A stretch of DNA of 64,000 bases from Colwellia psychrerythraea 34H (lineage in GTDB: Bacteria; Pseudomonadota; Gammaproteobacteria; Enterobacterales; Alteromonadaceae), in contig NC_003910.7 in assembly GCF_000012325.1 (NCBI RefSeq), positions 1,922,001 to 1,986,000 of the forward strand. The letters are read 5' to 3'. Positions 1 through 64,000 of the stretch are shown here, piece by piece; positions within the stretch are counted from its first letter, which is position 1, and the number at the start of each line of letters is the position of its first letter. Under the pieces are notes generated by a model that was given only the letters and a program-made list of their open reading frames with translations, did not search any database and was not told the DNA's origin. The position numbers were made by a program, and so were the translations under genes.

Positions 1-14
1 TTATCCTTCTTTTT

Positions 15-46
15 AAAGCCTGCCACCTTTTTAGTTGTCAGGCTTT
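15..46 (+). terminator. Rho-independent terminator of an upstream gene
   Basis: An 8-bp stem (AAAGCCTG at 15-22 pairing with CAGGCTTT at 39-46) is followed by a T-rich run. It probably ends a plus-strand gene lying just outside the window. The remaining sequence to 240 is a non-coding leader for cphA in which I see no clear operator. Confidence 0.65.
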
Positions 47-240
47 TATTTTTATATTTCATCCATTTAACCGTACCCCCAACGTTTTCATATTCCCTCT
101 AAAAATATTATTTAGCAAGTAGTTTGCGCTTCAATAAAACCGTGTTATCTTTTCTAAACGACGTTTTATGTAGTTGTAATCGTAGTCTAGTTGTTATTGG
201 ATAATATAAAGTTCTCGTCAGAGTAATAAAGGAAATCACT

Positions 241-3060
241 ATGAAAATACAATCTTCCAACGTGTATGTTGGCCCTAATGTTTATGCTCATTTTCCTGTG
301 ATTCGCCATATAGTAGATATCGGCATTTTGGAAAAATATCCCTCAGTTAGACTGGGTAATGAATTTATTCAAGGATTACTCACTCACCTGCCAAGTTTAG
401 ACCAGCATGGTTGCTCTTATGGAGAACCTGGTGGTTTTATCAGACGCTTAAAAGAAGATGACGGTACCTGGATTGCTCATATTTGGGAGCATGTTACCCT
501 CGAATTACAATGTATTGCAGGCACAGAAGTCACGTTTGGTAAAACACGTGGCACAGGTAAAGTCGCTGAATACAACATGGTTTTCCAGTACAAACAACGT
601 GATGTCGGCCTTGAAGCAGCGATATTGGCGAGAAATCTATTAATTTCATTAATGCCCGTTGCTATTCAAGTTGAGTTACAAACCAAAATTGAAGACGACT
701 TTGATTTTCAGCAAGAGTTAGCTGATTTTATTCGTTTTGCTCAACGTAAAGAGTTTGGCCCTAGTACCCAATCATTAGTTGATGCTGCAGAAGAGCGTGA
801 TATTCCTTGGTTACGTTTAAACGAGTACAGCCTAGTTCAATTTGGTCATGGTAAATATCAAAAGCGAATTCAGGCAACCATCACCAGTGAAACTAAGCAT
901 ATTGCTGTTGAGATTTCTTGTGATAAAGAAGACACCCATAATTTACTAAATGATCTCGGCTTACCGGTTCCTCAGCAACGTATGGTGTATTCAGATACGC
1001 AAGCGGTAAGAATGGCAAAACGCATTGGCTATCCAGTGGTATTAAAGCCGTTAAATGCGAATCATGGTCGTGGTGTTTCTATTGATTTAAACACGGAAGA
1101 GCAAGTCATTACCGCTTTTGCCTTTGCCAAAGAACAGGGTACCAGTAGGGCCGTTTTAGTTGAATCTTTCTTAACAGGATTAGACCATCGCATGCTGGTT
1201 ATTAACGGCGAATTAGTTGCTGTTGCGAAACGTGTACCTGGTCATATAATTGGTGATGGCGTTAATAATATCAGTCAGTTGATTGATATTGTCAATGAAG
1301 ACCCTCGCCGAGGCGTTGGTCATGAAAAAGTACTGACCCAGTTAGAATTAGACACCCAAGCCGAACGGTTATTAGAAGAAGCCGATTATACACAAGGCAC
1401 TGTGTTACCCAAAGGTGAAATATTTTACTTACGTTCAACCGCTAATTTGTCGACTGGCGGTACCGCTATTGATATGACTGATGTGGTTCATCCTGACAAT
1501 AAGACCATGGCTGAACGTGCAGTAAAAGCTGTTGGTCTAGATATCGGCGGGGTTGACTTTTTAACGTCTGATATCACTCAATCTTACAAAGATATTGGTG
1601 GCGGTATTGTTGAAGTTAATGCTGCACCTGGCTTTAGAATGCATGTAGCGCCAAGTGAAGGCAAACCAAGAGATGTGGCTGGAAAAGTCATTGATATGTT
1701 GTTCCCGCCATCGATACCTAAGCGCATTCCTATTGCCGGAATTACCGGTACAAATGGTAAAACGACAACTTCTAGAATGTTAGCTCATATCTTAAAAAGT
1801 GCTGGGCATGTGGTCGGTATGACGTCTACCGATGGCGTTTATGTTGATGGTCAATTATCTGTTAAAGGTGACATGACTGGTCCTGTTTCATCTCAGATTG
1901 TTTTACGCGATCCCTCGGTAGATATTGCCGTGTTAGAAACAGCACGTGGGGGTATTGCTCGTTCAGGTCTTGGTTACAATGAATGTGATGTAGCAGCTTG
2001 TATTAATGTTCAAGAAGATCATTTAGGCCTTAGAGGCATAGATACGCTTGATCAACTTGCTGAAGTTAAACGTATTGTTGTTGAAGTAGCCAAAGATAGT
2101 GTTGTTCTTAATGCTGATGACCCTCAGTGTTTAAAAATGGCTGAACATACCAAAGCTAAACACTTATGCTATGTCACTATGAACACCGGCCATAGTTTAG
2201 TCCGCGAGCATATTCGTGCAGGCGGTCGTGCGGTAGTATTAGAAAAAGGTATCAACGGTGACATGATCACCATTTTTGATAACGGCACTCATATTCCCTT
2301 ACTTTGGACCCATTTAATTCCTGCGACCTTGGAAGGTAAAGCACTGCACAATGTGCAAAACGCTATGTTTGCTGCAGCCTTAGCTTATTGTTTAGATAAA
2401 CCGCTCGAGGCAATTCAACAAGGTTTAAGAACCTTTACCACGACCTTTTATCAAGCACCCGGAAGAATGAATGTTTTTGATGAACATCACTTTAGAGTAA
2501 TACTTGATTATGCTCATAATGCAGATGGTGTGCGTTGCATGAGTGAACTGGCGAGTAAGTTAGAAGTTAAAGGTAAGCGTATTACTGTGCTGGCAGGCCC
2601 AGGTGATCGTCGTGATGAAGATATAGTGAATATTGCTAAAGCGGCAGCTGGGCATTTCGATATCTACATTTGTAAGGCCGATGATAATCGACGTGGTCGA
2701 GGAGTCAATGAAGTTCCAGAACTCTTAGCGTCGTCATTAAGAGCTGAAGGAATTGATGAATCACAAATATATTGTATTTCAGATGAAGTAGAGGCAATAA
2801 ACAAAGGGCTTGAACTCGCAAATACTGATGACTTATTGATGATCTTTGGTGATGCTATTACACGCTGTTGGAAACAAATTATTAATTTCAATAGTGGTCA
2901 CGAGCCTGAGCAAGAAGCAGAAAAAACAGCCGTTCAAACCGTTGTTTCTATGCTAGAAACCAGCGAGCCAGATACTTTTGTTTTGGAAAGCGGTATGAAA
3001 ATTGTTACCGATGAACGAGGTGTTCGTGTGGTATCTGAACACGACGAAGATAGTGATTAA
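241..3060 (+). CDS. cphA: Cyanophycin synthetase CphA
   Basis: Makes cyanophycin (multi-L-arginyl-poly-L-aspartate) in the cytosol by ATP-dependent addition of Asp to the backbone and Arg to its side chains. The 939-residue protein has the CphA layout: an N-terminal domain, a central ATP-grasp domain (about residues 210-480, with the ATP-binding VVLKPLNANHGRGVS stretch), and a C-terminal Mur-ligase domain whose P-loop GTNGKTT sits at residues 503-509, followed by the Mur ligase C domain (YAHNADGVRCM). It is slightly longer than the usual 870-900 residues, the excess being an acidic C-terminal tail. An AAAGGAAA ribosome site lies just before the ATG. The next gene follows after 48 bp in the same direction, so the two are probably co-transcribed. 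No cyanophycinase gene is in the window. Confidence 0.95.
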   Translation: MKIQSSNVYVGPNVYAHFPVIRHIVDIGILEKYPSVRLGNEFIQGLLTHLPSLDQHGCSYGEPGGFIRRLKEDDGTWIAHIWEHVTLELQCIAGTEVTFGKTRGTGKVAEYNMVFQYKQRDVGLEAAILARNLLISLMPVAIQVELQTKIEDDFDFQQELADFIRFAQRKEFGPSTQSLVDAAEERDIPWLRLNEYSLVQFGHGKYQKRIQATITSETKHIAVEISCDKEDTHNLLNDLGLPVPQQRMVYSDTQAVRMAKRIGYPVVLKPLNANHGRGVSIDLNTEEQVITAFAFAKEQGTSRAVLVESFLTGLDHRMLVINGELVAVAKRVPGHIIGDGVNNISQLIDIVNEDPRRGVGHEKVLTQLELDTQAERLLEEADYTQGTVLPKGEIFYLRSTANLSTGGTAIDMTDVVHPDNKTMAERAVKAVGLDIGGVDFLTSDITQSYKDIGGGIVEVNAAPGFRMHVAPSEGKPRDVAGKVIDMLFPPSIPKRIPIAGITGTNGKTTTSRMLAHILKSAGHVVGMTSTDGVYVDGQLSVKGDMTGPVSSQIVLRDPSVDIAVLETARGGIARSGLGYNECDVAACINVQEDHLGLRGIDTLDQLAEVKRIVVEVAKDSVVLNADDPQCLKMAEHTKAKHLCYVTMNTGHSLVREHIRAGGRAVVLEKGINGDMITIFDNGTHIPLLWTHLIPATLEGKALHNVQNAMFAAALAYCLDKPLEAIQQGLRTFTTTFYQAPGRMNVFDEHHFRVILDYAHNADGVRCMSELASKLEVKGKRITVLAGPGDRRDEDIVNIAKAAAGHFDIYICKADDNRRGRGVNEVPELLASSLRAEGIDESQIYCISDEVEAINKGLELANTDDLLMIFGDAITRCWKQIINFNSGHEPEQEAEKTAVQTVVSMLETSEPDTFVLESGMKIVTDERGVRVVSEHDEDSD

Positions 3061-3108
3061 TCGTTCGATTTCTCATTGATAAACACAGTTCCAAAAGCGA
3101 AGTAATAT

Positions 3109-4863
3109 ATGCTAAAAGAAAATATAACACTGAGCTTAGATGATAATCGTCGGCTGACGGGTAGAAATTTATTATCCGATCAGCCTGGCGCAATCATTGA
3201 TGCTTTTGTATCAGGTATTGATAAAATTACCGTGGTAAATGTTTGGTCAAAGTATGCTCAACAGTTACTCAACGCCGTTAACTGGTTAGAGGATAAAACT
3301 TTCTCTCGAATTTTCGAAGATGGAATATCTATTGCCATTAGCGCACCCTTAGATGCACTTTATGCTGCGTGTGATTTGAATGAGTTAGCATGGCAGCTTA
3401 CCTGTAATGAATTAACTCAAACACCCAATGAAGAATCAATTTCAGCAGCAATAAGTCGTTTAAACCAAGTGATAGCTGAGGAAGTCAATCCAGAGTTACT
3501 TGAGTTAATTAAGCAGTCAACGTCTAAAAATATTGTCTATTTGGTTGATGATGATGAATTTTCATTGGGTTATGGTACTACGGCACAAAGTTGGCCAATA
3601 TCAGCATTGCCTGAGGTATCAACTATAAACTGGTCACAATACAAATCGATTCCACTGGCTTATGTAACAGGCACTAATGGCAAATCGACCAGTGTTCGCA
3701 TTATGTCGCAAATTATCAAACAAGCGGGTAAATGTTGTGGTGTTACCTCAACCGATTTTATCCGGGTAGGCGATAATATTATTGATCATGGCGACTATTC
3801 TGGTCCGGGAGGTGCAAGAATGTTATTACGACACCCTGATACAGAAACCGCTATTTTAGAAGTTGCTCGGGGTGGAATTTTACGTAGAGGATTACCGATA
3901 GATAATGTAGATGCAGCATTGATCACTAATATTGCCGAGGATCACCTAGGGCAATATGGTATTAATACTGTTTCAGCATTGGCTCAAGCTAAAGCTGTTG
4001 TTGCTAAAGGGTTGTTACCTAACTTAGAAGATAAAGGGCAGGAGCATAATAGGCAAGATAAGGGCAGGTTGGTGCTCAATGCAGATGATGAAAATTTAGT
4101 TGTTTTAGCGCCTGAAATACCCGTTACTAAGTCATGGTTTTCCTTACATGAAGATAATGCGACATTACAGCAACATAAACAAAAAGGTGGCGCTGTTTGT
4201 TTTGTTAGAGAACAACACTTGGTTTATTCAGTCGGTAATGAAGAGTCGGTAATCATTGCGGTTAATGACATTCCTATGACGCTAAACGGTGCGGCTTTGC
4301 ACAATATTCAAAATGCCCTTGGCGCTATCGCGTTAGCTAAATGTCTCAATGTTGAGAATGAGGCTATTAAAATAGCGCTATCAAATTTTGCCAGCAATGT
4401 TGAGGATAATCCCGGCAGAGGTAATCATTTTACTGTTAAAAGTGCAGAAGTGATTATGGACTTTGCACATAATGTTCATAGCATGGAAGCGATGGCTGTA
4501 ACCACGGCGAACATGAAAGCACAGCGTAAATTTTTAATGCTAAGTCATGCGGGAGATCGAACTGACAATGAGATCATCAATATGACTAAAACGGCATTAA
4601 AAATGAAACCTGATTTCATCGTTGCTGCGGAGTTAGTTCCTTATTTACGAGGGAGAACATTGGGAGAAATACCTCAGCTTATTGTAGATACGGCGCTTGC
4701 TTATGGCATGAAAAGAAGTGACATTTATATTGCAGATAGTCCTTTTAAAGGCGCAAACTATATTGTAGAACAGTTACGAGAAAAGGATTTAGCATTACTG
4801 ATGGTTTTATCAGAGAGAGAAGAGATAATCGAGCTTTTGCTTGATAAAGCTTTTTTTAGATAG
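3109..4863 (+). CDS. CphA'-like second Mur-ligase protein of the cyanophycin locus
   Basis: A 584-residue protein that keeps only the Mur-ligase half of a cyanophycin synthetase. The P-loop GTNGKST is at residues 188-194, the ARGGILRRGL and NIAEDHLG segments typical of CphA follow, and a Mur C-terminal domain (MDFAHNVHSMEAM) closes it. The first ~180 residues do not resemble an ATP-grasp domain; they start with RRLTGRNLLSDQPGA, a pattern I associate with the CphA' proteins beside cphA in proteobacteria. It follows cphA by 48 bp and is followed by a strong terminator, so the pair forms a two-gene unit. Its exact reaction is not shown by the sequence; involvement in cyanophycin or Asp-Arg metabolism is inferred from the neighbour. 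Confidence 0.8.
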   Translation: MLKENITLSLDDNRRLTGRNLLSDQPGAIIDAFVSGIDKITVVNVWSKYAQQLLNAVNWLEDKTFSRIFEDGISIAISAPLDALYAACDLNELAWQLTCNELTQTPNEESISAAISRLNQVIAEEVNPELLELIKQSTSKNIVYLVDDDEFSLGYGTTAQSWPISALPEVSTINWSQYKSIPLAYVTGTNGKSTSVRIMSQIIKQAGKCCGVTSTDFIRVGDNIIDHGDYSGPGGARMLLRHPDTETAILEVARGGILRRGLPIDNVDAALITNIAEDHLGQYGINTVSALAQAKAVVAKGLLPNLEDKGQEHNRQDKGRLVLNADDENLVVLAPEIPVTKSWFSLHEDNATLQQHKQKGGAVCFVREQHLVYSVGNEESVIIAVNDIPMTLNGAALHNIQNALGAIALAKCLNVENEAIKIALSNFASNVEDNPGRGNHFTVKSAEVIMDFAHNVHSMEAMAVTTANMKAQRKFLMLSHAGDRTDNEIINMTKTALKMKPDFIVAAELVPYLRGRTLGEIPQLIVDTALAYGMKRSDIYIADSPFKGANYIVEQLREKDLALLMVLSEREEIIELLLDKAFFR

Positions 4864-4883
4864 GGAAACTCTGTATCAGTCAC

Positions 4884-4916
4884 AAATAAGCCCCCTATAT
4901 TAAGGGGGGCTTATTT
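4884..4916. terminator. Bidirectional terminator between cphA' and hupB
   Basis: A perfect 12-bp stem (AAATAAGCCCCC, 4884-4895, with GGGGGCTTATTT, 4905-4916) and a 9-nt loop, A-rich on one side and T-rich on the other, between two convergent genes. It can serve both strands. Confidence 0.9.
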
Positions 4917-4928
4917 GACATCAAATGA

Positions 4929-5204
4929 CTAAACGTTTACTGCGTCTTTCAATGCTTTACCCGCTTTAAAAGCAGGTACTTTCGCCGCAGAAATTTGGAT
5001 CTCTGCACCTGTTTGAGGATTGCGACCTGTACGAGCAGCACGGTCATTTACTTTGTAAGTACCAAAACCCACTAATGCGACATCACCGCCATTAGCTAAT
5101 TCAGTTGTTACAGAACCAATTAAACTATCTAAAGCACGGCCAGCTGAAGCTTTTGAAATGTCTGCGCCTTCAGCGATTTTCTCTACCAATTCACTTTTGT
5201 TCAT
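4929..5204 (-). CDS. hupB: DNA-binding protein HU-beta
   Basis: Histone-like nucleoid protein that bends and compacts DNA as a dimer. The 91-residue sequence matches the HU family over its full length: the N-terminal helices ([20 protein letters not shown]), the VGFGTYKV strand and the arm motif RTGRNPQTG. The [13 protein letters not shown] segment is closer to the E. coli beta subunit (ADISKAAAGRALD) than to alpha, hence the hupB call. The ribosome site AAGGA lies about 9 nt before the ATG. It is a single-gene unit, convergent with the cyanophycin genes, and its promoter must lie in the 415-bp intergenic region up to the DUF748 gene. Confidence 0.93.
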
Positions 5205-5619
5205 TATTATTATTCCTTAATTATGGTTGTCACTAACATACTAAAAAATAACTGTGAATTGAGCAATAGAAATCGTAAATTTTGTGCGAAATGTCGACAT
5301 TTTATTTGTTTTACGGTTAGTTAAAGCAATATGTATACTAATTTTCAAGCAATATGCTTATCTCAGAGTGCATGAACAATCATTGTTTTCTCGATAAATA
5401 GTTAACTTTTTCTATACTAAGTCTTTAGGCATAACATTTCATCGAGATAAAATGTTATGTCGCCTGATTTCAATTTATCAGCACCTCAAAAGTAGAGCGA
5501 TTAATACTTTATCGTTTTATGATATTTAAACTTTTGAAAATAATGGTAATTTACGGGATAAAATGATTAGATAGTGACTATTTTCCATATCCAAACCCGT
5601 GTTTGAATAAGTATATTAA
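5205..5619. other. Intergenic region between hupB and the DUF748 gene, with a palindrome
   Basis: This 415-bp AT-rich stretch separates two divergent genes and should hold both promoters. I see no open reading frame. The one clear structure is a 10-bp inverted repeat, CATAACATTT (5430-5439) and AAATGTTATG (5450-5459), with a 10-nt loop and no T-run. It could be an operator or an RNA hairpin; the sequence does not say which. Confidence 0.5.
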
Positions 5620-8600
5620 ATGAGTTTTATTATGACCTTTGGGCAAAAGTTTTCTTTATTAAATAAGCGTATTAAAGCCATCATTTATAGTGGCATTGTG
5701 GTGTTCCTATATGCCATAAGTGGCTTTTTTATCTTACCTCTTATAGTAAAACCACTCATCATTGACACAGTGACAGAAAAATTAGAACGACAAGCGCAAT
5801 TAGACGTTATCGAATTTAACCCGTTCACTTTATCAATTACCTTAAAAGGTTTCAGTATTAGCGGTAAGCATACCGATAAACTACTTGATTTCGATTTGTT
5901 AACGGTAAATTTACAAGCCTTTCCGCTTTTACAAAAAACGATTTCTTTTGACGAAATAATTATTAATAAACCCGAAGTTAGCGTAATCATACTTGCTAAT
6001 GGTGAATTCAACTTTCAAGATATTATCCTTAAAAATACCGCTCTCGATAGTGAAGTTGACAGTGAAAATACGAATGAAGCTGCTTGGATTTTATCAATAG
6101 ATAAGTTTCGTCATAATGAAGGGATTATCAACTTCAGTGATCAGAATAGAGAAACAGCTTACCACCATACAATTAAAGAAATTAATGTTGCGTTGGATAA
6201 TTTCTCCACTAAAGCGGGTGACAATAATATGCACCTTGTTAAAGCTAAAACATCACAAGGTACTGAGCTCAACTGGCACGGAAAATTTAGTTTATCTCCG
6301 CTTAAGTCTTCAGGTGATATTAGTTTTGTCAGTCCATTAAAGATTGTCTCAGACTATTTGCAGCAAAGAATATTATTCAATATTACTGAAGGGTCATTGA
6401 AGGTTAATAGTCATTATGATTTTAACTTTGCAGGTGAACAGCCACAATTTATTATCAATAATTTAATGGCTTCAATTTCAGCATTAGAAATCCGCAGTAG
6501 AGATGACAACAAAAAAATAATTACCTCGGATGAACTAAGTGTAGACCTTGAGCAATTGAGTTCATCGGATAAAAAAATAGTAATTAATAGTATTTCTAAC
6601 ACAGGCAGTTTTATTGCGGTGAACCGGAACAAGTTATCGCAGTTTGATATAGAAAAATTATTTATACTACAGCAGCTAAATCAATCAGTTAGTACTGATG
6701 AAACTGAAGTTTCAACGGAAAGTTCGACTGAAAAAGATGAAGCCGTAAAACATAAGGATAATAAGCGTGAGAACTGGGATCTAGAAATAAAGGCCATCAG
6801 TACAAGTAATAATAATATTGTCATTAACGATAGTTCAGTATCACCCATAGCAATTCATGACGTCACAATAAAGTCATTAACAATTGAACATTTAAAACCT
6901 TTTACCGACGAATTAGCACTATTATCCTCAACTATAGGCTTGAACACTCAAGGTATTATTAACCTGAAGGGCACAATAAAACCTGAATCTAAACAGTTGT
7001 CCCTAGCCCTTGATACCGAGCAAATATCGCTAAAAGATTTCCAGCCTTATATTAACTCTGTTGCTAACATGAAAATACTTAATGGTGAGTTAGCGACAAA
7101 CTTAATGATAGATATTGACGCTGCTAAGGTTACTCCTTTATTGAATATTAAGGGTGATATTAAAGTAAGTTCGCTAAATGTCATTGAGACAACATTAAAT
7201 GAAGAGTTTTTAAGTTGGGAAAATTTAACTTTAAACGATATGCAATTTAGTTACCCAGCGCAACGTTTGAACTTGTCTGCGATTAATATTAATGAACCTT
7301 TTCTACGTCTAGTTATTAATGAAGGTAGTACTACCAATATTCAACAATTGATGAAAGTGGAACAAGCAGATGCGTCAGATTCAGAGACGAAAAACAGTAA
7401 GTCTGAGGTTAACAATGAAGTCAGCTCAGCAGAGCAAAGTTTTACAGCAGATATTAATGAAATCAATATAACTAATGGGAAATTGGATTTCTCAGATAGC
7501 TCACTAACTCCTAAATTCAGTGCTGGAATTTATAGTCTAAATGGCGATATCACAGGATTATCTTCCAATGAAGACAGCAGAGCAAAAATAGATTTAAAAG
7601 GTAAAGTCGATAAATATGCGCCTGTTATTATCAAAGGTTCCGTGAACCCGCTAAGTCATGATGCCTTCACTGATATTGACATGTTATTTAATGGAATCGA
7701 GTTAACGACATTTACACCTTATAGTGGGAAATTTGCTGGCTATGCAATAGATAAAGGCAAACTGAGTTTAGGGTTAAATTATAAATTGTCTAATAATAAG
7801 CTGGTTGCTGAAAATAATGTAACGTTAGATCAGCTCACTTTAGGTGAGGTTGTTAACAGCGAAGAAGCCACCAGCTTACCGATAAAATTTGCATTATCTC
7901 TGCTAAAAGATAGCGATGGGGTAATAGAATTTAACTTGCCTATTCGAGGTGACATCGATAACCCAGATTTTAAATATTCAAGTTTGGTTTGGGGTGCATT
8001 GGGGAATTTGATTACCGGTATTATAAGCTCTCCTTTTAAAGCGTTAGCAAGCTTGGTTGAGGGAGATAATGACAATTTAGATCATGTAATTTTTACCGCA
8101 AATAGTTTTGAACTTAATGAGGCGGAGCAGGGCAAACTTAATTCACTCGCCAAAGCATTATTACAGCGACCTTCTTTATACATAGAAATAAGAGGATTAA
8201 GTTCAAACTTAATTGATCATGACGAAATGGCGTATGCAAAAATATTAAAACAATTGCAAATTGCGCCTAAAACCTTATCGGGCGTGCTCAGCGAAGATGA
8301 GAAAACATCGTTAGTTACTTATTACCATTCGTTGAATAAACAAACAGCGCAAGAAAATCCGAAAGAAGAACCTTCAAATCAAGTAGACGTTGCTCCTACG
8401 TTAACTAAAGAAGATCAGGAACTAGCTAAAGAGAAACTCTTTAATGAGGCGATTAAGTTTATGCTTGCTGAAACACCGATAACAGACGCAGAATATTTAA
8501 TGCTGGCAAAACAACGCGCATTACAAATTCAAAAGCACCTGATTGAAACGGCTCAAGTGCCAACTGTTAATGTGTTCTTACTCGACAGTAGTATTGAAAT

Positions 8601-8667
8601 CGAAAACAAGCTTGCCAATATTGAGAAATCAGAAATAACGCTACCCCTTAGTCTAAAAGCCAAATAG
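5620..8667 (+). CDS. DUF748 (AsmA-like) envelope protein
   Basis: A 1015-residue protein anchored by one N-terminal membrane segment (about residues 20-43) with the rest in the periplasm. The repeated beta-rich segments and the C-terminal block (LPIRGDIDNPDFKYSSLVWGA, then SSPFKALASLVEG) are characteristic of the DUF748 family, which belongs with AsmA/TamB-type proteins thought to bridge the envelope for lipid movement or outer-membrane assembly. Low-complexity acidic/Ser linkers occur around residues 350-385 and 590-615. The chosen ATG has only a weak ribosome site; an in-frame ATG four codons later is an alternative. It stands alone, ended by a hairpin terminator, so its partners are not visible here. 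The specific substrate is unknown. Confidence 0.8.
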   Translation: MSFIMTFGQKFSLLNKRIKAIIYSGIVVFLYAISGFFILPLIVKPLIIDTVTEKLERQAQLDVIEFNPFTLSITLKGFSISGKHTDKLLDFDLLTVNLQAFPLLQKTISFDEIIINKPEVSVIILANGEFNFQDIILKNTALDSEVDSENTNEAAWILSIDKFRHNEGIINFSDQNRETAYHHTIKEINVALDNFSTKAGDNNMHLVKAKTSQGTELNWHGKFSLSPLKSSGDISFVSPLKIVSDYLQQRILFNITEGSLKVNSHYDFNFAGEQPQFIINNLMASISALEIRSRDDNKKIITSDELSVDLEQLSSSDKKIVINSISNTGSFIAVNRNKLSQFDIEKLFILQQLNQSVSTDETEVSTESSTEKDEAVKHKDNKRENWDLEIKAISTSNNNIVINDSSVSPIAIHDVTIKSLTIEHLKPFTDELALLSSTIGLNTQGIINLKGTIKPESKQLSLALDTEQISLKDFQPYINSVANMKILNGELATNLMIDIDAAKVTPLLNIKGDIKVSSLNVIETTLNEEFLSWENLTLNDMQFSYPAQRLNLSAININEPFLRLVINEGSTTNIQQLMKVEQADASDSETKNSKSEVNNEVSSAEQSFTADINEINITNGKLDFSDSSLTPKFSAGIYSLNGDITGLSSNEDSRAKIDLKGKVDKYAPVIIKGSVNPLSHDAFTDIDMLFNGIELTTFTPYSGKFAGYAIDKGKLSLGLNYKLSNNKLVAENNVTLDQLTLGEVVNSEEATSLPIKFALSLLKDSDGVIEFNLPIRGDIDNPDFKYSSLVWGALGNLITGIISSPFKALASLVEGDNDNLDHVIFTANSFELNEAEQGKLNSLAKALLQRPSLYIEIRGLSSNLIDHDEMAYAKILKQLQIAPKTLSGVLSEDEKTSLVTYYHSLNKQTAQENPKEEPSNQVDVAPTLTKEDQELAKEKLFNEAIKFMLAETPITDAEYLMLAKQRALQIQKHLIETAQVPTVNVFLLDSSIEIENKLANIEKSEITLPLSLKAK

Positions 8668-8692
8668 CGCTCATTGGTTAAATGGATTACCG

Positions 8693-8715
8693 ATGCCTCT
8701 AAGAATAAGAGGCAT
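8693..8715. terminator. Terminator between DUF748 gene and sigma-54 activator gene
   Basis: An 8-bp stem, ATGCCTCT (8693-8700) with AGAGGCAT (8708-8715), loop of 7 nt, then TTTTTATTT. It lies between convergent genes and partly overlaps the region just beyond the stop codon of the minus-strand gene. Confidence 0.8.
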
Positions 8716-8717
8716 TT

Positions 8718-10022
8718 TTATTTAGTCGAAGAAAAGTCTTTGATGTTTAACTGATGCTTTTGCAGTTTTCTGTATAAGGTTCTAACGCTAACTTCTAAGT
8801 TATCAGCGATGGTTTTGGGTTGGTTACCATATTGGTTAAGCAATTTGGTTATGTGCTCTTTTTCGTTTGATAGCAGATTGCTTGAGTGAGTTTCTATCTC
8901 GTTTAAACCGACAAGATTTTTGGGTAAGTGTTCAATGCTTATTAAGTCATCATCACTTAATAAGGCACTTCGTTGCACTATGTTTTTAAGCTCTCTGACA
9001 TTACCTGGGTAATGATAATGAGATAATGCGACTAGGGCTTCAGAGGTAAACTTTTTCGAGGAAAATTCACTTTTTGATAATAAATGCTCTGCTAATAACG
9101 AAACATCAGACTTTCTTTGTCTTAGTGTTGGCAAACTAATGGGAAAAGCGGCAATCCGGTAATATAAATCTTCTCTAAATTCACCGTCTTCAACCATCTT
9201 TTCTAAATTCTTATGACTGGCACAAATTAGCCGAAAGTTGGCCATTTGCTTTTCAACACTACCGACACGTCGATAATGACCTGTTTCAAGTAATCGTAAT
9301 AATTTTACTTGCAAATTCAGTGGCACGTCGCCTATTTCATCTAAAAATAAGGTGCCACCATTTGCCATACACACTAAACCTTTTTTACTGGTGTTTGCGC
9401 CCGTAAACGCGCCTTTTTCATGGCCAAATAACTCTGATTCAAATAAGGATTCGTTGAGCCCGGTACATTCAACTTCTATAAAAGGCTGATCAGCTCGCTT
9501 ACTTGCTTGATGTATTGATAAAGCCGCGAGTTCTTTACCTGTTCCGGTCTCACCTTGTAATAATATGCTGATATTACTTTTTGCACTACGCGTGATCATT
9601 TTGAGGAGCTCTTGAAACGGCTCACTTTTACCAATTAATTTTAGATCGCTACTAACACTACTTGCAAAATCGACCTTTTCTAGTATTTCTAAAAAGCCAA
9701 TGGTCATGCCGTTGTTGTCTTTAACAGGTTTCATCAGAATATTACAATAAATATCACCAGAGCCTGTTTTATGAATGTGCAAAGCAGAGCTGTTTTTCCC
9801 TGTTTCTTTACATGATGAAAGGGGACAGGCTTCGCCTTTTTGGTCACAAGGTTTAGTGAAATTATGTGATACCCCGTAACACTTACTTTTCCCTAGCATT
9901 ACTTCTGTCGTATAGGTATCACGATAAGCCTGATTAACTGCTTCAATTGAGTAATCATGGGTAATGAATATTGCTGGTTTCTCTACAGCTTCGATAATTG
10001 CTTGAATAGTTTGGTGTACCAC
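8718..10022 (-). CDS. Sigma-54-dependent activator with Cys/His PAS domain, probable regulator of cydAB
   Basis: A 434-residue enhancer-binding protein with three parts. The N-terminal PAS-like domain (residues 1-125) carries an unusual cluster, C48-x4-H53-x5-C59-x6-C66-x4-C71. The AAA+ domain (about 128-360) has Walker A GETGTGKE, the sigma-54 contact loop GAFTGA, and Walker B GGTLFLDEIGD. The C-terminus is a Fis-type helix-turn-helix (KTIADNLEVSVRTLYRKLQ). There is no receiver domain, so the PAS domain is the likely input. The cysteine/histidine cluster suggests redox, metal or gas sensing, which is inference. The gene is divergent from cydA, and the intervening DNA holds a sigma-54 promoter pointing at cydA, so cytochrome bd is its most likely target. 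Confidence 0.85.
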   Translation of the reverse strand: MVHQTIQAIIEAVEKPAIFITHDYSIEAVNQAYRDTYTTEVMLGKSKCYGVSHNFTKPCDQKGEACPLSSCKETGKNSSALHIHKTGSGDIYCNILMKPVKDNNGMTIGFLEILEKVDFASSVSSDLKLIGKSEPFQELLKMITRSAKSNISILLQGETGTGKELAALSIHQASKRADQPFIEVECTGLNESLFESELFGHEKGAFTGANTSKKGLVCMANGGTLFLDEIGDVPLNLQVKLLRLLETGHYRRVGSVEKQMANFRLICASHKNLEKMVEDGEFREDLYYRIAAFPISLPTLRQRKSDVSLLAEHLLSKSEFSSKKFTSEALVALSHYHYPGNVRELKNIVQRSALLSDDDLISIEHLPKNLVGLNEIETHSSNLLSNEKEHITKLLNQYGNQPKTIADNLEVSVRTLYRKLQKHQLNIKDFSSTK

Positions 10023-10065
10023 TTGCTGTGAACCCTTTGGTTTTTACGTCATAATTGACGCTGGC

Positions 10066-10099
10066 TGTCATTATTTAATGTCATTTATGTCTCAAATGA
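10066..10099. promoter_or_regulatory. Candidate upstream activator sites for the cyd sigma-54 promoter
   Basis: Two direct copies of TGTCATT start at 10066 and 10079, and the inverted repeat TCATTT (10081-10086) / AAATGA (10094-10099) overlaps the second. They lie about 75-110 bp upstream of the -24 element, the usual distance for enhancer-binding proteins. Which repeat is bound is not determinable from sequence. Confidence 0.4.
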
Positions 10100-10173
10100 A
10101 AGTCATTTTGAATTTATTATTGTATCTAACCTATATTGCGTTATTTTTCAGTTAGTTAGGTTTTTGTTTTTTA

Positions 10174-10189
10174 TGGCGTACTTATTGCT
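10174..10189 (+). promoter_or_regulatory. Sigma-54 (-24/-12) promoter for cydABX
   Basis: TGGCGTACTTATTGCT fits the consensus TGGCACG-N4-TTGCW with the GG and GC in exact register. It points at cydA and implies a 5' leader of about 220 nt. That leader can form an imperfect 8-bp hairpin (CTGCCGGT near 10228 with ACCGCCAG near 10251). The divergent neighbour encodes a sigma-54 activator, which supports the call. Confidence 0.7.
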
Positions 10190-10421
10190 AAATACTCATT
10201 GAGTAATAAGTAGAGCTAATTGTATAACTGCCGGTGAAACAACGAGGTTAAACCGCCAGCTGTTTAATCGTTCTCCATCTGCTTGTGATTAAAACTACCG
10301 TGGTTATAACGATCAGCTATATTTACTTTAATCCGGTGTCATTCTAGAAAATTGAACGCTAGTTGAATGCACATCAGCACAACTTTTTAATAACAAAAGC
10401 ACAGAAGTGAGAGTAATTAAC

Positions 10422-12008
10422 ATGATAAGTGAAGCTTTAGTTGAATTATCGCGATGGCAGTTTGCTGTTACCGCACTATTCCATTTTTTGTTTGTTCCCT
10501 TAACCATCGGTTTAACATGGATTTTATTTATCATGGAAGCTGTTTATGTCATGACAGGGCGTGAAATTTATCGCGATATGACAAAGTTTTGGGGCAAGCT
10601 ATTTGGTATCAATTTTGCGATTGGTGTGGCTACCGGTCTAACGATGGAGTTTGAGTTTGGTACTAATTGGTCATACTACTCTCATTATGTCGGCGATGTG
10701 TTCGGCGCACCGTTAGCAATTGAAGGGCTAATGGCCTTTTTTCTTGAATCTACTTTTGTCGGAATGTTCTTTTTAGGTTGGGATAGATTAAGTAAACGTC
10801 AGCATTTAATGGGCACATTTCTTATGGCGTTAGGTACCAATTTTTCTGCGTTATGGATTTTGATTGCCAATGGTTGGATGCAAAACCCCGTGGGAAGTGA
10901 ATTTAACTACATGACAATGCGTATGGAGCTAGTGAGCTTTAGCGAAATTATTTTCAATCCGGTTGCTCAAGTTAAATTTATTCACACTGTAGCGGGCGGC
11001 TACGTTGCTGGTTCAATGTTTGTGTTGAGCATTAGCAGTTATTACTTACTTAAAGGCAGAGATATTGCGTTCGCAAAACGTTCTTTTTCAGTTGCCGCAG
11101 GATTTGGTCTAGCAGCGATATTTTCCGTTATTTTATTGGGTGATGAATCAGGCTATGAGGTAGGTGAAGTACAAAGAGTTAAACTTGCTGCTATTGAAGC
11201 GGAATATCATACCGAGCCAGCACCTGCTGCATTTACCTTAATCGGCATACCAGATGATGAAGCAATGGAAACCCATTATGCAGTAAAAATCCCCTATGCG
11301 TTGGGCCTTATTGCCACGCGCTCTTTAGACGAAAAAGTGACTGGTTTACGAGACTTACAAAAAGCGCATGAACCGCGTATTCGTAATGGCATGATCGCTT
11401 ACAAGTACTTAGTTAAGCTACGTAATGGTGAAGACACGCCTGAAAACCTTGCTAAATTTAATGAAACTAAACATGACCTTGGCTACGGTTTACTACTTAA
11501 GCGTTATACCGATAAGGTAGTCGATGCGACCGAAGCACAAATACAAATGGCTGTTAAAGATTCTACGCCACCGGTAGCGCCTGTTTTTTGGGCATTTCGC
11601 ATGATGGTTGCTTCCGGCTTTATTATGTTACTGCTATTTTGTTTAGCATTTTATTTTAATGCGCGACGTCAAATCGAACAAAAACGTTGGTTACTAAAAT
11701 CAATACTTTATGCATTACCGCTACCCTGGATAGCGATAGAAACGGGTTGGTTTGTTGCTGAATTTGGACGTCAGCCTTGGGCAATTAGTGAAATTTTACC
11801 GACCTTCTTATCTACTTCATCGTTAGCGGCAAGCGATGTGCTGTTTTCTCTCATTGCCTTCATTGTTGTTTACAGCATTTTATTTGTTATCGAAATGTAC
11901 TTGATGATTAAGTTTGCGCGTTTGGGTCCCAGTGCTTTACACACTGGACGTTATCATTTTGAACAAGCACCAGAGTTAACGTCTGGTCTTCGCAGCCAGA
12001 ATTCTTAA
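10422..12008 (+). CDS. cydA: Cytochrome bd ubiquinol oxidase subunit I
   Basis: Catalytic subunit of the high-affinity quinol oxidase bd in the inner membrane; it oxidises ubiquinol and reduces oxygen at hemes b558, b595 and d. It aligns end to end with E. coli CydA, including [20 protein letters not shown], the [18 protein letters not shown] block, GDESGYEVG and the long quinol-binding Q-loop ([21 protein letters not shown]). I place the start at the ATG of MISEALVEL (528 residues), with GTGAGAG as ribosome site; an in-frame GTG five codons upstream is less likely. It is followed after 10 bp by cydB. Expression is probably driven by the sigma-54 promoter upstream, an unusual control for this operon. 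Confidence 0.97.
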
Positions 12009-12018
12009 GGAGAAAGAT

Positions 12019-13173
12019 GTGTTTGATTACGAAACATTAAAATTTATATGGTGGTGTCTTATCGGTTTTCTTTTCATCGGTTTTGCAATCACCGATGGTA
12101 TGGATATGGGCGTAGGTGGTTTGTTACCCTTTGTTGCTAAAAAAGATGTCGAGAGTCGAGTGGTTATCAATACGGTTGGTGCGCACTGGGATGGCAACCA
12201 AGTTTGGTTTATTACCGCAGGCGCTTCTTTGTTTGCGGCGTGGCCTTTAGTGTATGCAACGGCATTTAGCGGTTTTTATTTTGCCATGATGTTAACACTC
12301 TTTAGTTTGTTTTTACGTCCTCTTGCCTTTGATTACCGTAGTAAAATTGACTCATTAAAGTGGCGAACTAACTGGGACAAAGCATTATTTGTTGGCTCTA
12401 TGGTGCCACCCTTAGTGTTCGGTGTTGCCTTTGGTAATTTATTACAAGGTGTACCTTTTGGCTTTGATTCGCTCATGCGGGTAACGTATACCGGTTCATT
12501 TTTTGCTTTATTTACCCCTTTTACGTTATTAACGGGTGTAGTGAGCGTAGCCATGATGTTGCTGCATGGTTCAACGTGGTTAGTCATGAGAACAGATGCT
12601 GATGTTGCTCAGCGTTCAGCCAATATTGGTCGTGTGGTTGCCGTCGTATTATCGCTTTCTTTTGCATTGGGAGGGGTGATGATTTGGCAAAATATTGATG
12701 GTTACTTGGTTGTTAGTACTATCGATACCATGGGACAAGCACAGCCAACAATAAAAGAAGTGACAACAGGTTCAGGGGCTTGGCTCAATAATTATAAAGA
12801 GACTCCATTGTTATGGCTAGTACCTGCTGTTGGGGTAGTTGCACCACTTTTTGTGGCACTTTTGTTGAGCATAAAAAGTAAGAGTACCTCAGTAAAAGTA
12901 TTTGCTTTTATCGGGAGTTCTTTAACTATTATCAGTATTATTTTAACCGCTGGCGTTGCTATGTTTCCATTTGTTATGCCATCGAGCAGTGTTCCAAATC
13001 ACAGTTTATTGATGTGGGATACTGTCTCTAGTGAAGGAACGTTAGGGTTAATGTTCATGGTCGTTGCCTTTTTTATCCCTATCATTATCGGTTATACCCT
13101 TTGGTGTTACAAAAAAATGTGGCGTACGGTTACCATCGCTGAAATTGAGCAGAATAATCACACCGCCTATTAA
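12019..13173 (+). CDS. cydB: Cytochrome bd ubiquinol oxidase subunit II
   Basis: Second membrane subunit of cytochrome bd, needed for stable heme insertion. The 384-residue protein (E. coli CydB has 379) shows the family blocks GFAITDGMDMGVGGLLP, GNQVWFITAGASLFAAWPL and the C-terminal SSEGTLGLMF. The start is a GTG with a strong AAGGAG ribosome site 6 nt upstream; a nearby ATG is out of frame. It lies between cydA and cydX in one operon. Confidence 0.97.
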   Translation: MFDYETLKFIWWCLIGFLFIGFAITDGMDMGVGGLLPFVAKKDVESRVVINTVGAHWDGNQVWFITAGASLFAAWPLVYATAFSGFYFAMMLTLFSLFLRPLAFDYRSKIDSLKWRTNWDKALFVGSMVPPLVFGVAFGNLLQGVPFGFDSLMRVTYTGSFFALFTPFTLLTGVVSVAMMLLHGSTWLVMRTDADVAQRSANIGRVVAVVLSLSFALGGVMIWQNIDGYLVVSTIDTMGQAQPTIKEVTTGSGAWLNNYKETPLLWLVPAVGVVAPLFVALLLSIKSKSTSVKVFAFIGSSLTIISIILTAGVAMFPFVMPSSSVPNHSLLMWDTVSSEGTLGLMFMVVAFFIPIIIGYTLWCYKKMWRTVTIAEIEQNNHTAY

Positions 13174-13214
13174 TCTGGTGGGCATGAAACTAAACAAAAG
13201 CAGAGGAAAACATT

Positions 13215-13346
13215 ATGTGGTATTTCAGTTGGATTTTAGGCGTATTACTGGCGGTGTCATTGGGCATCATTAATGTGATGTGGTATGAAATGGAGCAGCA
13301 TGTAGATAATGTTGCTAAAGACCAAGACACTGACGATCAAGCGTAA
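13215..13346 (+). CDS. cydX: Cytochrome bd small subunit CydX
   Basis: A 43-residue single-helix protein starting MWYFSWILGVLLAVSLGI, closely resembling E. coli CydX (MWYFAWILGTLLACSFGV). CydX stabilises the bd oxidase hemes. It begins 41 bp after cydB, has an AGAGGAAAA ribosome site, and has an acidic tail (KDQDTDDQA). Because it is so short it is easily missed. It completes a full cydABX set. Confidence 0.95.
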   Translation: MWYFSWILGVLLAVSLGIINVMWYEMEQHVDNVAKDQDTDDQA

Positions 13347-13397
13347 AAGAAAATGAGTGCGTAGCATTAAAAATGAGCCGGTAATAAGTTGGTAGAA

Positions 13398-15176
13398 ATG
13401 ACAGAGAAAAATGAACAACAAAAAAAGCAAGTTAACGACTGGCTCAAATATCAGAAAAAATACGCTCACGGTAAGTTAAGTCGCGCTATTGCCTTAGGAT
13501 CATTAAATGGATTATTAATGATAATACAAACAGCAATGCTGGCTTACCTTATTGATTTAGTGATATTTCCGAGTGAAGATCTGAGTTTAACGAATAGCTT
13601 AAGCAACAGTGTAACCACAGAGAGTATTCTTTTTTCAGAGACCACTCTAATAAGCATGGCATTAGTCGCCGTTATTTTTTGTCGTGCGGCATTAGGGTAT
13701 TTTAGTGAATGTTATAGTCGTCGTGGTGCTATGGATATTAAAGCCAATATTCGTTCACGATTGCTCAATCGCTTATTTCAGTTCGGTCCTGCTTATACGC
13801 AAACTAAAGGCAGTGCCAAGTTAAGTCACTTATTGCATCAAGGTATTGATTCATTGGAGGATTACTTTGCGGGTTATCTTCCGGTAATTGCTTACTGCGC
13901 GGTTATACCTCTAGCAATACTTATCGCTGTATTTCCCATTGATTGGCAATCAGGATTAATTTTGTTAATTACTGCGCCCATGGTGCCATTTTTCATGATA
14001 CTCATTGGTCATAAGGCACAGCGTTTAAATCAAGAACATTGGGCTAAGTTACAAAGGATGAGCAGTCACTTTCTCGATATTATTCAAGGATTAACACAAC
14101 TTAAAATATTCAACGCTTCACGTAGAGAAATCGCTGCCGTAAAAAAAATCAGTGATGACTATGGTGATGAAACTATGGGCATTTTAAAAATTGCTTTTCT
14201 GTCATCATTTGTTTTAGAGTTTTTAGCCTCTATTTCAATCGCATTAGTGGCGGTGGTACTCGGCTTTCGTTTGTATTATGGCGATGTTGATTACGTTTTT
14301 GCGCTATGGGTTCTATTACTCGCACCTGAATTTTATCTGCCTTTTAGACAACTCGGGACCCAGTATCATGCAAAGATGGCTGGCGTCACAGCAGCAGAAG
14401 ACTTGGTTGAAGTACTGAGTCAGCCACAAGTACATTATTCGCTGGAAGAAAAATTTACAGCACCATTCTCTATCAGCCTTGTGCAGGCAGAGTTTGCTTA
14501 CCCTGACCGCAGTAATGCTTTAACTCAAGTAAATATTGAATTCTCATCTCAGGGTTTATATGCCGTCATAGGTGAAAGTGGCTCTGGCAAGTCAACCTTG
14601 ATAGATATGGTGTTAGGATTTGTTCAACCAGATTCTGGGCAGGTAGTCGTCAACAATCAGCCGTTAACTGCTGCTAATCGTGATCACTGGTTGAAACATT
14701 GCGGATGGATTTCCCAACAAGCACAAGTATTTTATGGCTCATTAGCTTTTAATATTGCCTTATCTGATAATTATCAAGATGACTTAGTGATCGAAGCACT
14801 AGAAAAGGCAGGATTAGCCAGCTTTGTGCAAACCCTTGAACAAGGTATTGAGAGTGAAATTGGCGAAGACGGAGCAGGGCTCTCAGGTGGACAAGCACAA
14901 CGTTTAGCGCTTGCGCGAGTATTCTATCATCAACCTGATGTTTTGATACTAGATGAACCAACAAGCCACCTTGATCAACAAACGGAACAAATCATCACCT
15001 CTTCAATCAATGCCTATGCTGAAAATCATATTGTCATCGTTATTGCCCATCGTTTACATACTGTTATCGACGCAAAAAAAATCATTGTGCTTGAGCAAGG
15101 GAAAGTCATCGAAACGGGCACACATCAAGAGCTGTTAAGTCATGATGGCTATTACGCGCAGCAGGTGAATGTATGA
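13398..15176 (+). CDS. cydD: Heterodimeric ABC exporter subunit CydD
   Basis: One half of the CydDC ABC exporter, which acts in the inner membrane to move thiols (glutathione, cysteine) or heme-linked reductant and is required for cytochrome bd assembly. Six membrane helices occupy about residues 20-310; the nucleotide-binding domain has Walker A GESGSGKST, signature LSGGQAQRLALARVF and Walker B VLILDEPTSHLD. I use the ATG of MTEKNEQ (592 residues), preceded by GGTAG; an in-frame TTG three codons earlier is possible. It ends in a 4-bp ATGA overlap with cydC, indicating translational coupling, and lies 51 bp behind cydX. Confidence 0.93.
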   Translation: MTEKNEQQKKQVNDWLKYQKKYAHGKLSRAIALGSLNGLLMIIQTAMLAYLIDLVIFPSEDLSLTNSLSNSVTTESILFSETTLISMALVAVIFCRAALGYFSECYSRRGAMDIKANIRSRLLNRLFQFGPAYTQTKGSAKLSHLLHQGIDSLEDYFAGYLPVIAYCAVIPLAILIAVFPIDWQSGLILLITAPMVPFFMILIGHKAQRLNQEHWAKLQRMSSHFLDIIQGLTQLKIFNASRREIAAVKKISDDYGDETMGILKIAFLSSFVLEFLASISIALVAVVLGFRLYYGDVDYVFALWVLLLAPEFYLPFRQLGTQYHAKMAGVTAAEDLVEVLSQPQVHYSLEEKFTAPFSISLVQAEFAYPDRSNALTQVNIEFSSQGLYAVIGESGSGKSTLIDMVLGFVQPDSGQVVVNNQPLTAANRDHWLKHCGWISQQAQVFYGSLAFNIALSDNYQDDLVIEALEKAGLASFVQTLEQGIESEIGEDGAGLSGGQAQRLALARVFYHQPDVLILDEPTSHLDQQTEQIITSSINAYAENHIVIVIAHRLHTVIDAKKIIVLEQGKVIETGTHQELLSHDGYYAQQVNV

Positions 15177-16972
15177 AGGTCTTTATACGCTTAATTTGCT
15201 TACTTAAACCGCAGTTGCCGTTAATGTTACTTGGCGCATTATTGTCAGTCATTACCGTGTTAGCCAATATTAGTTTACTGGCAGTGTCAGGCTGGTTTAT
15301 TACCTTGATGGCCATTGCCGGAACAACAGGTATCACGGTCAATTACTTTACCCCTGCGGCAATTATTCGTTTTTTAGCCATAGTGCGCACCGCGGGTCGC
15401 TACGCAGAACGGATGTTAACGCATCGAGCAACGTTTAATGCACTGGCACATTTACGCCATTACTTCTATCAACAGCTAGAGCCGCTACTACCTTATTACC
15501 GGATTAATTTACGCTCGGGTGATTTGTTAGCAAGGTTGCAGCAAGATATAGATAATCTTGATAATTTCTATTTACGGGTACTGCTACCTATTGTGGTTGC
15601 CCTAATATCAGTCCCTATTGTTTGTTATGCACTTGCTATTTTCTCACCCACTATTGCTTGGGTCATGCTAGCGGCATTTTTGATTGTCGGACTTGTTTTC
15701 CCGGTGATCAGTTATTTAGCGTCAACAATACTCTCGCAAGAAAAATCTCACCTAGAAAGTCATCTCACTGAAGAGTTAGTTAATGGTATTGGCGCGATTA
15801 AAACGCTATTGGTGTACCAAGTAAGCATCAGTTATCAGCGCTCAATAGCAAACATTACCAAACAATATTATGGTGTGCGTTATCGCTTAGTTAAAATTAA
15901 TGCCAGATTGACAGCGATAATTTTTCTACTTATTCATTTATCAGCGTTAGCGTGCTTATTACTGTTATTACCACAGTTATCAACGGGCGAAGTTGACAGT
16001 AAGTCTTTAGTCGCGGTTATTTTATTGGTATTGGTGAGCTTTGAAACCGTGAGTAGCATGCCATTGGCATTGCAGTTGTTACCGCAAAGCCTAGCCAGCG
16101 CGGCAAGATTATTCGCTATTATCGATAAAGAAATACCTGTAGATATTGGCGTTGAGAGAGTGAAACATGGTGATATTCATTTTGAGAACTTCACTTTTAG
16201 TTATCCAGAGAAAAAAACGCCTAGTTTAATTGATATAAACTTATCAATAAAAGCCGGCGAAAAAGTTGCAATTATTGGTGCAAGTGGGGCAGGGAAGTCA
16301 ACATTAGTTAATTTACTGATGGGCTTTTGGCCGACGGGCCAGGCTCTTTCATCAATAAATGCTTCTTTTAATTCTTTAACGAACCCCTCATCAAATGCCA
16401 CCGAAAGTAAAAATAACAAAGGCAGGATTACTATTGCCGATTGTGATTTGAGCTTGATAGAACATGAGTCTCTGCGCCAACATATTGCCTTGATGAGCCA
16501 GCAAGGGCATATCTTTGAGGCAAGTATTGCGGATAATTTACGTTTAGCTAAACACGATGCTACGCATGAAGAAATGCGTAAAGTCTGTCAATTAGTTAAC
16601 ATAATTGATTTTATTGAGGGCTTACCCAAAGGTTTAGATACTTGGTTAGGAACCAGTGGTGCAGGGTTGTCAGGTGGTCAAGCTCAGCGATTACAAATTG
16701 CCCAATTACTACTGCGCTCTGCCAGTGTGCTGATTTTAGATGAACCAACAAAAGGGTTAGACCGTCATAATGAAGAACAGATTATGCGTAATATATTAGC
16801 CCATGTGAAGCAACAGCAACAAAGCTTACTGGTGATCACTCACAAACCTTTGATGTTAGAAAAAATGGATAAAATAATCGTCATGCAGCAAGGAGAAATT
16901 GTTGCTCAGGGCAGCCACAGTCAACTGGTTAACAATAACGATTATTATCAAAAACTACTAAATTATTTTTAA
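15173..16972 (+). CDS. cydC: Heterodimeric ABC exporter subunit CydC
   Basis: Partner of CydD in the bd-assembly ABC exporter. The 599-residue protein has an N-terminal membrane domain starting at LICLLKPQLPLMLLGALLS, the VSGWFITLMAIAG segment seen in CydC proteins, Walker A GASGAGKST (about residue 366), signature LSGGQAQRLQIAQLL and Walker B VLILDEPTKGLD. An insertion rich in Ser/Asn (about residues 400-420) follows Walker A. The start overlaps the stop of cydD by 4 bp. It is followed 29 bp later by a c-heme protein that may be part of the same transcript. Confidence 0.93.
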   Translation: MKVFIRLICLLKPQLPLMLLGALLSVITVLANISLLAVSGWFITLMAIAGTTGITVNYFTPAAIIRFLAIVRTAGRYAERMLTHRATFNALAHLRHYFYQQLEPLLPYYRINLRSGDLLARLQQDIDNLDNFYLRVLLPIVVALISVPIVCYALAIFSPTIAWVMLAAFLIVGLVFPVISYLASTILSQEKSHLESHLTEELVNGIGAIKTLLVYQVSISYQRSIANITKQYYGVRYRLVKINARLTAIIFLLIHLSALACLLLLLPQLSTGEVDSKSLVAVILLVLVSFETVSSMPLALQLLPQSLASAARLFAIIDKEIPVDIGVERVKHGDIHFENFTFSYPEKKTPSLIDINLSIKAGEKVAIIGASGAGKSTLVNLLMGFWPTGQALSSINASFNSLTNPSSNATESKNNKGRITIADCDLSLIEHESLRQHIALMSQQGHIFEASIADNLRLAKHDATHEEMRKVCQLVNIIDFIEGLPKGLDTWLGTSGAGLSGGQAQRLQIAQLLLRSASVLILDEPTKGLDRHNEEQIMRNILAHVKQQQQSLLVITHKPLMLEKMDKIIVMQQGEIVAQGSHSQLVNNNDYYQKLLNYF

Positions 16973-17001
16973 ACACAACTTACATAACTATGGAGAAGTA
17001 A

Positions 17002-17583
17002 ATGAAATCAATGAGCATTAAGGTGTTTTTAGTCAGCACATTATCAATATTACCATTGCTGGCAAGTGCCGGAGAGATAGCGGCTAGCTCAGATACTTTA
17101 GAAGCACGTTCGTTAGTAAAATCGTTCGGCAGTGATTTAAAGCACGTATTAAAAACGTCTATGAAATCAGGTGGCCCTATAAAAGCATTAGCGCAGTGTA
17201 ATATTCAAGCGGGTCCAATTGCCGAAAAGAATTCTTCTTCATCAGGTTGGGACATCGGCAGGACTTCATTGAAAGTTCGAAACGAAAAAAATACCCCTGA
17301 TGAGTGGGAGATGAAAACGCTGCGTCAATTTGAACAACGTAAGGCTGCAGGCGAAAATTTAAAAACTATGGAATACGCTGAAACGGTAAAAGAAGGCGAC
17401 AAATTAGTCTACCGCTATATGAAGCCAATACCTACTGCTGGCTTATGTGTAACTTGTCATGGGAGCGATGTGGCTGAAGAAATTACTACGAAGGTGAAAT
17501 CCTTATATCCTAACGATCAGGCGACAGGATTTAAGGTTGGTGATATTCGAGGGGCTTTCACCTTACAAAAAATAATGAATTAA
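17002..17583 (+). CDS. Periplasmic DUF3365 (Tll0287-like) c-heme protein
   Basis: A 193-residue exported protein: a signal peptide (MKSMSIKVFLVSTLSILPLLASAG) and then a Tll0287-like/DUF3365 domain with one c-type heme motif CVTCH about 45 residues from the end. Proteins of this family are small heme sensors or electron carriers, sometimes attached to signalling proteins; here the domain stands alone. A GGAGAAG ribosome site precedes the ATG. It directly follows cydC, so a role linked to the bd oxidase or its redox state is plausible but is inferred from position only. Confidence 0.8.
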   Translation: MKSMSIKVFLVSTLSILPLLASAGEIAASSDTLEARSLVKSFGSDLKHVLKTSMKSGGPIKALAQCNIQAGPIAEKNSSSSGWDIGRTSLKVRNEKNTPDEWEMKTLRQFEQRKAAGENLKTMEYAETVKEGDKLVYRYMKPIPTAGLCVTCHGSDVAEEITTKVKSLYPNDQATGFKVGDIRGAFTLQKIMN

Positions 17584-17605
17584 TCATTTGTTTAAAATCA
17601 GATTA

Positions 17606-17665
17606 TGCTCAGCAGTCCTTAGTGAGTATTAGAAGCTTAAAGGCGTTTCTAATACTCGCTGAGCA
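17606..17665. terminator. Long hairpin between convergent DUF3365 and hybrid-kinase genes
   Basis: GAGTATTAGAA (17624-17634) pairs with TTCTAATACTC (17647-17657), and outside it TGCTCAGC (17606-17613) pairs with GCTGAGCA (17658-17665), making an interrupted stem of 19 bp. There is no strong T-run, so termination is likely but not certain. Confidence 0.55.
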
Positions 17666-17703
17666 CTAAATATAGAGTTTTTAACTAACGTACAAATAAG
17701 CCA

Positions 17704-20268
17704 TTATTTCAATAAATACAGCATTGAAGTTTTTAATTTCATCGGTTTAACGGGTTTATTTAATAATAAAATTTCACTATCTTTGACTTCTTTTTTCAGC
17801 TGTTTACTGTAATTAGCGGTGATCATCATCACGGGTAATGGTTTATCTCGACTTTGGTTAATTTCTTTTGCTACATCGAAGCCATTTACGCCGTCATCCA
17901 GGTGATAATCGACGATTAATATATCAGCATGATCATGACTGATATCCACTTGTTGTTGCAAGTCCTCAAGGCTAGTGGCAGTTATTACCACACACTCCCA
18001 ACCCTCTAAAAGTTGTGACATACCAGCACAAACACTTGCATCATTATCAATAAGCCAGATTTTACTTTTCGCTAACACTGGAGTATCCATAATATAATTA
18101 AGCGGGTCACTTGATTGAGGTAAATCACTTATCTTTCCAAGCGGTACTTTTACTGAAAACACCGAACCTTTACCTAAGGCAGAGTTAACATTAATGGGAT
18201 GTTCGAGTACTTTAGAAATTTTATCGACTATGGCTAACCCTAAACCAAGGCCATTACGAAACGCCGTTTGAGAAGCTTTAAGACGTTTGAACTCTTTAAA
18301 TATTTCTTTAATTTGGTCTTGAGCAATGCCAGTACCATTGTCCCATACTTCGATAGATACATGGTTACCTTGACGTCTACAGCCCAATAATACTTTACCG
18401 TTGTTGGTATATCTAAAGGCGTTTGATAGGAAATTACGCAGTATACGGGCAAGTAAAACACTGTCGCTGTTTACGACAACATCGCTGCTGACATAGTGCA
18501 ATTCTACCTGAAATTGACCACTGATTTGTTGGTACTCACTCACAAGATTGTTGAGTAACTCTGACAATTTAAATGAGCTTTTATCAGCTTTAACCACACC
18601 AGCATCAAGTTTTGAAATATCAACCAATGTTGAGATTAAATTCTCTAGATCGTCTAATGAATTAGCGACTGAGTTAAGCTGATTTTTAGTCTTATCTTCT
18701 AAAGGACGCTCCATTAATGAACTGGTAAACAATTGCGCAGCATTTAACGGTTGTAATAAATCATGACTCACAGCGGCAAGAAATTTTGTTTTTGAAACGT
18801 TGGCAAACTCTGCTTCGCTTTTGGCTTTGACAAGATTGGATTGCGCCTGGCGTCGATCTTCTACTTCCACTTGCAGCTTGTCATTTAAATTTTGTAATTG
18901 AGAGGTTCGCTCTTGTACCCTAACTTCCAGTTGGTCATGAGCTTTTTGTAGGGCTAAGGCATTCTTTCTTCGTTCGGTGATATCACGAATGAGTACGAAA
19001 AATCCAAGGACATCGCCGTTAACATCACGATTAGGCACATAAGATTTTAATAAATAGCTCGATTCACCAAATTTATTTTTTTCATCAATGGTAAAACTAA
19101 CACTTTCACCTTCCAAAGCGCGATCAACGTAACGTCTTATTTTAGTAAAGTTTGAATGGACACGACTTTGTTCTAACTCTAAGCCATTAAGGCCACCCTG
19201 TGGCCAACCATACCAGTCAACGTACACTTGATTGGTAAACTGATACTTTAGATCCTTACCGACATAAGCAATCATAGCGGGTACGTTATCCGTGATTAAT
19301 CGTAACCAACTTTCACTTTTTCTTAAGGATTCCGCGTAACGATGACGTTCGGTAATATCGCTATAGGTCTTAATGGTTTTTCCGTTTTTAAGTCGGTGAC
19401 TTTTTATTTCTAATACGGTTCCGTTAATCAATGTTTGGGTGTAAGAATAGTTATTGGTACTTGATTTTTGTGCTAAATCGAGTTCCGTTAAATGTTGCAT
19501 ATTATCAGTGGTGGGCGTTCCTCGTAACAGGTGAGGGGATAATTGACTGATCTGGGCAAAACGCGTATTCCATACTTCGATTTTGTTATGACTGCTGATC
19601 AACACAACACCTTGAGAAATGTTATCAATCAAGTTTTGTAGTAACAGCGACTTTTGCGCCATGCCTCTTTCATAACGGGCACTTTCGGCCGTTTTCACTG
19701 CGGTAATGTCGGTATAGAGCATTACCCAACCACCTTCGCTGGTTTGGTGTTCGTTTAATTGAAACCATCGACCATCTGATAATTGATATACCGGGCTGGC
19801 AAACGCATCACCTGGAGAAGCTCGTTGAATAATACCGCGGGTTTTCGCTAAATCTTTTAAATCTTTGAGATTGACGCCTTCTGTAATGGGTAAACCTGAG
19901 TCGAGCCAAAAATTGGCGAAGTTACTGTTTTGTAGAATAATTCGACCTTTACTGTCGAGTAAAACAAAGGCTTCTGAAATACTTTCTATTGCATCAATGA
20001 AACGTTGTTTGAACAGATTAGCTTGAGCATTTGCTTGTTTTAATGCGTGATTACTTCGCTCAAGTTTTGCCAGTGTTTCATTTAAGGTTTGCGTTTTTTC
20101 TCTTACTTGTTCAGCCAGGTGCACCGAATGTTCAAAGGCAGTATAAGGCGCATACTGATTTTCTCCGCTGTCTTCTACCCGTTGCATCAAAGCGTCGTTG
20201 ATTTTCTTTAACTTGGTATTTTGCTTTTTTAATTCAGCTAACTCTTCTTCTAGGGATTGATCACTCAT
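17704..20268 (-). CDS. PAS hybrid sensor kinase, NahK/ErcS'-like
   Basis: An 854-residue cytosolic hybrid histidine kinase. It has an N-terminal coiled coil (about 1-100), three PAS-type domains (about 85-200, 205-300, 310-430, the last ending RDITERRKNA), a HisKA/HATPase core with the phospho-acceptor H502 in AAVSHDLLQPLNA, the ATP-binding GLGLGLAIV, and a C-terminal receiver domain (LIVDYHLDDGVNG). The domain order and the HDLLQPLNAA core match NahK/ErcS' of Pseudomonas aeruginosa, a kinase in a nitric-oxide and ethanol-oxidation signalling network. I choose the ATG of MSDQSLEEEL because GGGAGGT lies 5 nt upstream; its first codons overlap the stop of the FIST gene by 8 nt, so the two are translationally coupled. 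Confidence 0.85.
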   Translation of the reverse strand: MSDQSLEEELAELKKQNTKLKKINDALMQRVEDSGENQYAPYTAFEHSVHLAEQVREKTQTLNETLAKLERSNHALKQANAQANLFKQRFIDAIESISEAFVLLDSKGRIILQNSNFANFWLDSGLPITEGVNLKDLKDLAKTRGIIQRASPGDAFASPVYQLSDGRWFQLNEHQTSEGGWVMLYTDITAVKTAESARYERGMAQKSLLLQNLIDNISQGVVLISSHNKIEVWNTRFAQISQLSPHLLRGTPTTDNMQHLTELDLAQKSSTNNYSYTQTLINGTVLEIKSHRLKNGKTIKTYSDITERHRYAESLRKSESWLRLITDNVPAMIAYVGKDLKYQFTNQVYVDWYGWPQGGLNGLELEQSRVHSNFTKIRRYVDRALEGESVSFTIDEKNKFGESSYLLKSYVPNRDVNGDVLGFFVLIRDITERRKNALALQKAHDQLEVRVQERTSQLQNLNDKLQVEVEDRRQAQSNLVKAKSEAEFANVSKTKFLAAVSHDLLQPLNAAQLFTSSLMERPLEDKTKNQLNSVANSLDDLENLISTLVDISKLDAGVVKADKSSFKLSELLNNLVSEYQQISGQFQVELHYVSSDVVVNSDSVLLARILRNFLSNAFRYTNNGKVLLGCRRQGNHVSIEVWDNGTGIAQDQIKEIFKEFKRLKASQTAFRNGLGLGLAIVDKISKVLEHPINVNSALGKGSVFSVKVPLGKISDLPQSSDPLNYIMDTPVLAKSKIWLIDNDASVCAGMSQLLEGWECVVITATSLEDLQQQVDISHDHADILIVDYHLDDGVNGFDVAKEINQSRDKPLPVMMITANYSKQLKKEVKDSEILLLNKPVKPMKLKTSMLYLLK

Positions 20269-21409
20269 TAATACCTCCCGCGATGTAAACACCGGTAAAG
20301 GTTTGATTTAAATGGGTGCCATTAATGTGTTCACCATAGGTATTAAATCCAGCAATGTTGTACTTAGCATTTAATTTTTTTACTTTATTTTCTAAGCCTT
20401 TTTGTTCGATTTCTAAGCGTCTTAAAAAACAATCGCAAGCGAGTACTAATTCTGGTTTTCCGTAACGGTGTGAAATCTCATCTAACTTTTGAGTCACGGG
20501 ATCAAATATGTCACCCATTTCTACCGCAGTGAGTACAATGCCAACATCTACAGCGCAGTAGAATGTGAGGCTTAAGTCAGCTTCATTCACTTTTTGAATG
20601 GAACGAATATAGTATTGACCGCCGACTTTTACGGCTAAAGGATTGAGCGAAAACACTTCAGGACTCAAATCCTTTAAATCCATATTTAATAACTTTGCAT
20701 ACTCAAGCGCAGCAGGTTCAGCATTTAATTCATAGACCGTTCTACTATCAGCATCTGCGCTTGTCACCACTAATTTTTCCGTCGGTAGTGCTATATGATG
20801 ACAATTAAAAACCTCGAAAGATAACGTGGTGTTGACCATAATGACAATAGCGGCATTTTGATAAAAATTACCTTGATAATAGACATGGGTTTTCGCTAAG
20901 TTAATATCATCTCCAGCAGAGCCGCCAAAGTGTGGAATACCTCGGGTCGCAGAGTTTAGGGTAACCAGGAATTGTTCTTCGTTTGAGGAAAGCCCATCGA
21001 GTAAGGTAAGTAAAAAACTGTTGTTTTTAATTGCGGTTAAATCTCGTGATTGACAATCTTCTACTAACTCATTTATGGTTGATTGTGCATTGATCGTATC
21101 GAACTTTTCCATCGACTCGATAAGTTGGGCACTAATAGCAAAGTAGTCACTAGAAAAGCCTATGGCAACAATAGAATGTTGCTCGTACCCTTGCTGTGTT
21201 ACTTCTCCTGCCGTAGTACAACCCACAATTTTAGTTTCTTTGAAGGTATCTTCCATCGTTTTTGCAAGTGTATCGAGCGCATAAGTTGAGGAGCAATAAA
21301 ACAGCACAAAGCAGATATTGTCTTGATTAAGTTGTTGGTACAATTCCTGGCTTGCAAGGAAGGGATCAGTGGCATTACTGACCGCGGTAATTGTTTTAAT
21401 TGTACTCAT
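20261..21409 (-). CDS. FIST-domain sensor, NosP-like
   Basis: A 382-residue soluble FIST_N plus FIST_C protein (for example the GCTTAGEVTQQGY and FGGSAGDDINL segments). In P. aeruginosa the FIST protein NosP binds NO through heme and inhibits the kinase NahK encoded beside it. The same pair, in the same order and overlapping by 8 nt, occurs here, so NO sensing is the best hypothesis; heme binding cannot be read from the sequence. The ATG follows an AGGAAT ribosome site. A MITE-like repeat starts only about 13 bp upstream of the start codon, so the promoter lies in or beyond that repeat. Confidence 0.8.
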   Translation of the reverse strand: MSTIKTITAVSNATDPFLASQELYQQLNQDNICFVLFYCSSTYALDTLAKTMEDTFKETKIVGCTTAGEVTQQGYEQHSIVAIGFSSDYFAISAQLIESMEKFDTINAQSTINELVEDCQSRDLTAIKNNSFLLTLLDGLSSNEEQFLVTLNSATRGIPHFGGSAGDDINLAKTHVYYQGNFYQNAAIVIMVNTTLSFEVFNCHHIALPTEKLVVTSADADSRTVYELNAEPAALEYAKLLNMDLKDLSPEVFSLNPLAVKVGGQYYIRSIQKVNEADLSLTFYCAVDVGIVLTAVEMGDIFDPVTQKLDEISHRYGKPELVLACDCFLRRLEIEQKGLENKVKKLNAKYNIAGFNTYGEHINGTHLNQTFTGVYIAGGINE

Positions 21410-21421
21410 ATAATTCCTATT

Positions 21422-21704
21422 GGCAGCCTAGGGGGTGCTGACCTTTCGCGGTTAAGTTTTGTTCGAGGTAAAAGCATTTTAATCACGGCGAGTAGTGTGT
21501 AGCCTAGTCATTCTACGCAAACATTACTCAACAAAGAATAAAACGCTTTTAGCCGAACCCTTCGGGCAGCGTTTGTTGGTCATTTTTACGGCGTTATCGT
21601 CTTTTTATGTAGATAAACTACATTACAAAGACTCTGCCTTGTATAAACACCAAACAAAAAGCTGCAAAAGTAATCTCAAAAGATCAGCAGCCCCTAATGC
21701 TACC
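21422..21704. repeat. MITE-like intergenic repeat upstream of the NosP-like gene
   Basis: A non-coding element of about 283 bp with imperfect inverted ends: GGCAGCCTAGGGGGTGCTGA at the left and, read on the other strand from the right, GGTAGCATTAGGGGCTGCTG. Inside are a hairpin AAACGCT...AGCGTTT around the CCCTTCGGG core (near 21540-21575) and the small palindrome ATGTAG-ATAAA-CTACAT (near 21608). It looks like a miniature inverted-repeat element. The rest of the 447-bp gap to 21856 is AT-rich with no gene seen. Confidence 0.6.
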
Positions 21705-21856
21705 TGATACATTTTTAAAATGAATGAAATATAGAATAACCATATTTACCCTAATTTGCATGTGCTAACTTTGCTATTAACACGCTAACTTATAAGTAAT
21801 TTTCTACACATTGTCTGAAAAAATATTATTGAATACTCTTGATCGCATTACTTTCA

Positions 21857-24004
21857 TTAAAGCTGATTTATAAAATCAGTATTGGGTGTTACGACGACCG
21901 CTTTTCTTTTTTTCGAATACTTATCTACGACACACTCATTTGGGTCTTTGATGGTAACTAAGCATTCCAAGCATTGAATACACTCACCATAGTCAATAGA
22001 ACCGTCTTTATTGATGGCATCAATACCACACTTTTTATTACGGCATAGTTGACAAGGTGTACCACACTCTTGACGTCGTGTTAGCCATTTGAAAAGTGGG
22101 TATCGGCCAATAACCGCAAGTCCTGCACCTAACGGGCACAAATAACGACAGTAAACTTTGTGAATCTTTAGGCTAAGCGCAAGCAGTAATACGACATACA
22201 AGACAAACGGCCAATAACGCACGAAATTGAGCGTGATACTGGTTTTGAAGGGTTCAATTTCTGCGAGCTGCTCTGCAAGTGTGAGTGAATAAAATGAACT
22301 ACCAACCAGTAAAACTAGCACCACATATTTTATTTTTTGTGCATTTTTATGGTGTTGAGGTTTTATTTTGATTTGTTTTATTTTGAGTTTACTCGCCACT
22401 AACGCGGCAAACTCTTGTAATGCACCAAAGGGACACAGCCAACCACAGAACAAACCTCTTCCCCAGAGGAAAAGGCTAATAAAGACAAATACCCATAAGA
22501 TAAAAATTATCGGGTCAAGTAGGAATACATTGATATTAAAACCTTGCCAGATTGATAAGAACAAGGTGTAAATATTGACCACTGATAATTGGCCTTGCGC
22601 ATAAAATCCTATAAAAGCAATGACAAAGATTAATGAGGCAAATCGAATTCTGTGAGTGGTTTTAGCATTTTTGGCGAGTGTTTCTTGTTTGATAAATACC
22701 CAAACCAAAAAGATAAGGTAAATGCTAAGTATAATGATATCAGTGCTACGACTTATCCAAATTTTCAACCACAAAGGCCTATTTTCTTCCAAGTTAATCT
22801 CGGGCTCTTTATGAATAAATAAACTGTCAGGTAAGGTGTTATTGATAGTAAAACTGTGTTGTTGCTTAGATAAAAACGATTTGTTGTAACTCAGCATTAA
22901 CGATAAAGAAAATTCTTTGTTTAACTCAAAACCCGATTGAGACTTTATTCTAAACACCTTAATTTCATTGAAGTCAGGCACGGCGAGCGAAAATGACGGA
23001 TCGTAGAAACTGTAAAAGTCGATATCTCGAATATCAACTGGCAGAGTCGCTTGTTGTGCACTTAAACGGTTAGGCACTGTTTGTGGGATAAAGTCTTCAC
23101 TAACAAAATGATATTCACCGCCACTAAACATCATTAAGGCGTGTTCACCGGGTTTTAAACTCTCGAGCAAACGCTGGTATTCTTGTTCACCTAATAAATT
23201 TTTACCAATGATAGGAATATTGACGAAGGCAAAGTATAAGTCGATAAACTCATCTCCTTCTTCACTAATTTGGTTAATTTCATCGGCTAAATTTGTCGGT
23301 GATGTTTTGGTCATTGTGAGTGCTTGCTCACGGGTAAGCTGCCAATGTTTAATGAGATTTTTGTTAACGAGTTCTTCAAACGTAAGTGTTTGATAGTAGT
23401 CGGGGTTGATGCTGGTTTGTGATGGCGCCACAAAGCCGGATAATCTTTCACGTGCGACTTTAAGTGCTGAAGCGGTAATGGTGTCGTTGATTACTAGTAC
23501 TGATATTGTTGCGCGTGTGACGCCGTCAATATAGGTTGCATCAAGAGACGTTTTAGCGCGAGCGTTAACAATAAATCGTTCCTTAATTGAATGCCCTTGA
23601 TATTGTTTGATGAATTTAAACATAGGCTGTTCGCCTAAACCGTGCAAAAAAATCGGTTCATTGTGGGCGAGTATTTTTAAACCAGTAAAAACGCCTTGGG
23701 TATCAATACCGATTAACAGGTTAATTGTTTGACCAGAAAATCCAATGAAATTGACAAAATCATCTGATTCAAAAACATAACCCAGTAGTTCATTCAATTG
23801 ATAAACAGGAGTTACGGCAATTTTTTTATCTATAGGGCCTACACGTGTGGCACTAGGAAAGAGTTGAGCTACTTCATCGGAGATTGCGGTGACATTGGCA
23901 TGAGTGGTTGTATTAAGAGCAACAGAATAAAAGGAGGTTGTTAACATTAAAAGTAGGCTAAGGAGAAGCCATGTTTTTAGGTTTTTTAATTGTTTAAAAG
24001 GCAT
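21857..24004 (-). CDS. NosR/NirI-like membrane flavo-iron-sulfur protein
   Basis: A 715-residue inner-membrane protein. A signal segment is followed by a periplasmic FMN-binding domain whose flavinylation-type motif is D160-G-V-T-R-A-T166 (compare SGATxxT). A membrane domain then carries two CxxxCP motifs (GLFCGWLCPFGA and YCRYLCPLGA), and the C-terminus holds ferredoxin-type cysteines (CGTPCQLCRNKKCG, CIQCLEC). This is the NosR/NirI architecture, associated with electron supply or regulation in denitrification and related periplasmic systems. No nosZ or nir genes are nearby; it sits between the NosP/NahK pair and the alcohol oxidation genes, so its role here may be electron transfer for that pathway. 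Partner unknown. Confidence 0.82.
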   Translation of the reverse strand: MPFKQLKNLKTWLLLSLLLMLTTSFYSVALNTTTHANVTAISDEVAQLFPSATRVGPIDKKIAVTPVYQLNELLGYVFESDDFVNFIGFSGQTINLLIGIDTQGVFTGLKILAHNEPIFLHGLGEQPMFKFIKQYQGHSIKERFIVNARAKTSLDATYIDGVTRATISVLVINDTITASALKVARERLSGFVAPSQTSINPDYYQTLTFEELVNKNLIKHWQLTREQALTMTKTSPTNLADEINQISEEGDEFIDLYFAFVNIPIIGKNLLGEQEYQRLLESLKPGEHALMMFSGGEYHFVSEDFIPQTVPNRLSAQQATLPVDIRDIDFYSFYDPSFSLAVPDFNEIKVFRIKSQSGFELNKEFSLSLMLSYNKSFLSKQQHSFTINNTLPDSLFIHKEPEINLEENRPLWLKIWISRSTDIIILSIYLIFLVWVFIKQETLAKNAKTTHRIRFASLIFVIAFIGFYAQGQLSVVNIYTLFLSIWQGFNINVFLLDPIIFILWVFVFISLFLWGRGLFCGWLCPFGALQEFAALVASKLKIKQIKIKPQHHKNAQKIKYVVLVLLVGSSFYSLTLAEQLAEIEPFKTSITLNFVRYWPFVLYVVLLLALSLKIHKVYCRYLCPLGAGLAVIGRYPLFKWLTRRQECGTPCQLCRNKKCGIDAINKDGSIDYGECIQCLECLVTIKDPNECVVDKYSKKRKAVVVTPNTDFINQL

Positions 24005-24043
24005 GTTAACACCTGAATAAATTGTCGTGAGCTGTATAAAAAA

Positions 24044-24079
24044 AATGAGTGTCGCTTACTTTATAAAGGGACACTCATT
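24044..24079 (-). terminator. Terminator of the aldehyde dehydrogenase gene
   Basis: AATGAGTGTC (24044-24053) pairs with GACACTCATT (24070-24079); on the minus strand the stem is followed by a run of seven or more T. It lies just beyond the stop codon of the aldehyde dehydrogenase. Confidence 0.85.
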
Positions 24080-24109
24080 AACCTGGGACTTAAAAATTAA
24101 AATAGACGC

Positions 24110-25630
24110 TTAAAAGAAACCTAAAGGACTTGTGCTATAGCTTACTAATAAGTTCTTAGTTTGCTGATAATGATCAAGCATCATCTTGTGAGTTTCGCGA
24201 CCAATACCTGATTTCTTATAACCACCAAAGGCAGCATGAGCAGGATATAAATGGTAACAGTTAGTCCACACTCGTCCTGATTCAATGCCACGACCCATGC
24301 GATGAGCAAGGTTAGCATCACGCGTCCAAACACCAGCACCTAAACCAAAAGCAGTATCGTTAGCTATTTGTAGGGCTTCTTCAGCATCTTTAAAGGTAGT
24401 AACAGAGATAACCGGTCCAAAAATTTCTTCTTGGAAAACTCGCATTGAGTTATTACCTTTCAAAATAGTTGGTTGGATGTAGTAACCCGTTTCAAGTGAA
24501 CCTTCCAAGCTTTCAGCGCTACCGCCAGAAAGTACAACAGCACCTTCGTCTTTACCTATTTGTAGGTAACCTTGGATTTTATCATACTGTTCTTTAGACG
24601 CTTGTGCACCAACCATAGTGTTAACATCAAGTGGGTTACCACGAACGATATTTTTGGTTTTCTCAAGCACTTTTTCCATAAACACATCAAAAATATCTTC
24701 TTGTACTAGTGCACGAGAAGGACATGTACATACCTCACCTTGGTTAAAGAAACCTAAAGCAAAACCTTCAGCACATTTATCAAGGTAGTCATCTTCAAAT
24801 TGAGTGATATCACTAAAGAAAATGTTTGGTGATTTACCACCAAGCTCTACTGTAGAAGGGATTAAGTTTTCAGCAGCACATTTCAATATATGTTGGCCAA
24901 CAGGTGTTGAACCAGTAAAGGCAATTTTACCAATACGCGTACTAGTTGCTAGTGCTTCACCAGCTTCTTTACCGTAACCATTAACAATGTTTAAAACACC
25001 ATCAGGTAATAAGTCAGCGATCAACTCCATAAATACAAGAATACTTGCAGGTGTTTGCTCAGCTGGTTTAAGAATAATACAGTTACCAGCAGCAAGTGCT
25101 GGAGCTAATTTCCATGCAGCCATTAGCATAGGAAAGTTCCACGGAATTATTTGACCAACAACACCGATAGGCTCATGGAAGTGATACGCAACAGTATCGT
25201 CATCTATTTGTGAAAGAGTGCCTTCTTGAGCACGGATACAACCAGCATAATAGCGGAAATGATCAACCGTTAATGGAATATCAGCGTTGAGTGTTTCACG
25301 TACTGGTTTACCATTATCCCAAGTTTCAGCTACTGCTATTAACTCAAGGTTTGCTTCAATACGGTCAGCAATTTTTAATAAAATGTTTGAACGATCTTGT
25401 ACTGAGGTTTTTCCCCATGCCGTTTTTGCAGCATGAGCAGCATCAAGTGCTAACTCAATATCTTCAGCGCTTGAACGTGGTATTTCACAAATTGCTTCGC
25501 CGGTTACAGGGGTGGTATTGGTAAAATAATTTCCCTTTACTGGAGCAACCCATTTACCGCCGATAAAATTTTCATATTTAGGTTTAAAAGAAACGACAGA
25601 ACCTTCACTGCCTGGGTTTGCATAGATCAT
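24110..25630 (-). CDS. exaC: NAD-dependent aldehyde dehydrogenase, ExaC/AldB-like
   Basis: Cytosolic aldehyde dehydrogenase of 506 residues that would oxidise acetaldehyde (or another aldehyde) to the acid. It has the NAD-binding [21 protein letters not shown] stretch in two parts, the FTGSTPVGQ loop, the catalytic glutamate in VELGGKSPN, and the catalytic C301 in [12 protein letters not shown], identical to the AldB/ExaC group. It lies downstream of the quinoprotein alcohol dehydrogenase, the arrangement of ethanol-oxidation clusters, so it completes alcohol to acid conversion. Its own promoter region carries one of the three copies of the 16-bp motif discussed below, and it ends in a strong terminator. 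Confidence 0.9.
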
Positions 25631-25793
25631 ATATCACCTCGTATCTAGACCAGCCAGAGTAAAACTCTTTTCCGTGGCCCTGTTTATATTTACTTTGATA
25701 CTTATCAAATTGATAACTACCAAAGCGTTCTTTCATGTATCCATATTAGTAGCAGTACGGCAAGTACACTATTCTCCCTTTGCATAGAAAACA

Positions 25794-25809
25794 TCATACT
25801 TTAGAATGA
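25794..25809. promoter_or_regulatory. Shared 16-bp motif, copy 1 (upstream of aldehyde dehydrogenase)
   Basis: TCATACTTTAGAATGA on the plus strand. It matches, with the pattern TCATACTWWAKRATGA, the copies upstream of the alcohol dehydrogenase and of the cytochrome c genes. It is 164 bp upstream of the aldehyde dehydrogenase ATG. Confidence 0.55.
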
Positions 25810-25871
25810 GTTGATTTAAATTCTGTTGAAGTGTTGTTTTAACCAATTGAAAGTATAGGTTTTTAAAACAA

Positions 25872-25903
25872 AAAAGGCTTTTGAATAAATTCAAAAGCCT
25901 TTT
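25872..25903 (-). terminator. Terminator of the quinoprotein alcohol dehydrogenase gene
   Basis: A perfect 14-bp stem, AAAAGGCTTTTGAA (25872-25885) with TTCAAAAGCCTTTT (25890-25903), loop of 4 nt, followed by T residues on the minus strand. It separates the alcohol and aldehyde dehydrogenase transcripts. Confidence 0.9.
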
Positions 25904-25919
25904 GATAAGATTGTTTACA

Positions 25920-27683
25920 TTATTTAGGTAATTTAAACGTCCACACACTACCACCTTGGTTTAAGTGCTTGATACGCTTAGCAACATCACCGCCCCATAA
26001 AGGTACAGCGCCACCCCAACCAGATAAAACTGAAAGGTATTGTTCGCCATCCATTTCCCAGGTGATCGGTGAACCAACAATGCCTGATCCGGTATTAAAC
26101 TTATATTTAACTTCACCCGTCTTAGCGTCAAGACCTAATAAGTATCCTTCAGGGTTACCGGTAAATACTAAGTTACCAGCAGTAGCCAATACGCCACCCC
26201 ATAATGGAGCATAGTTATTATAGCGCCATACAACTTCACCTGTTTTAGGGTCGATTGCTTTTAATACACCAATATAGTCTTTATTAATCGCTTTTATAGT
26301 AAAGCCAGCACCTAGATAGGCAGCGCCTTTTTTATAAGCGGTCGGCTCATTCCAAATATCCATTTCCCATTCGTTAGATGGTACATAGAATAACTCAGTG
26401 TCTTGACTGTAAGCCATTGGCATCCAGTTTTTACCACCTAAGAAAGCAGGGGCGGCAACAACTGTGCTACCTTTATTACCATCTTTTGACTTGCTTGGAT
26501 CCGTAGGTCTATTACTGTCGATATAAATAGGGCGACCGTTTTTATCAAGTCCTGAAGCCCATGTTTGTTTATCAACAAATGGGAAACCTCGAATGAAATC
26601 ACCATTTTCACGATTAAGTACATAGAAGAAACCGTTTCTGTCAGCCGTTGCTGCAGCTTTAACGGTTTTACCATTTTGTTTATAGTCGAAAGAAATCAGC
26701 TCGTTAACACCATCAAAATCCCAACCATCATGTGGCGTGGTTTGGAAATGCCAAACAATTTTACCAGTATCAGGATCAATAGCTAAACGTGATGATGAGA
26801 AAAGGTTATCACCTGGACGTAAATGAGAGTTCCATGGTGCAGGGTTACCAGTACCAAAGAATAATAAATCAACATCGGCATCATAAGTACCGCCTAACCA
26901 AGGCGCCGCTCCGCCTGACTTCCAAAGTTCTGCTGGCCATGTTTGTCCTGGTTTGCCACCAGAAATACCATTATCAACTTTTTTGCCATTTTTCCAGATG
27001 TAGCCCATATGGCCTTCAACTGTTGGGCGTTCCCAAACTAGTTTGCCATTGGTAGCATCATAAGCTCTTACTTTACCTACTACACCAAATTCACCACCGG
27101 CAACACCTGTGATGACTTTACCTTTAACAATAATAGGAGCAGCTGTAATTGAATAACCGGCTTTATAATCTTCTACTTTCTTTTTCCAAACGACTTTACC
27201 TGTGTCTTTATGAAGCGCGACTAGTTTTGCATCAAGCGTAGCAAAAATAACTAGGTCGCCGTATAACGCGGCACCACGGTTGATAACATCACAACAAGGC
27301 ATAATACCATCAGGTAATCTTGCATCATATTGCCAAAGTTCGTCACCAGTATGAACGTCTATAGCATACACACGAGAGTAGGAGCCAGTAATATACATGA
27401 CGCCATCTTTGACCATAGGCTGAGATTCTTGACCACGCTGTTTTTCGCCGCCTAATGAGAATGACCACACTGGACGCATTTCTTTAACTGTGTCGATATT
27501 TATTTTATCAAGAGGGCTGTAACGTTGTCCTCTTAGACCAAGTCCATAGGACACAACATCATCAGTTGTCATTTGGTCATTGGCAATATCTTTATCGGTT
27601 ACTTCAGCACTTGCTATGCCGGTTAACGCTAAAGAAACTGCCATGGATAATGACAATACCTTTGTTTTACATGTTGTTATCAT
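25920..27683 (-). CDS. PQQ-dependent alcohol dehydrogenase, predicted lanthanide type
   Basis: A periplasmic quinoprotein alcohol dehydrogenase of 587 residues: a signal peptide cut after ALTGIASA, then an eight-bladed propeller. Family marks are the vicinal disulfide [26 protein letters not shown], and the active-site segment [12 protein letters not shown]. In it D322 is the catalytic aspartate and D324 is the second aspartate that distinguishes lanthanide-dependent enzymes (XoxF, ExaF, PedH) from calcium enzymes, which have Ala, Ser or Thr there. Electrons should pass to the cytochrome c encoded nearby. The substrate, ethanol or another alcohol, cannot be settled from sequence. Its upstream region has the shared 16-bp motif; PQQ biosynthesis genes are not in the window. 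Confidence 0.92.
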
Positions 27684-27902
27684 TGTTATTTCCTCTCGGG
27701 TTGTAAATTTGGTTAAAGATATTCTTCTCTATTTACCCACGCTACCTGAAACACTAATATTCATGTAGTTTGGCTATACCTTCCTGCATAACGTCAATGA
27801 ATTTACATGTCGTCTCGCGACATCAGTAAAACAATTAAGCAGGCTATAACGATATTAAAACGTCTCTATTTACTTCTCTATTACACGGCAGTAGCGTTTT
27901 TT

Positions 27903-27918
27903 TCATCATTTAGTATGA
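27903..27918. promoter_or_regulatory. Shared 16-bp motif, copy 2 (upstream of alcohol dehydrogenase)
   Basis: On the minus strand TCATACTAAATGATGA, 220 bp upstream of the alcohol dehydrogenase ATG and just beyond the stop of the XoxJ-like gene. It differs from copy 3 at one position. Confidence 0.6.
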
Positions 27919-27957
27919 TGAAAAAGGATGAGTTTGAACGCTGTTCATTACTACTCG

Positions 27958-28851
27958 CTATTTATCACTCACTGAGTACAGGTTAGGAGTTTGGTAAACA
28001 GCGTGGTGTTGATCAAATATTTTCTTCATTTGTCCTTGGCTTACCATAGCCTCGACAATATCAGCAATGGCGTAACCTAATTGGCGATAGTCACTCTTGA
28101 CCGCCATGCCTATATCCCATTGTTGTTTACCTAACATTGGAAAAGCATTCGTTGCTAACTGATAAGTAGAAGAATCAAGCTGATGTTGGTAATGACTCAC
28201 CTGACTGCGAAGTCCCATGACAGCATCAATTTTCTGTTCAGACATTGCTGAAATAGCTAAGGCTAATGAAGGGAACTGTTTGGTTTTATTGCGCATTCGA
28301 CCATTGAAGACCGATAGAAGATAAAATTGTGGAATGGAGTCTACTTCGACACCAATGTCATGATATTGAAAGACGGCCATGGTGCTAACATCGTCGATTT
28401 TTTTAGCATTAAAAACGATTTTCCATGACTCGGTATGGTAGGGAGCGAACATGTGTACCTGTTCATGTACTCGTTCACCAATATCGTCACGCAGCTCAGA
28501 ATATGCTTTATCGTAGGGAACTCTAAGCATTAAATCTGCAACACTGCGTTTAAGGAAATGTCCTTTCCATAAATTATTGCGTAAGTCATCCTCAACATTT
28601 TCATCAGCGGTTACCCACCTAAAATGAAGTGTTACGCCTAACTGTTTGGCAATATGTTTGGCGACTTCAATATCAATGCCCTTTGCTTCTCCGTTTTCTT
28701 GGTATGAAAACGGGATGAAATCGCTATAAACAGCAACGGTGATTTCATTGCTTTCAATAATATCATCATAAGATCGCGCAAAAGTTGTTGAGCAAAATAG
28801 ACTACAACAACTTAACCACAAAAATAGATAATAAAATTTATTCTTCATCAC
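27958..28851 (-). CDS. XoxJ/MoxJ-like periplasmic binding protein
   Basis: A 297-residue exported protein (signal peptide through SLFCSTTFA) with a type-2 periplasmic solute-binding fold (ITVAVYSDFIPFSYQENGEAKGIDIEVA in family alignment, IGVEVDSIPQFYLL, MAVKSDYRQLGYAIADIV). Such proteins accompany quinoprotein alcohol dehydrogenases as MoxJ/XoxJ and are thought to help activate the apo-enzyme rather than import a solute. Its first 14 nt overlap the end of the cytochrome c gene, so the pair is translationally linked. Reading as an ordinary amino-acid binding protein is possible but less consistent with the context. Confidence 0.78.
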   Translation of the reverse strand: MMKNKFYYLFLWLSCCSLFCSTTFARSYDDIIESNEITVAVYSDFIPFSYQENGEAKGIDIEVAKHIAKQLGVTLHFRWVTADENVEDDLRNNLWKGHFLKRSVADLMLRVPYDKAYSELRDDIGERVHEQVHMFAPYHTESWKIVFNAKKIDDVSTMAVFQYHDIGVEVDSIPQFYLLSVFNGRMRNKTKQFPSLALAISAMSEQKIDAVMGLRSQVSHYQHQLDSSTYQLATNAFPMLGKQQWDIGMAVKSDYRQLGYAIADIVEAMVSQGQMKKIFDQHHAVYQTPNLYSVSDK

Positions 28852-29278
28852 TTACTGACTCTAACCAAGTACGAATAGACCATAGTGCTTCTTGATTTAA
28901 ATGCTCTGTCATTTTCGGCATGTAAACAGCACCATTACGCACCGCGCCATTTTGTACACGATAAATAAACCACTCATCGCCATCAAAATCTGCTGGTAAT
29001 TGACGTAAATCAGGAGCAATACCGCCAGATATTCCGCCTAAACCATGACAGCGAGCGCAATTTTGGTTATAGGCTGATGCTCCAACGCGTAAAATTTCTG
29101 TCATTACTTCGCCATCTTTTGTGCGGTAAGGGTTAGTGTCTTCCCATTCTTCGCCTAAGGTCGGTAATGTTGAGGTGTTTATTGCTTGTGGGGTCACAGG
29201 GCCGTGAGCCGCTACGCCAAATGAACATATTGATATGAATGCAATTAAATGGCTGCGGCCTAAGTTAAGTTTTATCAT
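28838..29278 (-). CDS. Periplasmic cytochrome c, electron acceptor of the alcohol dehydrogenase
   Basis: A 146-residue exported mono-heme cytochrome c. It has a signal peptide, the heme motif CARCH in YNQNCARCHGLGG, and a distal methionine candidate in YMPKMTEHL. The length and the GLGGISGGIAPDLRQLP segment resemble the cytochromes that take electrons from PQQ alcohol dehydrogenases (ExaB, PedF, XoxG type). It is the first gene of a unit with the XoxJ-like gene and has the shared 16-bp motif 106 bp upstream. Confidence 0.85.
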   Translation of the reverse strand: MIKLNLGRSHLIAFISICSFGVAAHGPVTPQAINTSTLPTLGEEWEDTNPYRTKDGEVMTEILRVGASAYNQNCARCHGLGGISGGIAPDLRQLPADFDGDEWFIYRVQNGAVRNGAVYMPKMTEHLNQEALWSIRTWLESVSDEE

Positions 29279-29619
29279 CGCTGTGTACCTTCTTTCACGT
29301 GAAAATTGTGGTGTTTAATTCTGATAGAACCATCTTAACGAGGTTAGGGCGCTTCAAGAATTGTACTTTAGCGCGGTTAAGCCTCATCCTTTAGTATGAA
29401 TTTAAGGATAGAAAACTGCATAATTTATTTTATTTTGTTATATATCAATTCATTATGGTGTTTTATTGGAATACTTAGCTTTTTAACTTTATGAGATTTT
29501 TCTATATGCTTATAAAGATAGAAGTATTTTAAGAATGCATGAATGCATGAATCAGTGTGAAGTGGTTAGCTACACATCAGTTGAATGATAGTTATTGAAT
29601 TTTATTAATTGGGGTTGCC
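29279..29619. promoter_or_regulatory. Divergent promoter region with shared 16-bp motif, copy 3
   Basis: This 341-bp gap separates the cytochrome c gene from the ABC binding-protein gene. At 29384-29399 the minus strand reads TCATACTAAAGGATGA, copy 3 of the shared motif. Near 29533-29550 there is a tandem repeat of GAATGCAT. No open reading frame is apparent. Confidence 0.6.
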
Positions 29620-30846
29620 ATGTTTATTGTGACAAGAGTAAGGTTTAAAAAGTATCTAGTGAAAAGGATAGCTAGCTGCATAGGGCTCTTGTGTTTTTAT
29701 TGTACTAATGCAATCTCAAGTACTGAGGCAATATCAAGTCCAATTACCCTTGATATCAGTTATGTGAAATTAGCGCAGCAACAAGCTCCTGGTGTATCTA
29801 CTCTTTTTAAAAAGCCAGAAGATAGTGGTTATATGGGCGCTAAGCTTGCGATCAGTGACTCTAATACGACCGGAAAATTTTTACAGCAGCACTTTACGCT
29901 AAACTATTTTATAGCGACTAAAACAACGCAATTTTTAGATTATCTAGAGAAAGAATACCAACAGGGCCGACGCATTTTTATTCTTCAAGCGCCGTCAGCA
30001 CAACTGGTTCAAGTAGATCACTGGGCCAAAAAAAAACCAGTGTTGCTGTTTAATGTTAGTGAATCTGCTGATGAACTTCGCAATAGCCAGTGTTTACCTT
30101 CCGTGTTTCATACCATACCCAGTAATGCAATGAAGTCTGATGCCCTTGCTCAGTGGTTACTTTATCGTAGGATGAATAAAGTATTATTAATACAAGGGAG
30201 TAAAGCCGAAGATATTCAGCTGGCCACTTCGTTTAAACGGGCGGCGAAACGTTTTGGTTTGAAAATTATAGATGAGAAACAGTGGGATTTTAATACCGAT
30301 CTAAGACGTAGTGCACAACAAGAAATTCCTTTGTTCACTCAAACCGTACAAGATTATGATGTTGTTTATGTTGCTGACAAGTCAAAAGCGTTTGCTGAAT
30401 TTTTACCCTTTAATACTTATTTACCTCGACCTGTTATAGGCTCGGCTGGTTTAGAAGCCTTGGCATGGCATAGTGCGATTGAGCAGTGGGGCGCTACTCA
30501 ATTGCAAAATCGTTTTATAGAAATGGCTGATAGGAAAATGAACGAAGTAGACTTTGCCGGTTATCTTGCCGTGCGCAGTGTTGCTCAATCAGTGCACAAA
30601 CTTCATTCAAACACCAGTGACAAGCTCATCGAATATATTAACTCGACGGATTTTGAATTGGCCGCGTACAAAGGGCGAAAGCTTAGTTTTCGTGCTTGGA
30701 GTCGACAATTAAGAATGCCGCTGGCCTTGGTTCATCCTCACGCTTTGGTATCGCAGTCACCACAGCCAGGCATGCTTCATCCCATAACCGAACTTGATAC
30801 CCTTGGTTTTGATGCACAAGAATCTCAATGCGAATTATCACGGTAA
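29620..30846 (+). CDS. PQQ-alcohol-dehydrogenase-associated ABC substrate-binding protein
   Basis: A 408-residue exported protein of the branched-chain-amino-acid-binding-protein fold, of the subfamily found with PQQ alcohol dehydrogenases (the TIGR03863 type). Features are a signal segment, ISYVKLAQQQAPG near the mature N-terminus, PSAQLVQVDHWAKKKPVLLFNV and a C-terminal FRAWSRQLRMPLALVHPHALV. It is the first of four genes in the order binding protein, beta-propeller, ATPase, permease. In Pseudomonas such sets (PedABC) accompany alcohol oxidation and are thought to export toxic intermediates. The ligand is unknown. Confidence 0.82.
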   Translation: MFIVTRVRFKKYLVKRIASCIGLLCFYCTNAISSTEAISSPITLDISYVKLAQQQAPGVSTLFKKPEDSGYMGAKLAISDSNTTGKFLQQHFTLNYFIATKTTQFLDYLEKEYQQGRRIFILQAPSAQLVQVDHWAKKKPVLLFNVSESADELRNSQCLPSVFHTIPSNAMKSDALAQWLLYRRMNKVLLIQGSKAEDIQLATSFKRAAKRFGLKIIDEKQWDFNTDLRRSAQQEIPLFTQTVQDYDVVYVADKSKAFAEFLPFNTYLPRPVIGSAGLEALAWHSAIEQWGATQLQNRFIEMADRKMNEVDFAGYLAVRSVAQSVHKLHSNTSDKLIEYINSTDFELAAYKGRKLSFRAWSRQLRMPLALVHPHALVSQSPQPGMLHPITELDTLGFDAQESQCELSR

Positions 30847-30875
30847 ATATTCACGGTAAATTTTTAAGGTAACTT

Positions 30876-31880
30876 ATGAAAAAGACACTTTATTTTAGAG
30901 AAAATTTTAGAAAACTATTTAGATTATCGTTAGTAGCTGTTTTGTTTAACGCTACCGCTGGTTATGCCACTGAATTTGCTTATGTCACCAATGAAAAAGA
31001 TGACAATATTTCGGTTATCGATTTAAGCCTTAATAAAGTCATAAAAACAATCGCGATAGGCGAACGACCTCGAGGCATCATTTTCAATAAGGAACAATCA
31101 CTTGCTTATATTTGTGCGAGTGAGTCAGATAGGATTCAAATACTCGATGTAGCAACAGACCAGATTATCGGTGAGCTACCTTCAGGTGAAGATCCTGAAA
31201 CGATTGCATTACACCCAAATGGCAAAATTATTTATACCTCTAATGAAGATGATGCCTTGCTTACAGTGATTGATATTGACTCTGCGGCTGTTATCGCACA
31301 GATAGATGTAGGGGTTGAACCTGAAGGTTTAGCGGTAAGTCCCGATGGAAAAATTGTCGTGGTAACCTCGGAAACGACCAACATGGTGCATTGGATTGAC
31401 ACCAAAACCCATGAAAATTTTGCTAATACGTTAGTGAGTGCACGGCCAAGGTCGGCAAAGTTTACCGACGATAATAAATATTTATGGGTGAGCTCTGAAA
31501 TTGGCGGCACTGTGGTGATACTTGATGTTGCCACGCAAAAAATCATTAAGGAATTTACCTTTGATATACGAGGTATTCATCATGACCGTGTGCAACCTGT
31601 TGGCATCGAATTAACAAAGGATGGACGATATGCGTTCGTGGCCTTGGGACCAGCAAATCATGTCGCGGTTATTGATCGTAAAAAAATGGAAGTTGAGGAA
31701 TATTTATTAGTTGGCCGTAGGGTGTGGCAACTTGCTTTTAATCAGGATGAAAGCAAGTTATTAACCACCAATGGTATTAGTGGTGATGTATCAGTGATTG
31801 ATGTAAAACGCATGAAAGTTACAAAATCAATTAAAGTAGGACGTTATCCATGGGGCGTAGTGATACGAAATGTGCCATGA
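30876..31880 (+). CDS. PQQ-dependent catabolism-associated YVTN beta-propeller protein
   Basis: A 334-residue exported protein with a signal peptide (to ATAGYA) followed by about seven YVTN-type beta-propeller repeats (FAYVTNEKDDNISVIDL, LDVATDQIIGELPSG, SVIDVKRMKVTKSIKVG). It belongs to the subfamily encoded with alcohol-oxidation ABC transporters. It starts 29 bp after the binding-protein gene, and its stop overlaps the start of the ATPase gene (ATGA). Its function in the export set is not established. Confidence 0.82.
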   Translation: MKKTLYFRENFRKLFRLSLVAVLFNATAGYATEFAYVTNEKDDNISVIDLSLNKVIKTIAIGERPRGIIFNKEQSLAYICASESDRIQILDVATDQIIGELPSGEDPETIALHPNGKIIYTSNEDDALLTVIDIDSAAVIAQIDVGVEPEGLAVSPDGKIVVVTSETTNMVHWIDTKTHENFANTLVSARPRSAKFTDDNKYLWVSSEIGGTVVILDVATQKIIKEFTFDIRGIHHDRVQPVGIELTKDGRYAFVALGPANHVAVIDRKKMEVEEYLLVGRRVWQLAFNQDESKLLTTNGISGDVSVIDVKRMKVTKSIKVGRYPWGVVIRNVP

Positions 31881-32605
31881 GTATCGTCACAAAGGGTCTC
31901 AGTTTTTATTACGGTAAAAAGCCTGCAGTCGATGGTTTAGACCTCAGTATTACCAGTGGTTTTAATGTATTACTTGGTCCCAATGGCGCAGGTAAAAGTA
32001 CTTTGTTCTCCATGTTAACGGGCCTTTATCAGGCGGCATCAGGGGATATTAAAATCAATGGTTATGACTATAAACATCATAAGTTGAACATTATGCAATC
32101 AATGGGCGTGGTTTTTCAGCAAAGTACGTTAGATTTAGATTTATCGGTTAAGCAGAACTTAACCTATTATGCTGCGCTACATGGCATTTCATCAGCACAA
32201 GCGCTCGACAATATCAGTGAGATTTTGTCCCAACTGCAATTAACAAAGCGACTCGATGATAAAGTCAGATCATTGAATGGCGGACATCGCCGTCGTGTTG
32301 AAATTGCTCGAGCATTAATTCATCAACCCAAAGTATTATTGCTTGATGAGGCAACGGTTGGTTTAGATATTGATAGCAGAAAAATGATCACAGAGTACGT
32401 TGGTTCGCTTAGTCAAAAATTAGGTATTTGTGTGTTGTGGGCAACGCATTTAATCGATGAAATATCAGCAGGTGATCAATTAATTATTATTGATGAAGGA
32501 AAAATTAAAGCACAGGGTATTAGTGGAGAATTATGTAAAAAGCATAATGTCACCGATGTATACCAGCTTTATCGCTCGTTAACGGCTAACGCGGAGCTCA
32601 CTTGA
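31877..32605 (+). CDS. ABC transporter ATPase of the PQQ alcohol dehydrogenase system
   Basis: A 242-residue ABC ATPase: Walker A GPNGAGKST, signature in the variant form LNGGHRRRVEIARAL, Walker B VLLLDEATVGLD and a switch histidine in WATHLID. The LNGGH variant is usual for the TIGR03864-type ATPases of this system. I place the start at the ATG overlapping the stop of the propeller gene (ATGA); an in-frame ATG 27 bp upstream lies inside that gene. The stop shares a base with the start of the permease gene, so the three genes are coupled. Confidence 0.88.
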   Translation: MSIVTKGLSFYYGKKPAVDGLDLSITSGFNVLLGPNGAGKSTLFSMLTGLYQAASGDIKINGYDYKHHKLNIMQSMGVVFQQSTLDLDLSVKQNLTYYAALHGISSAQALDNISEILSQLQLTKRLDDKVRSLNGGHRRRVEIARALIHQPKVLLLDEATVGLDIDSRKMITEYVGSLSQKLGICVLWATHLIDEISAGDQLIIIDEGKIKAQGISGELCKKHNVTDVYQLYRSLTANAELT

Positions 32606-33387
32606 TGAATAATCGTTATCTTTATTGTTTTAATGGCATCGTTAAGCGTGAAGTTTTACGTTTTTTCCAACAACGTTCGCGTTTATTAAGTGCCTTAGTC
32701 AGGCCACTACTTTGGTTGGTTGTGTTTGCTGCCGGTTTTAGAGCCGCATTAGGTGTTTCTATTATGGAGCCCTACGGTACTTATATTACCTATCAGCAAT
32801 ATATTACCCCAGGGCTTTGTTGCATGATCATTTTATTCAATGGCATGCAAAGCTCGCTCTCTATGGTTTATGACCGTGAAATGGGCAGTATGAAAGTTCT
32901 ATTGATGAGCCCGCTACCGCGACCTTTTTTATTATGTTGTAAATTAATTGCTAGTGCGTTGCTGTCACTTTTACAGGTAGTCATATTTTTACTTTTCGCT
33001 CGGCTAGTTGACGTTGATATCCCGCTAATGGGTTATGTTAGTTCAATACCTGCAATTTTCTTAATTGCCTTTTTCCTTGGTGCGTTAGGGTTAATGTTAT
33101 CTAATCTTATTAAACAATTAGAAAACTTTGCCGGTGTGATGAACTTTGTTATTTTCCCAATGTTCTTTCTTTCAAGTGCCTTATATCCGCTGTGGAAAAT
33201 GCAAGAAGCTAGTCTGTGGTTATATTGGCTTTGTCAGTTTAATCCCTTTACCTCATGTGTTGAGCTATTACGATTTGCGCTTTATGGACAAATGAATCTT
33301 GCTGCACTGACGACAGTGTTAATCGCCACAAGCATAGCGTCGTTTTTTGCTCTGATGAGTTTCAAACCGTTACATGGTCGTAAATAG
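32605..33387 (+). CDS. pedC: ABC-2 type permease, PedC-like
   Basis: A 260-residue inner-membrane protein with six predicted membrane segments and the ABC-2 export pattern (LRPLLWLVVFAAGFR in family form, YDREMGSMKVLLMSPLPRP, FPMFFLSSALYPLW). It is the permease of the alcohol-associated ABC set and matches the PedC type. The ATG overlaps the stop of the ATPase gene (TGATG). A short hairpin follows the gene. Confidence 0.85.
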   Translation: MNNRYLYCFNGIVKREVLRFFQQRSRLLSALVRPLLWLVVFAAGFRAALGVSIMEPYGTYITYQQYITPGLCCMIILFNGMQSSLSMVYDREMGSMKVLLMSPLPRPFLLCCKLIASALLSLLQVVIFLLFARLVDVDIPLMGYVSSIPAIFLIAFFLGALGLMLSNLIKQLENFAGVMNFVIFPMFFLSSALYPLWKMQEASLWLYWLCQFNPFTSCVELLRFALYGQMNLAALTTVLIATSIASFFALMSFKPLHGRK

Positions 33388-33407
33388 CATTAAACGACTA
33401 CTTTCCC

Positions 33408-33437
33408 CCCTTAAGGTAAAATTATTAACCTTAAGGG
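33408..33437 (+). terminator. Hairpin after the PedC-like gene
   Basis: CCCTTAAGGT (33408-33417) pairs with ACCTTAAGGG (33428-33437), 10-bp stem and 10-nt loop. A T-run is absent, so it is a possible rather than certain terminator of the export operon. Confidence 0.5.
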
Positions 33438-33604
33438 CACAGCCATTTTATTAAGTTGGTGATGTTATTGTCTGTAGATTAAGTCACATTTTTTATTTAA
33501 GTGAGGAATTAATTTAATTCGTTCTAATAATGTTTATTTAATAACAAAATAGTCTTATATTTACCTTAATTACAGCTGTTTATTTACACAATTATTCGTG
33601 ATTT

Positions 33605-33755
33605 CTTCTTTCTACAACAAAGCGTACAAATTGCCTCCTTTCACACATCAACCACTTTAAGCTTTGTTTTTAACTCATTGATCTATCAATAACAATCAAG
33701 TAATCTCACTACATTATATAATTATGGACGATTTTTCCCATCTTGTAGAAAGAAG
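33605..33755. repeat. 13-bp inverted repeat bracketing cassette leader A
   Basis: CTTCTTTCTACAA (33605-33617) and TTGTAGAAAGAAG (33743-33755) are perfect inverted copies 125 bp apart. The inner copy lies in the leader shared with the second array, but the outer copy has no counterpart there. The rest of the 33388-33666 gap shows no gene and no integrase. Confidence 0.6.
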
Positions 33756-33780
33756 GAATTTTGTCTCATAATAACTGTTA
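33667..33780 (+). promoter_or_regulatory. Cassette-array leader A (attI-like), shared with leader B
   Basis: This ~114-nt sequence recurs at 48559-48672 with, by hand alignment, 8 mismatches and one single-base gap. In both places it ends with CTGTTA, so that its end is the G/TT point at which cassettes recombine, and the first cassette follows at once. It contains a TATAAT-like -10 (33717-33722) but no convincing -35. It does not have the paired arms of an attC site, so an attI-like or other primary insertion site is the best reading. Confidence 0.6.
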
Positions 33781-33799
33781 GCAATATTAAAGAGTCTGT

Positions 33800-34273
33800 A
33801 TGCAAATTAAATTTAAAGTGGCCAAATACGAAGATTCAGAAACCATAGGATCTTTGGTTGTTGACCTTACAAATGAAATTTGTGAATTAACAAAAGCTCA
33901 GCATTTTGATATTAATCTTAATAGTACAATTGAGCGTTGCCGTGAATTAATTAGTGATGGTCATTACGCTGCCATTATTGGTGAATATCAAAATAAGCCT
34001 GTTGCGGTTGTTACTTTTACAGAAACATATGCTTTATATGCTGGTGGTAAAATTGGTGTAATTCAAGAATTTTATGTTTCACCTGAACTTAGAGCTTCAG
34101 GTGTTGGTTCTACATTAATCGAACAAGTTAAAAAATACGGAAAGCAGCACGATTGGTCATGCATTGAATTATGCACACCACCTCTACCTGAATTTGAAAG
34201 AACATTAAATTTCTATCAAAAAAATGGTTTAATTCCTGTTGGTGGTCGTAAAATGAGACAAGCACTGGCGTAA
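33800..34273 (+). CDS. Cassette gene A1: GNAT-family acetyltransferase
   Basis: A 157-residue GNAT N-acetyltransferase. The acetyl-CoA-binding core is visible as IQEFYVSPELRASGVGSTLIEQV, followed by the FYQKNGLIPVGGRKMR end typical of the fold. The substrate is unknown. It is the first cassette of array A: the G/TT boundary is at 33777, 23 bp before its ATG, and AAAGAG serves as ribosome site. Its own attC site has been interrupted by an IS3 remnant immediately after the stop codon. Confidence 0.85.
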   Translation: MQIKFKVAKYEDSETIGSLVVDLTNEICELTKAQHFDINLNSTIERCRELISDGHYAAIIGEYQNKPVAVVTFTETYALYAGGKIGVIQEFYVSPELRASGVGSTLIEQVKKYGKQHDWSCIELCTPPLPEFERTLNFYQKNGLIPVGGRKMRQALA

Positions 34274-34281
34274 AATAAAAT

Positions 34282-35082
34282 GTGTCCGTTTTATCGGGGG
34301 AAGATCACTTTTATGCATGGCGACGACGTCCACGTTCAATGCGTGCTATTAATGATGCGGATTTACTTTTAAATATCAAACAAGTCTTTAATAACAATCA
34401 TCAAACCTACGGCAGCCCACGCGTATTTCATGCATTAAAGCGTGAAGGTATTACAACGAGTGAGAAGCGTGTTGCACGGTTGATGCGAGAAAATGGCTTA
34501 CGCGCTAGAGCGCTCAAGACTTATAGCAGGCCAGCTAAGGTGAAGTTCTTTTATAAAGCGATCAAAAACAATCGTAAAAACATAAGTAAGCCTGATGCTA
34601 TCAATCAGCAATGGTCGGGAGATATTACGTACCTGAAAGTAGGATCGCGCTGGTATTACTTAGCCGTTGTATTAGATTTATTTTCACGTCGTATCATTGG
34701 TTGGGCTTTTGGTCAGAACAAATCAACAGCGCTGACACTGAAAGCGCTGCAGCTAGCAATAAAGAAGCGTAAACCGACACAACCCTTGTTATTTCATACT
34801 GACAGAGGCGCTGAATATCGAGCACATGTAGTGCAGCAGTTCTTAGTTAAACATAACATTACGGCGAGTATGAACCGTCCAGGTTGTTGTACTGATAATG
34901 CTGAAGTTGAATCATTTTTTCATTCATTAAAAGCTGATTTAATCAGAGGGAATGTCTTCGCGACTACTGATAAATTACATTCAAAATTAAAAGGTTACAT
35001 GAACTATTTTTACAATAGACAACGATTGCATTCAAGTTTAGGATATAAAACACCTGCTGAGTTTGAATTGGCGGTGAATTAA
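34282..35082 (+). pseudogene. Truncated IS3-family transposase OrfB
   Basis: The frame keeps the HTH_21 region (YGSPRVFHALKREGI) and the complete rve catalytic core with all three acidic residues: Asp in WSGDITYL, Asp in FHTDRGAEY, Glu in DNAEVESFFHSLK. It ends with the usual YNRQRLHSSLGYKTPAEFE. The N-terminus is replaced by a readthrough of the neighbouring terminal repeat (VSVLSGEDH) before FYAWRRRP, and OrfA is absent, so transposition on its own is unlikely. Confidence 0.82.
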
Positions 35083-35116
35083 AGTGGATGGTGTCCACTT
35101 TATCGGGGGAAGATCA
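34282..35116 (+). mobile_element. IS3-family remnant inserted in the attC site of cassette A1
   Basis: The segment holds the 3' part of an IS3-type transposase gene and ends with a right terminal repeat (35091-35116, GTGTCCACTTTATCGGGGGA then AGATCA). A second copy of the same right-end sequence, with two mismatches, sits in direct orientation at 34282-34307, directly abutting the transposase fragment. OrfA and the left end are missing. The likely history is nested insertion and deletion. The insertion removed the R'' box of the attC site. Confidence 0.8.
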
Positions 35117-35117
35117 C

Positions 35118-35191
35118 AATTACAGTTGGTTTTTGCTCCTACGTCGCTTATTTTAACCAACTGCAATTTGCCCATTATTTGGGCGTTATAT
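35118..35191 (+). other. attC site of cassette A1, left box lost
   Basis: Contains the attC arms CAGTTGGTT...AACCAACTG and the right end GCCCATTATTTGGGCGTTATAT, with recombination point G/TT at 35185. The left R'' box is missing because of the IS3 remnant. Cassette A2 begins with TTATAT at 35186. Confidence 0.8.
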
Positions 35192-35215
35192 TTATCTCGA
35201 GGTTAGTGCTTAATA

Positions 35216-35485
35216 ATGGATGATGAGTCTAATAATAAAATGAGTTATAAGCAGTCCGCATTTCTATGGTGGTCTGTGTTTTGGAGAAGCATTTTAATTG
35301 GAGTATTTCCATTAATTTTCATAAATCTGTTACTTGTTAAAGGATTTGGTATTACAGATTCATATGCAACTTTGTTAATTAATTTGCTCTGGATTCCAGT
35401 CACTATTGGTATTCAATGCAGGGTGATTAATAGCAAAAAATTTAATACATTTAGCATTAGCGTTTCTAATAAAATAGATAGCTAA
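35216..35485 (+). CDS. Cassette gene A2: small two-helix membrane protein
   Basis: An 89-residue protein of unknown function with two probable membrane segments (about residues 18-42 and 50-68) and polar ends. It fills one cassette: start TTATAT at 35186, matching R'' box ATATAAC at 35492-35498, the exact complement. Gene family not recognised. Confidence 0.7.
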
Positions 35486-35491
35486 AAATAA

Positions 35492-35589
35492 ATATAACAA
35501 GCTAATAAATAAGGACAAAAAACAGTTGGCTGTTTTCGTTCCTCAATATTTTAGCCAACAATTTTTTGCCCATTATTAGGGCGTTAGGC
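35492..35589 (+). other. attC site of cassette A2
   Basis: A complete 98-nt attC: R'' ATATAAC (35492-35498), arms CAGTTGGCT and AGCCAAC around a variable loop, L'/R' end GCCCATTATTAGGGCGTTAGGC with recombination point at 35583. The R'' box is complementary to the start of its own cassette, as expected for a cassette inserted by an integron integrase. Confidence 0.9.
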
Positions 35590-35612
35590 TCTTTATATAA
35601 CTAGGGTGTAAT

Positions 35613-35990
35613 TTGAAATATCTCATTCTTAATTTTTTGTTATTTCTAATCGGTGTTGCTGGTTTGATGGTCATTAATGTCAATATCTTTGAACTAGGAG
35701 ATTCTAAATTCGATAAAGGTCTTGGAACATCTCTAGGGTTCTATTTTCCTATCTGGTTTGTATTCTATCTGCCTCATATCATTACTTGCATGCTAATCCT
35801 CAATTTAAAAATTGTATCGACAAGAGTGCAAGCTATTACCTTGCTTTGTTTTACTCTTATGATTTTATTGGTTGTAGAAATATCGTTTTTACTTAATGTT
35901 AAACTTGGAGCAATATTTGTAGAGTGGGTAGTGATTTTACTATGCGCTTGCTTTGCTCGTCGTTGGCTATCAAGAACAGAGTCAAAATAG
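35613..35990 (+). CDS. Cassette gene A3: four-helix membrane protein
   Basis: A 125-residue protein with about four membrane segments (residues 3-22, 40-60, 68-88, 95-115) and few charged residues inside. It starts at a TTG preceded by GGGTG; no ATG fits better. No family recognised. It is the only gene of its cassette, bounded by GTTAGGC at 35583 and R'' GCCTAAC at 35990-35996. The stop codon lies inside the R'' box, as is common for cassettes. Confidence 0.7.
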   Translation: MKYLILNFLLFLIGVAGLMVINVNIFELGDSKFDKGLGTSLGFYFPIWFVFYLPHIITCMLILNLKIVSTRVQAITLLCFTLMILLVVEISFLLNVKLGAIFVEWVVILLCACFARRWLSRTESK

Positions 35991-36090
35991 CCTAACAAGC
36001 TGTTAAACAAGGACAAAAAACAGTTGGCTTTTGCTCCTTCGTCGCTAATTTTAGCCAACAATTTTATTGCCTGTTAACTGGGCGTTATGT
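35990..36090 (+). other. attC site of cassette A3
   Basis: R'' GCCTAAC (35990-35996), arms CAGTTGGCT / AGCCAAC, right end GCCTGTTAACTGGGCGTTATGT, recombination point at 36084. GCCTAAC is the exact complement of the GTTAGGC that starts the cassette. Confidence 0.9.
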
Positions 36091-36100
36091 GTAAAGGATT

Positions 36101-36385
36101 ATGATGAGTAGTTGGCAACATCCTAAGAATAATGGATTGGATGACATAGAATATAATTTCGGCTTGAAAGGCGATGAAGCTAAAGAGCTAAGCTTCTTAT
36201 TAAATGAGGCGTGCCACGTTTATCATTACCATGCTGAGGGATTATGGGTTTCAGATGATAAAGATTCATATTCCAAAGGGTTGTTAAAATTTATGGATAA
36301 AAATCCAGAATTGGAATCACGCTTAATTCGGAGTAATGAAAGAGTTATTAAAATGATAACTTTCAGGGCTTTAGAGTTAAAGTAG
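36101..36385 (+). CDS. Cassette gene A4: hypothetical soluble protein
   Basis: A 94-residue acidic soluble protein (DDIEYNFGLKGDEAKELSFL, then EGLWVSDDKDSYSKGLLKFM) of no recognised family. An AAGGA ribosome site lies upstream; two ATG codons in tandem are possible starts. Its cassette begins TTATGT at 36085 and its R'' box ACATAAC (36391-36397) is the matching complement. Confidence 0.65.
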   Translation: MMSSWQHPKNNGLDDIEYNFGLKGDEAKELSFLLNEACHVYHYHAEGLWVSDDKDSYSKGLLKFMDKNPELESRLIRSNERVIKMITFRALELK

Positions 36386-36390
36386 TTTAC

Positions 36391-36417
36391 ACATAACAAG
36401 CTGTTAAACAAGGACAA
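36391..36417 (+). other. attC site of cassette A4, truncated
   Basis: Only the first 27 nt remain: R'' ACATAAC and CAAGCTGTTAAACAAGGACA, identical to the start of attC A3. The site is cut off where an IS-like terminal repeat begins, so array A cannot be extended from this end by recombination at this site. Confidence 0.75.
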
Positions 36418-36444
36418 TGAAGTTCCTCCGTTTTAGTGGACACC
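36418..36444 (+). mobile_element. Solitary IS3-type left end closing array A
   Basis: TGAAGTTCCTCCGTTTTAGT and GGACACC match 20 of 26 positions of the inverted complement of the IS3 right end at 35091-35116. It is therefore a left end of a related, not identical, element. No transposase follows; only about 50 bp of unexplained sequence separates it from the terminator of the next gene. Confidence 0.6.
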
Positions 36445-36493
36445 TTCATAGTTAGAATATGTCTAATAATGTAAGTCGAATTAATTAAAAAAA

Positions 36494-36512
36494 AGCCACA
36501 TATAATGTGGCT
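36494..36512 (-). terminator. Terminator of the His-rich lipoprotein gene
   Basis: AGCCACAT (36494-36501) pairs with ATGTGGCT (36505-36512), loop of 3 nt, followed on the minus strand by eight T residues. It ends the TonB receptor/lipoprotein unit. Confidence 0.85.
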
Positions 36513-36554
36513 AAAATAAAAACAAATAAAATGTGAGTAAGTTAAATCTGAGCT

Positions 36555-37853
36555 TTAGTGATCGTGCTCCTCTTCACCAGCAACACCTAACCACGCTGCT
36601 TTACCAGGTGTGAATGTTAAATCAAAGTGCCCAACTACGACACCTTCATGTAAATCAATTTCAGTAACTTCTTGCTCATGAACGATATAAATAATCTCGT
36701 GGGCTTTTGAAGAAATAATGAGTGGTTTTGAATCTTCCGCTAGGGCACTAAATACTTTAATACGACTATCTAATTGCCAATTATTTTCTGCTGAAAATAC
36801 GTTTAATTGTCCCGTATTATCGAGAATAAGCATATGCTCGTTATGACCATCAAAGCCATAGGTTACGGAAGTAAGTGCTTCTTCTTTTTGCCAATTAAAC
36901 GGGCTGATTTGCTGCGTTATTAAATCAACTAAAAAGAAACTACCACGTGCATTACCAATCATCACATTATTTTCTGAACTGCCCTTTAGTGAACCTATGC
37001 GAAGACCTTCTGACATGTCTGCAGGGTTAACAATCTTTTGTGCCGTAAATACACTACCTTGCTGCTCTATAGCTAAAATTCCATCACTACAGGCAAAAGC
37101 AATATGGGTATCTGTTTGAAAGCTACCATGTAAGTCAGGGCATTTAACATCAAATAGTTGTTCTTGGTGAAAGTGGTCATCATGTACTTCAAGCAGTGCT
37201 ACCTGATCAGGCAAACTACCTTCCGCATCAATTTCTCGATGAGTAGCTAATACAAATTCACCGCGGATCTCAGCAGTTCCATGCATATAAGTTTCAAAGT
37301 GATGCTCTGCAATCGTTTTTTCTGCCGCAATACTCTCGTCACTTAACAAACTTAATGATGCATTAGCACCTGTATCTTTGTTGCCATCAAAAAATATTGC
37401 TACTTGTTCACCACGTGGGACAAAGTGAGTTGGTTTTACACTATTTAACGTAAAGCTTGTAAGCTCAGGTGCATCGGCATGTTGATCAAAGTGATCACCA
37501 TGTGCTTCTTGCCATAAGCCGCCATCAATAAATTCAACCGTATCAAACGAGCGCTGCACTGCTACCGCATAACGGTTTTCAGGGCTTGCGTATAAATATT
37601 CAGCTGGGTTGGTAATCGAAATAGATTCAACTAAGGCATTATTTTCAAGATCAAAAATATGTACTACAGCTTGTTCACTATCCGCAATAGCTAAGCGACC
37701 TTTACCTAACTCCTCTTCGTGATTGTCATGGTCATTATCGATAGGTGTTGGCGTTTTTTCTATTTCGGTAATAGTAGTTTCACTGCCACCACAACCAACA
37801 AGTGCTGTCGCAGCACAGGCCAATAATAAGCTTTTTAACGAGATGATTTTCAT
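36555..37853 (-). CDS. His-rich propeller-like lipoprotein, probable metal-uptake partner
   Basis: A 432-residue lipoprotein: signal peptide with lipobox LVGC, a linker with DNDHDNHEEE, and then repeated beta-strand units reminiscent of a propeller. Histidine and aspartate are concentrated in exposed stretches (EAHGDHFDQHADAPE, HDDHFHQEQ, EEEHDH at the C-terminus). It lies 88 bp after a His-rich TonB receptor gene with Zur-like operators, so a role in zinc capture on the envelope is a reasonable inference. No enzyme motif is visible. Confidence 0.7.
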   Translation of the reverse strand: MKIISLKSLLLACAATALVGCGGSETTITEIEKTPTPIDNDHDNHEEELGKGRLAIADSEQAVVHIFDLENNALVESISITNPAEYLYASPENRYAVAVQRSFDTVEFIDGGLWQEAHGDHFDQHADAPELTSFTLNSVKPTHFVPRGEQVAIFFDGNKDTGANASLSLLSDESIAAEKTIAEHHFETYMHGTAEIRGEFVLATHREIDAEGSLPDQVALLEVHDDHFHQEQLFDVKCPDLHGSFQTDTHIAFACSDGILAIEQQGSVFTAQKIVNPADMSEGLRIGSLKGSSENNVMIGNARGSFFLVDLITQQISPFNWQKEEALTSVTYGFDGHNEHMLILDNTGQLNVFSAENNWQLDSRIKVFSALAEDSKPLIISSKAHEIIYIVHEQEVTEIDLHEGVVVGHFDLTFTPGKAAWLGVAGEEEHDH

Positions 37854-37941
37854 GAATGTCCTTTAAAATATAGAGTGATGCGCCCCTCTATTGAAAGGCG
37901 CTAAATTTAAATTGAATGTAGGATTGAATTGATTTGCTGAT

Positions 37942-40329
37942 TTAAAATGAACCGCGTAAACCCAGCGCCACTGAACGTCCTGCTAGCGGTGTTAAATCCT
38001 TTAAGAATGATGTGTGCACTTGTGCGTATTCATCTGTTAAGTTTATTGCTTTTAGATACACAGCTAAGTCATGCTGTCCTAAAGAAAAGTGATAGTTAAC
38101 GTTGGCATCAACCATGACATAGCTGTCTGTTGAGGTTTCTAGTTCGGCAGTATGCGTTTGTTCAAAATAGTGGCTGACAAATAAGTCGGCAGAAATACTT
38201 TCGCCTTGATAACTTAATTCGGTCGCAATACGGGCAGGTGGTGTTCTAGGTAATTCTCCCCCCTCATCTAAACGTGCACGAAGCACATCACCTTGTACTC
38301 GCCAAGTAAACTCATCAGTCACTTGCCAAACAAGCTGTGCTTCAAATCCATATAAGGATACATCTTGAGCGGTAAAGGTATAAAGCGGTAACGTATGGGC
38401 TTCTTCTACTTCGCCGCCGTGTCCGTGTCCGCTGTGATCATGACCATCACCAGCCGAGAAACCAGTCGCTTGCTCATAGTAGTAATCATCTATTTGGTTA
38501 TAAAAAACATTAAAGATGAAACCGAAGTCACCTTTAAACTTACGTAAACTTAGATCAATATTATTGGCGGTTTCCATGACAATATCATGATCAGTCAAAC
38601 CAAAGTGAGCAGCTTCGCCGTGGTCATCATGTAATGCAAACAAAGCACCTACTTCATATGAACCGGTACCAATATGAGGACCAAAAGATAATAGTTCCGC
38701 AGCAGATGGAGCACGTTCTGAATGAGATAATGATAAACCTACATTATAACCATCGATGAAATCCCACACTAGACCAGCAGAAAGACTAATCGGAGTAAAA
38801 ACATGTTCGACATTAAAATTGCGGGTATAACCTTGTGTTTCATGAGCCCCATGATCATGCGAGTCGTGTCCTGCATCATCGTCTGCGCCGTGATCATCAT
38901 GAGCAGACTTAACGAGTTCAAGTTCTGGCAAACGAACTTTAGCCGCGGTCACTTCAGTACGTTCAATACGCGCACCAAGTTGTACTAAAAAGTCACCAAA
39001 ATGACGTTCTTCTATCCAGGCTAAGCCGAGTGAATTTGTTTCTGATGGGGGTGTAAATGCCTCTTCGCCAACTGCAGTAAAATCACTTTGTTTATAGTGA
39101 AGACTTAAGCCACCACGCCAATCCAAGAAGTCTTGATGCAATAGTTCAACTCTCGCTTCTATCGACTCGTTATCAAAGGTAGTGCCGACCAAACCCAACT
39201 CTACTTCTGTATGACGATAATCAGTATAACCAATCTTGGTATTAAGTGATTTTATCACATTATTATCAAAACTAAGTTCACTTAATAGTTGAAAGCGATT
39301 TTGGGTTAAGTCGGCAGAAACTTCTATGTCTTCATCGCCATGACTATGGCCTGGTATACCGTATTCTTGTTCTAAATTCTGATAAGACAATCCAACAAAG
39401 CCGTTATCTAATAAATAACTGGTACCTAAGGTGAAGCCACTTGATTCCGCTGCTGAATTAGCTACTTCGTCAACACCATCTTTTTCAGGTATTTGATAGT
39501 TCTCGCTGTCGCGATAAAAGCCATCTGCATGTACCGCAATATTACCGGTACCACTGGTAAACGAGCCAGACGCTAATGTCTGCTCATTATTACTATTGTA
39601 TTCTGTTAACCATTCACCTGAAGTCTCTGTACTTTTAGGAATACTCTCATTAACAATATTCACTACACCACCAATAGCACCACTACCATAAAACAAGGTT
39701 GCTGGGCCGCGTAGAACTTCAATACGCTCACTGGTTGATGTTTCAGTAGAAACAGCATGATCGGGACCAACACGTGAAGCATCGCCAGCATCTAAACCAT
39801 TTTGTGTAATTAATACTCGTGGTCCGTCTAAACCTCGAATAATGGGGGTACTGGCTACACCACCATGAAAACTACTATGAACTCCCACTTCTTTGTTTAA
39901 CGTATCACCCAAGGTATTCGCTTGGCGCATACGTAAGCTTTCACCGTGTAATACAGTGATAGGTAATGCTGATTCGATATTTGAGCTATGAAAAGGAGTA
40001 GCACTAACATCAATAATTTCTAGTGCTGATTTATCTAATTGTACCGTGAGTTCGGGATTCTGATTTTTAGCTAAGTCGACTTGAATATTTTTATGTACGT
40101 AAGCGCTGGCAACGACATGTAATTCATACTTTCCTAGCTCAACCGTTAGGTTAAACCTACCGGTATTATCAGTGCTAGTCACAATGTTGGTGCCCATAAC
40201 TTTAACCGTGGCACCGCTAATAATCTTGCCTTCTTCGTTGGTAATCAAACCTGTTATTTGCTCAGCAAGTACTTGAGTACTTGAAGTAGCTAAGGCAAAT
40301 GCACTTGCCAGTAATGTAAACTTATTCAT
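37942..40329 (-). CDS. TonB-dependent receptor with His-rich loops, ZnuD-like
   Basis: A 795-residue outer-membrane receptor. It has a signal peptide (MNKFTLLASAFALATSSTQVLA), a carboxypeptidase-regulatory-like domain (about 25-105), a TonB plug (LPITVLHGESLRMRQANTL, RGPATLFYGSGAIGGVVNIV) and a 22-strand barrel ending in an aromatic residue (ALGLRGSF). Two extracellular loops are rich in His and Asp (DHGADDDAGHDSHDHGAHE and GDGHDHSGHGHGGE), as in zinc receptors of the ZnuD group. I use the ATG that starts the signal peptide; an in-frame ATG 6 codons upstream would overlap the operator region. Two Zur-like boxes precede the gene. Confidence 0.85.
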   Translation of the reverse strand: MNKFTLLASAFALATSSTQVLAEQITGLITNEEGKIISGATVKVMGTNIVTSTDNTGRFNLTVELGKYELHVVASAYVHKNIQVDLAKNQNPELTVQLDKSALEIIDVSATPFHSSNIESALPITVLHGESLRMRQANTLGDTLNKEVGVHSSFHGGVASTPIIRGLDGPRVLITQNGLDAGDASRVGPDHAVSTETSTSERIEVLRGPATLFYGSGAIGGVVNIVNESIPKSTETSGEWLTEYNSNNEQTLASGSFTSGTGNIAVHADGFYRDSENYQIPEKDGVDEVANSAAESSGFTLGTSYLLDNGFVGLSYQNLEQEYGIPGHSHGDEDIEVSADLTQNRFQLLSELSFDNNVIKSLNTKIGYTDYRHTEVELGLVGTTFDNESIEARVELLHQDFLDWRGGLSLHYKQSDFTAVGEEAFTPPSETNSLGLAWIEERHFGDFLVQLGARIERTEVTAAKVRLPELELVKSAHDDHGADDDAGHDSHDHGAHETQGYTRNFNVEHVFTPISLSAGLVWDFIDGYNVGLSLSHSERAPSAAELLSFGPHIGTGSYEVGALFALHDDHGEAAHFGLTDHDIVMETANNIDLSLRKFKGDFGFIFNVFYNQIDDYYYEQATGFSAGDGHDHSGHGHGGEVEEAHTLPLYTFTAQDVSLYGFEAQLVWQVTDEFTWRVQGDVLRARLDEGGELPRTPPARIATELSYQGESISADLFVSHYFEQTHTAELETSTDSYVMVDANVNYHFSLGQHDLAVYLKAINLTDEYAQVHTSFLKDLTPLAGRSVALGLRGSF

Positions 40330-40347
40330 GTTGAGACTAGATTCCAA

Positions 40348-40387
40348 TGTGATAATGTAACAATTTCAATAATGTTATATTATCACA
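40348..40387 (-). promoter_or_regulatory. Tandem Zur-like operators upstream of the His-rich TonB receptor
   Basis: TGTTATATTATCACA (40373-40387) departs by one base from the Zur palindrome TGTTATATTATAACA, and TGTGATAATGTAACA (40348-40362) is a second, weaker match 25 bp away. Both sit 19-58 bp upstream of the receptor ATG, where repressor binding would block transcription under zinc sufficiency. The remaining gap up to 40788 has no gene and no other clear signal. Confidence 0.65.
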
Positions 40388-40788
40388 TTATAAAAAGCAA
40401 CAAGTGTAAACGTCTTATATATTTAATGTAACTTTATGGCTGTTTTTTTATTAAAAGGTGTTACCTGTAACAATTAAAAATTGCGATATTAAACCTCAAA
40501 ATGCAACCGATGTAGACGTACTATTACGGTTTAGTTATTGATTGAACCATCAGTGGGCTGATGTTAATTTTGTTAGGTTTATTTTCTTATCAGGTGATCG
40601 TAGGTAAGGGGAGGGGTGAGCAATATAACTCACGCTCTATGTCTCTTTTTATCTATAAGTGGAAGCTAGAAGTAGGAGCTATAAGTGATAACATCTAAGC
40701 TTATCTCGTTACGCTGAAAGTATCTGTCTGTTAATTCAAACTCAATTCAGTCACTAAGCTTTATCAGCACATACACTTTTCTAGTGTA

Positions 40789-40817
40789 AAAAAGTCGCCT
40801 CGACAGGGCGACTTTTT
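40789..40817. terminator. Terminator of the CDGSH/glutamate-synthase operon
   Basis: A perfect 11-bp stem, AAAAAGTCGCC (40789-40799) with GGCGACTTTTT (40807-40817), loop of 7 nt, with A-rich and T-rich flanks. It lies about 75 bp past the stop codon of the minus-strand operon. Confidence 0.85.
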
Positions 40818-40893
40818 CACTGGAAGCTTTATTCTGAAATAAAGCTATATCAAGGAAGGTATAAACAAAAAATCATTAAACAACTATGGCTTT

Positions 40894-42441
40894 TTAATTA
40901 CCCATCCCTGAATATTTTACTCCTGAAAGTAGTGCTATTTCCCTATGCCAAGTAGCTAGGTCATTACTATTAAATTGTTCAAAAGAATCGTGACCACAAG
41001 CCCTCGCCATTACTGACATTAATTCAGTAGATGCTTCAAAAAAGTTTTTGAGCTGAACAGAAGATTTTTCTATATTTAAGCGTTGACGTAAATCTTTATT
41101 CTGCGTTGCAATACCCGCTGGGCAGTTATTCGTATTACATATTCTTGCGGCTACACAGCCTATTGCTTGCATAGCACTGTTCGAAACGGCAACACCATCA
41201 GCACCCAAAGCTAACGCTTTAACGAAGTCTATTGGCACTCGTAATCCACCTGTAATAATTAGCGTGACTCGACCATTAGCGCCTTGCTCATCTAGATACT
41301 TTCTAGCACGAGCAAGTGCAGGAATAGTGGGTACACTAATGTGATCTCTAAATATTTCAGGAGCAGCACCTGTGCCGCCGCCTCGACCATCTAAAATAAT
41401 GTAATCGGCACTAGCATCTAATGCGAATTGAATATCTTCTTCGATATGATTGGCACTGAGTTTAAATCCAATGGGAATACCTCCTGTGACTTCACGTACG
41501 CGGTTAGCAAATTTTTTAAAATCTTCTACTGTGATTAAATCTTTAAACGTTGGAGGTGATATAGCGGAAGTACCTGCTTCTATACCTCGCACTTTGGCAA
41601 TCTTCCCTATATTTTTGATACCGGGTAAATGACCACCTGTACCCGTTTTTGCCCCTTGACCACCCTTAAAATGGAACGCTTGAACATTCTTGAGTTTAGA
41701 CTCGTCATAGCCAAACTGAGCACTTGCCAGCTCATAAAAATACTTTGAGTTAGCCGCCTGTTCTTCAGGTAACATGCCTCCTTCGCCAGAACAAATACCT
41801 GTTCCTGCAAGTTCGGCGCCTGTTGCTAGGGCAATTTTGGCTTCTTCAGATAAAGCCCCAAAACTCATATCCGAAACAAACAGTGGAATACGGAGTTTAA
41901 GTGGTTTTTTCGCTTTAGGGCCAATCACTAACTCTGTATTCACCACTACATCTTCCATCAGCGGTTTGGTGGCCATCTGTGCAACCATTACCTGCAGATC
42001 ATCCCAGTGAGGTAGTTGATAACGTGGCACACCCATAGAGGTCATGGGACCATGATGTCCTAATTTAGATAAACCCTCTCGAGCCAATTGATGAATAAAT
42101 TCAACGGTTGGCTCTTCCTTAGTTGCGTTAGCGGTAGGCATATTACTTACATCAACTGCTTGAATTTGCACGCCAGGTCCTTCTTTGCCCACTTGGTCTT
42201 TATCAAATTGTTTATGACTACCATCACAAAAAGGGCTATTGGCGGTATGCTTACATTGGCATAAATAGGCATCACCGCTTTCTTGGGCGGAAAAAGGCTT
42301 AGGTTTAAAATCTGTACCTGCATGAGAACCGTCACAGAATGGCTGGTTATTTGACCGGCCACAGGTACAAAAATAATATTCCTCATCCTGATTTAGACTC
42401 ACTTTCTTTGGTGCTATCGCTGCAATTATAGGTTTAGTCAT
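40894..42441 (-). CDS. Dual CDGSH iron-sulfur domain fused to FMN glutamate-synthase-type domain
   Basis: A 515-residue cytosolic protein. Two CDGSH-type 2Fe-2S motifs open it: C25, C27, C36, H40 (CTCGRSNNQPFCDGSH) and C61, C63, C72, H76 (CQCKHTANSPFCDGSH). The rest is a glutamate-synthase-like FMN domain (FVSDMSFGALSEEAK, KGGQGAKTGTGGHLPG, ADYIILDGRGGGTGAAP, CNTNNCPAGIATQN). It has no glutaminase domain, so it is not ordinary GOGAT; such FMN domains act as oxidoreductases of unclear substrate. It ends the minus-strand operon cytochrome b561 - GST - MBL-fold - this gene. A redox role with the two 2Fe-2S centres feeding FMN is inferred. Confidence 0.85.
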   Translation of the reverse strand: MTKPIIAAIAPKKVSLNQDEEYYFCTCGRSNNQPFCDGSHAGTDFKPKPFSAQESGDAYLCQCKHTANSPFCDGSHKQFDKDQVGKEGPGVQIQAVDVSNMPTANATKEEPTVEFIHQLAREGLSKLGHHGPMTSMGVPRYQLPHWDDLQVMVAQMATKPLMEDVVVNTELVIGPKAKKPLKLRIPLFVSDMSFGALSEEAKIALATGAELAGTGICSGEGGMLPEEQAANSKYFYELASAQFGYDESKLKNVQAFHFKGGQGAKTGTGGHLPGIKNIGKIAKVRGIEAGTSAISPPTFKDLITVEDFKKFANRVREVTGGIPIGFKLSANHIEEDIQFALDASADYIILDGRGGGTGAAPEIFRDHISVPTIPALARARKYLDEQGANGRVTLIITGGLRVPIDFVKALALGADGVAVSNSAMQAIGCVAARICNTNNCPAGIATQNKDLRQRLNIEKSSVQLKNFFEASTELMSVMARACGHDSFEQFNSNDLATWHREIALLSGVKYSGMGN

Positions 42442-42510
42442 TTTAGTTTCCTTTTACTGCCTGTTATATAGTTCTATAGTTCTACTTAATTCCAATCCAT
42501 CTTTTCTGTA

Positions 42511-43413
42511 TTACCATCCCATATGGTAATAAGCCCAGATGCGCTCAATATTCATTGGCAACCATTGTTCGTAGTACTGCCAGTGCTCATACTTAGGTAG
42601 TTTTACTTGTTTCCTCAATGCATCGGGGCTGTGAACTCCTTCATCCATTTTTAGTTTAACTGCGGCCATTAAATCTTCGATGTAGACTCGTTGCTCTTTT
42701 ATAACAGAGGCGGGGTCAATGGCCGGTTGATTCTCCGGACCATGAGCAGAAATAACGTAATCAACATCCATTAATTCAATTTCTTTTAAAGAACGAACCC
42801 ACTCATCAGGCCAAAAGTCTGGCATGCCTCTAAAAGCAACTCGACGAGGTGTGACTATATCAACAACAAAGAGAATTTTTTCTTTAGGGAATCGCATCAC
42901 AACAAGGCTATCACCGTGGTTTGGCCCAAAGTACGATAGTTCTAATGTTCGGTTACCTAGGGTCAAGGTGTAGGTATCTTCAAAAACAATGTCAGGTATT
43001 GGCAATACAGGACTTGGATGGTCTTTAAGCTGCTTTAATAGATTTTTATGGCCAATAAATTTCGCACCTTCAGCTTTAAATATATTACCGCCGGAAATAT
43101 GGTCATGATGGTTATGACTATAAACAACATATTTAACGGGTTTATCCGTTATTTTTCTAATTTCACTTTGTAGTAGCTTCGCTGCTTTTGGGTTAAGGGG
43201 ATCTGAAACAATTACACCGTCATCAGTGACGACAAAAAAATTACGATAAACCCACCAACGAAATACATAAATTCCGTTACCAACATGTTTAACACTGTGG
43301 CCAAAAGTTTTCCCACCCATAGGCTCCTGAGTTGGAAATTCTGGCGATGCTATTGCTAATGATGAAATGAACAATCCCAATATTAAGGTGATTGTTTGTA
43401 TTGTTGTTTTCAT
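42511..43413 (-). CDS. Exported metallo-beta-lactamase-fold hydrolase
   Basis: A 300-residue protein with a signal peptide (to SLAIAS) and an MBL fold: the zinc motif HNHHDH in VVYSHNHHDHISGGN, a second His in GPNHGDSLVV, the Asp of FVVDIVTPRR and a final His in VISAHGPENQ. It resembles periplasmic MBL-fold proteins encoded near quinoprotein or thiol-linked systems; the substrate is unknown. It lies between a GST gene and the CDGSH fusion gene in one operon, which suggests a shared detoxification or thioester-cleaving pathway, by inference. Confidence 0.8.
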   Translation of the reverse strand: MKTTIQTITLILGLFISSLAIASPEFPTQEPMGGKTFGHSVKHVGNGIYVFRWWVYRNFFVVTDDGVIVSDPLNPKAAKLLQSEIRKITDKPVKYVVYSHNHHDHISGGNIFKAEGAKFIGHKNLLKQLKDHPSPVLPIPDIVFEDTYTLTLGNRTLELSYFGPNHGDSLVVMRFPKEKILFVVDIVTPRRVAFRGMPDFWPDEWVRSLKEIELMDVDYVISAHGPENQPAIDPASVIKEQRVYIEDLMAAVKLKMDEGVHSPDALRKQVKLPKYEHWQYYEQWLPMNIERIWAYYHMGW

Positions 43414-43444
43414 AAGCTACTCCTTTTAAAATAAATGTAGATGA

Positions 43445-44212
43445 TTATTTGTCCCACCACTCGTTTTGAATCTGAGCAAGGGTGTAACTTTTTCGCTGTT
43501 GCATTCTTAAATAGTAGCTAGCTATCTGTGGAAAACTATTATTGTTTAACCATTTACTGTAGCCCAACAAATCTAGTCTTGAGAGTATCACCGTCCAAAT
43601 TACATCAGCTAAGGTGTAGGTATTGCCTATTAGAAATTCATTATCTTGTAAGAGTTTTTCAACAAATGTAATGGCTTCCAATGCACTTTGTTCAATATTT
43701 TCGATATGTGTATTATCAACCCGAAACGTTTTGCTCTTTTGTGAACGCTCAGCACAAACAAGGTAATTATCGCTAAGTTCAGGGAGTTGTTTAGACATTA
43801 AAAGTGATTTTGTAACTCGAGCATTCAATATCTTTTCAGATTTTTCCATTGAAGGGTGACGTGCGTAACTGAGAATTTGAAGATCAATATCATCTGCCAA
43901 GTCAATTAATCTCTCCATTAACTGAAGATCGTTTTCATCTTGAGGCAACAAGACGTTACCTTCAGAAACAGAAGCGACAAACCGAATGATATGAGCAGAG
44001 TCAGTCAATACTTTTGTTGTGCCGTTTCGAAACTCCAACGTGGGAATGACTCCCTTTGGGTTTAGTTTCAAATACCATGGGTCTAGTTGGTCTTGCTTTT
44101 GTACAATGTCGATAACCCGTCCCGACCAAGCAAGTCCTTTTTCTTCAAGTACTAGTCGAACCTTCATTGAACACACGGATAAAGGATGATGATAAAGCAT
44201 GAATGAGGTCAT
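43445..44212 (-). CDS. Glutathione S-transferase family protein
   Basis: A 255-residue GST-like protein. The N-terminal thioredoxin-type domain (MLYHHPLSVCSMKVRLVLEE, NPKGVIPTLEF, DSAHIIRFV) has a serine/cysteine (SVCS) at the usual catalytic position, and the C-terminal helical domain (FLIGNTYTLADVIWTVILSRL) is complete. It sits 31 bp before the MBL-fold gene and after the cytochrome b561 gene. Substrate unknown. Confidence 0.82.
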   Translation of the reverse strand: MTSFMLYHHPLSVCSMKVRLVLEEKGLAWSGRVIDIVQKQDQLDPWYLKLNPKGVIPTLEFRNGTTKVLTDSAHIIRFVASVSEGNVLLPQDENDLQLMERLIDLADDIDLQILSYARHPSMEKSEKILNARVTKSLLMSKQLPELSDNYLVCAERSQKSKTFRVDNTHIENIEQSALEAITFVEKLLQDNEFLIGNTYTLADVIWTVILSRLDLLGYSKWLNNNSFPQIASYYLRMQQRKSYTLAQIQNEWWDK

Positions 44213-44264
44213 AATGTTAATTCCTATTGATTCGAAAGTTGAGCAGATAACGTTAAATTATTTC

Positions 44265-44831
44265 TTATATGCGCGGTTTTATTGGCATCATGCGCGGCAG
44301 AACATCAGCTTCAGGCTTATCTAGAAATCGATGTTTTAGTGCCCCTGTAATATGGGCAAATAATGCAGCCATTAGGGTATATACCAGTAGAAAATGCGCT
44401 TGTTTAGCCAATAGGGCCATTTCTGTATTTTTACCAAACAAAACAGGTAGGTCGATTAAGCCGAATAAGCTAACAGGGTAACCAAATAAATTTGTCATGG
44501 CATAGCCGCTAAACGGAATGGCCAACATTAATAAGTATAATGAGCCTGTTATTGTTTTTGAGAGTAATTTCTCCCAACTCGCCAATACGTCTGGCAATTT
44601 TGGTGAGTTATTAAGTCGACTCCAAATCACACGGAGAATCGCGAACTGCATGAAGATAACGCCAAAAGATTTATGCATACCCACGAGTAGCATTTTGTTG
44701 GGATCCGCTTTATCTAATCCTGCCATGTAAGTACCCACTGCAATGAGTACTATTATCATCAGGGCCATTACCCAGTGCAAAAACTTAGCAAACTTGCCAT
44801 AGCTTTGTTCTTTCATATTTTCAGTATTCAT
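44265..44831 (-). CDS. Cytochrome b561
   Basis: A 188-residue inner-membrane di-heme cytochrome b561. Four membrane helices carry the histidines expected to bind heme b: FAKFLHWVMAL, LLVGMHKSFGV, AKQAHFLLVYTL and FAHITGALKH. These proteins pass electrons between quinones and periplasmic acceptors. It is the first gene of the minus-strand operon, and a truncated LysR-type gene faces it across 127 bp. Confidence 0.88.
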   Translation of the reverse strand: MNTENMKEQSYGKFAKFLHWVMALMIIVLIAVGTYMAGLDKADPNKMLLVGMHKSFGVIFMQFAILRVIWSRLNNSPKLPDVLASWEKLLSKTITGSLYLLMLAIPFSGYAMTNLFGYPVSLFGLIDLPVLFGKNTEMALLAKQAHFLLVYTLMAALFAHITGALKHRFLDKPEADVLPRMMPIKPRI

Positions 44832-44958
44832 AAGTCACCTTTCAGATTCATTGTTGGCAACTAATGCCATGTATAATCACTTATGTATAGCTTATTGTAT
44901 TTTTATGGGTTGATATACGTGCTATTAGTCAACTTATTGTTCACTCACAGGTATTAAT

Positions 44959-45432
44959 GTGAATATTTTAACACTGATGGAAACTGGAAGCTTTACTGCG
45001 GCGGCTGATAAACTTGGACTTTCCAAATCATTTATCAGCAAAAAAAATTGGTTTTTAGAGGAAGATCTGGGAACTCGGCTACTTTACCGCACCACGCGAA
45101 AATTGAGTTTTTCTGACGAAGGGAGCCAATTCTATAAGCACTGTAAGGTAATCATGGCTGAAGCTGAAAATGCTCGTGCCGAAGTCATGGACAGCCAAGG
45201 AGCGCCAAGGGGGAACATTCGTATAACAATGCCTCAAAGTCTTATCATTTCTGGTTTTGGCCAATTGTTGATAGATTTTCAACTTCAATATCCAGAAATA
45301 GACCTTGAAGTAATAGCCAGTGGGCGTATTGAAGATTTGGTGGAAGAGGGGATAAATATTGCACTCAGAGTGGGGCAACTGGAAGACTCAAGCCTTATAT
45401 CCGCTAAATCGAAACCTCTTTCGAAGAATTAG
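44959..45432 (+). pseudogene. Truncated LysR-family regulator
   Basis: A 157-residue remnant of a LysR regulator (normal length about 300). The winged helix-turn-helix is present (METGSFTAAADKLGLSKSFISK, EEDLGTRLLYRTTRKLSFSDEG), and the effector domain starts (GNIRITMPQSLIISGFGQLL) but stops after LRVGQLEDSSLI. The start is a GTG lacking the usual first ~5 residues of the family. The following 170 bp do not continue the domain. Its position divergent to the cytochrome b561 operon suggests it once regulated that operon. It may still make a DNA-binding stub. Confidence 0.75.
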
Positions 45433-45601
45433 AATGTTGATTGATTATTTATCTGAGCGGTTATTTGTTTAGTATTGAATGTTTAAATGGTTTGTATTTA
45501 TATTTGTGAAACGTCAGACATTGGTTATTTTAAATAATTAAGAGGCGCTGATTTTTCAATAGCGACCCCTTTTCATTAATAAGTATCTAAACACTCTTTA
45601 C

Positions 45602-46480
45602 TCATTGCTTAACATCAGACTTAATTGTTTTCAAAATATCTACAAAACGGGTAAGGGAAGGTGTCCAAGTTGACTGCTTAGCTGTAACAAAATAGGTATC
45701 TATATTAGCGATAGACGAGGGCAGATTGAGATAACCAATGTCGAACCGATGGCGATGAGCCTCCACTGTGGACAAGGGCATAATTGAATAACCCATACCT
45801 GATGCCACACAACCTAATATGCCATCTATGCTACCGAATTCAAAAATACGCGTTGCATTGACTCCACAAGTTGAAAGTAATTGCTCAATACGTTGGCGGT
45901 AGCTACACCCCTGACGAAACGCGAGAAAAGTTGTTTCTAAGAATTGTTCAGCGGTGGGGAATTTTTGTAATGTTTTAGGGCCGACAAGTACCAATTCTTC
46001 AGAGAATGCTTTTATAACTTGCAAGCGCTTGTGCTTTGGTTTTCCAGCAATAAAAACACCATCTACATCACCTTCTATTAACTGAGTTAGCAGTTGGGCT
46101 GTTGGAGCTGTTTCAACGGTAATATCTATTTGAGCATAACGGGCATGAAAGGCAGCTAATACAGGGGGTAGACGTAATGCTGTTGTTGTCTCCATTGCGC
46201 CAATTCGCAGTCGACTAGGTATAGACTCATCACCTTTAAATAACCCTAAAACATCATCATGAGATTTGAGTATTTGTTTTGCATAAGTGACCACATCTCT
46301 ACCTGCTGTAGTCAAACGAGCACCACCTTTACGGTGAAATAGTAGAGCACCTAACTCTTCCTCTAGCTTCTTGATATGGGCTGTTACGTTCGATTGAACA
46401 GTGTGTTGACGCTCTGCTGCGGCAACAAAACTTCCAGTCTCTGCTACATCCATGAAAAGGCGAAGTGATTTTATTTGCAT
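45602..46480 (-). CDS. LysR-family transcriptional regulator
   Basis: A full-length LysR regulator of 292 residues: N-terminal helix-turn-helix (MQIKSLRLFMDVAETGSFVAA, VQSNVTAHIKKLEEELGALLF) and a complete substrate-binding domain (PSRLRIGAMETTTALRLPPV, VDGVFIAGKPKH, GCVASGMGYSIMPLS). It is divergent from an MFS transporter/GST pair across 199 bp, the usual arrangement for a LysR activator of its neighbours. No inducer can be inferred. Confidence 0.88.
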   Translation of the reverse strand: MQIKSLRLFMDVAETGSFVAAAERQHTVQSNVTAHIKKLEEELGALLFHRKGGARLTTAGRDVVTYAKQILKSHDDVLGLFKGDESIPSRLRIGAMETTTALRLPPVLAAFHARYAQIDITVETAPTAQLLTQLIEGDVDGVFIAGKPKHKRLQVIKAFSEELVLVGPKTLQKFPTAEQFLETTFLAFRQGCSYRQRIEQLLSTCGVNATRIFEFGSIDGILGCVASGMGYSIMPLSTVEAHRHRFDIGYLNLPSSIANIDTYFVTAKQSTWTPSLTRFVDILKTIKSDVKQ

Positions 46481-46679
46481 CTTATTTTTCTTTATTAACT
46501 TTATCTATCACAATATATGATACTTGAGTTCATTACAAATCACTTTTAATGGTGTGCATTGGCGTAATACAATAACGTGGTAAGAGTCGCCAAATTGAGC
46601 GAAATAAAGTGCAGTAAGTTGTTTTACTGTAACTTTTAATTAGCACAGTAAATTGCACCTATCATAGTGAGTTATAAAA

Positions 46680-47900
46680 ATGATTAAAAAAGAAGACCAT
46701 CCTGCAATAGTTGTTGGCATTATGGCAACGCTTGCAGGGATTGGCATAGCCCGCTTTGCTTACACCCCTTTATTGCCCGAGTTAGTACAACAAGGCTGGT
46801 TCAGTGGAGGTCAAGCTGCTTATTTGGGGGCTGCAAATTTGTTAGGTTATTTGATTGGTGCTCTCTCTGCTTTTCGACTATCAGAATCGTTTGATCCTTC
46901 ATCAGTGATAAGGCTTTGTTTAGTTAGCATCTGTTTGAGTTTCATTTTTTGTGCTCAGCCAAATAGTTTCGAATGGTTTTTTATTTGGCGATTTATAGCT
47001 GGGATAGCTGGCGCTATTCTTATGGTTGTTGGCCCAGCAGAAGCTCTGGCTTGTACACCTCTTTCTCGCCGTACAAGTGTAGGTACCTTAGTTTTTATTG
47101 GCATTGGATTAGGCGCTGTAATATCAGCGATAACTGTGCCTTTGCTCTTACAGATTAATTTATTTATTACATGGATTTCTCTTGGAGGTATCATAATTTT
47201 TATTGGCATACTCTGTCATTTTGCCCTTAAAAAGCTGCCTAATAAAGCATTTCAAAAAGAGGTAACTTCTGAACAAACCACCGATAACCATAAAACTAAA
47301 ACTATCGTATTTTTGCTGGTAGCTGCTTACGCGCTTGATGCCGTAGGCTTTATCCCACACACAGTATTTTGGGCTGACTATCTAGCACGAGAGTTAGGAT
47401 TAGGAATTAATATTGCGTCTACACAATGGTTAGTTTTTGGCATAGGCGCAATGTTAGGCCCCATTTTTGTTGGCATTACTGCGCATAAAGTCGGACTAAG
47501 CTATGCACTTCTCATTGCTTTTTTGTTTAAAGCAGTTGCCGTATTCCTTCCCACTTTATCAGATAGTTTAATTATCTTAACAATATCCTCTTTTATTGTT
47601 GGCGCTTTGGTTCCAGGAGTTGTTGCACTTGCCTCAGGTCGAATAGCCGAATTAGTTGGAGCGCGAAAACACAAACAATTTTGGGGATTAGCTACGGCTA
47701 CTTTCGCTATAGCGCAAGCGATTTCAGGCTATGGAATGTCTTTAATTTATAACCTTTGGGAAAGTTATATTTATCTATTTTACATAGGCAGCACAGCGAT
47801 AGTTTGTGGTTTTTTTCTTCTCTTTATAGGAGAAATAGTCATCGCAACAAACAAATCAAAACAAAATAAATCCACAACACTTAATGAGATGAAACTATGA
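46680..47900 (+). CDS. YbfB/YjiJ-family MFS transporter
   Basis: A 406-residue inner-membrane transporter with 12 predicted helices. The opening IMATLAGIGIARFAYTPLLPELVQ and AAYLGAANLLGYLIGAL are the hallmark of the YbfB/YjiJ family of the major facilitator superfamily. Substrate unknown, efflux is likely. The stop overlaps the start of the following GST-like gene (ATGATG), and both are probably activated by the divergent LysR protein. Confidence 0.85.
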   Translation: MIKKEDHPAIVVGIMATLAGIGIARFAYTPLLPELVQQGWFSGGQAAYLGAANLLGYLIGALSAFRLSESFDPSSVIRLCLVSICLSFIFCAQPNSFEWFFIWRFIAGIAGAILMVVGPAEALACTPLSRRTSVGTLVFIGIGLGAVISAITVPLLLQINLFITWISLGGIIIFIGILCHFALKKLPNKAFQKEVTSEQTTDNHKTKTIVFLLVAAYALDAVGFIPHTVFWADYLARELGLGINIASTQWLVFGIGAMLGPIFVGITAHKVGLSYALLIAFLFKAVAVFLPTLSDSLIILTISSFIVGALVPGVVALASGRIAELVGARKHKQFWGLATATFAIAQAISGYGMSLIYNLWESYIYLFYIGSTAIVCGFFLLFIGEIVIATNKSKQNKSTTLNEMKL

Positions 47901-48502
47901 TGAAATTATATCTAAATGCAACCTCGCCATACGCTCGTATGGTGCGCATTATTATGTTAGAAAAACAATTAGAAGGTAACGTTGAACTGTGTTGGTGCGA
48001 TCCTTGGAGTGATGATGAAGCGCTCCTTAGGGAAAATCCTATTGGGCGAATACCAACATTAGTGACTGATGTTGGTATGGCAATATCTGAATCTCTTCTC
48101 ATTGCGCTTTATTTAGATGAACAATGTTCAGTTCGACCGCTCATTACAGCTGATCGTAAAGAGGAGACTCTTCATGTTGCGGGTTTAGGTGTTGGGTTAA
48201 TGGATGCTGCTTTTTCTACGGTAATTTCAGCTAAGTACTTAAATAACGAGGCCAATGATTCTGTTTTAAGTCAACGAGGTTTAAGAGAAATTCAACGAAC
48301 TCTTGAACATTTAGAAAACAATGTAGAGTGTTATATATCATTTGAAACCATTTCTATTGGTGATATTGCTGTTGCCGTAGCCTTAGATTACCTAGCGTTT
48401 AGATTACCAGAACTTGGAATATCCAATAGCTATACAAAGTTAGAGGACTGGCGTAGTAACATCAGTAAACGTTTAAGCTTTAAAGAAACAGCATTTGAAT
48501 AA
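47897..48502 (+). CDS. GST-like protein coupled to the MFS transporter
   Basis: A 201-residue protein with a GST N-terminal domain (LYLNATSPYARMVRIIMLEK, NPIGRIPTLVTD, ISESLLIALYLDE) and a helical C-terminal domain (ETISIGDIAVAVALDYLAF). Its ATG overlaps the stop codon of the MFS gene. Together they resemble a conjugate-and-export pair. Enzyme activity is not established. Array B leader follows 56 bp after the stop. Confidence 0.82.
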   Translation: MMKLYLNATSPYARMVRIIMLEKQLEGNVELCWCDPWSDDEALLRENPIGRIPTLVTDVGMAISESLLIALYLDEQCSVRPLITADRKEETLHVAGLGVGLMDAAFSTVISAKYLNNEANDSVLSQRGLREIQRTLEHLENNVECYISFETISIGDIAVAVALDYLAFRLPELGISNSYTKLEDWRSNISKRLSFKETAFE

Positions 48503-48558
48503 AAAGCGCTTATTAGGCTGAATAGATTCCTTAATACATTAACCACTTAGCCCAATAC

Positions 48559-48672
48559 TTTTAACTCATTGATCTATCTATAACAATCGAGTAATCTCAG
48601 TCCATTATAAAATTATGGACGATTTTTCCCATCTTGTAGAAAGAAGGGATTTTTCCTCATAATAAGCTGTTA
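48559..48672 (+). promoter_or_regulatory. Cassette-array leader B (attI-like), shared with leader A
   Basis: Near-duplicate of 33667-33780. Similarity fades upstream after an AACCACTT block (48541 here, 33650 there) and stops downstream at CTGTTA, the G/TT point at 48669, after which the first cassette of array B begins. No integrase gene lies beside it: the upstream neighbour is the GST-like gene. Confidence 0.6.
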
Positions 48673-48696
48673 TAGGTTTCATAAGGATTGTGTAAA

Positions 48697-48960
48697 TTGA
48701 AAATATTTTTTCCAATTTTAATCGTGTTTTTTTTGTTTTTTTCCTCTGATAGTTTAGCTAAAGAGGGGTATAACAGTGAATCTAAAAAATACGCGGTTAA
48801 CAAATCGAAAAAGAAGCCGAAGCTTAAATGTGATGGTAGGCAACATTGTTCTCAAATGAGATCATTTGAAGAAGCTAAGTACTTTATAAAACATTGTCCT
48901 AATACAAAAATGGATGGTGATAATGATGGCATTCCATGTGAAGGGTACAAAAAAAGATAG
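48697..48960 (+). CDS. Cassette gene B1: exported Excalibur-domain protein
   Basis: An 87-residue protein with an N-terminal signal segment (LKIFFPILIVFFLFFSS), a Lys-rich linker, and a C-terminal Excalibur calcium-binding domain: CDGRQHCSQMRSFEEAKYF, then CPNTKMDGDNDGIPCE with the DxDxDGxxCE loop. There is no ATG; I take the TTG with AAGGA about 10 nt upstream, though a TTG three codons earlier is possible. Role unknown, probably extracytoplasmic. Confidence 0.72.
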   Translation: MKIFFPILIVFFLFFSSDSLAKEGYNSESKKYAVNKSKKKPKLKCDGRQHCSQMRSFEEAKYFIKHCPNTKMDGDNDGIPCEGYKKR

Positions 48961-49049
48961 GTGTTAAAACGAACGGCTAATAGTTGGCTTAGCTTCGTTC
49001 CTCACAGATTATAGCCAACTATTACTCACCGCTTATGGCGGCGTTAGGA
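48961..49049 (+). other. attC site of cassette B1, degenerate left box
   Basis: Arms TAGTTGGCT (48981-48989) and AGCCAACTA, then CCGCTTATGGCGGCGTTAGG with recombination point at 49043. The arms match those of array A. The R'' box expected from the cassette start (CTATAAC) is not present; GTTAAAAC is the nearest, so this site has decayed. Confidence 0.75.
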
Positions 49050-49072
49050 ATATTTCAAAGGATTGGAATTAA

Positions 49073-49762
49073 ATGAAAATTTTAAGTATTGCATTAATAT
49101 GTTTCTTTCTATTATCTTGTTCTTCTACAAAAGTTCATCTTTACTCTCGTTATTTGTCTGAACAACAAACAGATAAAATAACTAAAACCCTTGAAGAACA
49201 TGACTTTGAAGTTATAGCTAACACATTAGCTTTTCCTGATGATGTTCAACAATCGACATTACTTTATTCTCCGTTTGTAAAAGGGGAAGATAATTTAAAT
49301 ATACTAATCGATTCGCTAGAAAATTTAGGTTGGAGACTCCCAATAGTAAAACCTCTCTTTGCGGGTAATCATTACTATACAAAAAATAGTGTTGGCTTGC
49401 TTCTTCTTCCTGATGGACTAAAGCAAAGTGACAAATTACTATCTCAAGATCTTGTAAATGATTATGAAGCAGAAAAATGCGAAATATCAGTTAAGCTTCG
49501 TTTAAATAGAGATGAGACATACCAATTGTCATATTCAGATGTTCCTTTCAGTCAACCAGAGCACTTAACAGGGAAATGGCATATACCAAGTTATCCGTAT
49601 ATTAAATTAGTATCTGCAAATAAAATGTGGTCATTTTATTTTGAAATACAAAAAAAAACAGACATAGATTTAGTAAGTAAAGTAGAGATAATAGAATTAA
49701 AACCAGTAGATAAACATCATGTATTTCCTTATTGTAGTTTTACTTATGGGGTTAGAATTTGA
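49073..49762 (+). CDS. Cassette gene B2: hypothetical lipoprotein
   Basis: A 229-residue lipoprotein with lipobox LLSC (ALICFFLLSCSSTKVHLYSRYL). The mature part has an alternating alpha/beta look (ITKTLEEHDFEVIANTL, LIDSLENLGWRLPIV) and ends in beta strands. No family recognised. The cassette starts TTAGGA at 49044, and an AAAGGA ribosome site precedes the ATG. Confidence 0.7.
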   Translation: MKILSIALICFFLLSCSSTKVHLYSRYLSEQQTDKITKTLEEHDFEVIANTLAFPDDVQQSTLLYSPFVKGEDNLNILIDSLENLGWRLPIVKPLFAGNHYYTKNSVGLLLLPDGLKQSDKLLSQDLVNDYEAEKCEISVKLRLNRDETYQLSYSDVPFSQPEHLTGKWHIPSYPYIKLVSANKMWSFYFEIQKKTDIDLVSKVEIIELKPVDKHHVFPYCSFTYGVRI

Positions 49763-49776
49763 ACGGTGTAATATAG

Positions 49777-49872
49777 GTCTAATAAGCAGTTCAAGCAGGA
49801 ACTTCAACAGTTGGCTATGGTTCGCTTCACATTTTAGCCAACGTTTTTTATCCGCTTATCGCGGCGTTATGT
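49777..49872 (+). other. attC site of cassette B2, mutated left box
   Basis: Arms CAGTTGGCT / AGCCAACG and the end CCGCTTATCGCGGCGTTATGT, recombination point at 49866. The R'' position reads GTCTAAT instead of the TCCTAAC complementary to the cassette start, so the left box has mutated. Confidence 0.75.
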
Positions 49873-49893
49873 ATTTCAAAAAGGATGCAGTTC

Positions 49894-50208
49894 ATGTCTG
49901 GTAATTATCCAAGTAGAATAAAGAGTCTACCGTTATATGATGGTAGGTTTGATGCTTATAAACTGGAAGCAAAAGAGAGTGAAGTCTTATTTGCTTCGTA
50001 CCCAGCAGGAACATCAATTCCATCGCATACTAATGGTACTGATAATCATGGGGTTATTACTCGCGGTGAATTACTATTAACAATGAATGGTACAACGACG
50101 CATGTGGCAACAGGAGATTGGTATCATGTGCCTGCACATGTAGAGCACTCAGCTCATTTTGACGTTGATACTGATGAAATCGAATTTTGGTTTAAAGACA
50201 ACACATAA
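49894..50208 (+). CDS. Cassette gene B3: cupin-domain protein
   Basis: A 104-residue single cupin domain: PSHTNGTDNHGVITRGEL for the first motif with metal-binding His residues, and DWYHVPAHVEHSAHF for the second. Such proteins bind a metal and act as small dioxygenases, isomerases or sensors; the substrate is unknown. I use the second ATG because AAAGGA lies 8 nt before it and abuts the first. Confidence 0.8.
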   Translation: MSGNYPSRIKSLPLYDGRFDAYKLEAKESEVLFASYPAGTSIPSHTNGTDNHGVITRGELLLTMNGTTTHVATGDWYHVPAHVEHSAHFDVDTDEIEFWFKDNT

Positions 50209-50209
50209 A
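50203..50209 (+). other. Residual R'' box of cassette B3
   Basis: ACATAAA, one base from ACATAAC, the complement of the GTTATGT that starts cassette B3. No attC arms follow, so this site has been lost and array B ends here. Confidence 0.5.
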
Positions 50210-50298
50210 AATATTTAAACCTTGAACAGAGATTAAATTTATTATTATCATCTCGGAATAGTTATAGTAATAGTCGATTTTTTAGTGAGTTAATTATC

Positions 50299-51360
50299 GT
50301 GCGAATAAAGTATCCCTTAGCAATATTCTTTCTATTATGGTGTGCAATGACTATTGCAGCGCCGACTTCCGATTGGAAAAAAATTGTTCGCGATACTCCT
50401 TATTCTTTTAGTAAAGGGGCGTCCAAAAACTTAGCAGAATTACGCCGCTGGGTATTACTGTCGAATGGTTATTGCGAATTCCCTGACAGACATGTGTTTT
50501 TTGATCAACGGGGTCAATTCTTAACCTGGATGGATAATGAAGATACGGGCATAGCGACACAGGAAAAGTTAAATAAAATTCGTCTGCAATTACATCAAAA
50601 TAAAAAGGTTAACCGCTGGATTGAAGGGAGCATGTCTACCATAGGTTATCCCTTTGCGCTGAGTTGTGATCAGCCATGGGTTGATATTCGTGCGGCTATT
50701 GACCGAGTAAAAGGCATAACGCCGGACTCGAAAGTATGGGGCACTTGGGACGGTGTTAAGGCCGGTACAGAGTCCAATCCTATTAGCTTAGAGGCATTGG
50801 TCGGATTAATGTTTCAACACCGAAATTCACAGTTAGTTAAGCCAATAGATACCTTGTCATTAAGGTTGTTTGTCGCCCAGTTGATTATTGAAAGTGGTGC
50901 AAAAAAACATGTTCGTTCAAGCGACAATGCTTTGGGGATGCTGCAGTTAAAACCTGAGGTTTTGAATGATTGTGGTATTGAAAAGCGCTTCTATCAACAT
51001 CGTATGGCACAGGTAGATTGCGCTGTACGGTTATACGTGATGATTAGCAGAAACCTTCAGCCAGTATTTTCCTCGGTATTTGGGCATCTTGAGAAGGCAA
51101 AACAACAAGCACTTTTCGATATACTTTTAGTTCAATCTTACCACTCAGGGATTGGCGCTATGACAAAATTACTCACGGACACTGAAATGGGAAAAGCTGC
51201 CCAATACTTTGCTGAACATGAGCAACAATTCTCTGCCGAAGATATTGCTACTGGCATGATATTTCATAACTTGGGGCGCCAACCTTGGGGTTGGGAGTCA
51301 CTCTATTATGTACTGGATATTATGATCGTGTCTAAGTCTTTATCCGCACACGATACTTAA
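50299..51360 (+). CDS. Exported SLT-type transglycosylase-like protein
   Basis: A 353-residue exported protein: signal peptide to MTIAA, an N-terminal region of unknown fold (about 25-190), and a lytic-transglycosylase-like domain in which ESGAKKHVRSSDNALGMLQL supplies the catalytic Glu and the GMLQL motif. It would cut peptidoglycan in the periplasm. It starts at a GTG; a preceding GAG-rich leader gives only a weak ribosome site. It lies between cassette array B and the copper operon with no clear link to either. Confidence 0.7.
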   Translation: MRIKYPLAIFFLLWCAMTIAAPTSDWKKIVRDTPYSFSKGASKNLAELRRWVLLSNGYCEFPDRHVFFDQRGQFLTWMDNEDTGIATQEKLNKIRLQLHQNKKVNRWIEGSMSTIGYPFALSCDQPWVDIRAAIDRVKGITPDSKVWGTWDGVKAGTESNPISLEALVGLMFQHRNSQLVKPIDTLSLRLFVAQLIIESGAKKHVRSSDNALGMLQLKPEVLNDCGIEKRFYQHRMAQVDCAVRLYVMISRNLQPVFSSVFGHLEKAKQQALFDILLVQSYHSGIGAMTKLLTDTEMGKAAQYFAEHEQQFSAEDIATGMIFHNLGRQPWGWESLYYVLDIMIVSKSLSAHDT

Positions 51361-51386
51361 TGCCTGGTTCATCTTCATTTCCTACT

Positions 51387-51797
51387 TTATTCAGATGAAA
51401 ATTGAGCTAAACCTTCTAAAATAGGGCAGTCAGGGTTATCGTCACCATCACATTTATCCGCTAGTTTTTGTAATATTTCTCTCATTTGCTCTAGCTCCAA
51501 TATTTTTTCATTTATCTCCTGTAAATGACTCAGCGCTAGTTGCTTCACGTGTCGACTTTCTCTATCAGTATCGAGCCAGAACTTGAGCAGTGACTGAATT
51601 TCAGTCATGGAGAAGCCTAAGTTTCTCGAACGACGGATAAATCCCAGTTGTTGTATGTGCGCTTGATTGTATAGTCGATAACCTGCATCTGTACGACTCG
51701 CTTTTTTCAACACGCCAATCTCTTCATAGTATCGGATCATTTTGGCCGACACTCCCGTTAAACCGGAGGCTTTGCCTATGGTGACAAGTTTATCCAT
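51387..51797 (-). CDS. cueR: Copper-responsive MerR-family regulator CueR
   Basis: A 136-residue MerR regulator: winged helix (VTIGKASGLTGVSAKMIRYYEE), dimerisation coiled coil, and the Cu(I)-binding loop C116-x7-C124 (CDGDDNPDCP), the same spacing as E. coli CueR (CPGDDSADCP). The ATG is fixed by AAGGAG 7 nt upstream; a longer frame would run into the copA gene. It begins 1 bp after the copA stop, so it is translated from the copA transcript and can autoregulate. Confidence 0.93.
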   Translation of the reverse strand: MDKLVTIGKASGLTGVSAKMIRYYEEIGVLKKASRTDAGYRLYNQAHIQQLGFIRRSRNLGFSMTEIQSLLKFWLDTDRESRHVKQLALSHLQEINEKILELEQMREILQKLADKCDGDDNPDCPILEGLAQFSSE

Positions 51798-51798
51798 G

Positions 51799-54174
51799 TT
51801 ATTTCTCCTTAAGTGTCCAGCGTTGCAATAACAATGCGTTACTGACAACAAATAAGCTACTAAATGCCATTGCAGCTCCGGCAATAATGGGGTCAAGATA
51901 ACCAAAGGCTGCTAGTGGAATTCCCACTGCATTAAAGATGAAGGCCCAAAAAAGGTTTTGCTGTATTTTACGATAAGTCAGTCTTGCAATGATCAATGCC
52001 GTGGGTACTAGGCTTGGCTTACTGCGCATTAAAGTGAAAGACGCAGCGCTAACCGCAACATCAGTACCCGATGCCATTGCCATGCCCAAATCTGCTTGTG
52101 CTAGTGCTGGCGCATCATTAATGCCATCACCAACCATAGCAACCTGATAACCTTGCTCTTGATATTGAATAATATATTTTGCTTTATCTGCTGGCAGTAC
52201 CTCAGCTTTAAAATCGTCTAACTGTAATTCTGTCGCCACCGATGTTGCACTCGCTTGATTGTCACCGGTAAGCATAGCAACCTTTATACCTTGTTGTTGC
52301 AATAGCTTCACAGCTTGCAGCGCATCAGATTTTAATTTATCACTAAAACAAAATAGCCCAAGTAATGTTATTTGATCTTGTTGCTGACAAGCCAACCAAG
52401 AAACAGAAGCTCCCGCTATTTTTATTTGTTCGGTTGGCAGTGTTACGCCTACCTCTTGCATCCAATGACTACTGCCCATCAATACTAAATTGTCAGCAAT
52501 GTTGCCTTTGACACCATAACCCGCGACAACCTGAAATTCATTGACAGGTAATGCTTGTGTCCCTTTGGTTAATGCCTTTTCAACCACTGCCTTGCCTAAT
52601 GGGTGCTCACTATTTATTTGTAAGGAATAGGCCAACTGCAATACTGTTTCTTCACTGCCACTGATGACCGTCATTTCATTTACAACAGGTTTGCCTTGGG
52701 TCAAGGTACCTGTTTTATCAAATACCACTAAATCGATTTTTTTTGCCTGCTCTAATGCCACTGCATCTTTAACCAATACGCCTAATCTGGCAGCGGTTCC
52801 TGTGCCTGCCATTATGGCTGCAGGAGTTGCTAAACCAAGTGCACATGGACAGGCAATAACTAAAACGGCTACTGCATTGAGAATGCCATTGGTCCAGTCA
52901 TCAAATACTAAACCTGTCACCAATAAGGTGGTAAGTGCGACCAATAACACCACAGGAATAAAGATACTGCTGACTTTATCTACTATTGCCTGTACGGGGG
53001 CTTTAGCACCTTGGGCTTGCTCAACTAATTCAATGATTTTAGATAAGGTAGATTCGGTACCAACATTAGTGGCACGGATCTCTAAAATACCGTCCAAGTT
53101 AAGTGAGCCACCCGTGACAATATCCCCTTCTTTTTTACTTAACGGAATCGATTCTCCACTAATTAACGCTTCATCCAGATGACTTTGCCCCTGTAAAATC
53201 TCACCGTCAACAGGGACGCTTTCGCCCGGTATTACTTTAACTTTTTCACCTGATTGCACTGATGAAGCGGCCACTTTTTGCCATTTACCTAAGCGTTGCA
53301 CTGTCGCCTCAACAGGTTTCAAATTTTCCAATGCTCTAAGTGCATCAGTTGTTCGGCGTTTTGCTTTGTGTTCTAAATATTTACCCAGCAGAACCAAGGT
53401 TATTACTGCGCTACTGCTTTCAAAATACAAGTGCGGCATGCCATGAGCGCTATCAAAGCTCCACCACAAATACAAAGATAGTCCGTAGGCTGCACTGGTA
53501 CCGATGGAGACAAGAAGATCCATGTTGCCCATACCCGCTTTTAATGCCCCCCAGCCTGCACGATAAAAACGAGCGCCAAAATAGAACTGAACTGGCGTAG
53601 CTAACAACCATTGCCAAACAGGCGGTAACATCCATTGTTGCGCAAACAACATGCCTAACATGGGTAACACCAATGGCAAGGTAAGTAGGCCTGCTCCCAA
53701 CACGGGCCACCATGCTTTAGTATAAAAAGGCTGATGTTGACTGGTTATTTTTATCACGCTGTCATTGTTCAACGGGATAAAAAGGTAACCGGCTTGTGTC
53801 ACGGCTTGGGCTAGTTGTTCATCGGTTACAAAGGATAAAGTTTTTACTTGTACGTGCTCTGTGGCTAAATTTACCGATGCACTGACCATACCGGTTACTT
53901 TTAGCAATGCCTGTTCGACCCGCTTCACACAAGAGGAGCAACTCATCTTTCCAATACCAAATTGCTTTACCTTTACTGGCACTTGATAACCCGCCTCAAT
54001 AACAGCCGTAATTAATTCACTATGACTGGCAGTACCTTGAATAGTTGCCGTATCTGTAGCTAGGTTGACTGTAACATCTGTCACGCCAATCACTTTGTGT
54101 AACGCCTTTTCAACACGACCTACACATGAAGCACAGGTCATACCGTCAATTTTGAATTGTGTAGTTGTATTCAT
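51799..54174 (-). CDS. copA: Copper-exporting P1B-type ATPase CopA
   Basis: A 791-residue inner-membrane Cu(I) pump. Two N-terminal metal-binding domains have GMTCASC and GKMSCSSC; the membrane CPC motif is VIACPCALG; the phosphorylation site DKTGTLTQGKP, the TGD motif and the GDGINDAPAL hinge are intact. It exports Cu(I) to the periplasm. It lies immediately upstream of cueR and has a CueR-type promoter 38-68 bp before its ATG. Confidence 0.95.
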   Translation of the reverse strand: MNTTTQFKIDGMTCASCVGRVEKALHKVIGVTDVTVNLATDTATIQGTASHSELITAVIEAGYQVPVKVKQFGIGKMSCSSCVKRVEQALLKVTGMVSASVNLATEHVQVKTLSFVTDEQLAQAVTQAGYLFIPLNNDSVIKITSQHQPFYTKAWWPVLGAGLLTLPLVLPMLGMLFAQQWMLPPVWQWLLATPVQFYFGARFYRAGWGALKAGMGNMDLLVSIGTSAAYGLSLYLWWSFDSAHGMPHLYFESSSAVITLVLLGKYLEHKAKRRTTDALRALENLKPVEATVQRLGKWQKVAASSVQSGEKVKVIPGESVPVDGEILQGQSHLDEALISGESIPLSKKEGDIVTGGSLNLDGILEIRATNVGTESTLSKIIELVEQAQGAKAPVQAIVDKVSSIFIPVVLLVALTTLLVTGLVFDDWTNGILNAVAVLVIACPCALGLATPAAIMAGTGTAARLGVLVKDAVALEQAKKIDLVVFDKTGTLTQGKPVVNEMTVISGSEETVLQLAYSLQINSEHPLGKAVVEKALTKGTQALPVNEFQVVAGYGVKGNIADNLVLMGSSHWMQEVGVTLPTEQIKIAGASVSWLACQQQDQITLLGLFCFSDKLKSDALQAVKLLQQQGIKVAMLTGDNQASATSVATELQLDDFKAEVLPADKAKYIIQYQEQGYQVAMVGDGINDAPALAQADLGMAMASGTDVAVSAASFTLMRSKPSLVPTALIIARLTYRKIQQNLFWAFIFNAVGIPLAAFGYLDPIIAGAAMAFSSLFVVSNALLLQRWTLKEK

Positions 54175-54211
54175 AAGCTTCTCATCTTAATTGAATTGTA
54201 GAACTAAGCTG

Positions 54212-54242
54212 AGGATAAAGCTTACCACGGTAGTAAGGTCAA
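54212..54242 (-). promoter_or_regulatory. CueR-controlled copA promoter
   Basis: Read on the minus strand: -35 TTGACC, a 19-bp spacer, -10 TATCCT. The dyad ACCTTACTACCGTGGTAAGC fills the spacer. The over-long 19-bp spacer and dyad are the hallmark of MerR-family promoters. Confidence 0.9.
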
Positions 54243-54259
54243 CCGTTTTGGGAGAAAAG

Positions 54260-54418
54260 ATGTTTTCAATGAAAATTGACAGTATGACGTGCAATCACAG
54301 TACTCGAATAGGGGGGGAAATCATTATTGTGAAGGTTTTGTCAGATCAGCGACTCGTTGGTTTTCAAGCCGCTCTCTATTTACGTAAGGTTGTGCAATTA
54401 ACAACTCGCTATTCTTGA
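54260..54418 (+). pseudogene. Decayed CopZ-like copper chaperone
   Basis: A 52-codon frame beginning MFSMKIDSMTCNHSTR, where an active CopZ would read MTCNHC: the second metal-binding cysteine is Ser. The end (VKVLSDQRLVGFQAAL...) does not resemble the rest of an HMA domain. A GGGAG ribosome site is still present. It is divergent from copA. I consider it a remnant rather than a functional chaperone, but a translated product is possible. Confidence 0.55.
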
Positions 54419-54449
54419 TGTGTATTTGATGCCTACCTCCAGCTTTATT

Positions 54450-54466
54450 GATGTTTATATGACATC
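54450..54466. promoter_or_regulatory. NorR box upstream of the norE operon
   Basis: GATGT-N7-ACATC, a palindrome containing the NorR core GT-N7-AC, about 65-80 bp upstream of the -24 element. NorR usually binds three such sites; I see only one clear copy here. Confidence 0.6.
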
Positions 54467-54527
54467 GATTTGGTTTGTGAATACAAGTGTTTTTTTTATC
54501 TTATTGATATATAGGTATTTATTTTAT

Positions 54528-54543
54528 TGGCTCTGTTTTTGCT
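54528..54543 (+). promoter_or_regulatory. Sigma-54 (-24/-12) promoter of the norE operon
   Basis: TGGCTCTGTTTTTGCT, with GG and GC in exact register for TGGCACG-N4-TTGCW, 44 bp before the glycine-zipper gene. Together with the NorR box and the downstream norR gene it indicates NO-dependent control. Confidence 0.7.
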
Positions 54544-54587
54544 ATATAAGAAACATTAAACAAAAACTTAAGTTATAGGATACTTAT

Positions 54588-54947
54588 ATGAAAACAATAA
54601 AATCAATGCTTCTTATCCCAATGTTGCTAGTAAGTAGTTACTCAAATGCTGATGAAGTTGTGCAAAGCGTACCTGATAATAGTGTCGGTCAAGTTATTGG
54701 GGGTTGGAGTTCTGTTTTAATTGGTGGGGTTTTAGGCGGACCTGTAGGTGCTATTGCAGGCGGCTTAGTCGGTGCTTGGGCAGGTGGTGGCGTGCAAAAA
54801 TTATCAGGTACTAGCGGTAACTCTTACGTAGTGAAGCAAGAAAATGATGAAGAGGTGTTAATTCGCTCGCCAAATTATACTTTTCAAGTGGGCGATAAAG
54901 TCAAAATAGTAGGACTTAGAGCTATACCGATTGAAACTAATGAATAG
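54588..54947 (+). CDS. Exported glycine-zipper protein
   Basis: A 119-residue exported protein: signal peptide to SNA, then a glycine-zipper segment (IGGVLGGPVGAIAGGLVGAWAGGG) and a short C-terminal beta domain (VGDKVKIVGLRAIPI). It resembles SlyB-like or 2TM glycine-zipper envelope proteins. It is the first gene after the NorR-type sigma-54 promoter, with an ATAGGATACTT ribosome region; norE follows 81 bp later. A role in NO stress is inferred only from the promoter. Confidence 0.7.
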   Translation: MKTIKSMLLIPMLLVSSYSNADEVVQSVPDNSVGQVIGGWSSVLIGGVLGGPVGAIAGGLVGAWAGGGVQKLSGTSGNSYVVKQENDEEVLIRSPNYTFQVGDKVKIVGLRAIPIETNE

Positions 54948-55028
54948 TACAGCTTCGTTATTTTTGATGAGTAATAAATTTTCAGTGAAAGTCTCAAACT
55001 AAACTCAAGCTAAACCAAAGGACGTTAA

Positions 55029-55643
55029 ATGACTAATATTCTACTTTTTGATGAAATTAACAAGGTAGCTGTAACGAATCATGCTTCAGAAAAGAAGTTG
55101 CCTGGTGATTTAGCAATGTGGATTTTCATTGTTATGGAACTTACTGTTTTTGCTATATTTTTCATTACTTTTGCCGTTACGCAGCGGATACAAAGTGAAA
55201 TGTTTATTGAGGGCAGAGCCACACTTAATGCTTCCATCGGACTATCTTGCACCTTAGCTTTAATTGTTAGCAGTTATTATGTTGCCTTAGCTGTTGAAGC
55301 AGTGAAGAAAGGTAAGAATTTTGTGGCAAGTCGAAGACTGATACTTGCTCTACTTAGTGCTACCGTATATTTGGTCTTAAAGCTGAGTGAATATACAACC
55401 TTGGTTGGGCTTGGTTATGACCTATCAACGAACACCTTTTATACCCTTTACTTTTTCATTACTGGCTTTCACTTTATGCATGTCTTATTAGGAATGATTA
55501 TTTTGGCTTATATGGGACTTAAAGCACGCAAAGATTCTTATATTCCGACGGATAGTAATGGTTTTGAAGCAGGAGCTTCGTACTGGCATATGGTTGATCT
55601 TGTTTGGATTATTGTTTTTTTTCTTATTTACATCATTCACTAG
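55029..55643 (+). CDS. norE: NorE-like cytochrome c oxidase subunit III family protein
   Basis: A 204-residue membrane protein of the heme-copper oxidase subunit III family with about five helices (LAMWIFIVMELTVFAIFF, SCTLALIVSSYYVALAVEA, FITGFHFMHVLLGMIILAY). The short length and position next to norR point to NorE, an accessory protein of nitric oxide reductase. No NO reductase catalytic gene is present in the window. It is followed 8 bp later by a small subunit-IV-like gene. Confidence 0.82.
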   Translation: MTNILLFDEINKVAVTNHASEKKLPGDLAMWIFIVMELTVFAIFFITFAVTQRIQSEMFIEGRATLNASIGLSCTLALIVSSYYVALAVEAVKKGKNFVASRRLILALLSATVYLVLKLSEYTTLVGLGYDLSTNTFYTLYFFITGFHFMHVLLGMIILAYMGLKARKDSYIPTDSNGFEAGASYWHMVDLVWIIVFFLIYIIH

Positions 55644-55651
55644 GATAAATT

Positions 55652-55909
55652 ATGAATCGCTTAATTAATAATGTGCATTTTTCAGCAATTATTCTGATAG
55701 TACTAACACTGGTTAGTACTTTATTGGCACAATCAAATAGTCAGACAAATCTAGTTGCGATATTAGTTACCCTGTCAGTAGTGATAAAAGGCCAGCAGAT
55801 CGTCGATGTTTTTATGGAGCTAAAGAGGGCACAAGCTAAATGGCGCTGGCTTTTGTTAAGTTACGCTATTTTAGTCCCTACGATATTAGCTATCATTATA
55901 TATATCTAA
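55652..55909 (+). CDS. norF: NorF-like small membrane protein
   Basis: An 85-residue protein with three membrane segments and the subunit-IV-type core VVIKGQQIVDVFMELKRAQAKWRWLLLSYA. It follows norE by 8 bp, matching the norE-norF order in denitrifiers. NorF is an accessory protein for NO reductase activity. Function here is inferred from position and family. Confidence 0.75.
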   Translation: MNRLINNVHFSAIILIVLTLVSTLLAQSNSQTNLVAILVTLSVVIKGQQIVDVFMELKRAQAKWRWLLLSYAILVPTILAIIIYI

Positions 55910-55971
55910 TCACGCTATAATCATTGAATTACTAATGATTTATTCTTTTTCCCCACGTTGGAATATTGCTT

Positions 55972-57510
55972 GTGCTTGAAAAAACGTTACTAAAAATTGC
56001 TTTAGATCTGAGTTTAAGTTTACCTAAAAAAGCCCATTATCAGCGTTTAATGCTGGCCGTTAATGAAGTAATGCCTTGTGATGCAGTAGCCTTATTGGTA
56101 TTACAAGATGATTATTTGGTTCCTGTCGCGGTTGACGGTTTGTCACCCGAAGTACTGGGAATGCGCTTTTCTCCTGAAGAACACCCAAGATTAAAAGCTA
56201 TCTTATCTTCGCGTAAACCCATTCGTTTTGATGCTGACTCAAGTTACCCTGACCCTTATGATGGTCTGCTATCGATAGACCCCAAACGTGTACTTGATGT
56301 ACACGATTGTATGGGCTGCTGTTTATATGTTGAGGAAAACCTTGTTGGCGTGCTCACGCTGGATGCGTTACAAGTTGGTGCCTTTAGTAATGTCGATGAT
56401 ATTACCGTTGCGACTTTAGCTGCACTTGCAGCAGCAACGATACGTAATGCTAACTGTATCGCTGTGTTAGAGAAAAGAAATGAGAAAGCATTGTGTTTAA
56501 CTAATGAATTGGTGAAAGACGCTCATAAAGCCAAAGGTGACGATTTTGTTGGTGAAAGCCCGAAGATGTTGGAATTAAAAAATGAGATCAAGGTAGTCGC
56601 CAATTCAGAGCTTTCGGTATTAATTACCGGAGAAACTGGCGTGGGTAAAGAGGTTGTCGCACGTACTGTTCATGCGCAATCACGTCGAAGTGAAGAAGCA
56701 ATCGTACAAATAAATTGTGCGGCTTTGTCAGAAAATATCGCGGAAAGTGAATTATTTGGTCATGTGAAAGGCTCGTTTACTGGCGCCAATAAAGATCGCA
56801 TGGGTAAGTTTGAGCTCGCCAATCACGGTACATTATTCTTAGACGAAATAGGTGAACTGTCTTTAAATCTTCAAGCAAAACTATTAAGAGCTATTCAAGA
56901 GGGCGAGATCCAGCGGGTTGGAGCGGATAAAAATTTCTATGTTGATGTGCGAATTATTGCTGCCACTAATCGAGATTTATCCAAAGAAGTTGCCCAAGGA
57001 CGATTCAGAGAAGATCTTTATCACAGGTTAAGTGTATTTCCGCTTAATGTACCGTCTTTACGTGAACGAATTGATGATATTCCACAGTTGAGTGGCTTTA
57101 TCTTAAATAATATTAAAGGAAAAATTGGCACCAACAATGTCAGAGTGAGTAAAACGGCTATGCACCAACTCATGCAATACGATTGGCCAGGCAATGTCAG
57201 AGAACTGCAACACGTGCTTATGCGTGCAGCATTGAGAGCTGCAGCCAGCGCAGAAGGAAAAGTAGCAGTGATAGAACTTAAACATTTAGGTTCAGATTTT
57301 GTTGCGGATAGCGCTGTTGAAAGTGGCAGTATTACTCCAGTAATTTCTACTGACAATAAATCATTTAACGAAATACTATCGGATTTTCAACGTCAGTTGA
57401 TCACACAAGCAATGGAAGATAATGATCATGTGTGGGCAAAAGCTGCACGTCAACTGCAACTTGATAGAGGCAATTTATATCGTCAAGCGAAACGTCTAGG
57501 GTTAACCTAA
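55972..57510 (+). CDS. norR: Nitric-oxide-responsive sigma-54 activator NorR
   Basis: A 512-residue activator: an N-terminal GAF domain (to about 170) that in NorR binds NO at non-heme iron, an AAA+ domain (about 190-430; Walker A GETGVGKE) and a Fis-type helix-turn-helix. The GAF region (FDADSSYPDPYDGLL, LDVHDCMGCCLYV) follows E. coli NorR. The sigma-54 contact loop reads GSFTGA rather than GAFTGA. I use the GTG; a TTG two codons earlier is also possible. It follows norF by 62 bp and probably shares its operon and autoregulates. Confidence 0.88.
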   Translation: MLEKTLLKIALDLSLSLPKKAHYQRLMLAVNEVMPCDAVALLVLQDDYLVPVAVDGLSPEVLGMRFSPEEHPRLKAILSSRKPIRFDADSSYPDPYDGLLSIDPKRVLDVHDCMGCCLYVEENLVGVLTLDALQVGAFSNVDDITVATLAALAAATIRNANCIAVLEKRNEKALCLTNELVKDAHKAKGDDFVGESPKMLELKNEIKVVANSELSVLITGETGVGKEVVARTVHAQSRRSEEAIVQINCAALSENIAESELFGHVKGSFTGANKDRMGKFELANHGTLFLDEIGELSLNLQAKLLRAIQEGEIQRVGADKNFYVDVRIIAATNRDLSKEVAQGRFREDLYHRLSVFPLNVPSLRERIDDIPQLSGFILNNIKGKIGTNNVRVSKTAMHQLMQYDWPGNVRELQHVLMRAALRAAASAEGKVAVIELKHLGSDFVADSAVESGSITPVISTDNKSFNEILSDFQRQLITQAMEDNDHVWAKAARQLQLDRGNLYRQAKRLGLT

Positions 57511-57527
57511 GTTTTATAATGAACGGC

Positions 57528-57557
57528 ATGAAGCCAATAGTTTATTATTGGCTTCAT
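57528..57557 (+). terminator. Terminator of norR
   Basis: ATGAAGCCAAT (57528-57538) pairs with ATTGGCTTCAT (57547-57557), loop of 8 nt, then TTTTTTT. Ends the norEF-norR unit. Confidence 0.9.
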
Positions 57558-57604
57558 TTTTTTAGGCTGCTTATTTCAAGAGCTCACCTATTTAAAGAAG
57601 TTAG

Positions 57605-57919
57605 TTATTTTAAACTGGCAAAATAGACAGAAAGATTCTCTATATCACTATCAGATAATGCACCAGCCATGCCTTGCATCACCGCCGCCTGACCACCATT
57701 TCTCTTCTTAGAACGATAAGCTTTTAAAGAACTAACCAAATACTGCTGGTTCTGTCCAGCCAGGTTTGGGTAAGTGGGAATTATTGCTTTGCCCTTTGCA
57801 CCGTGACAGCCTGCACACATACCTGATTTGGCTTTACCAGCTGCAATATCTCCAGCGAAACTGCTAAAAGACAATGTAACTAGTGCAAGTGTTACTGAAC
57901 TCAATAGTAATTTTTTCAT
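57605..57919 (-). CDS. Small periplasmic cytochrome c (c553-like)
   Basis: A 104-residue exported class I cytochrome: signal peptide to SSFA, heme motif CAGCH in [12 protein letters not shown], and candidate ligand methionines in [16 protein letters not shown] use the ATG of MKKLLLSS, which has an AAGGA ribosome site; a longer frame upstream lacks a signal peptide start. It is convergent with norR and probably carries electrons in the periplasm; the partner is not evident. Confidence 0.87.
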
Positions 57920-58575
57920 AATTTTCCTTAGATTAATGTTAGACCTAGTCAAATAATAGCAACCACTGTGCCATATTATATCTACTTGTTTTTATAAGAT
58001 TTTTTAAATTTTTTGATTTGTTTAATTTAGTTTGATGTCATAAAGACTCGGTATCTTGAGTTATATGGACACGTTTGTTCTATATTATTATTACTGTTTT
58101 ATTTATCTTAATGATTTATAAGCTTTTATTATTATGGCATGCCTTCTGCAGTACCATTACTGCAATATGTGTTACATGAGTGGAGTCAACATTGTTGATA
58201 TACCCAAGCGACCTGAAGATGCAGGTTTCAGCTGGAATTATAAATGCCTTTGGGCAAGGCATTGATTGAAGAGAATAGTTATTCTATTGTCGAAATCAAT
58301 AACGTAGCGTAAAGCGTTTATAAACCAGCCCTGCGGGGACGCTTGAGCAAAACATGTTCTTCGTTGCCTCTTGTTTTAAGGGAATAACCCTTAATAAAAA
58401 GAGGCGCCTTGACCATGAGTTCCTCAAGCGTCCTGAAACACGCCTCTTCAAGTGGCTTGGGTATAAGTGAAAATCACCATGAATTAACCCACATATTTCA
58501 TTATTTAAAAAATACCAATTCTTCAAGTTGCTGAGGCAACCCTGAGAATATGCTAACTGTACCAAGGAGGTACTT
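57920..58575. other. Intergenic region with a palindromic repeat element
   Basis: The 650-bp gap between the cytochrome c gene and the FNR-type gene has no supported gene. Its core is the MITE-like element at 58199-58465; the flanks are AT-rich. An AAGGAGGT ribosome site (just before 58576) belongs to the next gene. Confidence 0.6.
58199..58465. repeat. MITE-like element with 33-bp terminal inverted repeats
   Basis: The left end (58199-58231, starting TATACCCAAGCGACCTGAAG) and the inverted right end (58433-58465, starting TATACCCAAGCCACTTGAAG) match at 28 of 33 positions. The element begins and ends with TATA, so a TA target duplication is possible. It is 267 bp and has no transposase; the interior has secondary palindromes such as GAGGCG...CGCCTC. 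Confidence 0.75.
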
Positions 58576-59625
58576 ATGAAAACCCTAACTACAGATGTTG
58601 CTATTATCGGTGCAGGTCCCGTTGGTTTATTTCAGATATTCGAGCTTGGCTTACAAGGATTAAGTACTGTTGTAATTGATAGTTTGCCGGAGATAGGGGG
58701 TCAATGCAGTGAGCTATACCCAGATAAACCTATCTACGATATTCCTGCCTTGCCTAACGCAAAAGCAAGTGAAGTGATAGATAACCTTTGGCAACAGGCT
58801 GCAATTTTTGACCCTACATTTTTATTGGCTGAACGGGTAGAGCATATCGAGAAAGTCTCAGAGCATTCTTTCATCGTCACGACTCATAAACAGACACAAA
58901 TTCATTGCCGCGCAGTCGTTATTGCGGCGGGTAATGGCGCTTTTTCACCTGTTAAATTAAAACTGCCGTTAATCGATAAATTTGAAGATACACAACTGTT
59001 TTACCGTATTAGTAATATTGAACATTTCAGAGATAAGAATGTGGTTGTGCTAGGCGGTGGTGATTCTGCTTTGGATTGGAGCTTAACGCTGCAAAAAACA
59101 GCTAAGAGTGTGCTTCTTATTCATCGAAGTAGTAATTTTAAAGCAGCAAAAAGCAGCGTTAATAAAATGTATGAGTTATGTGAGCAACTAAAAATGCAGT
59201 TTTTATGTGGCCAAGTGAGCAGTTTTCAAGAAAAAGAAAATAAGCTAACAGGACTGACTATTACCTCAAAAGATGGCGTTAACCGCAGAGTGGAACTTGA
59301 TGAACTCGTCGTTCTTTTTGGGATGTCACCCAAACTTGGACCAATAGATAATTGGCAACTTGAAATGCATCAACACCAAATAAAAGTAGATACGCAATCA
59401 TTTCAAACATCAGTAACTGGCATTTATGCCGTGGGCGATATTAATTATTACCCCGGTAAAAGAAAACTTATTCTAAGCGGCTTTCATGAGGCAGCGTTAG
59501 CAGCCTTTTCTATTGCCGAAACCGTTTTAGAGAAAGACCGTATTCCCACGTTATACACAACGACGAGTCCGGTAGTACATCAACGATTGGGAGTAGAACA
59601 CTCACTGGAAGCGATGTTGAGTTAG
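58576..59625 (+). CDS. Ferredoxin-NADP reductase-type flavoprotein
   Basis: A 349-residue FAD/NAD(P)-binding oxidoreductase of the thioredoxin-reductase-like ferredoxin/flavodoxin-NADP+ reductase group (YumC type). It has the FAD motif GAGPVGLFQIFELGLQG, the GGQCSELYPDKPIYDIP segment, the NADPH motif VVLGGGDSALDWSLTL and the C-terminal FAD GIYAVGDINYYPGK. The redox-active CxxC of thioredoxin reductase is absent, which separates it from that enzyme. A strong AAGGAGGT lies before the ATG. A cysteine-rich small protein is encoded 166 bp downstream, possibly its electron partner. Confidence 0.88.
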   Translation: MKTLTTDVAIIGAGPVGLFQIFELGLQGLSTVVIDSLPEIGGQCSELYPDKPIYDIPALPNAKASEVIDNLWQQAAIFDPTFLLAERVEHIEKVSEHSFIVTTHKQTQIHCRAVVIAAGNGAFSPVKLKLPLIDKFEDTQLFYRISNIEHFRDKNVVVLGGGDSALDWSLTLQKTAKSVLLIHRSSNFKAAKSSVNKMYELCEQLKMQFLCGQVSSFQEKENKLTGLTITSKDGVNRRVELDELVVLFGMSPKLGPIDNWQLEMHQHQIKVDTQSFQTSVTGIYAVGDINYYPGKRKLILSGFHEAALAAFSIAETVLEKDRIPTLYTTTSPVVHQRLGVEHSLEAMLS

Positions 59626-59685
59626 TCATTGATTACCGTCAGATAGCATAAATGCAGATCAGATGGTCTCAGTGCTCATCTTTTC

Positions 59686-59731
59686 AAATCAAATCAAATC
59701 AAACTTAACTAAATTAACTAAATTAACTAAA
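59686..59731. repeat. Short tandem repeats upstream of the small Cys-rich gene
   Basis: Three copies of AAATC (59686-59700) followed by three copies of TTAACTAAA (59705-59731). Such repeats can vary in number and alter promoter spacing. Confidence 0.6.
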
Positions 59732-59791
59732 ACCAGATAAATAGCTAAAAATAACTTACTTAACCGTTCAACCAAATAATAGGAAAACATC

Positions 59792-59956
59792 ATGTTTAAT
59801 ATTTTCAAGACTAACAAAGCGCAAACTAACGATAACGTATCCGCACAATCAAACGAACACGATAATGCTGTAAAAAATAACTCAACTGAAGAGGAAGAGA
59901 ATAAAAAAGTGCATGGCGAAGATGGCGTATGTTGTGGTGGTTGTGGAGGAGAATAG
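59792..59956 (+). CDS. Small cysteine-rich C-terminal motif protein
   Basis: A 54-residue protein: M-F-N-I-F-K at the start, a long acidic/Asn-rich disordered middle (NEHDNAVKNNSTEEEENKK) and a C-terminal VCCGGCGGE cysteine cluster. An AGGAAAA ribosome site precedes the ATG and codon use fits neighbours. I do not recognise the family. The clustered cysteines could bind a metal or an iron-sulfur cluster, or make a redox disulfide; the location downstream of an NADPH-dependent flavoprotein suggests a redox link. Confidence 0.65.
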   Translation: MFNIFKTNKAQTNDNVSAQSNEHDNAVKNNSTEEEENKKVHGEDGVCCGGCGGE

Positions 59957-60225
59957 TGCAGAGTCATCGATAACAATAGACGAAATTAACGGCTGATTAC
60001 GCTTGAGCTGACATTGCTTAAATAGATATTCAATTAATAAAGGTATAAACATAGAGGAGTAAATCACTCATACTTTAGCATGACAATGATTAAGTTGGTG
60101 TTTTTTAACTTGTTGTAATGTAAGTCTTTATTGTGTAGTGGTTGCTTTGTAATTGACTTCACTCTGATTGATTTTTGACGAAGACTGCACCATCATCAGC
60201 GTTAATTATGATCTCAGGAATGTTT

Positions 60226-62565
60226 ATGAAAAGCGTCTCAGCCTGTCTAAGCTTTTTTATTATCTTGCCCGTATTAGGACAAGATATAAATGATATGGAA
60301 AAAATTAATGTTTATGGTCAAACGCCACTGTCGAGTACTGTCGTCAGTGATCACAGTGCTTTTGGCAGTGTTCAAACGATAGATGCGCAAGCGCTTGTTC
60401 AATCGCAAGCTATCTCTTTAGCCGAACATATGAAGAATCAGCTGACGAGTTTGCATATAAATGACGTGCAAAATAATCCATTTCAGCCTGATGTTCAATA
60501 CAGAGGGTTTACCGCTTCACCGCTATTAGGCTTACCTCAGGGCATCTCTGTTTATTTAAATGGCGTACGATTTAATGAACCCTTTGGTGATACCGTAAAT
60601 TGGGATTTAATACCTCTTGCGGCGCTTGACACTGTTTCTTTATATTCTGGTTCAAACCCTGCTTTTGGCCAAAACACCTTAGGCGGTGCGCTCGCGTTAC
60701 AGACAAAAAATGGCTTTAGCTATACACAAAATGAGCTTGAGGCTCGTTTTGGTAGCTTTGGACAACAACAATATACGGTGCAATCTGGCGGTAATAAGGG
60801 CAATTGGGGTTATTATTTTGTTGCCAACAAGTATCAAGAGGATGGTTGGCGAGATCATTCTGCAAGTGAATTACAACAGATGCTTGCAACCCTTACTTAT
60901 GCGAGTGAACGTCGTACCATCGATTTTATTGTTTCTGCCAATAATAACGAAATGCTTGGTAATGGCGCAGTGCCAGAAAAACTTGCTGGATTAGCGGGTA
61001 GAAGCGCTATTTATACCCAGCCAGATAAAACCGACACGAGTTTTCAACAGTTCATTGTTAAGGCCGACAATGTTATTAACGATCAAATGTCATGGCAGGC
61101 AAATGTTTATTATCGCCAAAACGAAATTAACAGCTTAAATGGTGATGACAGTGATTATGAAGAGTGTGAGTCTGGCTCGCTTTATAGCTTGTGTGAAGAG
61201 GGGGAAGATGACTCTTTAGAGCGAGTTCATTTTGTTGGTTATGATGAAGATACTTGGTTAAGCGAACTAAGTGATATTGATGCAGACGATATAGATGGTA
61301 CTTTGAATACAGGTTTAACGGATAATGAAAGTTATGGTGCTGCGCTGCAATGGGTTGGATTAAGTCATTTTGATGCTTCTGAATCTTTCTACGCTGTTGA
61401 TAATGAATTTATTTTTGGCTTGGGTGTAGATCAAGCTCAAATTAGTTTCAACAGCGATACCCAATTTGGCATACTTAATAATGAAACAGTAGATGATGAC
61501 CGTTCGGTAACCGGTATTGGTTTGTATGATAGTGAATCACGTGTAAGTTTAAAGGTGAAAACTCAACAGCAATATCTTTACTTTTTAAATGCGATGACAT
61601 TCGGGGGGAATTTTACCCTTAACCTCGCTGGTCGTTACAATTACGCCGATGTGAGCATGAAGGATCAAATTGAGACTGGCAAAGGCTCACTAAACGGTGA
61701 GCATGTTTTTCATCGTTTTAATCCGGCAATTTCTGTTAACTATCAGCTTAATCAAGAGTACTCGGTTAAATTAAGTTACAGTGAATCTTCACGTACACCT
61801 AGCCCTGCTGAATTGAGTTGTGCGGATGAAGAAGACCCGTGTAAATTACCCAATGCTTTTGTTGCCGATCCGCCTCTTGAGCAAGTTGTTGCCAAAACAA
61901 CAGAAGCGTCTTTACATTACGATAATACCAATTTTTCAGCGCTAGCCACGGTTTTTTCAACCTTGAGTTATCAAGATATTATCTTCCAACAGGCGGGTGA
62001 AAAGTCTAATGAAGGTTACTTTATCAACCTTGATAAAACTCAGCGCCAAGGAGTAGAGCTTGCGTTTTCCACCCAAGTTGGCGATGTTGATTTTAGTGCT
62101 AGTTATAACTATTTAAAAGCAACGTTTGAATCTCCCTTTGTCTCTTTTAGTCCTGTTAATCCTTTAGGACCGAACAGACAAGTTAATCCAGGTGATGAAA
62201 TACCAGGACAACCTCAAAACCAGTTTAAATTCCATATAAATTGGCTGTTCAACGACCAGATAAATGTCGGCACAGAATTTTTATATGCCTCTTCATCCTA
62301 TTATCGAGGTGATGAAGCAAACGATAATAAGAAAATACCGGGTTATGCAGTAACCAATATTTATCTGAATTATCAAATCAATGAGCGACTACGTTTATCT
62401 GCGAAAGTGGATAATTTATTTGACCGTCATTTTGATACGTTTGGAACCTATGGCGAAGCCGATGAAGTGCTAGGCGAACTATACCCAGATACGGAATTTG
62501 ATGAATACTTTGTCGGACCATCAAGACCACGTGCTATCAGCGTCAGTATTAACTATCAGTTCTAA
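60226..62565 (+). CDS. TonB-dependent outer-membrane receptor
   Basis: A 779-residue receptor: signal peptide to VLG, a plug domain (RGFTASPLLGLPQGISVYLNG, SLYSGSNPAFGQNTLGGALA) and a beta barrel ending AISVSINYQF. An acidic, Cys-containing extracellular loop spans about residues 310-380 (DSDYEECESGSLYSLCEEG). The SRTPSPAELSCADEEDPCK segment is typical of a family of uncharacterised receptors. I use the ATG with AGGAA 5 nt upstream. Ligand unknown; the acidic loop may bind metal or a cationic ligand. Confidence 0.85.
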   Translation: MKSVSACLSFFIILPVLGQDINDMEKINVYGQTPLSSTVVSDHSAFGSVQTIDAQALVQSQAISLAEHMKNQLTSLHINDVQNNPFQPDVQYRGFTASPLLGLPQGISVYLNGVRFNEPFGDTVNWDLIPLAALDTVSLYSGSNPAFGQNTLGGALALQTKNGFSYTQNELEARFGSFGQQQYTVQSGGNKGNWGYYFVANKYQEDGWRDHSASELQQMLATLTYASERRTIDFIVSANNNEMLGNGAVPEKLAGLAGRSAIYTQPDKTDTSFQQFIVKADNVINDQMSWQANVYYRQNEINSLNGDDSDYEECESGSLYSLCEEGEDDSLERVHFVGYDEDTWLSELSDIDADDIDGTLNTGLTDNESYGAALQWVGLSHFDASESFYAVDNEFIFGLGVDQAQISFNSDTQFGILNNETVDDDRSVTGIGLYDSESRVSLKVKTQQQYLYFLNAMTFGGNFTLNLAGRYNYADVSMKDQIETGKGSLNGEHVFHRFNPAISVNYQLNQEYSVKLSYSESSRTPSPAELSCADEEDPCKLPNAFVADPPLEQVVAKTTEASLHYDNTNFSALATVFSTLSYQDIIFQQAGEKSNEGYFINLDKTQRQGVELAFSTQVGDVDFSASYNYLKATFESPFVSFSPVNPLGPNRQVNPGDEIPGQPQNQFKFHINWLFNDQINVGTEFLYASSSYYRGDEANDNKKIPGYAVTNIYLNYQINERLRLSAKVDNLFDRHFDTFGTYGEADEVLGELYPDTEFDEYFVGPSRPRAISVSINYQF

Positions 62566-62667
62566 ATTTATTTGAATCGGTAGAATACTGGCGTACTCAC
62601 TAAAAGACGAGCTTTGTCATACTAAAGGAGGAAAGCATTGTTGCAGCAGTGAGAATAGGATTAGGGT

Positions 62668-64000
62668 ATGTATTTTATCTCTTATAAGATCAAATCGATG
62701 TACAAAAACTCTTATCCTGCTTACCTTTCTTATTGCGCCTTATCACTAACTAGCTTGAGTGGGATAGCGCTGGCAGATGATGATATAAAAATCGAGCAAA
62801 ACAATTCATCTCATACCGAGGTTATTGTCATTACCGGCAGTCGACAAGCCTCTGACTTGTTGAGTTTTGCCGGCAATGTCGATCGCATTTCCACTGAAGA
62901 TATCGACATTGTTAGCGCTGTTCACCCTAGCGACATTCTTAATCGTGCAACTGGCGTTCATATTCAAACTAATAATGGCATGGAATCATTGCCTTCAATG
63001 CGCTCTCCTGTGCTAACAGGACCGGGAGCTGCTGGCGCCTTTTTGTTCCTCGAAGATGGTATTGCTACGCGATCTGCTGGTTTTGCCAATAATAATGGTC
63101 TATCAGAGCTGAACCTTGCGCAAGCCAGTGAAATAGAAGTTATCAGAGGACCCGCTAGTGCTGTCTATGGCTCTAATGCCGTGCATGGTGTGATTAATGT
63201 CTTAACAAAAGCCCCGAGTGATGAAGGGGACGTTTCATTACTATTTGGTCCGAATGAACGCGTTCAACTTCAAGGCACGCTAGGTCGGGAAATGGATCAG
63301 CAAGGTGTCAGTGGTAATTTTCAAGTTATTGACGAAGAGGGCTATCGAGATGATAGTGGCTTTACTTCATTTAAGGTCAATGGCAGACATGATTATGAAG
63401 AAGGTGTTGATAAAATTAGCACGCTTATTTCAGGTTTTGTACTAGATCAAGATACCGCTGGTTTTATCTCTTCAGGTGACAATGGAAGTGATTGTTATAG
63501 TTCTGACTATGCAGATGGAAACCTTTATCAAGACCGTAATGCAATGGAAAAAAATTGTGATGATGATGCATATCGTAAGTGGTCATCATTACGTATTGCT
63601 ACTAACTGGCAACGTCTATTAAGTGCTAAAACTCACTTCAGTATTACCCCATACTTTCGGGTCAATCAAATGGAATTTCGCCAACACTACTTGCCGTCAA
63701 AAGCGATAGAAGAAAATAGTCATTACAGTGTCGGAGTTACCAGTAATTATTATTGGCAACTAGAAGCTAACCTAGCGTTAGTCATGGGTATTGATGCTGA
63801 GTGGACTGAGGGAGAGCTGACCCAAACGCAACAAAAGCCAGATACCTTTAGTTTTGGTAAAGCACGACAACAAGGCACACATTATGATTATGAGGTTGAG
63901 GCTTCAACGATAGCGCCCTATATTCAAGCAGACTGGCAAGTGAACGATATTTTAAAGTTCACCGGTAGTATCCGTTTTGATGCCACCGAGTATCGTTACA
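62668..64000 (+). CDS. TonB-dependent receptor, cut by the window end
   Basis: An open frame of at least 444 residues running off the right edge. A signal region ends at GIALA; the TonB box-like HTEVIVITGSRQ is followed by the plug domain (LNRATGVHIQTNNGMESL, IRGPASAVYGSNAVHGVINVL) and the first barrel strands. AGGATTAGGG precedes the ATG; an in-frame ATG lies 10 codons later. It is 102 bp behind the previous receptor gene, perhaps co-transcribed. Ligand unknown. Confidence 0.85.
   Translation, partial: MYFISYKIKSMYKNSYPAYLSYCALSLTSLSGIALADDDIKIEQNNSSHTEVIVITGSRQASDLLSFAGNVDRISTEDIDIVSAVHPSDILNRATGVHIQTNNGMESLPSMRSPVLTGPGAAGAFLFLEDGIATRSAGFANNNGLSELNLAQASEIEVIRGPASAVYGSNAVHGVINVLTKAPSDEGDVSLLFGPNERVQLQGTLGREMDQQGVSGNFQVIDEEGYRDDSGFTSFKVNGRHDYEEGVDKISTLISGFVLDQDTAGFISSGDNGSDCYSSDYADGNLYQDRNAMEKNCDDDAYRKWSSLRIATNWQRLLSAKTHFSITPYFRVNQMEFRQHYLPSKAIEENSHYSVGVTSNYYWQLEANLALVMGIDAEWTEGELTQTQQKPDTFSFGKARQQGTHYDYEVEASTIAPYIQADWQVNDILKFTGSIRFDATEYRY

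Follow-up and report, generated by a model that had tools for sequence, protein, structure and literature searches.

In the usual picture, each integrase has a single attI platform, and in the integron of Vibrio cholerae the intI gene and attI are divergently arranged and accompanied by a LexA box. CALINs are defined by their attC sites alone; the absence of attI is, as we read the definition, their usual case. The available part of one account of the sedentary chromosomal integron of V. cholerae describes an integrase, attI, a cassette promoter (Pc) near attI and a cassette array (PMC3948777), all of which have counterparts in Colwellia. Unlike V. cholerae, with its one intI-attI platform, Colwellia carries several dispersed attI sites per chromosome, most of them without intI, and at least two attI families can be found in one Colwellia genome. 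CALINs resemble the Colwellia loci in being cassette arrays far from intI, and the accessible portion of a recent report presents them as conserved loci that can be mobilised in trans; that portion does not mention attI at CALINs, whereas many Colwellia arrays start with a homologue of the intI-linked attI (PMC12444791). Insertion at attG, as far as excerpts of two reports describe it, likewise places arrays off the platform, but the target in Colwellia is a conserved attI rather than a loose genomic site (PMC12444791, PMC12901181). A search of the open-access literature found no description of dispersed attI sites of the Colwellia kind.

Here we describe a 64,000-nt stretch of the Colwellia psychrerythraea 34H genome (NC_003910.7, positions 1,922,001 to 1,986,000; hereafter the window) and compare it with related genomes. 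We consider it probable, at roughly three chances in four, that dispersed sites combining attI and a Pc act as platforms for cassette capture and expression, with one IntI from a mother platform serving them in trans; recombination in trans and the activity of Pc are the parts that we infer. The mother platform would adjoin intI, and satellite copies would head their own cassette arrays without intI. IntI from the mother platform would act in trans, and each satellite would take up cassettes at its G/TT and express the first cassette genes from its Pc. If this is true, a part of the CALINs would be active satellites, and cassettes could occupy first positions at many loci simultaneously. A multi-platform genus would also offer a natural experiment on the co-evolution of attI and IntI, and it raises the general question of how many CALINs of other genera start with an overlooked attI.

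The window contains two family-1 attI regions on the + strand, which we call leaders. Copy 1 (33645..33780; genome 1,955,645-1,955,780), delimited by alignments within the genome and with intI-linked copies, and copy 2 (48536..48672; genome 1,970,536-1,970,672), which lacks the 5′ part, align over 137 bp with 86.9% identity (BLAST, E 8e-43). The original prediction had described a repeat of ∼114 bp behind unrelated upstream neighbours, with similarity ending at CTGTTA. Realignment of that repeat gives 105 identities and 8 mismatches, with one gap inside the alignment and one at its end; the similarity does stop at CTGTTA in both copies, where cassettes start at G33777/T33778 and G48669/T48670, the G/TT crossover points on the + strand; and the upstream neighbours indeed differ, being an ABC-2 permease at copy 1 and, at copy 2, a gene that the prediction called GST. 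It had overlooked that the likeness of copy 1 to a third copy (genome 2,995,867-2,996,046) extends leftward to ∼33600, and that a truncated fourth copy lies at genome 2,281.4 kb, so that the genome holds three long family-1 leader copies and one truncated one. At 33576..33591 (+), copy 1 has a CTGT-N8-ACAA box that matches 7 of 8 half-site bases and aligns with the boxes beside intI. This box of the leader resembles a LexA site, and the one at copy 1 is probably a leftover of an intI promoter.

Both leaders are followed by cassettes on the + strand. Behind copy 1, same-strand attC sites lie at 35098-35192, 35492-35590 and 35990-36091, one in each of the first three cassettes. Cassette 1 (33778..35185) encodes a GNAT acetyltransferase (33800-34273) and carries a transposase ORF with rve and HTH_21 domains (34282-35082); cassettes 2 (35186..35583) and 3 (35584..36084) carry ORFs at 35216-35485 and 35613-35990, respectively. 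A fourth cassette (36085..36420; ORF 36101-36385) has an attC whose start is present but which is cut off beside an IS-end-like sequence (repeats D1 and I1), and the attC search gave no match in it. Behind copy 2, cassette 1 (48670..49043) encodes an Excalibur-domain protein (48688-48960) and carries an attC at 48955-49050, and cassette 2 (49044..49866) has an ORF at 49073-49762, with a DUF5004 match just under the cut-off, and an attC at 49777-49873. With at least two attC sites and no TIGR02249 match nearby, both arrays class as CALINs; neither is a CALIN without attI, since an attI heads each.

Homologues of the leader occur at 58 places. Of the 61 genomes compared, 18 have at least one, all from the genus (18 of 37), and 0 of the 24 from other families does. 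Many of these genomes are draft assemblies in which contigs end close to leaders; in single-contig genomes, the copies are dispersed around the chromosome. Searching a plasmid collection with the leader gave no match, and viral contigs contained no exact match to a leader pattern that recovers just 35 of the 58 known copies. The leader adjoins intI at 11 of the 58 places, with a divergent IntI frame match starting 33-91 bp from it; at the other 47, the satellites, the examined flank contains no IntI match. Cassettes start at the G/TT, and GTT follows the motif in 50 of the 53 copies with room for it. Judged by its sequence, the leader is the attI region of a Colwellia chromosomal integron. Its copies share common descent, given 137 bp at 87% identity, 58 homologous places and adjacency to intI. 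For the leaders, homologous DNA at 58 places, including beside intI, contradicts the idea that ordinary attG-like genomic sites received the cassettes, with the likeness of leaders a coincidence of preferred targets. Insertion at attG does exist, according to the portions available of two reports (PMC12444791, PMC12901181), and in the window's genome 6 of 19 attC clusters or single sites, delimited by eye, have no attI at their start; as an account of the leaders, we give this idea almost no credence.

The position of the leaders relative to cassettes is consistent with a role as platforms. A same-strand attC lies within 1.6 kb downstream of 30 of the 38 satellites with sufficient sequence and of 5/5 intI-linked copies with at least 1.5 kb downstream, and an attC lies within 2.5 kb upstream of just 3 of 46 satellites. 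The outcome that the original prediction had named as telling against it, a leader found mainly away from cassettes or contained in a bigger duplicated gene, did not occur. Seven of the 38 satellites lack an attC within 2.5 kb, three of these being weak partial matches. This tally covers matches to E 1e-3, with weaker opposite-strand matches omitted in favour of the better one; one opposite-strand match remained.

The putative Pc, TTGATC and TAATCT separated by 17 nt, lies at 33678..33706 in copy 1 and 48569..48597 in copy 2, both on the + strand. The pattern TTGAnn-N17-TAnnnT, which was picked after the alignment was seen, is present in 43 of 55 leader copies, themselves related, versus 8 of 1100 shuffles; 33 of 44 satellites have it. 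A consensus promoter scanner called no Pc at either window leader. The LexA-like box is complete (8/8 bases) in 10 of 11 intI-linked copies versus 15 of 44 satellites. Three weak copies are omitted from the LexA-box and Pc-pattern counts, as from the ortholog-flank count below.

Comparison of paralogous with orthologous copies bears on how the satellites are maintained. Over the 3′ 129 bp of the leader, identity is 0.824 within genomes, 0.792 between orthologous loci and 0.768 otherwise, and the best paralog exceeds the best ortholog 21 to 7, with 4 ties; over the 5′ 89 bp the order is reversed (11 to 21), phylogeny being ignored in both counts. The within-genome excess over orthologs peaks midway along the leader, around the Pc-like pattern, and falls to only 0.00-0.03 over the last ∼70 bp by the crossover, a stretch in which all copies resemble one another. 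Orthologs were grouped by eye, and these comparisons omit 5 of the 58 copies, of which three match weakly and partially and two are truncated at contig ends. The peak around a conserved Pc-like pattern would suit a common promoter or regulatory repeat that is kept alike by RecA-mediated conversion and found at array starts because cassette genes need a promoter. We hold this to be very improbable, as the similarity halts at the G/TT cassette boundary and the same DNA adjoins intI with a LexA-like box. Within-genome likeness could stem from ordinary gene conversion, which, like the small excess by the crossover, weighs against platforms served in trans.

Orthologous sites also differ on the two sides of the crossover: the upstream flank is common to 29 of 29 orthologous pairs, and the 300 bp immediately past the crossover to 0 of 29, two sites among these pairs having no attC match downstream. 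If satellites were relics, left where whole integrons lost intI and with arrays inert since and no action in trans, they should keep the DNA after the crossover, which none of the 29 pairs does, and should match orthologs over paralogs, whereas the 3′ part of the leader does the opposite. Remnants of intI do exist. A 5′ remnant lies beside G026_C7 (79% over 63 bp, E 2e-7, against a weak E 0.23 for the protein match by itself), the sole family-1 satellite with an upstream nucleotide match to platform genes, and others lie beside the satellites G002:C103 (58 aa), G002:C2 (25 aa) and G020:C23 (28 aa); intI loss of this type is also seen in the window's genome. We regard relics without action in trans as unlikely overall; loss of intI fits as the origin of satellites, and less well as their present state where intI is intact.

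As to the integrase, C. psychrerythraea 34H departs from the original prediction of an attI-like recruitment site working with an integrase elsewhere in the genome. The recruitment site stands and extends beyond the two arrays, with attI at multiple sites away from intI; no cognate integrase was found in the genome. A whole-genome TIGR02249 search gave one remnant, which covers 131 positions and belongs to another IntI class, besides two weak matches that fall within frames of other recombinases. The remnant was rejected as the cognate IntI, being 80% identical to a protein of G015 and no more than 53% identical to any other protein listed. The truncated copy at 2,281.4 kb marks the former platform, and intI is absent from this orthologous platform; an intact IntI of the relevant clade is present in the close relative G007. 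From these comparisons, the cognate intI appears to have been deleted from the window's genome, which has no complete integron in the sense of one with a functional cognate intI. Its attI sites would now be frozen or dependent on an incoming IntI. A clean empty site was sought at the permease locus and given up, the permease being present in 15 of 39 genomes and the downstream DNA too diverged.

The window's genome has 13 copies from a second attI family, and 16 counting both families. Likeness in other attI lineages is likewise higher within genomes than between them over the 3′ 130 bp (0.834 versus 0.642), and there the 5′ part behaves in this way too (0.615 versus 0.524), with 3 of 21 sequences omitted as belonging to yet other attI lineages; copies of G013 and G020 are closest to other genomes. 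Units with the G/TT of an attC at the left and that of an attI at the right occur at G000 1,689,574-1,690,071, G034_C1 and G035_C424; the window's own two leaders are not of this type. DattI-type cassettes of class 1 and class 2 integrons are cassette-like units that end in attI and function with IntI1, as the accessible part of their description has it (PMC12901181); the Colwellia units differ from what is described there in having no ORF longer than 50 aa, in placing long attI regions from two families after a common module and in lying in chromosomal arrays. Because certain short cassette-like units that lack long ORFs terminate in an attI site, attI itself may move. We conjecture, tentatively and with some doubt, that attI is a mobile multi-copy element: IntI would move geneless attI-Pc units into arrays or chromosomal sites and so seed platforms, copies that match the resident IntI would be kept, and the network would outlast the loss of IntI. 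The module, which starts TTATCRATACAAAAT, was considered as a constant carrier of attI and rejected; it lies directly behind an attC at 7 of 9 places, and a detectable attI follows it at 4 of the 8 with room. In favour of platforms served in trans, the third cassette at a satellite of G034 matches the first cassette at an intI-linked leader of G035 (97% over 416 bp).

The original prediction that the two cassette arrays of the window open with the same duplicated DNA was borne out, and the shared stretch is longer than first noted: leader 1 (33645–33780) and leader 2 (48536–48672) are 86.9% identical over 137 bp. Both end in CTG/TTA, the crossover at which cassettes start, and dissimilar cassettes with attC sites follow directly. 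The attC sites in the window are of a common Colwellia type (covariance model R1, built from 23 sites). With both leaders masked, the window gave no match better than 1e-4 to a library of 107 attI sequences except the flank of leader 2 itself. A whole-genome search revealed a third, minus-strand leader (2,995,867–2,996,046); an attC lies ∼1 kb beyond it. The first gene or cassette behind this leader (locus stretch L002:635–1495, minus strand; PF10137, 3e-33) encodes a CAP12/Pycsar TIR-domain protein, possibly a phage-defence effector. The first cassette of array 1 includes a transposase ORF (rve, HTH_21; 34271–35122) with 43-nt end repeats that are direct, not inverted, and 79% alike.

The leader is an attI region, and its predicted attI-like nature is supported by relatives, in which the same DNA forms the intI–attI intergenic region. 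Among 61 genomes (the window's own, 36 of the same genus and 24 from other families), we found leader DNA at 58 places in 18 genomes, every one of them within the genus. A leader pattern that captures 35 of these 58 copies matches 30 stretches in the named genome collection, all of them Colwellia records. An IntI gene or remnant adjoins the leader in divergent orientation at 11 of the 58 places (linked copies), with the frame match starting 33–91 bp from the leader; no IntI match at E 1e-5 was present in the examined flank at the other 47 (satellites). Intact linked copies contain, in order, a LexA-type box, the CTTTCTACAAGAAAG palindrome, a Pc-like pattern (TTGAnn-N17-TAnnnT), CTTGTAGAAAGAAGG and a CATAATAAACTG/TTA-type end. 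We assume the LexA label for this site beside intI from known integrons. The cassette promoter Pc probably lies within the leader.

Satellites head arrays of their own. Where at least 1.5 kb of downstream sequence was examined, a same-strand attC lies within 1.6 kb downstream of 30 of 38 satellites and all five linked copies. An attC was detected within 2.5 kb upstream of 3 of 46 satellites. In G011 and G036, both single-contig genomes, hundreds of kilobases separate satellites from the intI with the attI that they match. In satellites the LexA-like box (CTGT-N8-ACAA) has decayed: all eight half-site bases persist in 15 of 44 copies, versus 10 of 11 linked ones, and at least seven persist in 29 of 44, versus none of the 55 shuffled controls. 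The Pc-like pattern, picked after the alignment was inspected, occurs in 33 of 44 satellites, and the start of intI still adjoins a few. Together, the decayed boxes, Pc-like patterns and leftover intI starts argue that satellites probably derive from complete platforms, or from the intI-proximal part of them, with the integrase side lost. By visual inspection, one satellite group shares a ∼330 bp unit at several unrelated loci. It starts with a terminator-like hairpin, likewise identified by eye (AAACGCGACTTAG..CTAAGTCGCGTTTTTT), ∼150–200 bp upstream of the leaders (locus stretches L082, L085, L093, L097, L103 and L107), and a possible role of the hairpin at this left end is insulation against upstream transcription. 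In G011, a second-class IntI remnant (L181:2608–2928; 83% across 107 aa with the G015 protein) immediately follows the permease gene that is also found upstream of the window's leader 1; the intergenic region behind this gene may be a repeated landing place.

Cassettes behind satellites appear to turn over. All 29 orthologous satellite pairs have a common upstream flank, and none shows similarity in the first 300 bp past the crossover; two sites among these pairs gave no downstream attC hit. At one satellite, G034 and G035 are 93.6% alike across flank and leader and differ directly after the leader. Third in line behind this satellite in G034 is a cassette with 97% identity over 416 bp to the first one at an intI-linked leader of G035.

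Leader copies also resemble their genome mates. Across the 3′ 129 bp of 53 aligned copies, identity is 0.824 within genomes (n = 82 pairs), 0.792 between orthologous loci of different species (n = 80) and 0.768 otherwise (n = 1216). For this part, 22.5 of 51 copies have their nearest neighbour in their own genome (maximum of 2000 permutations, 11.5). The best paralog scores above the best ortholog 21 times and below it 7 times, with 4 ties; these statistics ignore phylogeny. The 5′ 89 bp show the opposite (11 to 21). In a sliding window, the excess within-genome likeness falls mostly mid-leader, around the Pc-like pattern; it is 0.00–0.03 over the ∼70 bp nearest the crossover, where every copy is alike. 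Further attI lineages of the genus have satellites as well. In these lineages, identity over the 3′ 130 bp is 0.834 within genomes versus 0.642 between them, and 13 of 17 copies have a same-genome nearest neighbour (maximum of 5000 permutations, 10; phylogeny again ignored); the 5′ part is likewise more alike within genomes (0.615 versus 0.524). Copies of these lineages in G013 and G020 are nearest to copies from other genomes. One satellite each in G003, G014, G023 and G036 is 88–99% identical to the intI-linked attI in the 3′ part. Such within-genome likeness fits a shared trans-acting IntI, gene conversion or a combination of the two equally well in these tests. Judged from sequence comparison, trans action by one IntI on many platforms is the best-supported, putative mechanism.

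This multi-platform arrangement appears to be a new integron variant. Searches of open-access literature listed no paper whose title or abstract opening describes either dispersed attI copies or Colwellia integrons, subscription papers being largely outside that scope. CALINs come closest among known cases: those of Xanthomonas, which lie at conserved loci, and those of Shewanella. The passages considered report no attI there, whereas many Colwellia arrays are headed by attI.

The window's genome has a former family-1 platform at 2,281.4 kb, where 3.45 kb of flank is 85% identical to the platform flank of G007, in which intI is intact. Behind approximately the last 14 intI codons, 47 bp match the end of leader 1 at 79% identity (E 4e-7); CTG/TTA and cassettes come next. 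This junction of intI tail and leader end indicates that most of intI and of that attI were lost, probably through a deletion, leaving three satellites. The sole clear IntI remnant in the genome (131 model positions, one stop) shares 80% identity with the G015 IntI and no more than 53% with the remaining IntI compared.

The G015 intI, which is intact and of a different class, adjoins a second attI family. The window's genome contains 13 copies, heading or inside attC arrays, at 208.5, 210.9, 378.0, 382.6, 1688.9, 1690.0, 1695.2, 1727.0, 2604.5, 2867.3, 2990.5, 3104.6 and 3163.3 kb (locus stretches L217–L220, L223, L226–L228, L232 and L236), and one or more matches, some short, occur in 27 of 39 Colwellia genomes. 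The 11 aligned copies end in AATAAGCTGTTA or a variant, with a same-direction attC 0.2–1.9 kb downstream.

Some attI copies end cassette-like units inside arrays. Units running from an attC-abutting G/TTATCRATACAAAAT to an attI, with a common left module, occur in the window's genome (C1:1,689,574–1,690,071; L236:3575–4072), where the attI is of family 2, and in G034_C1 and G035_C424 (L119 and L106), where it is of family 1; a single left module precedes attI of both families. These three units, and a fourth in G007 with no attC ahead of it, contain no ORF >50 aa. The array at 1,688.9–1,697 kb carries three attI copies in series. The left module is also found with no detectable attI, and an attI lies behind it at four of the eight places with room. 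Passages of PMC12901181 describe attI-ended cassettes from class 1 and 2 integrons, whose form the Colwellia units share; here, mobility by IntI is putative. On a bold reading, attI itself would be mobile.

Delimitation by eye gave 19 places in the window's genome with a single attC or a cluster of them; an attI relative precedes 13 (one truncated, one weak), and none was detected ahead of the other six. With 150 of 4169 candidates scored, these attC sites are a minimum. A weak third-type attI-like end (L231:5617–5679, minus strand; 75% over 63 bp, E 6e-6) lies at ∼900.6 kb, ∼1.4 kb before an attC and near a tyrosine recombinase gene (L011) unlike intI.
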